Source: Deltaproteobacteria bacterium (lineage in GTDB: Bacteria; UBA10199; GCA-002796325; JACPFF01). Taken from it: DNA of 31,884 nucleotides. A model generated the notes under the pieces. The model was not told where the DNA came from. It ran no database searches and saw only the letters and a program-made list of their open reading frames with translations. The number at the start of each line of letters is the position of its first letter. Positions within the stretch are counted from its first letter, which is position 1. Both the position numbers and the translations under genes were made by a program. The stretch is from NCBI GenBank assembly GCA_016183065.1, contig JACPFF010000022.1, positions 1-31,884 of the forward strand, in the 5' to 3' direction. Positions 1-31,884 of the stretch are shown here, piece after piece.

Positions 1-113
1 AGGGGGCAGTGGCGACGACCGAGTCCGGGGACCCAGCGAGCACGGCGAGCGTGAGGGGGAGGCTCCAGCGGCTTTGCCGCTGGAGGGGGCGACGTGAGCC
101 CCTATAATAGTTG
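1..113. repeat. modular hairpin repeat, copy 1 (upstream of the beta-helix gene)
   Basis: This copy shares three blocks with the other copies in the window: a GGCAGTGGCGACGACCGAG block near its left end, a CTCCAGCGG-CTTTG-CCGCTGGAG hairpin at 63-85, and the end block CGACGTGAGCCCCT followed by AATAG. The hairpin and end block match the copy at 13639-13813; the left block matches 6712 and 12150. It probably continues left of the window. It is the only copy seen here in a non-coding position, directly upstream of a gene. Its last bases read CCTATAAT where other copies read CCTCCAAT. Confidence 0.85.
103..108 (+). promoter_or_regulatory. possible -10 box created at the end of the repeat
   Basis: A perfect TATAAT lies 42 bases before the start codon of the beta-helix gene, at the right edge of repeat copy 1, where sister copies read TCCAAT. 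No convincing -35 is found at 16-18 bp; the nearest TTGCCG is too far away. This may be a repeat-borne promoter, or chance. Confidence 0.3.
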
Positions 114-149
114 CTTGCATCATCAAAGCATGGCCGCTATGGCATCCCA

Positions 150-2462
150 ATGAAACAAACCCTCATCACGACCATCACCGCAGCCCTCCTGCTGCTCACC
201 GGAACCCCCGTCTGGGCCGCAACGTGGACGGTCGCCAAAAACGATGCCGCGTGTAGCAATGCCACCGGCACCCCGTACTGTTCGATTCAGGCCGCAGTCA
301 CCAATGCCGCCAATGGCGACACCATTACCATTGCCGCCGGAGTCTATACCGAAAACATTGTCGCCACCGAGAAGGGGCTGATCCTGCAGGGGGCAGACGC
401 CGACACGACGATCATTGACGGCAACCTCCTCGGTCGGGTCCTCTTCTTCAACTCGGCCGTCAGTCGCGATGTGGAAATCGATAACCTGACGATCCGCGAG
501 GGGAGACAAACCAACGGAGCAGGCCTGTTCCTGAATCTCGGCAACGTGACGATCAACAATAGCAAGATCGAGAATAACGAGGCCACGGCAGGATCCGGGG
601 GTGGCCTTTCGCTCCCGAATGGCAGCCTCACTATCACCAACACCGAATTCTCCTATAATAAGACCCTCACAAGTGCCGGAGGGGCCTTTTATTTCGGCAA
701 TGGCACGGTGACTATCGCTCAAACGCTCTTTCATGACAACCAGGCCAAGCTCGCAGGCTGTTTTTATCACGCGAGTGGGACGCTCTCCCTGACAGATACG
801 ACACTCGACAACAACAGCGCCCTCGATTCGCATGGCTGCATGTATCACGGCACGGGCGATCTGACCTTGGACGTCGTGTCGTTGACCAACAACAGTGCCG
901 GCGCTTTTGGGGCATTTTTCAACGGCACCGGGATCGTCACCATTTCCAATACTGTGATCGAGGCGAATCAGGCTGCGTCAGGCAACTTCGGGGGATTTTA
1001 TCACACAGGAAACACCCTGACGATCAGCGGGACAACGATCAGTCACAACACCGCGGCATTAGGCTATGGAGGATTTTATTCAGGGAGTGGCGCCGTGACA
1101 TTCACCAGCAGCCATGTCGACTTCAATACGGCCACTGGTGGCATCATTGGCGGATTTTATCACGGCGGGACCGGTCTCACTATCAGCGACAGCTCGGTCG
1201 ATCACAACGTCGCGCATCAATTTGGCGGATTCTACAGCAATGCCGGGACGCTCTCGATCGTGAACAGCAGTGTTCGCCATAATACGGTATCCGTCTCCGA
1301 TTTCGGAGGATTTTATAAGGGGACCGATGCGACCGTCATCACGCGATCTACCATCAGCAACAACACGGCCGCAGGCAACTTCGGTGGAATGTTGTTGAGT
1401 GGCACCTCAGCAACGATCCAGGATTCCACTATCAGCGGGAATACCGCCGGGAACGATTTTGCCGGCCTCTTCTCGAACACCCCACTGGAATTGATCAACA
1501 GCACGATCAGCGGCAATGTGGCTGGTCGCAATGGCGGTGGTTTCGTCTCAGGGGCGAATACGGAACTGAGCAACGTCACCGTGGTCGACAATGTGGCAGA
1601 CGCGGACAACAACGGTACGGGCAACGGCGGCGGAATTTTTTCAGCCGCAGGGACGGTGACGCTCCGCAACAGTATTGTGGCACGCAATGTCGATGAAGGG
1701 GGCGAGTCGGCGGATTGTTTCGGCGTGGTCGCATCAGACGGTTTCAACATCCTCGGCAACATCGACGGGTGTGCCTTCACGGCCTCGGTCGACGACCTTG
1801 GGGGAACGACGGTGGCACCCGTCGATCCACTCTTGGACGTCCTGGCAGGGAACGGCGGAACGACCCAGACCCATGCGCTCCTCGCGGGCTCGCCCGCACT
1901 GGATGCCGGGAATCCGGCCGGATGTGCGGACGCGGCGTCGACCGTGCTGGGCACGGACCAGCGCGGGTTCGCACGGACGGTGGATGGCGACGGGGACGGC
2001 CTCGCGATCTGTGACGTCGGCGCATATGAGGTCGGGCACTGCGGCGATGGCTATGTAGATGAAGGGGAGGCCTGCGACGACGGGAATGGCACAGAGACAG
2101 ATACCTGCACCAATGTCTGCCAGCAGGCCGCCTGCGGCGACGGCATTGTCGAGACAGACGTCGAAACCTGCGACGATGGGAATACGACCGATGGCGATGG
2201 TTGTTCGGCGGTGTGCAGCGTAGAGCCCCCCGCAGAGGCGCAGGAGGCAGAGACCTCGCAAAGTGACGCTGCACAGAGTGATGACTCGCTAAGTGACCAA
2301 GAGGAGGATGGCACACCACCCGGCGCGAATGCCTCCACGGGTGGTGGCGGATGCCAATTGCGCGTCACACGCCCGGCCCAGGCAACCATGGCTCCCATCG
2401 ATCCGACCCACACAAAGGACCTGGTGTTAGGCATACCCCTCCGAATGGAGAATGCCCTATGA
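150..2462 (+). CDS. secreted right-handed beta-helix protein with choice-of-anchor Q and DUF4215-type repeats
   Basis: A predicted exported protein of 770 residues. It starts at the ATG that gives a classic signal peptide (MKQT, then a hydrophobic stretch LLLLTG, cleavage after PVWA). The body, roughly residues 50-490, consists of coils of about 24-28 residues with recurring GGFY and TISxSxxxxN motifs, typical of a parallel beta-helix (pectin-lyase-like) fold. A segment around residues 560-630 (SPALDAGNP, DQRG, CDVGAYE) matches the choice-of-anchor Q end of such proteins. Two cysteine-rich CGDG...CDDGN units (DUF4215, common in Myxococcota) follow, then an acidic linker and a GGGGC motif. Unlike usual GGGGC ends there is no hydrophobic anchor after it. 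No catalytic residues were recognised; an adhesin or surface polysaccharide-binding role is inference. No strong ribosome site precedes the ATG. Confidence 0.85.
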   Translation: MKQTLITTITAALLLLTGTPVWAATWTVAKNDAACSNATGTPYCSIQAAVTNAANGDTITIAAGVYTENIVATEKGLILQGADADTTIIDGNLLGRVLFFNSAVSRDVEIDNLTIREGRQTNGAGLFLNLGNVTINNSKIENNEATAGSGGGLSLPNGSLTITNTEFSYNKTLTSAGGAFYFGNGTVTIAQTLFHDNQAKLAGCFYHASGTLSLTDTTLDNNSALDSHGCMYHGTGDLTLDVVSLTNNSAGAFGAFFNGTGIVTISNTVIEANQAASGNFGGFYHTGNTLTISGTTISHNTAALGYGGFYSGSGAVTFTSSHVDFNTATGGIIGGFYHGGTGLTISDSSVDHNVAHQFGGFYSNAGTLSIVNSSVRHNTVSVSDFGGFYKGTDATVITRSTISNNTAAGNFGGMLLSGTSATIQDSTISGNTAGNDFAGLFSNTPLELINSTISGNVAGRNGGGFVSGANTELSNVTVVDNVADADNNGTGNGGGIFSAAGTVTLRNSIVARNVDEGGESADCFGVVASDGFNILGNIDGCAFTASVDDLGGTTVAPVDPLLDVLAGNGGTTQTHALLAGSPALDAGNPAGCADAASTVLGTDQRGFARTVDGDGDGLAICDVGAYEVGHCGDGYVDEGEACDDGNGTETDTCTNVCQQAACGDGIVETDVETCDDGNTTDGDGCSAVCSVEPPAEAQEAETSQSDAAQSDDSLSDQEEDGTPPGANASTGGGGCQLRVTRPAQATMAPIDPTHTKDLVLGIPLRMENAL

Positions 2463-3316
2463 GTCAACGCACCTCGATCAGATCCGGTTATCGTGCAGCA
2501 TCTGAACCGCTGCAGCGTAACCTATACGTCCCTTCGTCCGATTGGCTCCATCCGCAACGCGCGCAGGTCAGTGTTACCTCGGCGGGCGATCTCCACCTTG
2601 GAACAGAGAGGGCACCGGCGTGGAGGACGTGGCGTCATGCGCCGGTACACGCCGACGGGGATCCACGAGACATTCAGACATTACGGACCGCAACCGACTC
2701 TCTGGCAACACCATTTCTCCATATGCAACAAGCTGAGGGTGGGGCCAGCGAGGCGACCACTCCCCATCAAGCAAAGATCACCACTCTCTGGGCAGAGAGC
2801 CCGATTCTCTATCTCCGCGTCCTCGCAGAGGTCGTCACTGAGGCAACGACCAAACTGGGCGATCCAATCGCCATGCAGCAATGGCGACATACGGTCAACG
2901 TTGTCGATGCCTCGGGAGAAAATCATCCCCTCGAATTTCGCGCCAATCCGCTCCTGGCAAAGATCGGCGCGGCCATTCTCACATTCCTCATGCCGCACGG
3001 CCACATGCACAATAACCACGGGAATGGCATTGCGTGGCACGTGGGGAGTGAGATCCCTCAAGTAACACCTTCACATCCACTCCATCCCATGGATGCGGCA
3101 GAGATGGACATGGCCCTCCGCTTGGTTGACTGGGAACTCGGCTGCCGGCAATTGAGAGCGTCCACCCCGATTGTGAACCTGGACGACCCGGCTGATAAGG
3201 TCATGCACAAACGCTGGAACACGCAACCCACCGAGACACTCCACCTCAGCCTCAACTTTTTCCGACTCCCCACAATAGCGGGCTGGCCATGCTCGCCTAC
3301 ACAGATCAGACCGTGA
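2459..3316 (+). CDS. hypothetical protein translationally coupled to the beta-helix gene
   Basis: A protein of 285 residues that I do not recognise. Its ATG overlaps the stop of the preceding gene in an ATGA arrangement, so it is probably co-translated with the secreted beta-helix protein. There is no signal peptide and no clear membrane helix. It has several Trp residues and a His-rich stretch near residue 180 (PHGHMHNNHGNG). The last codons overlap the convergent pyruvate kinase gene by 11 bases. A longer reading in the same frame begins upstream inside the beta-helix gene; the coupled ATG is preferred. A function connected with the secreted protein is possible but not shown. Confidence 0.6.
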   Translation: MSQRTSIRSGYRAASEPLQRNLYVPSSDWLHPQRAQVSVTSAGDLHLGTERAPAWRTWRHAPVHADGDPRDIQTLRTATDSLATPFLHMQQAEGGASEATTPHQAKITTLWAESPILYLRVLAEVVTEATTKLGDPIAMQQWRHTVNVVDASGENHPLEFRANPLLAKIGAAILTFLMPHGHMHNNHGNGIAWHVGSEIPQVTPSHPLHPMDAAEMDMALRLVDWELGCRQLRASTPIVNLDDPADKVMHKRWNTQPTETLHLSLNFFRLPTIAGWPCSPTQIRP

Positions 3317-4724
3317 CGAGTTTCATCATGTTGGTCGCGCCCATGTGATGCACAGTCCCGGCAATCAGGATCACCTGGTCACCCGTCCGTAACCGCCCGG
3401 CCTTTCGCAAGACCCGCAATCCCAAGTCAATCATCGTCTCGGTCGTCCGCCCCGCCCGGGCCAGGAATGATTCCACGCCCCAATACAACGCCATCCGCTG
3501 CGCGATTTTCGGATTCGACGTCAGCGCCAGGATCGGTTTGGCCGGGCGCTGTTTGGCGAGACGGCGGACGGTCGTCCCGGTCATGGTAAAGGCCACGATC
3601 GCCCGGATGCGCGGGTCTCGTGCGGCATGCGCCGCTCCCTCCACGATCAGTTGCGTCACGGAGTGGTCCCCGGCAAGTGTCATGGTGGGGACCACGGGCC
3701 GCGCAAAGAGTGAATGCTCGGCCTCCCCAATAATGGTCGACATGGTCCTGACCGCCTCCACGGGATAGTGTCCCGAAGCGGTCTCGCCGGAGAGCATCAC
3801 GGCATCGGTCTGGTCGAAAATCGCGTTGGCAATATCGGTGGCCTCTGCCCGCGTGGGGACCGGTCGCTCGATCATCGATTCCAGCATCTGCGTGGCCGTG
3901 ATCACGAGGCGGGCGGCACGATTGGCCTGCGCAATAATCGTCTTCTGCAAAATGGGGACCCGTGCGAGCGACAGTTCCACGCCGAGATCCCCGCGGGCGA
4001 CCATGACCCCATCGGCCGCCTCGAGAATCTCCTCCAGATGGTCGAGCGCTTCACGGCGTTCGATCTTGGCAATAATCGGGATCGCGGCCTGTCGCGCAAC
4101 GAGCCACCGTCGCAGCAGGAGAATGTCCCGACGGGAACGGACAAAGGAGAGCGCCAGATAATCGGCCTTCTCCGCAATCGCAAAGGCAAGATCCGCATAG
4201 TCCTTCGGCGTCAATGCCGGCGCGCTCAAGGCAACACCGGGAAGATTCATCCCCTTCTTCTCCCCCAGCCATCCGCCATGCTGGACGACCGTGTGCACCG
4301 TGTCGCCGGTGACGCGATCAACCAACAGTCGCAATCGACCATCGTCGAGCAGGATGCTGTCACCGCGCTGCACATCGCCCGGCAAATGCCGATAGGTGGT
4401 GGAAACGCGCGTGGCATCGCCCGCGACAGGACACGTGGTAATCGCAAACCGTCCGCCACGCGCCAATCGCACCGGGTGTCCGCCACGCAACCGCCCGATC
4501 CGGATCTTCGGGCCCTGCAGGTCAAAAAGGACACCGACCGTCCGACCAACGCGCTTCGCGGCTGTGCGCACATGGCGCAACCGCTGACGGTGTTCCTCAT
4601 GCGTGCCGTGCGACAGGTTGATCCGCGCCACATCAAGGCCAGCACGAATCAAACGCTCGAGTGTCTTCGGCTCTGTGGACGCGGGGCCCAGTGTGGCAAC
4701 AATGGTGGTTCGACGATCAAACAT
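3306..4724 (-). CDS. pyk: pyruvate kinase
   Basis: Converts phosphoenolpyruvate and ADP to pyruvate and ATP in the cytoplasm, the last step of glycolysis. At 472 residues it has the family's usual length. Signatures in order: RTTIVATLGPAS at the N-terminus, ARINLSHG (active-site region), DLQGPKIRIG, MNLPG, the catalytic-lysine region IIAKIER, ARGDLGVE (metal ligands), ATQMLESMI and the DAVMLSGETASG block, then the C-terminal alpha/beta domain. The start is supported by GAAGGAG shortly before the ATG. That ATG lies inside the last codons of hpnE (8-base overlap), so pyk is the distal gene of the thiI/hpn transcription unit. This is an unusual partner for hopanoid genes, perhaps only convenient co-transcription. 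Confidence 0.96.
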   Translation of the reverse strand: MFDRRTTIVATLGPASTEPKTLERLIRAGLDVARINLSHGTHEEHRQRLRHVRTAAKRVGRTVGVLFDLQGPKIRIGRLRGGHPVRLARGGRFAITTCPVAGDATRVSTTYRHLPGDVQRGDSILLDDGRLRLLVDRVTGDTVHTVVQHGGWLGEKKGMNLPGVALSAPALTPKDYADLAFAIAEKADYLALSFVRSRRDILLLRRWLVARQAAIPIIAKIERREALDHLEEILEAADGVMVARGDLGVELSLARVPILQKTIIAQANRAARLVITATQMLESMIERPVPTRAEATDIANAIFDQTDAVMLSGETASGHYPVEAVRTMSTIIGEAEHSLFARPVVPTMTLAGDHSVTQLIVEGAAHAARDPRIRAIVAFTMTGTTVRRLAKQRPAKPILALTSNPKIAQRMALYWGVESFLARAGRTTETMIDLGLRVLRKAGRLRTGDQVILIAGTVHHMGATNMMKLVTV

Positions 4725-6084
4725 GGCTCACTCCTTCATTGCATGCTCTCAGACACACCGCACGGGCCGCGGCCTCGCCGCTCCGCACAGCCCCCTCGAT
4801 CGTGGCCGGCAGTCCCGTGGCAGTCCAATCACCGGCCAAAAAAAGATTGCGCCACGCGGTTTGCGTCCCGAGACGCAGATGGAGATTCTCCGGCCCAAGA
4901 CTGACGGTCGCGCGCAGCTCGCGCGTGATCTGCACATGCGCGGGGGTAATGGTCCGCGCTGCCGGGAAATAGCTCAGCATGGCATGGATCGCGGCATCCG
5001 TCACTGCGGCGCGAGACCAGGTCGCCATTTCCCGACAGGCACTGCTCACCAATGCCACGCTGTGCAGCGACGATTCGCGCGGATCGTCTTCCAATCGGGA
5101 ACGGTCGAAGGCCCAGTGAAACGGGGAACCGACCAGCCCGACCATCGGTTGCGGGAGGACCGGCTGCGGAAACCACAGATGCACCGCAATGATCGGCACC
5201 GTCTCCCACTCTGCCAGCGCGGCCCATGGCATCTCCTGGCCGAATCCGCTCGCCGCCATGAGCTGATGCAGGGGATGCGGCGGGATGGCCAGAATGTAGG
5301 CATCGCCGGCAATCTCCTCGCTACGACGTGTGCGCAGTCCGATGATCGCATCATCGCGCGCCAGGAGGGTGTCAACCGATGTCGTCTCATAGATGACCCC
5401 ATGGCGCGCCCGCAGATACGCCAGGGCCGGCTCCACCAGGAGGCGACTTAAACCGACACGCGGAATCGCCACTCCCTGCGGCACGCTGCGCGCGCAAAGC
5501 CCCTCACGCAACATCCGCAAAAACGGCGCGGCTGCCGCCCGCTGCGGCGTTTCGTTCATGATGGCAAGGGTGAGCGGTTCCCACAACCAGGCCGTTGCCT
5601 CGCGTCCCTGCCCCGCCAACGCCAACCATTGTGCCACACTCATCCGTTGCACATCCGCGCTACTGCGCCGGATCCGCCAGGCAGACGACAAAGCCCAGCG
5701 GAGAAGACGCCAATAATCAACGCGGGGAAACGGCGGAAAACGCCAGAGCCCGCCGAGGAGATGGAGCGGGGCCGGCAGGCGGGGACAGCAGAGTACTTGC
5801 AGCCCGCCACCCGGTTCCACGAACGGCACGACAAGGCGTGGCTGCTGCTCCACCAGGTGCTCCGTCCCCACCCGCGCAAGATACGCAAAGGTCGCCCGAT
5901 AGCACCCCATCAGGAGATGTTGCCCATTGTCGATGACGGATTGTGTGACCGGTTCGTGAAACGAATAGGTCCGCCCCCCGCAAAATGAGCGCGATTCGAG
6001 TAGCGTCACGTGATGTCCTCCCTCGGCAACGCGGACCGCGGCGGACAAACCGGCCATACCGCCGCCAACGATCACGACGCGCAT
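4717..6084 (-). CDS. hpnE: hydroxysqualene dehydroxylase HpnE
   Basis: An FAD-dependent amine-oxidase-fold enzyme of 455 residues, expected to reduce hydroxysqualene to squalene in the third step of the HpnCDE route. The N-terminus has the dinucleotide-binding motif VVIVGGGMAGLSAA followed by LLESRSFCGGRTYSF. The C-terminus has the second FAD contact, LFLAGDWTATGLPATIEGAV. The start chosen is the ATG directly before RVVIVGGG, preceded by AAAGGTG; an ATG eight codons earlier (6108) is also open. It overlaps hpnD by 13 bases and pyk by 8. Assignment as HpnE rather than a generic phytoene-desaturase-like protein rests on adjacency to hpnC and hpnD together with the FAD motifs. Confidence 0.93.
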   Translation of the reverse strand: MRVVIVGGGMAGLSAAVRVAEGGHHVTLLESRSFCGGRTYSFHEPVTQSVIDNGQHLLMGCYRATFAYLARVGTEHLVEQQPRLVVPFVEPGGGLQVLCCPRLPAPLHLLGGLWRFPPFPRVDYWRLLRWALSSAWRIRRSSADVQRMSVAQWLALAGQGREATAWLWEPLTLAIMNETPQRAAAAPFLRMLREGLCARSVPQGVAIPRVGLSRLLVEPALAYLRARHGVIYETTSVDTLLARDDAIIGLRTRRSEEIAGDAYILAIPPHPLHQLMAASGFGQEMPWAALAEWETVPIIAVHLWFPQPVLPQPMVGLVGSPFHWAFDRSRLEDDPRESSLHSVALVSSACREMATWSRAAVTDAAIHAMLSYFPAARTITPAHVQITRELRATVSLGPENLHLRLGTQTAWRNLFLAGDWTATGLPATIEGAVRSGEAAARAVCLRACNEGVSHV

Positions 6085-7046
6085 AGCACTCGCACCTTTT
6101 CCCACCATGTGAGACCGACACGCCCATGCAAAACGCCTACGGGATCGGCGGCGATTTTTTGCAACACGCGATGATACGCCCGCGACATGACACGGGCCGC
6201 ACGCATCAACCGCTGTTCATCCACGGTGAACCGCTCCCATGCCGAACGATAACAGGACTGCGCCCGGGCAATTTCGTAGAACATGAGGGACCGAAAGCGC
6301 TCACGATCGATGCCCGGACTCCCCCCGGCAGAGAACTGTGCTGCGGCAATGCCAAAATGGGCGAGATCGTCCTGCGGAAGATAGCAGCGGCCCCGCGCCG
6401 CATCCTCGCGGAGATCGCGCAGAATATTCGTCAGCTGAAAGGCATGGCCCAGGTTGATGGCCGCCTGCCGCGTGCGGTCCTCCTCACGCACGCCAAAGAT
6501 CGGGAGACACAAGAGGCCGACCGTGCCGGCCACGCTGTAACAATAATCGCGCAGCGCCGGCCAGTCGCGATAGGTTGCTGTCGTGATATCGCGCGCACAA
6601 CCTTCGAGCAATGCACGCGCATACCGTGGATGACACCCAAAGGTCCGTGCTCCCCACGCCAGTTCTGCCATCACCGGGTGACCGCTCTCCACGGGCCTTC
6701 CGTTGTCCAGCGTGGCGACGACCGAGTCCGGATACCCGCGAAGCGGGTGGACGAGGAAGTCCCACAGCGCGCACCGCGCGCGAGAGGGGGGGACCCAACG
6801 GGCTTTGCCCGTTGGGGGGGCGACGTGAGTCCCTCCAATAGTCGCCAGACGGGCGCGCCACTCGGAGAGCGCGGCCGCTTTCTCCCGCACGGGGCTTTCG
6901 GCATCGACCACGTCGTCAATGATGCGCGCAAAGGCATAGACGGCGCGCATCGCCCGTTGTTGATCGCGCGTCATGCCGCGAAACGCGAGCGCAAAGGTCG
7001 ACCCCGCCTGTTGCATGATCTGGCGACAATAGTGCTCGGCATTCAT
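6072..7046 (-). CDS. hpnD: presqualene diphosphate synthase HpnD, carrying an in-frame repeat insertion
   Basis: A trans-isoprenyl synthase that joins two farnesyl diphosphates to presqualene diphosphate. The two aspartate-rich motifs are intact: DDVVD near residue 45 and NILRDLREDAARG with CYLPQDD in the second half. The start is the ATG overlapping the hpnC stop (ATGA), followed by NAEHYCRQIM; a longer reading upstream lies inside hpnC and is rejected. The product is 324 residues. About 43 of these, between EWRARLATI and LDNGRPVESGHPV, are encoded by the modular repeat at 6712-6846; removing them leaves about 280, the usual size. The repeat lies in a loop after the first Asp motif, is antiparallel to the gene and keeps the frame. 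Whether the enzyme tolerates it cannot be judged from sequence. Confidence 0.93.
   Translation of the reverse strand: MNAEHYCRQIMQQAGSTFALAFRGMTRDQQRAMRAVYAFARIIDDVVDAESPVREKAAALSEWRARLATIGGTHVAPPTGKARWVPPSRARCALWDFLVHPLRGYPDSVVATLDNGRPVESGHPVMAELAWGARTFGCHPRYARALLEGCARDITTATYRDWPALRDYCYSVAGTVGLLCLPIFGVREEDRTRQAAINLGHAFQLTNILRDLREDAARGRCYLPQDDLAHFGIAAAQFSAGGSPGIDRERFRSLMFYEIARAQSCYRSAWERFTVDEQRLMRAARVMSRAYHRVLQKIAADPVGVLHGRVGLTWWEKVRVLCAS
6712..6846. repeat. modular hairpin repeat, copy 2 (inside hpnD)
   Basis: On the plus strand it starts GTGGCGACGACCGAGTCCGG, then an ACCCGCGAAGCGGGT hairpin, TGGACGAGGAAG, a GCGCGC-ACC-GCGCGC hairpin, and CCAACGGG-CTTTG-CCCGTTGG at 6795-6815. It ends CGACGTGAGTCCCTCCAATAGTCGC. 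All blocks recur, in a different order, in the copy at 12001-12245. It lies antisense to hpnD and leaves the hpnD frame open. Several other frames on both strands are also open through it. Confidence 0.93.
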
Positions 7047-7999
7047 CCGCGCCCCCGCATCGGGCCCATCTGCCTGACGCCCGTGGATGGCTGCCATCGG
7101 AGCATGCGCCAGCCCAGACGCCCCCAATCCGGCCAGCGCAGTGCCGGACGGGAAAAGAGATCGTACTGATTCGCCGTGATTTTCTCCAGGATGCGCATCC
7201 CGCCGAGCCATGTCAGGCGCAATTGACGCCGCAATGCCGGATGCGGCACTCTATCGCAAAGCAATCGCCCCTCGGCAAAGAGGGCGCGTGTCCGCGCCAC
7301 CTGAAAGGCCATCAATTGCCGGAGCGCTGGCGACCGCACCTGTTCCCGCAGCGCAGCCTCGGTCACGTGAAACCGTTCCAGATCCTCCTGCGGAATGTAG
7401 ATCCGCCCCGCCCCCTCGTTTTTGCGAAGGTCGATGGCCGCGTCTTGCCAAAAATTCGCGAGTTGCAGCGCCGTACAAATATTGTCGGAGGCCTCCATCC
7501 ACTGTTCATTCCCATAACCAAAGAGATGGAGCATCAATCGCCCCACCGGATTCGCCGAATGACGACAGTAGTGAAGGACTTCGCCAAATGAGCGATAGCG
7601 GGTTTTGGTGACATCGAGCATGAAGGCGGTGATCAGATCATTCAAGCAACCGACCGGGAGTTGGCGGGTGCGCAGCGTCTCACGGAGCGCAATAAAAACG
7701 GGATGCGCGAGCGTGGACGGTCCCACGGCCTGTCCCATGGCCTCCAACGCACATTGATGGAGCCAATGACGCCATTCCTGCAACCGGTCCATGCGCTGGC
7801 CCGCATATTGGGGTTCATCGGCAAAATCGTCCGCGCCACGGGCAAAGGCGTAAATATTGCAGATATGCTGTTTGAGATGCCGCGGGATCCACCACGACAC
7901 CACGGGGAAGTTTTCGTAATGCCCGAAGGTCACCCGACGCGTATACGCACAGGCCGCTGCCAGGGTGGGACGGGGTGGTGTCGGAGAGCTCGTCGACAT
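7043..7999 (-). CDS. hpnC: hydroxysqualene synthase HpnC
   Basis: A squalene/phytoene-synthase-fold enzyme expected to convert presqualene diphosphate to hydroxysqualene. Typical features are FGHYENFPV near the N-terminus, YAFARGADDFADE (first Asp-rich motif), LANFWQDAAIDLRK and GRIYIPQED (second motif), and ARTRALFAEG. The start is uncertain: ATG codons at 7999, 8017 and 8035 are all open and none has a strong ribosome site. 7999 gives the length closest to family members (318 residues). The stop overlaps the hpnD start in an ATGA junction, indicating translational coupling. It is preceded by thiI on the same strand, with a 32-bp dispersed repeat in the gap. Confidence 0.93.
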   Translation of the reverse strand: MSTSSPTPPRPTLAAACAYTRRVTFGHYENFPVVSWWIPRHLKQHICNIYAFARGADDFADEPQYAGQRMDRLQEWRHWLHQCALEAMGQAVGPSTLAHPVFIALRETLRTRQLPVGCLNDLITAFMLDVTKTRYRSFGEVLHYCRHSANPVGRLMLHLFGYGNEQWMEASDNICTALQLANFWQDAAIDLRKNEGAGRIYIPQEDLERFHVTEAALREQVRSPALRQLMAFQVARTRALFAEGRLLCDRVPHPALRRQLRLTWLGGMRILEKITANQYDLFSRPALRWPDWGRLGWRMLRWQPSTGVRQMGPMRGRG

Positions 8000-8040
8000 A
8001 TCGACCGTGGATACCATGAACACCGCGCATTGCAAATGTT

Positions 8041-8072
8041 GGGTACGTCATACGCGGCGCAAGTCATTGAAA
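8041..8072. repeat. 32-bp dispersed repeat between thiI and hpnC
   Basis: This stretch begins GGGTACGTCATACGCGG and is identical over 32 bases to the reverse complement of 14718-14749, the right arm of the inverted-repeat element there. It occupies the 69-base thiI-hpnC gap, just before the hpnC start. Only this arm is present here; the partner arm seen at 14629 is missing. Confidence 0.9.
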
Positions 8073-8104
8073 GTACCTATGTATTAACGGGCACTTTTCA
8101 AAAC

Positions 8105-9328
8105 CTACCGCACCGCATGCCACACGGCGCCAGCGACGGTCCGTTCCACAAGCGCGGGAAGATCGAGTGCGCCTTCGGCGCGGACGAGATCACTGGCACG
8201 GCTGCGGGTCGCGGGATGTTGCGGTTCGAGAAAATTGCAGCAGTCCTGGTGCGGTTCAATCGAAATCTCGTAGGTCCCCAGCCGACGGGCCCATTGCACA
8301 ATCTCGTTTTTATCCATCCCCACCAACGGACGGAGCAGCGGCATGACCACCGCGGTTTCCACCGCTGCCAGATTCGAAAGGGTCTGCGAGGCCACCTGGC
8401 CCAGCGAATCCCCGGTCACGATCCCTTCGGCACGCACCGTGTGCGCGATCTGGGTGGCGACGCGCGCCATACACCGGCGATACAGGAGGACTCGATACGA
8501 TTCCGGCGTCCTGGCAATGATCTCCTGCTGAAATGCGGCAAAGGGGATCATCGCCAATTGGAGCGGTGCATGCCACCTGGCCAGGGCCTGCGCCAACGCC
8601 ATCACCTTTTCTTGCGATGCCAGATTGGTAAACGGTGCACTATGAAAGTGGAGGAGGACCGGTTCACACCCCCGCTGCATCATCCGCCAGACCGCGACCG
8701 GCGAATCAATCCCTGCCGAGAGGAGTGCCACGACCCGCCCGCTCGTCCCAACCGGGAGCCCCGCGGGAGAGGCGATCCGTTCGACACCGATGAGGATCAT
8801 ATGACTCAGGACCTCGATCCAGACGGTCAATGCCGGGGCCGTGAGATCCACACGGGCCCCACATAATTGTACCACCTGGGCGCCAATGCGCTGACAGATC
8901 TCCTGGGAGGTGAGAGGGAATCGTTTCTCGGCACGGACACAACGGACGGCAAAGGAAGCGAAATCATGGCCATCGAGCAGCGAGGGCACGGCCGCCGCGA
9001 GTTCGTCGAATGAAGGTCCAACAACATGCACCGGCGTGGCGTTTGCCACGCCAAAGATCCTCGAAGCCGCATCAGACAACGTCTGCACCGACTGGTCGCT
9101 GTCAAATTCAACGAGAATACGACCTGTCAGCTTTCGAATCCCGCGAATCGCCATGTGGTGAAACTTTGCCCGGATGTTGTCGATCAACCGCGCCTCAAAC
9201 CGGTGCCGATTCCGCCCCTTCAACACCAATTCACCGTAATGAAAAATCAGATGGCGGCAGGTGTGGACAACAACGGGGACCTGGTGTGAATAGACTGGGG
9301 ATTGTGGTGCATAAAGTGCTCTCGTCAT
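8105..9328 (-). CDS. thiI: tRNA 4-thiouridine synthetase ThiI (no rhodanese domain)
   Basis: Activates uridine 8 of tRNA with ATP for sulfur transfer to form 4-thiouridine. The N-terminus has the typical HYGELVLKGRNRHRFE start, followed by a THUMP RNA-binding region to about residue 150. The PP-loop ATP-pyrophosphatase motif reads LLSAGIDSPVA; the usual second residue is Gly. GDSLGQVASQTLSNL and PLVGMDKNEIV follow, both characteristic of ThiI. At 407 residues it lacks the C-terminal rhodanese extension found in E. coli ThiI, as in many other bacteria and archaea, so sulfur must come from a separate donor. The ATG at 9328 is chosen because AGGAG lies at good distance before it; an upstream ATG at 9391 is also open. 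It appears to be the first gene of the hpn-pyk transcription unit. Confidence 0.95.
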   Translation of the reverse strand: MTRALYAPQSPVYSHQVPVVVHTCRHLIFHYGELVLKGRNRHRFEARLIDNIRAKFHHMAIRGIRKLTGRILVEFDSDQSVQTLSDAASRIFGVANATPVHVVGPSFDELAAAVPSLLDGHDFASFAVRCVRAEKRFPLTSQEICQRIGAQVVQLCGARVDLTAPALTVWIEVLSHMILIGVERIASPAGLPVGTSGRVVALLSAGIDSPVAVWRMMQRGCEPVLLHFHSAPFTNLASQEKVMALAQALARWHAPLQLAMIPFAAFQQEIIARTPESYRVLLYRRCMARVATQIAHTVRAEGIVTGDSLGQVASQTLSNLAAVETAVVMPLLRPLVGMDKNEIVQWARRLGTYEISIEPHQDCCNFLEPQHPATRSRASDLVRAEGALDLPALVERTVAGAVWHAVR

Positions 9329-9481
9329 CAAAAATCTCCTGCGAGATTGTGGAAATAGACGATCTCTCTTTTCATGGCAATACTCATCCACAGCACGATG
9401 GGTGAATGTGCATAACTGGCCATATCAGATGGCGGAGATCATGGGAGATTCAATTTTCTGACGAAATCTTTTCAAACAACC

Positions 9482-9510
9482 TTGACACCACAATATATGG
9501 GCCTTAATAT
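9482..9510 (+). promoter_or_regulatory. sigma70-type promoter of nrdJ
   Basis: A perfect -35 TTGACA (9482-9487), 17-base spacer and TAATAT -10 (9505-9510) lie about 115 bases before nrdJ. The first NrdR-like box fills the spacer and the second lies across the expected transcription start. Confidence 0.7.
9488..9503 (+). promoter_or_regulatory. NrdR box 1
   Basis: CCACAATATATGGGCC matches the conserved core of the 16-base NrdR consensus (acaCwAtATaTwGtgt) with changes in the outer bases. It sits between the -35 and -10 hexamers, where binding would block RNA polymerase. Confidence 0.75.
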
Positions 9511-9517
9511 GCACAGC

Positions 9518-9533
9518 ACACAATATATAGTGC
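9518..9533 (+). promoter_or_regulatory. NrdR box 2
   Basis: ACACAATATATAGTGC matches the NrdR consensus at all but the last base. It lies exactly 30 bases downstream of box 1, close to the three-helical-turn spacing typical of paired NrdR boxes. This predicts repression of nrdJ by NrdR when dATP is high. Confidence 0.85.
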
Positions 9534-9626
9534 TTTTATTCGACGGAGTTTTCGCCAAAAATTTGACGGTTCGAGCACATTTTACGCCATTTTTCCTCGG
9601 GCCGTTGCCGCAAGGGGGAAGAGACC

Positions 9627-12600
9627 ATGGCAAAGCATGAATCATCATCCATGACCACACACGAGAGGGGACTCACAATCTCCCGTCATTATACTACCCC
9701 CGGCATCGATCCACTCGATCAGGTCGAATACACCACTCGACGCTCCGTGATCACGAACCCTGACGGCTCGGTCGTCTTCGAAATGAATGATGTGGAAGTC
9801 CCGGCCTCCTGGAGCCAATTGGCCACCGACATTATTGTCTCCAAATACTTCCGGAAACGGGGCGTCCCAGGGGCCGGCCATGAGACCTCCGCACGGCAGG
9901 TCGTACACCGGATCGCCCATACGCTGCGGCAGGCCGGGGAATCGCTCGGCGGATATTTCGCGGGCGCAGACGATGCCGCCGCCTTTGAGGCGGAACTCGC
10001 ATATTGCCTCATTCACCAACATGGGGCCTTCAACTCCCCGGTCTGGTTCAACGTCGGTCTCTATCATGCCTATGGCATTACCGGCAGCGGCGGGAACTGG
10101 CACTGGAGTCCATTCAGTAAAACCATCGAAGAAACCGCAGACGCCTATTCCAATCCCCAGGGATCGGCCTGTTTTATCCAGCCTGTGCAGGACGACCTGA
10201 TGAGCATTTTCGACCTGGCCAAAAATGAGGCGCGCTTGTTTAAATACGGATCGGGTACGGGGACCAATTTCTCGCGGCTCCGCGGACGACAGGAGCGCCT
10301 TTCGGGCGGCGGGACTTCCTCGGGGCTCATGAGTTTTCTCGAAGTCCTTGATCGCGGGGCTGGGGCCACAAAATCTGGGGGGACAACACGACGGGCCGCG
10401 AAAATGGTCTCTCTCGACATGGACCACCCGGAAATAGCCGATTTTATCAACTGGAAGGCGCGCGAGGAAAAAAAGGTCCGCGCATTGATCGAGGCCGGCT
10501 ATCCCTCGGATTTCAACGGTGAGGCCTACCGGACTGTCTCCGGACAAAATTCCAACAATTCGGTCCGCATCCCCGACACCTTCATGGAAGCGTACCTCAA
10601 GGGCGGGAGCTGGGAGACAACCATGCGCACCACCGGCGAGGTCTGTGACACCTACGAGGCACGCGATCTGATGCAGCAAATCGCTCATGCCGCGTGGATG
10701 TGCGCCGACCCCGGTGTTCAGTTCGACACCACAATCAACACGTGGCACACCTGCAAAACCACCGACCGCATTTACGGCAGCAATCCCTGCAGCGAGTTCA
10801 TGTTCCTCGACAATACGTCCTGCAATCTGGCGAGTCTCAATCTCATGCACTTTTATGACCCAGGCACGGGCCTCTTCGATGTCGCGGCGTATCGTCATGC
10901 TACACGGATCTTTTTCATCGCGCAGGAAATCCTGGTCGATTTTGGGAGCTATCCCACAAAGACCATTGCGGAAAAGAGCCACAACTTTCGGCCGCTCGGT
11001 CTCGGCTATGCCAACATGGGGACCCTCCTCATGGTGCAGGGGGTCCCGTACGACTCGGACGAGGGACGGGCGATCTGCGCGGCGCTCACGGCCATTCTCA
11101 CCGGCCATGCCTATCGCACGTCCGCGGAAATGGCTGCGTCCAAGGGGCCGTTTCCGGCCTACACGACCAATCGCACGGCCATGCGCGACGTCATGGTCAT
11201 GCATCGCGACACGGCCTACCGCATCGACGCCGCGGCCTGTCCCACCAATCTGCTCGTCGCGGCCCGTGAAGACTGGGATCTCGCCCTCGACGCCGGCGAT
11301 CGCCATGGATATCGCAATGCGCAGGCCACCGTCTTGGCACCGACGGGCTGTCTCGTCGGGGGATCACTGATTCCGACAGAACGGGGACTCGTACGCCTCG
11401 AATCGCTCGGCAATCCGCGCGGCGCACAGTGGCAGGAGCTGCAACTCTCCGTCGCCACAGACCAAGGCTCGCAGCAGGCCACAAAGTTCTACGTCAATGG
11501 CGTGGAACCGGTCGTGACAGTAGAGACGGTCAGAGGACACCGGATCCAGGGGACACCGACCCACCGGATCAAAGTCGTGGAGCCATCGGGCGAGTGGGCC
11601 TGGCGGCGATTTGCCGAAGTGGAAGAGGGAGATCTCGTCCCTTTGGCCATGAGCACACTCGTCGGAGTGCCGCAACCCGTCGACCTCCCGCCTCCACCCG
11701 AGGTCTCTTGGACGACAGAGCATCTGCAGATTCCGCGCCGCATGAATGGAGCGCTTGCCGAATTGGTCGGTTATTTCATGGGCAATGGCTCACTCCATGC
11801 GAAAGGCTTACGTTTCTGCGTGACGGCCGAGGATACTGACGTTGTGGATCGACTCTCAGCGTTGGCGCAGCGGCTTTTTGCACTCTCTCCGACGATGACG
11901 AAGCAACAGGGATATACCGAAGTCATGTTGTCGTCTGTTTCACTGGTCCTCTGGTGGGAGGCCTGTGGATTTTCCAAGCATCCGCCCCACACAACAGAGA
12001 GTGGGGCCCCACGGGCTCACGCCCGTGGCACCTTGGAGGAGGCTTCACCTGAGCACGACACCCCCCGGACTGACGTCCGGGGCCCCACGACCCAGCGCGC
12101 ACCGCGCGCGAGAGGGGGGGACCCAACGGGCTTTGCCCGTTGGGGGGGCAGTGGCGACGACCGAGTCCGGGAACCCGCGAAGCGGGTGGACGAGGAAGTA
12201 CCCGCAGGCGGAGCCGGAGGGTACGTGAGCCCCTCCAATAGTGGCGAAGGCTATCTTGCGCACATTCCCGATGTCATCCTCCATAGTAACGACCGGGAGA
12301 TCTACGGGGCTTTTCTCCGCGGCCTCTATGAAGCCGACGGAACGGTCACCAATGGCATCCCCACATGGACCACCGTGTCATTTGATTTTTCGCGTGACGT
12401 CCAGGCCTTGGCGCTTGCACTTGGCTACCCCGCCACACGGCGCACGAATATCACGGGATGGGGAAATGCCCCCTGCGCGGTCCTCCGCCTCCTGAACATC
12501 TCCTCTGTCGCCCGCTGGCGAGATGAGATCGGCTTCATCAGTCGACGAAAAACTGAGGCCTTGCAGACTCACGATGTGCCACAGGCGGGACACAAAGATC

Positions 12601-14627
12601 ACATCCCGGTCTCACGAATACTCGTGGACCGCTTGGCGCCAGACAACACTCCTCTGCGGAAGAAACTCCTTCTCGCACTCTCCAGAAACAACATGGTCTC
12701 GCGTGATGCTGCCGAAGAACTCTATCAGGTCACAAAAGATCCTGAGCTGGGGCGACTCCTCTCCTTCTTCTATGACCGTGTCGCGCATGCCGAGCTCGGG
12801 GAAGAAGAGTGGACCTATGACCTCTCGGTTCCCGACAATGTCACCTACATTGCCAACGGCTTTGTGAGTCATAACACTATCGGGCTCCTGATGGATTGTG
12901 ACACCACGGGGATTGAACCGGATTTTGCCCTGGTGAAATTCAAAAAACTGGCGGGCGGCGGGTATTTCAAGATCATCAACCAGTCGATTCCATTGGCACT
13001 CAAGCGTCTGGGCTACACGGAATCGGAGATCACCGATATCGTGCAGCACATCAAGGGGACGTCGACACTCGCCAATGCCCCGGAGATCAACACCGAGCGT
13101 TTGCTTGCCAAAGGCGTGAGCCGAGAGGCCATTGGAAAGATTGAGTCCGCACTCCCGGGCGTCTTCGACCTCCGCTTTGCCTTCAACAGTTTTACCCTTG
13201 GCAAAGAAGAGGCCTCACTGGAGAGCTTGGGCTTCACCGACGCGCACATCGAGAGGGCCAATCGTCACATTTGCGGCACGATGACTATTGAAAGCGCCCC
13301 CCATCTGAAGCCGGAACACCTTCCGGTCTTCGATTGTGCCAATACCTGTGGCAAAGAGGGTCGCCGGTTTTTGCAACCGATGTCGCATGTCAAAATGATG
13401 GCGGCCGCGCAGCCATTCATTAGCGGGGCCATCTCCAAAACGATCAATGTCCCGCACAACACGACCCCTGAAGAGATCGAGGCGTTGTATGTGGAGTCAT
13501 GGCGCCTGGGCCTCAAGGCCGTGGCGTTGTATCGCGATGGATCGAAGAGTTCGCAACCGCTTTCCGCGTCGAGTGAGAAAAAGAAACCGACGACGGACGT
13601 GCAACCCGACGCACAACAACCCGAGGCCCCACTCCCCATGGTGGGGCCCCACAGGCTCACGCCCGTGGCACCCTGGGAGGAGGCTTCGCCTGAGCACGAC
13701 ACCCCCCGGACTGACGTCAGGGGCCCCACGGCCCAGCCGCACTGCGGCGCTGAGGGGGAGGCTCCAGCGGCTTTGCCGCTGGAGGGGGCGACGCGAGCCC
13801 CTCCAACAGTGGCAATCGCTGATGCCCCCCGCGTCGTCCGGAGGCGACGGCTCCCGAAGAAGCGCCTCGGCTTTACGCAGGAGGCCCGCATTGCCGGGAA
13901 CAAGATCTATCTCCGGACCGGCGAATACGACGACGGCACGCTCGGCGAACTCTTTATCGACATGCACAAGGAGGGTGCCGCCTACCGCAGTCTCGTCAAC
14001 TGTTTTGCCATTGCCGTCTCGCTCGGGCTGCAACACGGTGTCCCACTGGAAGAATACGTCGATGCCTTCACCTTTACCCGGTTTGATCCGTCCGGTCCCT
14101 GCGATCATCCCAATATCAAGATGGTCACATCGGCGATCGACTACATCTTCCGCGTCCTGGGCATGGAATACCTGGGACGCACCGACTTTGTGCAGATCAA
14201 GCCGGAGGAGGATACCCACGTTGAGGAGCCGCGCCCACCACAACTCCAGGGCAATGCCCGCAAAGTCGCACGGACCCTCGACAAACTGACAGGGAGCCTG
14301 CAGGTATCCCCCAACGGCGCCAAGGGGGGCCACGAGCCACTCCAGACGAACGGACAGGCCAATGGAAAGACCAATGGCCATGCACGACCGTCCGTACCAT
14401 CAACGGCGGAGGCCCATCCGATCGTCATCCCATCAACGAGTCAGGATACCGGCACGGCCAGTGGACTGCAGACGGCGAGCAGCGGTGCAACGTCCGTGGT
14501 CATGAGCGAACATCTCTCAGGCATGATGGGCGATGCCCCGTTCTGCGATCAGTGCGGGAATGTCACGGTCCGCAATGGCAGCTGCTATCGCTGCCTCAAC
14601 TGCGGGAATTCGATGGGCTGCTCCTAA
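9627..14627 (+). CDS. nrdJ: adenosylcobalamin-dependent (class II) ribonucleotide reductase NrdJ, intein-containing
   Basis: Reduces ribonucleotides to deoxyribonucleotides using a radical generated from adenosylcobalamin. The reading frame is 1666 residues; excising a 509-residue intein leaves about 1157. Class II signatures are present: VEVPASWSQLATDIIVSKYF, GSACF with Cys182, YGSGTGTNFSRLR, NPCSEFMF with Cys388 (the thiyl-radical position) and SCNLASLNL. The APTG-TIGLLMD phosphate-binding loop is split by the intein. The C-terminus has the RRRLPKKR-linked region with GNKIYLRTGEYDDGTLGELFIDMHK split over the TSCPD-like domain, and a CDQC...CYRCLNC zinc ribbon carrying redox-type cysteines. 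A modular repeat encodes about 57 residues of the linker before RRRLPKKR. The ATG follows a GGGGGAAG ribosome site. Two NrdR boxes precede it. Confidence 0.96.
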   Translation: MAKHESSSMTTHERGLTISRHYTTPGIDPLDQVEYTTRRSVITNPDGSVVFEMNDVEVPASWSQLATDIIVSKYFRKRGVPGAGHETSARQVVHRIAHTLRQAGESLGGYFAGADDAAAFEAELAYCLIHQHGAFNSPVWFNVGLYHAYGITGSGGNWHWSPFSKTIEETADAYSNPQGSACFIQPVQDDLMSIFDLAKNEARLFKYGSGTGTNFSRLRGRQERLSGGGTSSGLMSFLEVLDRGAGATKSGGTTRRAAKMVSLDMDHPEIADFINWKAREEKKVRALIEAGYPSDFNGEAYRTVSGQNSNNSVRIPDTFMEAYLKGGSWETTMRTTGEVCDTYEARDLMQQIAHAAWMCADPGVQFDTTINTWHTCKTTDRIYGSNPCSEFMFLDNTSCNLASLNLMHFYDPGTGLFDVAAYRHATRIFFIAQEILVDFGSYPTKTIAEKSHNFRPLGLGYANMGTLLMVQGVPYDSDEGRAICAALTAILTGHAYRTSAEMAASKGPFPAYTTNRTAMRDVMVMHRDTAYRIDAAACPTNLLVAAREDWDLALDAGDRHGYRNAQATVLAPTGCLVGGSLIPTERGLVRLESLGNPRGAQWQELQLSVATDQGSQQATKFYVNGVEPVVTVETVRGHRIQGTPTHRIKVVEPSGEWAWRRFAEVEEGDLVPLAMSTLVGVPQPVDLPPPPEVSWTTEHLQIPRRMNGALAELVGYFMGNGSLHAKGLRFCVTAEDTDVVDRLSALAQRLFALSPTMTKQQGYTEVMLSSVSLVLWWEACGFSKHPPHTTESGAPRAHARGTLEEASPEHDTPRTDVRGPTTQRAPRARGGDPTGFARWGGSGDDRVREPAKRVDEEVPAGGAGGYVSPSNSGEGYLAHIPDVILHSNDREIYGAFLRGLYEADGTVTNGIPTWTTVSFDFSRDVQALALALGYPATRRTNITGWGNAPCAVLRLLNISSVARWRDEIGFISRRKTEALQTHDVPQAGHKDHIPVSRILVDRLAPDNTPLRKKLLLALSRNNMVSRDAAEELYQVTKDPELGRLLSFFYDRVAHAELGEEEWTYDLSVPDNVTYIANGFVSHNTIGLLMDCDTTGIEPDFALVKFKKLAGGGYFKIINQSIPLALKRLGYTESEITDIVQHIKGTSTLANAPEINTERLLAKGVSREAIGKIESALPGVFDLRFAFNSFTLGKEEASLESLGFTDAHIERANRHICGTMTIESAPHLKPEHLPVFDCANTCGKEGRRFLQPMSHVKMMAAAQPFISGAISKTINVPHNTTPEEIEALYVESWRLGLKAVALYRDGSKSSQPLSASSEKKKPTTDVQPDAQQPEAPLPMVGPHRLTPVAPWEEASPEHDTPRTDVRGPTAQPHCGAEGEAPAALPLEGATRAPPTVAIADAPRVVRRRRLPKKRLGFTQEARIAGNKIYLRTGEYDDGTLGELFIDMHKEGAAYRSLVNCFAIAVSLGLQHGVPLEEYVDAFTFTRFDPSGPCDHPNIKMVTSAIDYIFRVLGMEYLGRTDFVQIKPEEDTHVEEPRPPQLQGNARKVARTLDKLTGSLQVSPNGAKGGHEPLQTNGQANGKTNGHARPSVPSTAEAHPIVIPSTSQDTGTASGLQTASSGATSVVMSEHLSGMMGDAPFCDQCGNVTVRNGSCYRCLNCGNSMGCS
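11349..12875 (+). mobile_element. intein with LAGLIDADG endonuclease, inserted in the NrdJ APTG|TIG loop
   Basis: A protein-splicing element at NrdJ residues 575-1083. The first residue is Cys575 after APTG (block A CLVGGSLIPTERG). Block B is GHRIQGTPTHRI. The end is block F YDLSVPDNVTYIANG followed by FVSHN, with penultimate His, terminal Asn1083 and Thr as +1 extein residue. All splicing residues are present, so splicing should work. Two endonuclease motifs are visible: LVGYFMGNGSL and FLRGLYEADG. In the first, the metal-binding acidic residue is Asn720, which suggests a weakened or dead endonuclease. A modular repeat of about 81 codons interrupts the endonuclease between the motifs. The insertion site is the most conserved loop of the reductase, as usual for inteins. 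Confidence 0.93.
12001..12245. repeat. modular hairpin repeat, copy 3 (inside the intein)
   Basis: The longest copy. In order: ACGGGCTCACGCCCGT hairpin, AGGCTTCACCT, CCCCGGAC-TGAC-GTCCGGGG hairpin, GCGCGC-ACC-GCGCGC hairpin, CCAACGGG-CTTTG-CCCGTTGG at 12123-12143, GTGGCGACGACCGAGTCCGG, CCCGCGAAGCGGG, TGGACGAGGAAG, an imperfect TACCCG...GGGTA hairpin, and the end block GTGAGCCCCTCCAATAGTGGC. It is read in frame as about 81 residues of the intein (792-872), between the two endonuclease motifs, where it would be removed by splicing. Confidence 0.93.
13639..13813. repeat. modular hairpin repeat, copy 4 (in the NrdJ C-terminal linker)
   Basis: Its first half follows copy 3 closely (GTGGGGCCCCAC, GCTCACGCCCGTGG, AGGCTTCGCCT, CCCCCGGACTGACGTC). 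Its second half follows copy 1: a short CCGCA-CTGCGG-type hairpin, the CTCCAGCGG-CTTTG-CCGCTGGAG hairpin at 13762-13784, then CGACGCGAGCCCCTCCAACAGTGGC. It is read in frame between the catalytic barrel end (ALYRDGSK) and RRRLPKKR as about 57 residues. Here, unlike copy 3, the encoded peptide stays in the mature enzyme, in what is normally a variable linker. Confidence 0.93.
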
Positions 14628-14628
14628 T

Positions 14629-14749
14629 GGGTACGTCATACACCTTGTAACTTGCTGAAAAATGAGGACTTTTTTACACGTTCTGAGATCCCAAAGCATC
14701 GGCTAGAACGCTTGCGTTTTCAATGACTTGCGCCGCGTATGACGTACCC
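14629..14749. repeat. 121-bp inverted-repeat element between convergent nrdJ and SDR genes
   Basis: It is bounded by a perfect 13-bp inverted repeat (GGGTACGTCATAC at 14629-14641, GTATGACGTACCC at 14737-14749), and the similarity continues imperfectly into GAAAA/TTTTC. An inner CGTTCT/AGAACG pair (14679-14684, 14705-14710) is nested inside. The element begins two bases after the nrdJ stop and includes the final codons of the SDR on the other strand. It could act as a bidirectional terminator or be a small non-autonomous mobile element. No transposase is present. The right arm has a 32-bp identical copy at 8041-8072. Confidence 0.85.
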
Positions 14750-15481
14750 GGCATAGCCACCGGCCACATTGAGAGAGGCGCCGCTGATATGTGCGGCGGC
14801 GTCTGAGAGGAGGAAATGGACCGCGGGGAGGATCTCGGTAGAGCGGGTGAATCGCCCCGCGGGGAGTGTTGTGGCATCAATCGATCCTTGCGTATTTTCC
14901 AGATACCCCGGCGCAATGAGATTCACCGTCACGCCATCGGCAAAAGCGGTTTGTGCATAGGCGCGCGTGAGCGCAAGGTTGCCGCTCACGGCAATGCGAT
15001 AGGCCACGGAATGTGCCCCGTGGTAGACGCGATCGCAACCGACACATCCCATGATGATGACCCGGCCCCAACCACGCGCGCGCATGCGGGGAATGAGCGT
15101 GCGACAGAGATGAAACGTCCCTGACAGCGTTCCCTGCAGGACCGCGTCCCATCGTTCCGGGGTCAACTGGTCGATCGGCTCCGTGTCATACTGGCTCGCG
15201 CAGTGCACAAGGATGTCGATCGGCCTCCCGGCCTCCAATCGATCGATGGCGAGCACCACGGCGTCGGCATCGCCAACGTCGAATGCCGTGCTGCTCGCGT
15301 CATGGCCCGCATCGCACAAGGCGCTCGTGGTCGCCGTGAGCGCTGCTGAAGCATGCGCCCCATGCACGACAACGGCGGCTCCCCGTTCGGCCAAGGCACG
15401 GGCAATCACCGCCCCCAGACCGCGGGAGCTGCCGCTGACAAGGGCCCGTCGACCCTGGAGGCATTGCGTCTCGTCTTTCAT
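14720..15481 (-). CDS. short-chain dehydrogenase/reductase family protein with a degenerate active site
   Basis: A Rossmann-fold SDR of 253 residues. The cofactor motif GSSRGLG near residue 18 and the AFDVGDADA region are normal. The catalytic set is not: the usual NAG reads HCAS, the Ser expected 13 residues before Tyr is Gly (in MGCVGC), and the Tyr-x-x-x-Lys motif reads YRIAV, so the Lys is Val. GVTVNLIAPGYLENT and ISGASLNVAGGYAG are family-typical. The start is the ATG at 15481, divergent from nfo; a longer open frame runs back through nfo and is rejected. The last residues (GYVIRGASH) and the stop lie in the arm of the 121-bp repeat, so the natural C-terminus may have been replaced. It may be a non-catalytic or altered-specificity SDR; pteridine-reductase-like relatives are possible. 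Confidence 0.85.
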   Translation of the reverse strand: MKDETQCLQGRRALVSGSSRGLGAVIARALAERGAAVVVHGAHASAALTATTSALCDAGHDASSTAFDVGDADAVVLAIDRLEAGRPIDILVHCASQYDTEPIDQLTPERWDAVLQGTLSGTFHLCRTLIPRMRARGWGRVIIMGCVGCDRVYHGAHSVAYRIAVSGNLALTRAYAQTAFADGVTVNLIAPGYLENTQGSIDATTLPAGRFTRSTEILPAVHFLLSDAAAHISGASLNVAGGYAGYVIRGASH

Positions 15482-15542
15482 ACGACCCGCACCATATACA
15501 AGTTGCCTCAAAATGCAATTTTCAGTACCACTGGAGGCTATG

Positions 15543-16517
15543 ATGGCCACACGACGCGGACCCCCAAAGCCTGCCGGACAGCGGCGAGAGGAAAGCCGGT
15601 CACGCGGACCGAAAAAAAAATCGGTGGCGATGCAGATGGGAAGCCCGCCCTCCTGGACATGGGGGGACCGGCTCGTCGGTGTCCATTGTTCCACGGCCGG
15701 CGGCCTCGTCACCGGCATCGCCCGTGGCGCGGCGCTTGGGTGCACGGCCATCCAGCTCTTCACCAAAAACAACAACCGATGGCTGGCGCCCCCGCTGGCT
15801 GGCGAGGAGATTCGCGCATTTCTCACGGCATGGACCGACTCGCCGATCCGTTTCATCATGGCGCACGCCGGGTATCTCATCAATCTCGCCTCGCCCGACC
15901 AGAAGATCACCGAGCAATCCATGGAATCGATGCGCACGGAAATCCTCCGTGCGGAGATGCTCAAGATCCCCTTTCTCGTGATCCATCCGGGCTCGCACAA
16001 AGGGACCAGCGAAGGCCTCGGCATCCGTTATATTACCGACCGCCTGAATATCCTCCTCGACGAATCAACCTTCAGTAACACCCGGATTCTCTTCGAGGGG
16101 ACGGCCGGTCAAGGCCAGTGTATCGGACACCGATTTGAACACCTCCGGGATCTCCTTGCAGGGGTTCGGGACATCGATCGCGTGGGCATCTGCCTCGACA
16201 CAGCGCACCTCTTTGCCGCAGGCTACGACTTTCGGACCGCATCGACCTATGCGGCGATGTGGGAGCAGTTTGAGGCCATTGTGGGCCTGAAATGGCTCTA
16301 TGCCCTCCATCTGAACGATACGACGCGCGAGCTCGGCGCCCGCGTGGACCGGCATTCCCATATCGGCGAGGGGATGCTGGGGGCCAGGGCGTTCGGGTTC
16401 CTGATGCGCGACGAACGCCTCCACCATCTCCCCATGGTGTGCGAGACGCCCAAGGGGAAGACCGATGTCGAGGATCGGACGAATCTGGAAAAATTGTACC
16501 GGATGACTCAAAGATAA
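15543..16517 (+). CDS. nfo: endonuclease IV (apurinic/apyrimidinic endonuclease)
   Basis: A zinc-dependent AP endonuclease that cuts DNA 5' of abasic sites in base excision repair. All metal-ligand blocks are visible: GVHCSTAGG, QLFTKNNNRW, MAHAGYLINLASP, VIHPGSHKG, LFEGTAGQGQ, GICLDTAHLFAAGYD, LHLNDTTRELG...DRHSHIGEG and VCETPKGK. The product is 324 residues. About 37 precede the domain and are rich in Arg and Lys (RRGPPKPAGQRREESRSRG), an extension not usual for the family and a candidate extra DNA contact. Of two adjacent ATGs, 15543 is preferred because GGAGG lies five bases before it; at 15540 the spacing is only two. It is divergent from the SDR gene, with about 60 bases between starts. 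Confidence 0.95.
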   Translation: MATRRGPPKPAGQRREESRSRGPKKKSVAMQMGSPPSWTWGDRLVGVHCSTAGGLVTGIARGAALGCTAIQLFTKNNNRWLAPPLAGEEIRAFLTAWTDSPIRFIMAHAGYLINLASPDQKITEQSMESMRTEILRAEMLKIPFLVIHPGSHKGTSEGLGIRYITDRLNILLDESTFSNTRILFEGTAGQGQCIGHRFEHLRDLLAGVRDIDRVGICLDTAHLFAAGYDFRTASTYAAMWEQFEAIVGLKWLYALHLNDTTRELGARVDRHSHIGEGMLGARAFGFLMRDERLHHLPMVCETPKGKTDVEDRTNLEKLYRMTQR

Positions 16518-16603
16518 GAAACATCTCGCCGCTATCCCATCATCGCTCTCCAATTGACAGGGGTACGGCCATCCAGTAGCGAACGCCGCAAGGAGAGTCT
16601 CTC

Positions 16604-17521
16604 ATGAAAATACTGATCTGTGATGGCTTGGATGCCGAGGCCGTGGTGGAACTCAAAAGGGGCGGCCACACGGTCGACCTACACAAGGGGATCACCAAAG
16701 AGGAATTGCTCGAAGTCGTCCCGCAGTACGATGCCCTCGTGATTCGCAGCGCCACCAAAGTCACCGCCGAGGTTTTCGAGCGGGGCACGCAGCTCAAACT
16801 CGTGGTCCGGGGCGGCGTCGGTCTCGACAATGTCGACAAGGCTGCGGCAACGGCCAGGGGCGTCACGGTCAGGAACACGCCGGCCGCAACCTCCATTGGC
16901 GTGGCCGAGCATGCGCTCGCGCTCATGCTCGCCTGTGCCCGGCAGATCCCGAAGGCATATGCCTCGCTTGCCAGTGGCAAGTGGGAGCGGAAAAATTTCT
17001 CGGGCACGGAGTTGTACGGCAAGACCCTGGGACTCATCGGCTTTGGGCGGATTGGCCAGGAGCTCGCCAAACGGGCCAAGGCCTTTGGGATGCGCGTGCT
17101 TGCCTACGACATCCAGTGTGATGACAACGCTGTGCGACAGTGCGGCGTTGAACGCGTGCGCGAGCTGCACCAGCTCCTACCGCAGGCGGATTACGTCTCG
17201 CTCCACACGCCGATCACCGATGCGACGCGACAGATGATCAACAAGGAACGCCTCGGCCTGATGAAAAAAGGGGCCTGCCTGATCAACACCGCGCGCGGAG
17301 GGTTGCTCGACGACACGGCCGTGGCCGAGGCGCTGCGCAGCGGGCAGTTGGGAAGCGCCGGGCTCGATGTCTATGCGACCGAGCCGCCGCCCGCCGGCCA
17401 CCCGCTCATCGGGCTCCCCACTGTTGTGGCCGTCCCGCATCTGGGCGCGTCCACCGTGGAAGGTCAGGCCCGCGCGGGCCTCGAGGTGGCGCAGATCGTC
17501 AACCAGTTTGCGCAGCGATAA
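16604..17521 (+). CDS. D-3-phosphoglycerate dehydrogenase-type 2-hydroxyacid dehydrogenase (short form)
   Basis: An NAD-dependent D-isomer-specific 2-hydroxyacid dehydrogenase of 305 residues. Motifs in order: RSATKVTAEVF and VVRGGVGLDNVD (substrate-binding domain), GKTLGLIGFGRIGQ (NAD-binding), INTARGGLLDD with the catalytic Arg, ATEPPP with the Glu, and PHLGAST with the His. It ends at the end of the catalytic fold and lacks the C-terminal ACT domain of full-length SerA, as in other short SerA-type enzymes. AAGGAGAG precedes the ATG. Phosphoglycerate oxidation, the first step of serine synthesis, is the best guess, supported by the adjacent SerK-like gene; other 2-hydroxyacid substrates are possible, so no symbol is given. 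Confidence 0.9.
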   Translation: MKILICDGLDAEAVVELKRGGHTVDLHKGITKEELLEVVPQYDALVIRSATKVTAEVFERGTQLKLVVRGGVGLDNVDKAAATARGVTVRNTPAATSIGVAEHALALMLACARQIPKAYASLASGKWERKNFSGTELYGKTLGLIGFGRIGQELAKRAKAFGMRVLAYDIQCDDNAVRQCGVERVRELHQLLPQADYVSLHTPITDATRQMINKERLGLMKKGACLINTARGGLLDDTAVAEALRSGQLGSAGLDVYATEPPPAGHPLIGLPTVVAVPHLGASTVEGQARAGLEVAQIVNQFAQR

Positions 17522-17560
17522 CGTATTGCAACGTTTCCGGTCGCCGTGAAGGGCACTGCC

Positions 17561-18403
17561 ATGCCGCTCACACCGTATGTCCCCCGAATCAAGATCGTCC
17601 CGCTCAAGACGTGCGTGGCCCATGAAGGGGTCGTTGCCGCGTGGGTCACACAGATTGCCTCCAGCCTGCGCGACGAAGGGGTCATGAAAAATCCGATCAT
17701 TGTGACCAAGGCCGGACGTGCAGGCCGCCGCATCGTCATCGACGGCATGCACCGCTTCGCGGCGCTCCGCCAGCTCGAGATCCCCGATGTCGCCGTCTAC
17801 GAAATCGATTATGCCGATGACCAGATCACCCTCGGCGGATGGGATGTCCTGACCTTCCGGCCCTTTCAGGCACGGACATTTCTTGCGCACCACTTCCCGC
17901 GCTGCCGAATCGAGACCACCCGGGAACTCGCAGTGGCCCAACGGACGGTGGATGCACGGACCGCGCTCGTGGCGGCCCGTGATCGTCGCCAGACGTTTTA
18001 CCTCCCCGTGCCACCGCGCACGATTTCCGTAGAGGACTGTGTCCGCGAGGGTCGCCGCCTCGACGACGCGCTCGACGCCGAGGGTTATCGCCCGGTCTAC
18101 GTGGCCGACACACTTGCCCATGCCGATTTCGCCCGCACGCAGGCCACGGGACTCCTCATCCGTCCGCATTATACCAAGCAGGAGATCATACAGCGTACGC
18201 TGGCCGGAAAACTCTTCCCGCGCAAAAGCACGCGCCACATGATCCCCGGGCGTCCCTTGCGCGTCGATGTCGGCATGGCCCTCTTACGCGCCCCCATCAG
18301 CCTCGCGGCCAAAAACCGTCTCCTCGACGAACATCTCCGCTGGAGCTACGAAGCCGACCGGATCCGCTACTACCCCGAGTCGGTCTTTGTCTTTTCGGAT
18401 TGA
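17561..18403 (+). CDS. ParB-fold protein resembling free-serine kinase (SerK/SbnI type)
   Basis: A protein of 280 residues with an N-terminal ParB-like nuclease fold: IVPLKTCVAHEGV, an SLRDEGVMKNPIIV segment, and the phosphate-binding VIDGMHRFAALRQLEIPDVAVYEIDY. These match free-serine kinases of the SerK/SbnI group, in which a Glu following His in the first motif is catalytic; HE is present here. Such enzymes make O-phosphoserine from serine. Its position 39 bases after a SerA-type gene fits a serine/phosphoserine role better than chromosome partitioning, and it lacks ParB's helix-turn-helix centre. AAGGG precedes the ATG at 17561; a GTG five codons earlier is open. A 34-base piece of its 3' end is repeated at 19209. 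Confidence 0.7.
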   Translation: MPLTPYVPRIKIVPLKTCVAHEGVVAAWVTQIASSLRDEGVMKNPIIVTKAGRAGRRIVIDGMHRFAALRQLEIPDVAVYEIDYADDQITLGGWDVLTFRPFQARTFLAHHFPRCRIETTRELAVAQRTVDARTALVAARDRRQTFYLPVPPRTISVEDCVREGRRLDDALDAEGYRPVYVADTLAHADFARTQATGLLIRPHYTKQEIIQRTLAGKLFPRKSTRHMIPGRPLRVDVGMALLRAPISLAAKNRLLDEHLRWSYEADRIRYYPESVFVFSD

Positions 18404-18433
18404 GGGGAGACAACAATCCGTATAGGATATGAT

Positions 18434-18634
18434 ATGATGCATTCGGAAGCAGACCGGATCCAACGACAGATTTTCAAGAAAATGTCCCCTGCGGAAAAAA
18501 TCTCGCTGTTCCATCAATTACGCATGACGGCATGGCGCTTGAAGCGCGCGGGCATTCGCCAAAAACATCCGACATGGTCCATAAACCGTATCGAGGACGC
18601 GGTCCGTCACTGGTTTTTATATGCAAGAAGTTAA
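18434..18634 (+). CDS. small helical protein paired with a nucleotidyltransferase
   Basis: A protein of 66 residues: MMHSEADRIQRQIFKKMSPA, then EKISLFHQLRMTAWRLKRAG, IRQKHPTWS and VRHWFLYARS. The pattern of a short helix (SPAEK...), a second helix with WxLK, HPxWS and a C-terminal FLYAR resembles small proteins that I recall being found next to nucleotidyltransferase-like genes in many bacteria. Its last 14 bases overlap the start of the nucleotidyltransferase, so the two are probably co-translated. AGGAT precedes two tandem ATG codons (18434 and 18437); either could start. The role is unknown; partner or antitoxin-like control of the downstream protein is inference. Confidence 0.7.
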   Translation: MMHSEADRIQRQIFKKMSPAEKISLFHQLRMTAWRLKRAGIRQKHPTWSINRIEDAVRHWFLYARS

Positions 18635-19178
18635 CTACATCACCCTCTTCACAGCCCCCCTGGATCGGCTGCACATTCCGTACATGATTACGGGCTCCAT
18701 GGCGACCATCCTGTATGGAGAACCCCGACTCACGCACGATATCGATATGGTATTGGCTTTGCCCGAATCAGCGGTCACAGCGTTCCTCGAGAGTTTCCCG
18801 CAGGAGACCTTTTACTCTCCACCACGGGAAACCGTTCTTTTAGAACTACGCCGCACGACCCGTGCACATTTCAACCTGATCCACCATGCCAGTGGCTTTA
18901 AGGCGGATTGCTATCTGGCGTCCCGGGATCCACTCCATCAGTGGGGGCTGCAACATCGCCGTGCTGTGGCACTGGATACAGAGACCACAATTTGGGTGGC
19001 CCCGCCAGAATATGTCATTATCCGCAAGTTGGAATATTACCGGGAGGGAGAATCGGCAAAGCATCTTGAGGATATCCGTCGCATGCTCCCGCACCTGACA
19101 GACCTCGACCGGCCATGGCTGGAAGCACAGCTGAGCCAGCGGGGTTGCCTCTCACTCTGGCATGCGCTCCAGCGATAG
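18621..19178 (+). CDS. nucleotidyltransferase-fold protein (AbiEii/DUF6036-like)
   Basis: A protein of 185 residues with the DNA polymerase beta-type nucleotidyltransferase signature: YMITGSMATILYGEPRLTHD followed at once by IDMV, giving GS and DxD metal ligands. Downstream are ADCYLASRDPLH and PPEYVIIRKLEYYREGESAK, a motif also seen in AbiEii-type toxins, and a helical C-terminus. Such proteins transfer nucleotides to RNA or protein, and many belong to two-gene toxin-antitoxin or defence units. It overlaps the 66-residue gene before it. A toxin function is inference from fold and gene pairing; a housekeeping transferase is possible. Confidence 0.75.
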   Translation: MQEVNYITLFTAPLDRLHIPYMITGSMATILYGEPRLTHDIDMVLALPESAVTAFLESFPQETFYSPPRETVLLELRRTTRAHFNLIHHASGFKADCYLASRDPLHQWGLQHRRAVALDTETTIWVAPPEYVIIRKLEYYREGESAKHLEDIRRMLPHLTDLDRPWLEAQLSQRGCLSLWHALQR

Positions 19179-19208
19179 ATGGCGTCGATAAAGGCATTCT
19201 GACGCGGG

Positions 19209-19291
19209 GCTACGAAGCCGACCGGATCCGCTACTACCCCGAACAGGAAAATGTCCCCTGCGGAAAAAATCTCACTCTTCCATCAATTACG
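19209..19291 (+). pseudogene. scrambled duplicate of the SerK-like 3' end and the small gene
   Basis: 19209-19242 is identical to 18345-18378 (3' end of the SerK-like gene). 19247-19291 matches 18478-18522 (the SPAEK part of the small gene) with two mismatches in 45 bases. The 99 bases between the two sources are missing and replaced by four bases. The mismatches are both silent in the SPAEK frame (TCG/TCA and CTG/CTC), so the copy probably came from a once-functional relative. No complete gene remains. Confidence 0.85.
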
Positions 19292-19310
19292 GAGGCCGAG
19301 ATCACGGTGC

Positions 19311-21134
19311 TTATTCCTTCGGCATCGATGCGGCCAGTTCGTCCAACAAGGCGACGACTTCCTGCGGATATCCCTCAAAATCATTTGCCTGAAGGTAACT
19401 CAGGCCGATGCGCTCCGCGGGGACGGGCCGGAGTTCCGGGAGGAGCAACGGAATGGCGGCACGCTCACTCATCTGCTGATAGGATTCAATGCCATCGCCG
19501 AGCAACATTAAACATGCAACAGCAGGGAGATAAAAGGCCAGCGATTCCCCACGGAGCCTCCAACGGGCGCGACTGAAGAATCGCGGTGGCTCTTCGTGTA
19601 GCAATTGGCCCATCAAAGTGACACTCTTTGCCATCTCGTTGACCGCGTTTTGCACACCTTCCGGACTGGTGTCCACTCTGCGCCTTTCCCCTCGTGTCGC
19701 TCGTGCGTTACCTTGCGTCGCCACAACATCCGTCGATTGTTGGGTACCTCCATCACCATCCTCACCATTCTCCGCGGCCATTCCAAGCATCTCTTTCGCG
19801 GATTGCACTTGGGACCCTGCCACGTTTTCGAGGGCCCCGCGGCGTGCCCGTTCGTACCGATGGCGGCGTCGGCGAAGCAAACTCCCGGCAATCATAAACC
19901 CGATAAACGCCCCCCACCCGGAATATCCCGACAACAAGTGAAAGTTGTCCCAGAATCGCTGCCAGACGCTCCGTATGGCAACCTGATAGAGATCGAGCAT
20001 CCCCGGGGGCTCGTTTGGCATATACTGCGCCAGCGGATTCTCCAGGGAGGCCCTCAGGGTCGCTTCATAGTCTGGACTCCGATACCGATCCATCAATTCA
20101 CAGAGATCGCCGCGGATCAGCGACTTACTGGCCAGTAAACGCGTCATCAAAATGGCCCGCTCTTCGTCTGTTTCCCCGAAACCTTGATCGAGCAATCTAC
20201 GCACATGACGCGCATGGAGCACCATGGCCTCGGCATTTTCTCCTTGAATACGGACGAGATGCTCTCCCAACCGTTCGGGCATATTTTGGCACAAAAATTG
20301 CCGCCCATCACTGAGCGGAATTGTCTTGGTCACTTCTGGATAGGCCAGATCGACGCGCACTTCTCTGGCAATGGCCTTGAGGGTTTCACCCGTGTGAAGC
20401 AAAGCGAGCTGCATTCCCTCTGCAACCGTCGCACCCCATGCCGCTTTATCGTCCGCGGAATGCCCATCGGCAAAGGCAAAATGATTCAGCAAGACATATG
20501 CCACCACGAGCCCTGTTTCCGCAGCCTCAACCCCCTTGAACATGCCGAGCACGGTATCGTGAACCTGTTGTGGGTCATCCAGACCGCCTGCGGCTTCGAG
20601 CCGCGCCATTCCCTCTTGAAGAGGAACCGCAGTGCTGTTCGCGGCATCGGTTTGCAGGTCGGGAGTGATCTGGATCCCGTCACCAATCACAAAACCTTCT
20701 GCTACTGCAGCGGGGGGGGGTGCCGGTTCTGCGGAACAACCCGTCATACTGAACGCGTATAACAAGAGACTGAAAAACCCAGCTCTCAGGGAAAACCCCG
20801 CCGCGCCCACATCCGCAACATGGCTCATCGCGGATACTGTGGGCGCTTGAGCGGTGTCTGTCTTGGCAAATTGCCTTGCCGAGGGTGTGGAATTGATATG
20901 AGCGATCGAACTACGCGACGGACGTAACGCGCGCGCATAACCATCAAACGACCGACGACCAGCCGGGTCCACTGCGAGGCCCTCGGTCACGAACAGCCGC
21001 CCCGAAGGGGTTTGAACGCCCAGCGCTGGACGGGCCTGAAGACACAGCTTCACGGTATTTGCACGATAGTGCGCCGCAAAGGGGCTGGAGGGACTGGCAG
21101 GGCTTCTGCGCAGATACGGCTGTGAACGCGACAT
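19311..21134 (-). CDS. large membrane-associated protein of unknown function
   Basis: A protein of 607 residues from the ATG at 21134, which has an excellent GGGAGGA ribosome site five bases away. The first 100 residues are Arg/Ser/Pro-rich. Then comes a hydrophobic stretch ending in a lipobox-like SMTGC, followed by EPAPPPAA. Starting instead at the ATG at 20828 would give a textbook lipoprotein signal, but no ribosome site precedes it. A helical middle region follows, then a GWGAFIGFMIAGS membrane segment followed by RRRRHR, a charged Gln/Ser linker and a second hydrophobic segment (FYLPAVACLMLLG) near the C-terminus. A run of nine C codes PPP right after the lipobox. The gene follows the 1126-residue membrane protein by 75 bases on the same strand, suggesting an operon. 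I recognise no family. Confidence 0.7.
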   Translation of the reverse strand: MSRSQPYLRRSPASPSSPFAAHYRANTVKLCLQARPALGVQTPSGRLFVTEGLAVDPAGRRSFDGYARALRPSRSSIAHINSTPSARQFAKTDTAQAPTVSAMSHVADVGAAGFSLRAGFFSLLLYAFSMTGCSAEPAPPPAAVAEGFVIGDGIQITPDLQTDAANSTAVPLQEGMARLEAAGGLDDPQQVHDTVLGMFKGVEAAETGLVVAYVLLNHFAFADGHSADDKAAWGATVAEGMQLALLHTGETLKAIAREVRVDLAYPEVTKTIPLSDGRQFLCQNMPERLGEHLVRIQGENAEAMVLHARHVRRLLDQGFGETDEERAILMTRLLASKSLIRGDLCELMDRYRSPDYEATLRASLENPLAQYMPNEPPGMLDLYQVAIRSVWQRFWDNFHLLSGYSGWGAFIGFMIAGSLLRRRRHRYERARRGALENVAGSQVQSAKEMLGMAAENGEDGDGGTQQSTDVVATQGNARATRGERRRVDTSPEGVQNAVNEMAKSVTLMGQLLHEEPPRFFSRARWRLRGESLAFYLPAVACLMLLGDGIESYQQMSERAAIPLLLPELRPVPAERIGLSYLQANDFEGYPQEVVALLDELAASMPKE

Positions 21135-21209
21135 GCTTCCTCCCGACACACCTATTATCGGCAGTACCGACAAAAAGTTGCGCCCGGAGGAGGGAAAAGA
21201 TCACGGCTC

Positions 21210-24200
21210 TTATTTCATGCCTCGTTCTCGTTTTCGCGCATCGATAGCCGCTCGATGGCCGTGGGCCGTCTGAATGAGGGTATGAATATCCACTGGCAAG
21301 CGTTTGGCATACTCTGTAGGAGCGAATGGCGTGCTGTCATATCTCACGCCCGCCAATTGCTCTTCGGTTATTACTCCACTTTTCACGAGAATGTCCGGAA
21401 ACTGATCGACCTCTTCAGGAGTGAGAGTTTCACCATTCTTCCATTTGGCCGCCGCGTCCAAGAGGATGGCCATTCCACGGGTTGGGTGTACACCCTCAAT
21501 CTCCAGTGCCACGATCTCCTGGTCGGTCAATGCCGTCCATTCAGCGGGTTGCCGCGCATCCGCGATCCTCAATGCCTGCATGAGATAGCAATAATTCCGG
21601 GCTTTTTCCCCTCCATCGGTCGCACGGCGGATCGCGCCGGCATATTCGCCCGCTTTCTTCTTCGAATATGTTCCCTGTTGGGCCACCATGTTTAACTCTG
21701 GCGAGGTGGTGAGCATATTCCCAAGGAAAAAATCCCATGTGTAGACCGGGAGACCAGCCACCGCAAAAGCAAAGCGCGTCGGGATGTTCGGGAGGATGTT
21801 CACAAAGCTTCGTCTGGAGACTCTATCCACCACCTCTTCCGGAATGTCACGACCGCCTTCCATGATCATGATCCCCAAAACACCCAATGCCGCAGTAATA
21901 GAGGAAAACTGCCCCGCGAAAGCCAGTTTCCTTGGCGATCGCAAAATTTGCCATGTACCAAGGGCCCCTCCAACAACACGGGTCGATACAGCGGCCAAGG
22001 AGCGATAGACGGCACGCGTCACCATCCCAGCCTCTGGGGCAAGGAACTCCGCTCTTGCAAAAACCCGTTGGACCCCCTCCGCACTCTCGGCCAATGCCGC
22101 TATGTCTGGATGCGCAGCGGCAACGCGTCGCGCTGTTCTCGCAGCGTTCCCAAGCTCTCTGACCTCTCTCCATTCACGCACGGCACGGGTGAATTGATTG
22201 TCAATGATGACAGGATTATCCTGCAAGACCCGTGCAAAAGGATTGGGAGCTCCATACTGCCAGCCGTGTCTCAAATGATATTGCACGCGCCCGAAGAAGC
22301 CCTCTGGGGGCGTCGAGATACTGGCCCGATACTGCGCCGCTGCAGTTCGTCCTGTAGTCCACCACGCTTCCAATGTGTGGCCAATGCCCTGTGCAAATGC
22401 CTGACGGACTCCTGCTGCCGCGTGTGCCAATCGAGTCCCGCCTGTCGCAGGTGCCACGACAGGGGCATGGATGATCCGGCGAATATGACCGAGAAGACTG
22501 GCGACTCCCTCCTCCGCACGCCAGAGTGGGTCATTCAACATGCGAGAGAGTGGCCCTATGACCGCCCACCCCTTTGCAGAGCCTGCCCACGTACCAAAAA
22601 ATGATACGGCAAAGGCAAAACTGAAGACGTGGCCGTGCCAATTCCAGAAATCGAAATGGTCCCAAAAGCCCGTGCGCGGGGCCTTGCCGTAAATTTTGGT
22701 ATCTGCGGCCTCTTGCAAGGCAGAGTTTTCGCTGAGCGTATAGTAGAGGCCGTAGAACATCGCAACCACCGCTGATACGGAAAATGCCAAATTCCTTGCC
22801 GGAATACGCTGTGTTGGATTGCTCGGATTCAACATCGTATTGGCCACAGGATGGCGATACTGGCTGGCAATATAGAGGAGCGACAGCGCGAACTCGGATC
22901 CCATGACAATATTTCGCCATTGATCGATCGTGGCCGGTTCGATACCGTTGAACGCAAAGAGTTTCATGAATTTCTCGGGAGTCGCGAGGACCTTTGAATC
23001 GACCAGATAGCACATCAGCGCCAATGGTGCGAGTTTCTGGGCAATCACCTGACCAGCGAACTGTCGCACGGACAAAATGGCACGTCGTGTGAGGGCCCGA
23101 TAGGCGGAGTGAATCCCATAAGTCAGGGCGCTCCCCAATCCGAGACGGACGGACCAGTCAACCAGCTCCCGATTGTTGCCAAACCACCCGGCGCCCGCCT
23201 TGCTATTCAGCGCACGGCACGCCACATTGGTGCCGTGTTCATCTACACAGACCCCGAGGGCCTCTTGCGCTACATCGACGCCAAGGCCCAGGGTATACCG
23301 ATCGGCGGTGGTCAAACCACGAATCGCAATCCGGAAAAATGCTGGCAGCTGTAAGGCCCACGACAGTCCCGGGATTTTTTCCCAGTTTTCTTCAGCAGCG
23401 AGGGCGCTGACAACGGCCAAGTAACCCCCGGGATGCACATCTGCCGGCGTACTATTGGGGATGGCGACTCTGACGTCCGGGAAAACGACCGCATTCGCTT
23501 CCAGGGCCTGTCGAAGTTGTTCTGCCGTACTGGGCGCTTCTCCAGCTTCCGCAGGCGTTGATGATGCGGCGGATGCGACTACGGAAGCGGGCGCGGATTG
23601 GCGGTATTTGGCAAAGGTCGCCATGGCACGGTCGAGGGCGTCAAAATCGGCTGGCGTGGCATGTGCGAAGATCTTTTTGATCTGGTCGTCGTAGAGGGCG
23701 TCGAAACCGAAGAGGGCGGCCGTGAGCATCATCACTTTTTTCTGGTCGACCTTCAGGGGCTTGGATTTGCTATTGTTGATGGTGACCTGAGCCGGATCTC
23801 CGCATGCCTCGCCTGCGGTGCATGCCTTTGACCAGACCGTACCATTGTGAAAGAGGGCGGTCTCCTCGCGACGTGTCTCAGCGTTGGTAGCCTTATTATA
23901 GTATTGATTCACGACACCGATGCAGCCATCAGCGACCGTATCGAAGAATGTGGATGAATGCGCTGTCTCCTCGGTAAAAGGATCGAGGTCGACAAATTGT
24001 CCTTTATCGTCACTCTCTTTGATCAATGTGACGCCGAGAAATTCGTTGATGTCGCCGCGTAGCTCCGGTGTGATCGTGTACGATTTTTTTGCCGCTGCCA
24101 GGCCCCGAAATGTCACCATCGCCGCTTCCAACAGCTTGGCGTCTTCGGTCGTGGCCGAACGCAATATGGCGGCCTGGCTTGTCTGGCCCCGGCCCCCGTC

Positions 24201-24590
24201 GTGCAAGGCCCCGAAGCCAAAGAGGGCGGCCACGAAGGCCATGTAGCGTTTCTTGTCGATCGTTTCGCCGGCTACGGCAAACCCGCTTTCCGTGGCAGGA
24301 GTGCAGATGGCATAGTCCGCTGAACAGGTCTGGGCATGGCCCTGCTCGGGCGCTCTTTTCTTCGCCGTGGAGAAGATCGCGTGTTCATAGACCCGGCCGT
24401 CAGACAATGACCGTCGGACACCGATGACCCCATCTTCTCCCCCACTGAGAAATGATTTGGTATTGGCATCGGCGTAGGTGTCGATGACTTCGGAATTTTT
24501 ATCGTCGTCTGAAAAGAAGGCGGTCTCCAGGAACTGATTTGCCGCTGCGATAAAACTCAAGTCTATTCTTTTGCTGTCGCCAATGCCCAT
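21210..24590 (-). CDS. giant polytopic membrane protein with duplicated N-terminal domain
   Basis: A protein of 1126 residues with no family that I recognise. The N-terminus carries two diverged copies of a domain of about 150 residues (about 10-163 and 180-328). Each has GxIGV, a pair of Cys (89/96 and 257/263), a (V/I)DxKK...AALFGFxALxD core and an AT..D...L..AM.TF end. An Ala/Ser linker and about eight likely membrane segments follow, for example LAPLALMCYLV, FALSLLYIAS, VSAVVAMFYGLYYTL, FSFAFAVSFFG and AALGVLGIMIM, then a helical C-terminus ending KRERGMK. No signal peptide is seen. GGAG lies at good distance before the ATG. It is probably co-transcribed with the following 607-residue gene. 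Base composition looks less GC-rich than the housekeeping genes nearby, which could mean later acquisition. Confidence 0.75.
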   Translation of the reverse strand: MGIGDSKRIDLSFIAAANQFLETAFFSDDDKNSEVIDTYADANTKSFLSGGEDGVIGVRRSLSDGRVYEHAIFSTAKKRAPEQGHAQTCSADYAICTPATESGFAVAGETIDKKRYMAFVAALFGFGALHDGGRGQTSQAAILRSATTEDAKLLEAAMVTFRGLAAAKKSYTITPELRGDINEFLGVTLIKESDDKGQFVDLDPFTEETAHSSTFFDTVADGCIGVVNQYYNKATNAETRREETALFHNGTVWSKACTAGEACGDPAQVTINNSKSKPLKVDQKKVMMLTAALFGFDALYDDQIKKIFAHATPADFDALDRAMATFAKYRQSAPASVVASAASSTPAEAGEAPSTAEQLRQALEANAVVFPDVRVAIPNSTPADVHPGGYLAVVSALAAEENWEKIPGLSWALQLPAFFRIAIRGLTTADRYTLGLGVDVAQEALGVCVDEHGTNVACRALNSKAGAGWFGNNRELVDWSVRLGLGSALTYGIHSAYRALTRRAILSVRQFAGQVIAQKLAPLALMCYLVDSKVLATPEKFMKLFAFNGIEPATIDQWRNIVMGSEFALSLLYIASQYRHPVANTMLNPSNPTQRIPARNLAFSVSAVVAMFYGLYYTLSENSALQEAADTKIYGKAPRTGFWDHFDFWNWHGHVFSFAFAVSFFGTWAGSAKGWAVIGPLSRMLNDPLWRAEEGVASLLGHIRRIIHAPVVAPATGGTRLAHAAAGVRQAFAQGIGHTLEAWWTTGRTAAAQYRASISTPPEGFFGRVQYHLRHGWQYGAPNPFARVLQDNPVIIDNQFTRAVREWREVRELGNAARTARRVAAAHPDIAALAESAEGVQRVFARAEFLAPEAGMVTRAVYRSLAAVSTRVVGGALGTWQILRSPRKLAFAGQFSSITAALGVLGIMIMEGGRDIPEEVVDRVSRRSFVNILPNIPTRFAFAVAGLPVYTWDFFLGNMLTTSPELNMVAQQGTYSKKKAGEYAGAIRRATDGGEKARNYCYLMQALRIADARQPAEWTALTDQEIVALEIEGVHPTRGMAILLDAAAKWKNGETLTPEEVDQFPDILVKSGVITEEQLAGVRYDSTPFAPTEYAKRLPVDIHTLIQTAHGHRAAIDARKRERGMK

Positions 24591-24925
24591 CGCTCGCTCC
24601 GTTGTCTTGGGGGCGAAAACGCGGGATTTCCGCCCTCCTTACTTGTCCATCGGCAGCGCGAAAAAAAAGTTGCGTGGTTTTTTTTGTTGATGGTGGTCGA
24701 TCAGCACACGGTACAGGTGATGTTCAATAGCACTGCACGATAGCTCAAGGGGCCTTCGCACAAAGGAGGCCTCTTGCAGAGACCGCTGACGGGACGCGAT
24801 GCAATGTAACATGTTGTGATTACTCATCTTCTGCCGTGACAAAGCTCGAAGGCATCTGCGGGTGCCCGACTGGATCGTCATCGAACGACACTGGTGGGGT
24901 CCGTGGTGCCCCTGTCATCATCACA
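24591..24925. other. intergenic region without a recognised gene
   Basis: These 335 bases separate vapC from the giant membrane protein gene and presumably hold the promoter of the latter on the minus strand. No open frame here looks coding. Two structures are visible: A8 (24661-24668) facing T8 (24678-24685) across nine bases, and a GC-rich hairpin at 24746-24776. Neither shows a clean terminator or operator pattern. Confidence 0.6.
24746..24776. terminator. possible hairpin downstream of vapC
   Basis: CAAGGGGCC (24746-24754) can pair with GGCCTCTTG (24768-24776) with one G-T pair. It lies downstream of the vapC stop on the minus strand, but no T-run follows, so a terminator role is only possible. 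Confidence 0.25.
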
Positions 24926-25369
24926 CTATGCCTCAAGCGGATTGATGAGGGTAATGTTCGCAAAGAGGCGAAAGTCGGTGTCGGCGGTATAGATGGTCGA
25001 AATGCCATGTTCCGTCATTAATGCAACATGGTGCGCATCATGTAAAATATTCCCTCGTGATTTTCCGCACTGATGGACGATGCGATGCAGGGTGTCCAAG
25101 TGGTTCGGCAATTCCTGCACAATCATCACATTGGGAGCTTCCATAAATTTGGCGACGTTTTCTCTGGCGTGTTCAAACAGAATCGCCCCAGACGGGAAAA
25201 GTCTGGGCTGGGTGACCACCCGCAAATACTCGTATACCACCGACCAGCTCATCGCATACTGCGAGTGGCTTTTGCGGCATGCCCGCAAGAATTTCAGGGC
25301 CACCTTATGCTCCGGAAAAGCCGGGTACGTGGCATAGACAAAAATGTTGGTATCGATAAACCCGCTCAT
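24926..25369 (-). CDS. vapC: PIN-domain ribonuclease toxin (VapC family)
   Basis: A protein of 147 residues with the PIN-domain acidic set: Asp6 in FIDTNIFVYA, Glu47 in VVYEYLRV, Asp111 in LHDAHHVALM, and Asp130/Asp132 in TADTDF. VapC toxins are Mg-dependent endoribonucleases that cut tRNA or rRNA. The ATG overlaps the stop of the upstream ribbon-helix-helix gene (ATGA), the standard VapBC arrangement with antitoxin first. All catalytic positions are intact, so it should be active when not bound by antitoxin. Confidence 0.9.
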   Translation of the reverse strand: MSGFIDTNIFVYATYPAFPEHKVALKFLRACRKSHSQYAMSWSVVYEYLRVVTQPRLFPSGAILFEHARENVAKFMEAPNVMIVQELPNHLDTLHRIVHQCGKSRGNILHDAHHVALMTEHGISTIYTADTDFRLFANITLINPLEA

Positions 25370-25611
25370 TTCGTCGACCGATCCAAGAGATCCAAATACG
25401 TCTCGCGGTCCGAAGGATCAAAAGCCGGTGAGGGTTTGGCCGAAGCGGTGTGCCATTGAAGCGACGCACGGATTTTTTTTCCCTTCATCACCGTCAACCC
25501 CTTGCGAATGACATCGTTGACGAGATCTTTAAAGCTGCAACGTTGCTCGTGCGCCAAGATTTTCAGCTCGGTCTGCAAGGCATCGGGGAGATGGATGGTG
25601 GTGCGGCTCAC
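25366..25611 (-). CDS. vapB: ribbon-helix-helix antitoxin (VapB/CopG type)
   Basis: A protein of 81 residues. SRTTIHLPDALQTELKILA is a typical RHH beginning, with the DNA-binding strand TTIHLP. A second helix (SFKDLVNDVIRKGL) and a C-terminal tail (about residues 45-81) for toxin binding follow. The start is GTG; an in-frame stop two codons upstream excludes a longer protein. It overlaps vapC by four bases. The inverted repeat at 25631-25666, just upstream, is its likely autoregulatory operator. Confidence 0.85.
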   Translation of the reverse strand: MSRTTIHLPDALQTELKILAHEQRCSFKDLVNDVIRKGLTVMKGKKIRASLQWHTASAKPSPAFDPSDRETYLDLLDRSTK

Positions 25612-25612
25612 A

Positions 25613-25666
25613 CATCAAGGGTCTCATCATGGCATCTTGATGTCAATGAAAAAGCATCAAGATGCC
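25613..25666. promoter_or_regulatory. probable VapBC operator
   Basis: A perfect 12-base inverted repeat (GGCATCTTGATG at 25631-25642, CATCAAGATGCC at 25655-25666) has a 12-base spacer, and a third CATCAAG half-site lies at 25613-25619. It sits directly upstream of vapB, matching the usual operator position of ribbon-helix-helix antitoxins. It begins two bases after the stop of the upstream gene, so a hairpin in that gene's transcript is a second possible role, although no T-run follows. Confidence 0.7.
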
Positions 25667-25668
25667 TA

Positions 25669-26334
25669 TTACGATGTTTTCTTGATTGCGATGAGGCGAT
25701 GGCCGTCGGTCTCGTAGCGGGCCTCGACCACGTCACCGACGATGAGCGTACCGATGGAGAGTGTCCCCCGGCGCAAGGTGCGGACGGTCTGGGTCTCTTT
25801 CTCGCGGATCTCCACGGTATCGGGCGTCACCCGGATGAGTCGTCCGACACAGGTGACGGCCCCGACAGACGTGGCCGCTGCTGGCTGGTGCGGGACCGGA
25901 GCGACCGCGGGTGGTGTGAGTGTATCTGCGGGCGGCGACGGAAGCGGCAGGGGTGGGGCATCGGACACGGGAGGAGGCAACTGGGGGAGAGGTGGAGGCG
26001 GTGGCGATGTGGCCGGCAACAGGGGCGGCGCGGACGTGGTCTCTTCGGCAGGCGCCGGGGGCAATAGGGGCGGCGATGTCGCCGGTGGTGTCACCGCCTC
26101 CGCTTGCGACACATCCTGGGCCTCCGACGGAGGGACGGTCCCCACCTCGTGCGCCCCCCCTTCCCCGCCAAAGCGTTCGGCCTGCAGGTCCTCCCAGGCC
26201 CGCTTCACAATATCCGGACCCACCCGCTCCAAGGGGACCTTGGAGAGGTCCTCGGCATGGACAACGCCCATGCCGCCAGCGAACATCGCACTCAGCAGTA
26301 CAAATCCGATCATTGCACGGCGATATCGAGACAT
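25669..26334 (-). CDS. exported proline-rich protein of unknown function
   Basis: A protein of 221 residues. The chosen ATG gives a clear signal peptide: MSRYRRAMIGFVLLSAMFAG, cleavage near VHA-ED. A short charged segment follows, then about 90 residues rich in Pro, Ala and Ser with PPLLPP and PPPPPLPQLPPP runs, a likely periplasm-spanning or cell-wall linker. The last 60 residues (VTCVGRLIRVTPDTVEIRE, then GTLIVGDVVEARYETDGHRL) look like a small beta-barrel domain. A longer upstream reading runs into the 131-bp hairpin and lacks the signal at its start, so it is rejected. It is divergent from the RND exporter. The function is unknown. Confidence 0.75.
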   Translation of the reverse strand: MSRYRRAMIGFVLLSAMFAGGMGVVHAEDLSKVPLERVGPDIVKRAWEDLQAERFGGEGGAHEVGTVPPSEAQDVSQAEAVTPPATSPPLLPPAPAEETTSAPPLLPATSPPPPPLPQLPPPVSDAPPLPLPSPPADTLTPPAVAPVPHQPAAATSVGAVTCVGRLIRVTPDTVEIREKETQTVRTLRRGTLSIGTLIVGDVVEARYETDGHRLIAIKKTS

Positions 26335-26386
26335 GGACTGTACGGTAGCACAAGCCGACCATCTGGGGCAATCGATGATCTCCGAC

Positions 26387-26517
26387 GCACACCCATCGAT
26401 GGTGAGGAAGGACGGGTGGCATGGGCGGAGGGGTTCCCCCGTCAGCCCGCAGCGCAGCGAGGACTGCCGGGGGAGGAGCCCATGCCACCCGTCCTTCCTC
26501 ACCATCGATGGGTGTGC
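26387..26517. repeat. 131-bp long hairpin with 40-bp perfect arms
   Basis: The arms at 26387-26426 and 26478-26517 are perfect reverse complements over 40 bases (the left arm begins GCACACCCATCGATGG). The 51-base loop has a further near-match CCCCCGTCAG/CTGCCGGGGG. It lies between the divergent proline-rich protein and RND exporter genes, in what should be promoter DNA. Perfect identity of the arms suggests recent insertion of a MITE-like element or ongoing correction. No transposase gene is near and no obvious target duplication is seen. Confidence 0.9.
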
Positions 26518-26567
26518 ACCGCAGTCGACCCTAGACATTGCGACCGCTCACATGCTACCCCGCCACG

Positions 26568-29159
26568 ATGTCGTTTTCTTGGGGGCGATGGAGCCGGTGT
26601 CTTGAACGACGTGCGATCGCCATTTCTCTCGCCTCGATCCTCGTCAGCCTCGTCAGCCTCTTCCTCGTTCGCGACCTTCCCATCCATAGTGATTTCAAAA
26701 AAATGCTCCCGCAGAACTCCCGGAGCGTCAGGGAACTCGAGCGCATTGAGGCCCGCGTGACCTCGACCTCGACCCTCCATCTCCTGGTGGGGGCCCAGGA
26801 TTTTGCGGCGATCAAACGGTTCATTGACGACTTCGTGGCGCTGGCCCCAACGGCGCTCGGGGATCTCGTCGATCGTGTGGAATACAATGCCACGCCCGTG
26901 ATCGACTTTTTCCGGCACCACGAATGGCTCTATCTCGACCTCGAGGACCTCCAGACCGTCAAGGACCGCGTCGCGCAGCAGATCAACTATGAAAAGATGC
27001 GGCAATCACCGCTCTTCATCGACCTGGGTGCGCGACCATCACTCAATTTTGACGACTTGCAAAGCAAAGTCCACCGACACCACCGCGACCGTCCCAATTT
27101 TCGGGAGGGCTATTTTACGAATCTCGAGCAGGACCTCGCGATTGTCGTCCTGAAACCGACGGTGGGGGCCACCGACGTGAAAACCGTAAAATACCTGATC
27201 CAGCGGGTGCAACAGGTGGTGGACCAGCTCGGTCCACAGCGCTATCACCCCACACTGCGGACCGGTTTTGGCGGGCGCTATCAAAAACTGGTCGTGGAAT
27301 ACGAGACGATCGTCGGGGACATGCTCCGGACGATCGTCCTCTGTGTGCTTCTCGTCAGCAGCATCGTGGGGCTCTACTTCCGCCGCCTCCGCGTGATTGT
27401 GCTGATGGTCGGGGCGGCGGGCATGGGGACCCTGATGGCGCTCGTCAGCGCCCGCCTCACGATCGGCTACCTGACGGCGCAGACCGCCTTTCTCGGCTCG
27501 ATCATCCTCGGGAACGGGATCAACTACAGCCTCATTGTCATGGCCCGCTTTCTGGAGGAATGCGGTGCAGCGGGCACGTCGAACAGTACCGCGCTCGCGA
27601 CCGCGCTCTCTCGCACGTGGCGCCCCACGTTTGCCTCGGCCCTCACGACCTCACTGGCCTTTGCCGCGCTCGGGATCACGAACATCCGCGGTCTCAACCA
27701 GTTCGGCCTGATCGGGAGCATCGGCATCATGGCCTGCTGGGCCGCCACCTTCAGCGTGCTACCGGCATGGATCGTCGTCACACAGCGGCTCCGTCCGCTC
27801 CGCAACACGGCACACAACAACGGCCCGCCGTTCGGCTGGCTCCTGCGGCCCATTGCCGCCCTGGTGTCACAGCGACCGCGTGCCGTGCTCCTCGGCGCCG
27901 TGGGCGTGACCATACTCTGCGTCATTTCGGCGGTACGCTATCTCCCCGCGGCCCTCGAGTACAATTTCAACAACCTTCGGTTCCGTCCCGCCGCCCCGGC
28001 AGAGACCTGGGAGGCACACGCCCGCGACAGCGCCGATGAAATCTTCGGCCAGTCCGCCTCGCCGGCAGTGCTGCTGGCCGATCGCATCGATCAGGTCCGT
28101 CCGCTTTGCGCGGCCATCGAAGCACGCGCGGCCTCGGTCGTGAACGCACGCGGCGACCCGCTCGTGGATGAATGCCGCTCCATTTTCTCCTTCATCCCCC
28201 TGCACCAACGGGAAAAACTGGCGCTCCTTGCCGAGTTGCGCACACTCCTCGACGATGAATCTCTCGCGACACGCACGCCCGAGGAAGAGGACCTCCTCGC
28301 GCGGCTCCGCGCCACGGCGGAACTGGCGCCCATCACCCAATCCGATCTCCCGGCGCTGCTGCGCGAGGTCTTCCGGGAAAATGACGGCCGCGAGGGACTC
28401 GTCGTCTATCTCTACCCCACACGGATCGCCAATCTGTGGGATGGTCATGAATTGGTGCAATTTGCCGATCTGATCCGCCGCGTTCAGCTGCCGGGCTCCG
28501 AGACCATTCATGCCTCCGGGGAGTCCGTGATTTTTGCCGATCTCCTGCATGCCATCGTCACCGAGGGACCGCGCACGACCCTCTCTTCCTTTCTGCTCGT
28601 CCTGCTGGGCATCTGGATATTGTTTCGCCGGCAGCGCCGCGCTTTCTTCTCGATCATCGGCGTCTTGTGCATCGGGATCCTCTGGATGATCTGCCTCTTT
28701 CCGGTGGTCGGAGTGAAACTGAATTTTCTCAATTTTGTCGCCCTCCCCATCGCCTTCGGGATTGGCGTCGATTATGCGGTCAACATTTATAGTCGCGCCA
28801 CAGAGCATCCGGGCGAGACCGTCCGCGAGGGCCTGCTCCACATCGGCAGTGTGGTCCTCCTCTGCTCACTCACCACCATGTTCGGCTATGCCGTACTCAT
28901 GGTCTCGCGCAATCGCGCGCTGGCAAGCCTCGGCACGGCCGCACTGCTGGGCGAACTCGCCTGCCTCACGAGTGCCCTCTGTGTCCTGCCGGCCTGGCTG
29001 GCCTGGCGAAGGCCGGTCCCCGCGCACGCAGGGGAGGAGCCGCCCTGTCGGACGTTCCCATTGGACGAAGCGGCGGGATCTGCTACACTGATGGTTCATG
29101 ACCATTGCCACGGAACTGATCCACAAGCTCCCCAAGACCGATCTCCATGTCCATCTTGA
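26568..29159 (+). CDS. RND/MMPL-family exporter, likely HpnN-like hopanoid transporter
   Basis: An inner-membrane transporter of 863 residues with the two-repeat RND layout. An N-terminal helix (ISLASILVSLVSLFLV) precedes a periplasmic domain. A membrane bundle follows: MLRTIVLCVLLVSSIVGLYF, GTLMALVSARLTIGYLT, SIILGNGINYSLIVMARFLE, then the ALTTSLAFAALGIT block. A second periplasmic domain and bundle follow, with FGIGVDYAVNIYSR as the typical RND helix-4 motif. HpnN proteins of this class move hopanoids to the outer membrane; assignment rests on size, layout and the hpnCDE genes elsewhere in the window. The start ATG at 26568 is preferred over an upstream TTG; no clear ribosome site. The 3' end overlaps the adenosine deaminase gene by 62 bases. 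Confidence 0.8.
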   Translation: MSFSWGRWSRCLERRAIAISLASILVSLVSLFLVRDLPIHSDFKKMLPQNSRSVRELERIEARVTSTSTLHLLVGAQDFAAIKRFIDDFVALAPTALGDLVDRVEYNATPVIDFFRHHEWLYLDLEDLQTVKDRVAQQINYEKMRQSPLFIDLGARPSLNFDDLQSKVHRHHRDRPNFREGYFTNLEQDLAIVVLKPTVGATDVKTVKYLIQRVQQVVDQLGPQRYHPTLRTGFGGRYQKLVVEYETIVGDMLRTIVLCVLLVSSIVGLYFRRLRVIVLMVGAAGMGTLMALVSARLTIGYLTAQTAFLGSIILGNGINYSLIVMARFLEECGAAGTSNSTALATALSRTWRPTFASALTTSLAFAALGITNIRGLNQFGLIGSIGIMACWAATFSVLPAWIVVTQRLRPLRNTAHNNGPPFGWLLRPIAALVSQRPRAVLLGAVGVTILCVISAVRYLPAALEYNFNNLRFRPAAPAETWEAHARDSADEIFGQSASPAVLLADRIDQVRPLCAAIEARAASVVNARGDPLVDECRSIFSFIPLHQREKLALLAELRTLLDDESLATRTPEEEDLLARLRATAELAPITQSDLPALLREVFRENDGREGLVVYLYPTRIANLWDGHELVQFADLIRRVQLPGSETIHASGESVIFADLLHAIVTEGPRTTLSSFLLVLLGIWILFRRQRRAFFSIIGVLCIGILWMICLFPVVGVKLNFLNFVALPIAFGIGVDYAVNIYSRATEHPGETVREGLLHIGSVVLLCSLTTMFGYAVLMVSRNRALASLGTAALLGELACLTSALCVLPAWLAWRRPVPAHAGEEPPCRTFPLDEAAGSATLMVHDHCHGTDPQAPQDRSPCPS

Positions 29160-30300
29160 CGGATCCCTGCGGCTGTCGACATTAATCGAACTCGCAAAAC
29201 AGCAGCAGGTTGAACTCCCCTCGTACACCGAAGAGGGACTGAGGCAACTGGTCTTCAAAGACCGGTATCAGGGGCTCCCGGATTATCTGCACGGTTTCAA
29301 ATATACTTGCGCGGTCTTGCGCGATCCCGAATCGCTGGAGCGGGTGGCCTGTGAGTTGGCACACGACAACATGGACGAGGGCGTGCGATACATCGAGGTC
29401 CGCTTTGCGCCGCAACTGAGCACCACCCCCACCATGGACCTCCGCGACGTGCTGCAGGCCGTCCATCGCGGGCTCGAACGCGCGGCCAAGGGAATCAACC
29501 AACGCGCGGCCATCCGGTCGGGGAGGGAACCGCGCTTTGCCTTTGGCATCATCGGCTGTGCCATGCGCAAATTCACCCCGGCGTTCTCGCCATACTTCGC
29601 GCAACTCTCGGCCGTCCATCCCTATGCCCAACCCGACCAGCTCCACGCCATGGCCTCGGACGAACTGGTGCGGGCCCTCGTGGCGGCCCGCGACCACGAC
29701 GGCGTTGCGGTCGTCGGGTTCGACCTCGCGGGCGAGGAAAAAGGCTATCCCGCCGGGAATCACATGGCCGCATTTCAATATGCGCACGCTAATTTTCTGA
29801 AAAAAACCGTGCATGCCGGCGAGGCCTATGGCCCGCCGAGCATCTATCAGGCCGTTGCCGACTGCCATGCCGACCGGATCGGCCACGGGACCCATCTCTT
29901 TCGGGAGGACCTGGTCGATCTGCCAAAGGCCGCCGACCGCGCGCGCTTTGTGGAGCGGTTGGCGGGGTACATTGCCGATCAGCGTGTGACCATCGAAGTC
30001 TGCCTCACCAGCAACCTGCAGACCATGCCGGACATCGCCGCGATCGCCGCGCACCCCTTTGGCCGCATGCTGGACGCCCGGCTCTCCACGACGTTCTGCA
30101 CGGACAACCGCCTCATCTCGAACACCACGGTCACCAAGGAAATCGCGCTGGCCGTCGCGCACTTTCCGATCACCCCGACGGACCTCCGGCACCTCATCGT
30201 CTACGGCTTCAAGCGCAGCTTTTACCCCGGGAGTTACCTGGAGAAGCGGACCTACGTCCGTCAAGTCATCGACTATTATCAGTCCATTGCGAATGTGTAG
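29098..30300 (+). CDS. add: adenosine deaminase family protein
   Basis: A zinc amidohydrolase that converts adenosine to inosine and deoxyadenosine to deoxyinosine in purine salvage. Zinc and catalytic motifs: KTDLHVHLDGSL (His-x-His), VHAGEAYG (His, catalytic Glu), DRIGHGTHLF (His) and TFCTDNRLISNT (Asp; the usual second Asp of TDDP is Asn here). At 400 residues it is longer than E. coli Add, with extra sequence around residues 130-195. Its start must be the ATG at 29098 because the first zinc motif begins only 13 residues later. That places it inside the exporter's 3' end in another frame, implying co-transcription. A related adenosine/AMP-type deaminase is an alternative. Confidence 0.9.
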   Translation: MTIATELIHKLPKTDLHVHLDGSLRLSTLIELAKQQQVELPSYTEEGLRQLVFKDRYQGLPDYLHGFKYTCAVLRDPESLERVACELAHDNMDEGVRYIEVRFAPQLSTTPTMDLRDVLQAVHRGLERAAKGINQRAAIRSGREPRFAFGIIGCAMRKFTPAFSPYFAQLSAVHPYAQPDQLHAMASDELVRALVAARDHDGVAVVGFDLAGEEKGYPAGNHMAAFQYAHANFLKKTVHAGEAYGPPSIYQAVADCHADRIGHGTHLFREDLVDLPKAADRARFVERLAGYIADQRVTIEVCLTSNLQTMPDIAAIAAHPFGRMLDARLSTTFCTDNRLISNTTVTKEIALAVAHFPITPTDLRHLIVYGFKRSFYPGSYLEKRTYVRQVIDYYQSIANV

Positions 30301-30426
30301 GGCCTGTTGGCAATATCACTGAACTAAACTCCGGACGTTATGAGGAATTGGCTGTTGCCTGCCGGATCACGATTGACAGGAGATTTTTGGCAGGGCATGG
30401 AAAAGAAGCCTTGAAGGAAGCATTAT

Positions 30427-31119
30427 ATGGGATTTTCAACAATTAAGGCGCGCGGTGTTCTCCGAGTGGGAACGTGTGGTAACTATCCTCCTTTTAGCTA
30501 CTCGGTTGCAGCTGGTGAGCGTGTAGGGCTCGACGTGAAACTTGCGTTGCGTTTCGGGCAGCAATTAGGCGTGCGTACCGTATTCGTTCCGTTCAAATGG
30601 CCGCAATTGATCAATGATCTCAAACAACACCGTTTTGATCTCGCCATGTCGGGAATTAATATCACCGAGAGTCGGCAAGCTGTAGCCACTTTCTCCGATG
30701 CCTATGTCACCTCCGGAGCCATGCCTCTGATTGCTCCACATCTTGACGCCCGCACGGTTGAAGAGATCAATCGTTCGGGACTCCGCATTGTAGTGAATCA
30801 GGGAGGTTACTTGGAATCCGTGGCCCGCCGTGTATTTGGCAACGCAGCAATATTTACCATTACGGAAAACCTGCAGTTGGGCGAATACGTGGCCAGGGAT
30901 AACGCCGACGCACTTTTGACTGATAGCCTGGAGGCACCATATATTTTACAGGGCAATCCCACGCTACGCCCCTTGCCTCGCATTACCACCGATAAGCATG
31001 CGGCACTCTTCCCGAAGCGTGACAGCGAGTTGAGAGACGCATTCAATCAGCTTCTTCAGCATCTGACACGAACGGGTCGATTCGACCGGCTGAAGGCAAT
31101 ATATGGGATTACAGACTAA
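30427..31119 (+). CDS. family 3 solute-binding-fold protein, cyclohexadienyl-dehydratase (PheC)-like
   Basis: A protein of 230 residues matching the type 3 extracellular solute-binding fold: GVLRVGTCGNYPPFSY, FDLAMSGINITESRQ, FSDAYVTSGAMPL, IVVNQGGYLESVARRVFG and DALLTDSLEAPYIL. The NITESRQ...FSD and VNQGG...TDSLEA motifs resemble periplasmic cyclohexadienyl dehydratase PheC more than plain amino-acid receptors. Unlike those, it has no signal peptide: an in-frame stop lies 15 bases upstream of the ATG, which has a good AAGGAAG site. It may be cytoplasmic, or a remnant of a larger exported protein or sensor. Third-codon positions are visibly less GC-rich than in the neighbouring deaminase. It overlaps the next gene by 17 bases. 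Confidence 0.75.
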   Translation: MGFSTIKARGVLRVGTCGNYPPFSYSVAAGERVGLDVKLALRFGQQLGVRTVFVPFKWPQLINDLKQHRFDLAMSGINITESRQAVATFSDAYVTSGAMPLIAPHLDARTVEEINRSGLRIVVNQGGYLESVARRVFGNAAIFTITENLQLGEYVARDNADALLTDSLEAPYILQGNPTLRPLPRITTDKHAALFPKRDSELRDAFNQLLQHLTRTGRFDRLKAIYGITD

Positions 31120-31762
31120 GCGTTGCAAATGGTACTTACTTGTTTTCCTCACTATTTCCTTGATGGTGTCTGATCAGTCGTCAGTATTCGCAACCAATGT
31201 TCAACAGAAGATTGGCATCGCGGGGAACTTTTCCGGTGGTTCCGATAGTACCAATAATCAGTGGAACAAGTACATTTACCCCGCTGCCCTACTCGCAATG
31301 GAAGATTTTCTTCGTCGGCGACCTGAATATGGCGAATACCTGCAATTTCTATTATTGGACTACGGTGGAAAGAAGGAGCGAGTCCTCTCGACAACCCAGC
31401 GCGCGGAGGCCGAACACGTGCTTGCGGTCGTGGGGTATGATCAGTCAGAATTTGCGGAAATTGCCGCCCGCGCGCTTGAGGAATTGCGGATTCCGATGAT
31501 TACGCACACCGCGACCGCCGATCGCATAACGGCAGAGCGAGAATATATCTTCCGCGTTTGTTTTACCAATTCAGTAGCTGCTAAAGAGTTGGCCCGATTT
31601 GCCCGCCACCGTCTCAATGTAGAGACGGTTATCTCGTTGCCTATTTCCACTTGCCTCTATTGTACGGACCTCCACAATGATTTTGGTCGACACTTTGCTG
31701 CGTTTGGTGGGCGTGTCATTGATCAGCGGTCGGATATCCGAGATCTATACACGACGCCATAA
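31103..31762 (+). pseudogene. truncated branched-chain-amino-acid-type binding protein (LivK-like)
   Basis: The frame codes 219 residues with an N-terminal signal sequence (KWYLLVFLTISLMVSDQSSV, cleaved near FA) and the first lobe of a type 1 periplasmic binding protein: KIGIAGNFSGGSDSTNNQW, AALLAMEDFLRRRP, VVGYDQSEFAEIAARALEEL and IPMITHTATADRI. It stops shortly after the hinge region (FAAFGGRVIDQRSDIRDLY), while family members run to about 350-400 residues. The next codons in the same frame meet another stop soon after. It therefore looks truncated or decayed, though a short single-lobe protein or a cut domain cannot be excluded. The composition resembles the preceding gene. Confidence 0.6.
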
Positions 31763-31846
31763 GTAATTGCCGATATATTTAGGATGTGTTATGCCGGGGC
31801 ATGACATTAAAAATAACCGTCCCGCACGCGGGATTAATATTACAGG

Positions 31847-31884
31847 ATGAAATTCGACGATCTGAAGATGCCCGTTACGATCAT
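31847..31884 (+). CDS. possible 5' end of a gene cut by the window edge
   Basis: ATG followed by codons for KFDDLKMPVTI runs off the window. Sensor kinases and chemoreceptors often start in a similar way (MKFxDLK), which would fit the preceding binding-protein genes. Only 12 codons are visible and the spacing from CAGG is too short for a normal ribosome site. Confidence 0.25.
   Translation, partial: MKFDDLKMPVTI

What the first reader, a model, noticed from the sequence alone, without database searches (positions are those of the whole stretch)
19311..24590. Unrecognised two-gene membrane system with a duplicated novel domain
A 1126-residue polytopic protein and a 607-residue membrane-associated protein are encoded together and match no family I know. 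The larger one starts with two diverged copies of a domain of about 150 residues marked by AALFGFxALxD, a Cys pair and AT..D..L..AM.TF. This could be a new secretion, surface-display or envelope complex.
Basis: partly seen in the sequence, partly recalled or inferred. Interest (0 to 1): 0.75.

Follow-up and report, generated by a model that had tools for sequence, protein, structure and literature searches.

The report
Paired genes of a secretion-linked regulon
Two neighbouring bacterial genes of unknown family turn out to be an inherited partnership, switched on by the same special promoter, and are probably accessory cargo or helpers of a type III secretion machine found throughout this uncultured bacterial class.

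Summary
The observation mostly holds. Gene A (window 24590-21210, 1126 aa) and gene B (21134-19311, 607 aa) are adjacent and match nothing in Pfam, NCBIfam, PHROGs, PADLOC or PDB. A carries a real 28%-identical duplication. Three corrections: the duplicated domain is an orphan found only in this genome; "polytopic" is doubtful (hydrophobic peaks 1.64 and 1.70, against 2.4-3.0 for membrane proteins of the same genome); and the pair is not alone. Held-out profiles place A's core and B in two families that sit side by side in 7 of 46 genomes of the class (8 pairs), with correlated divergence (r=0.82, 0/5040 permutations).

New lead: each gene has its own upstream CAACTTTT-N10-GCCGAT promoter. A stricter form of the motif recurs in 41/46 genomes (0 in reversed controls) and lies before relatives of A and B. 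A FliA/WhiG-like sigma factor, a plausible reader of it, is encoded inside a type III secretion cluster that also carries LcrH/SycD-like chaperones.

Best reading: accessory, probably exported, membrane-active substrate pair of a type III system resembling the needleless one of Myxococcus. Shown: families, pairing, promoter, sigma linkage. Inferred: that this sigma reads the motif, export, membrane insertion, target. Structure prediction failed (pLDDT 39 and 52).

The parts
21210..24590 (-). Gene A, 1126 aa: orphan duplicated N-terminal domain + family A core split by an insertion
   Evidence: ORF; held-out profile of 7 relatives, E 3.5e-14 against 2683 ORFs
19311..21134 (-). Gene B, 607 aa partner; ATG start with GGAGGAAGC ribosome-binding site
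   Evidence: ORF; held-out B profile E 1.7e-7 against 2683 ORFs
24649..24674 (-). FliA-like promoter CGCAACTTTT-N10-GCCGAT of gene A, 58 bp before the start codon
   Evidence: score 32.6
21155..21182 (-). FliA-like promoter CGCAACTTTT-N10-GCCGATAA of gene B, between A and B
   Evidence: score 39.4
24108..24539 (-). Duplicated domain, copy 1 (residues 18-161)
23613..24047 (-). Duplicated domain, copy 2 (residues 182-326)
22527..23177 (-). Family A core, first part (residues 472-688)
   Evidence: held-out profile match, independent E 5.3e-10; BLASTP to the G044 relative
21951..22526 (-). Segment inserted in the core, largely specific to the window protein (residues 689-880)
   Evidence: held-out profile skips it; relatives are much shorter here
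21564..21950 (-). Family A core, second part (residues 881-1009)
   Evidence: held-out profile match, weak on its own (independent E 0.0078)
19878..20579 (-). Family B core (residues 186-419)
   Evidence: held-out profile match, independent E 1e-6

Best explanation
[quoted passage not shown] A FliA/WhiG-family sigma factor encoded inside the T3SS cluster directs RNA polymerase to GCAACTTTT-N10-GCCGATAA promoters in front of both genes and of about a dozen other, mostly orphan, genes of this genome. The products, which show no N-terminal signal peptide by eye and carry only moderately hydrophobic helices, are handled by the LcrH/SycD-like chaperones of the cluster, exported by the T3SS, and act together in a target membrane as a membrane-inserting effector pair or accessory pore. 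Shown: families, pairing, co-divergence, promoter motif, sigma gene and chaperone-like genes in the T3SS cluster. Inferred: that this sigma reads this motif, chaperone binding, export, membrane insertion and the target.
For: Held-out profiles: window A matches the A family at E 3.5e-14, window B the B family at E 1.7e-7 among 2683 ORFs. Full-length A and B occur in the same 7 of 46 genomes, always adjacent; distance matrices of the 8 pairs correlate, r 0.82, 0/5040 permutations, and the two cassettes of G029 pair with different cousins. Promoter: 15 sites in G000 against 0 in the reversed-pattern control, two of them in front of A and B; class-wide 41/46 genomes, 0 in every control; present before A/B genes or the first gene of their cluster in G029 (x3, plus a neighbouring gene), G014 (x2), G022, G019 (x2, plus a neighbouring gene). 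Sigma: FliA/WhiG hit of 134 bits at C15:231507-232142, inside the T3SS cluster with SctV, SctJ, SctD-like FHA/PEGA, SctN, SctL, SctQ, SctS, SctT and a weak SctI; within 20 kb of SctV in 11 genomes by my count. Three TPR proteins whose best NCBIfam hit is LcrH_SycD (46-70 bits), the chaperone class of translocators. Hydrophobicity of A/B lies below that of six inner-membrane proteins of the same genome, as reported for T3SS-exported membrane proteins (PMC6110835). Other promoter-linked genes: 7 of 10 without Pfam family, 3 hydrolase or transglutaminase-like.
Against: No experiment; export is not shown. Low hydrophobicity also fits soluble helical proteins. No match to known translocator families. 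Patchy distribution (7/46 genomes against 44/46 for SctV) speaks against an obligatory translocon. Some promoter-linked genes look to have ordinary signal peptides (subtilase L097; gingipain-like L049), so the regulon is not purely T3SS cargo. In G000 the cassette is on another contig than the T3SS cluster. The sigma is below the FliA family cut-off (133 of 189.6 bits). AlphaFold models are unusable (pLDDT 39.4 and 51.6).
Confidence: 0.5

Rival explanations
1. A and B are non-exported accessory proteins of the same regulon: an inner-membrane or cytoplasmic complex that docks to or adapts the T3SS or another envelope structure in some lineages.
For: Same promoter and sigma linkage; B relatives of one family have a conserved N-terminal helical segment followed by a hydrophobic stretch (63% identity over the first 74 residues between the two G029 copies against about 23% elsewhere), as a docking segment might.
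Against: Hydrophobic segments are weaker than those of inner-membrane proteins of the genome; patchy distribution; not linked to the T3SS cluster in G000.
Confidence: 0.2
2. The sigma regulon is not about type III secretion: the sigma gene sits in the T3SS cluster by history and governs a broader surface or lifestyle programme (predation, attachment), of which A/B is an envelope module.
For: Regulon genes include proteins with apparent signal peptides and an 821-aa protein whose C-terminal half looks outer-membrane-like by eye; the scanned T3SS region has no site in front of structural genes, only one at its far edge; several families of the class have few or no sites although they keep the SctV/FlhA gene.
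Against: Sigma-T3SS linkage kept in 11 genomes on one contig; flagellar FliA likewise acts on late genes away from the main operons (own knowledge).
Confidence: 0.18
3. A and B are a toxin with its partner (chaperone, immunity or activator), exported or not, unrelated to pore formation.
For: Strict pairing and co-divergence; neighbouring small or HExxH-containing genes in G019 and G029.
Against: No catalytic motif or toxin family seen; both proteins are large and both have hydrophobic stretches.
Confidence: 0.1
4. The pair is an ORF or assembly artefact.
For: The window protein A is far longer than its relatives (1126 against 548-689 aa).
Against: Homologous segments on both sides of the insertion in one frame, no stop codons, own promoters, relatives in independent public assemblies.
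Confidence: 0.02

Closest known systems
Myxococcus xanthus 'needleless' T3SS* ('Myxo' NF-T3SS; PMC3459982, PMC12075869, PMC10849154)
   Same: T3SS gene cluster in a former deltaproteobacterial lineage, without recognisable needle in G000 and without recognised translocon; kinase, FHA and PEGA proteins in the G000 cluster
   Different: Here a FliA-like sigma lies inside the cluster and a genome-wide promoter regulon exists; whether Myxococcus has either was not tested. A and B have not been looked for in Myxococcota by profile
T3SS translocators (SctE/SctB: YopB/YopD, SipB/SipC) and their LcrH/SycD chaperones
   Same: Two adjacent genes, helical by prediction, moderately hydrophobic segments; LcrH/SycD-like TPR proteins in the T3SS cluster
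   Different: No sequence match to any Pfam translocator family; larger; accessory distribution; not next to the chaperone genes
FliA (sigma 28) late flagellar regulon
   Same: Minus-10 GCCGATAA, a fixed spacing in nearly all sites, a FliA/WhiG-family sigma encoded within a T3SS cluster
   Different: Minus-35 is GCAACTTTT rather than the TAAAGTTT I recall for FliA; the sigma scores below the FliA cut-off; targets seen are not flagellar; the G000 cluster is of non-flagellar type
Moderately hydrophobic T3SS/T4SS effector membrane proteins (PMC6110835)
   Same: Hydrophobicity peaks below those of resident inner-membrane proteins
   Different: Only composition compared; export not tested

Membership tests
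T3SS translocators (SctE/SctB) | Sequence match to a Pfam translocator family (YopB/SseC-like or YopD-like) | tested here: not met
   no Pfam family of this kind at E up to 0.1-1
T3SS translocators (SctE/SctB) | Cognate class II (LcrH/SycD) TPR chaperone | tested here: inconclusive
   three TPR proteins in the T3SS cluster with LcrH_SycD as best hit, 46-70 bits, below the 104.8 cut-off; binding to A/B unknown
T3SS translocators (SctE/SctB) | Present wherever the T3SS delivers into cells | tested here: not met
   A/B in 7/46 genomes, SctV/FlhA family in 44/46
T3SS translocators (SctE/SctB) | Secretion by the T3SS and insertion into a target membrane | not testable with these tools
   needs an experiment
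T3SS-exported membrane effectors | Hydrophobic segments below those of resident inner-membrane proteins | tested here: met
   maxima 1.64 and 1.70 against 2.38-3.02 in six proteins of the same genome; criterion from PMC6110835, applied with a simpler scale
FliA-type sigma regulon | GCCGATAA minus-10 at fixed spacing from a minus-35, upstream of the gene | tested here: met
   13 of 15 exact sites in G000 have N10; sites before both window genes (A has GCCGATGG, B GCCGATAA)
FliA-type sigma regulon | A FliA/WhiG sigma factor in the genome | tested here: inconclusive
   E about 1e-38, 133-134 bits, best NCBIfam hit TIGR02479 but below its cut-off of 189.6
Non-flagellar needleless T3SS ('Myxo' type) | SctJ, SctN, SctT, SctV with SctI, no needle | tested here: met
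   for G000: core present, SctI weak (18.1 bits, under its cut-off), no needle match
Non-flagellar needleless T3SS ('Myxo' type) | No dedicated secretin | not tested
   no secretin among the cluster ORFs scanned in Pfam, but not every ORF was scanned and the genome was not searched for secretins
Characterised transporter, secretion or defence families for A/B | Full-length profile match | tested here: not met

The most novel reading that the evidence does not exclude
A/B is a new kind of two-component membrane-inserting device delivered by a needleless T3SS, one member of a large, class-wide effector regulon that can be read from the genome by a FliA-like promoter motif in an uncultured lineage for which I found no study of secretion.
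Probability: 0.3. Interest if true: 0.82.

Novelty: new variant of a known kind. Interest (0 to 1): 0.6.

Why it matters
If right, the promoter motif plus the T3SS-linked sigma gives a ready-made list of candidate secreted proteins in a whole class of uncultured bacteria, and a handle on an open question: what a T3SS without a recognisable needle or translocon secretes and how it acts on its target. The A/B pair would be one of the first named candidates, with family profiles that make it searchable elsewhere.

Tried and rejected
1) Idea that the duplicated N-domain of A is the Cys-containing 'CxNF' domain of B relatives (which would have been fusion evidence): rejected; hhalign finds nothing and shuffled sequences score as well or better. 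2) Single-sequence searches of genome contigs and of relatives found none or one weak relative; only profiles worked. The class-wide alignment could not be turned into search patterns. A three-member alignment gave three named genomes, all already known by handle, and nothing in viral contigs. 3) AlphaFold on A and B relatives with 5-row alignments: pLDDT 39.4 and 51.6, unusable; Foldseek on the B model gave no match below E 0.2; the A model was not searched. 4) PDB profile search: nothing credible. 5) Needle protein search: no match over cut-off in any genome; weak matches next to SctV in G041 and G030 leave a divergent needle possible there. 6) B as a lipoprotein (internal SMTGC at about residue 128): not favoured, because the promoter and ribosome-binding site place the start at 21134.

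Full report
WHAT IS THERE. The window is contig C3 of a 1.97 Mb, 30-contig genome of 89% completeness (G000). Gene A (24590-21210) and gene B (21134-19311) lie on the minus strand with a 75-bp gap. The duplication in A is real: residues 18-161 and about 182-326, 28% identity, pairwise E 3e-11. Neither protein has a family in Pfam, NCBIfam, PHROGs or PADLOC.

THE PAIR IS A FAMILY. One weak relative of A in the class lay beside an unrelated-looking second gene. A two-sequence profile of the A core then reached four more genomes, with both halves of the core in one open frame in most of them, and each hit sat next to a second large gene. Profiles built without the window proteins recover them: A at E 3.5e-14 and B at E 1.7e-7 among 2683 distinct ORFs. 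Searching all 46 genomes of the class, full-length A and full-length B fall in the same 7 genomes (G000, G014, G019, G022, G029 twice, G043, G044; 4 families), always adjacent; only short A-like genes in G016 and one short B-like frame in G007 stand alone. In G043 and G022 a small gene lies between or beside the two. Pair distances correlate (r 0.82; 0 of 5040 sampled permutations), and the two cassettes of G029 each pair with the right cousin. In G014, G029 and G019 the cassette lies beside genes that look by eye like surE-pcm-apt, a fixed slot. Caveat: related genomes are not independent observations, and the chance of 1.9e-8 for perfect co-occurrence ignores that.

THE DUPLICATED DOMAIN. 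A profile of the two copies finds only the two copies, in none of 45 other genomes. It is a private extension of this lineage's A protein, as is an insertion at residues 689-880. The eye-catching likeness to a Cys-containing segment of B relatives failed a profile test.

THE PROMOTER. Each gene is preceded by CGCAACTTTT-N10-GCCGAT: A 58 bp, B about 27 bp before the start codon. With a spacing of 8-14 allowed, G000 has 15 exact sites, 13 of them with N10, and none for the reversed pattern. GCAACTTTTTN9GCCGATAA with up to one mismatch occurs in 41 of 46 genomes, up to 80 per genome, with zero control hits everywhere. Sites with high scores lie before A or B relatives or the first gene of their cluster in G029 (B1, A2, B2, and a neighbouring gene), G014 (A, and B where the site overlaps the annotated start), G022 and G019. 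G043 has no convincing site before A or B, and G044 only a looser one. The minus-10 equals that of FliA (sigma 28) as I know it; the minus-35 differs from TAAAGTTT. Genes behind the motif in other genomes are mostly orphans: 7 of 10 scanned are without Pfam family, the others a subtilase, a transglutaminase-like protein and an alpha/beta hydrolase.

THE SIGMA AND THE MACHINE. The FHIPEP family (SctV/FlhA) is in 44 of 46 genomes. In G000 its cluster (C15: about 220-250 kb) has SctV, SctJ, an FHA/PEGA SctD-like protein, SctN, SctL/FliH, SctQ/FliM, SctS, SctT, a FliG-like protein, a weak SctI (18.1 bits, under its cut-off of 32.4), and a kinase; SctR was read by eye only. No needle match reaches the family cut-off in any of the 46 genomes and none is seen in G000; secretins were not searched for genome-wide. 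This resembles the Myxococcus 'needleless' T3SS* (PMC3459982; PMC12075869). Inside the cluster lies a FliA/WhiG-family sigma factor (C15:231507-232142, 134 bits, below the FliA cut-off of 189.6), and a comparable sigma lies within 20 kb of SctV in 11 genomes, G000 included, by my count. Three TPR proteins of the cluster have LcrH_SycD, the translocator-chaperone family, as best hit, at 46-70 bits, under the cut-off.

HOW IT PROBABLY WORKS. Shown: pairing, families, promoter, sigma gene and chaperone-like genes in the T3SS cluster. Inferred: the sigma reads the motif; A and B are made late, kept export-competent by chaperones, sent out by the T3SS, and act together in a target membrane. The hydrophobicity test fits export: the best 19-residue means of A and B (1.64, 1.70; relatives 1.3-2.0) stay below those of six inner-membrane proteins of the same genome (2.4-3.0), and T3SS/T4SS membrane effectors are reported to lie just below the targeting threshold (PMC6110835). 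It would equally fit soluble helical proteins. Because A/B is in 7 of 46 genomes while SctV is in 44, an accessory effector pair is likelier than an obligatory translocon. The AlphaFold models (pLDDT 39.4 and 51.6) decide nothing.

VERDICT. The lasting value lies in the regulon: a promoter motif and a T3SS-linked sigma that together point to many unstudied candidate secreted proteins. I file it as a new variant of a known kind (T3SS-associated proteins), not as a member of a translocator family, because sequence membership was tested and not met. Novelty of the regulon rests on seven literature searches of one open-access library, which is not exhaustive.

Noticed in passing
window 9627-14627 (+): Class II (B12-type) ribonucleotide reductase ORF interrupted by an intein with a LAGLIDADG domain.
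   Followed up: no
window 4717-8035 (-) and 26538-29159 (+): Two squalene/phytoene synthase-like genes and an amine oxidase (hopanoid-type cluster), and an MMPL transporter-like gene.
   Followed up: no
window 24926-25369 (-): PIN-domain protein, probably with a small antitoxin-like ORF upstream (upstream ORF read by eye).
   Followed up: no
L075:14188-15438 (-) and L094:9919-11184 (-): Related 416/421-aa proteins carrying HELRH / HEFYH (HExxH-like) motifs beside the A/B cassettes; the first has no Pfam family.
   Followed up: partly
L130:6224-8080 (-) and L130:10072-11586 (-): The first ~74 residues of the two G029 B copies are 63% identical while the rest is about 23%: possibly a shared chaperone or export segment.
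   Followed up: partly
window 21134-19311 (-), residues about 109-130 of B: Internal hydrophobic stretch ending in SMTGC, lipobox-like, far from the N-terminus.
   Followed up: no
L094:3168-5909 (-): 913-aa protein beside the G019 cassette with a very weak A-like C-terminal match (iE 0.16) and its own promoter-like site.
   Followed up: no
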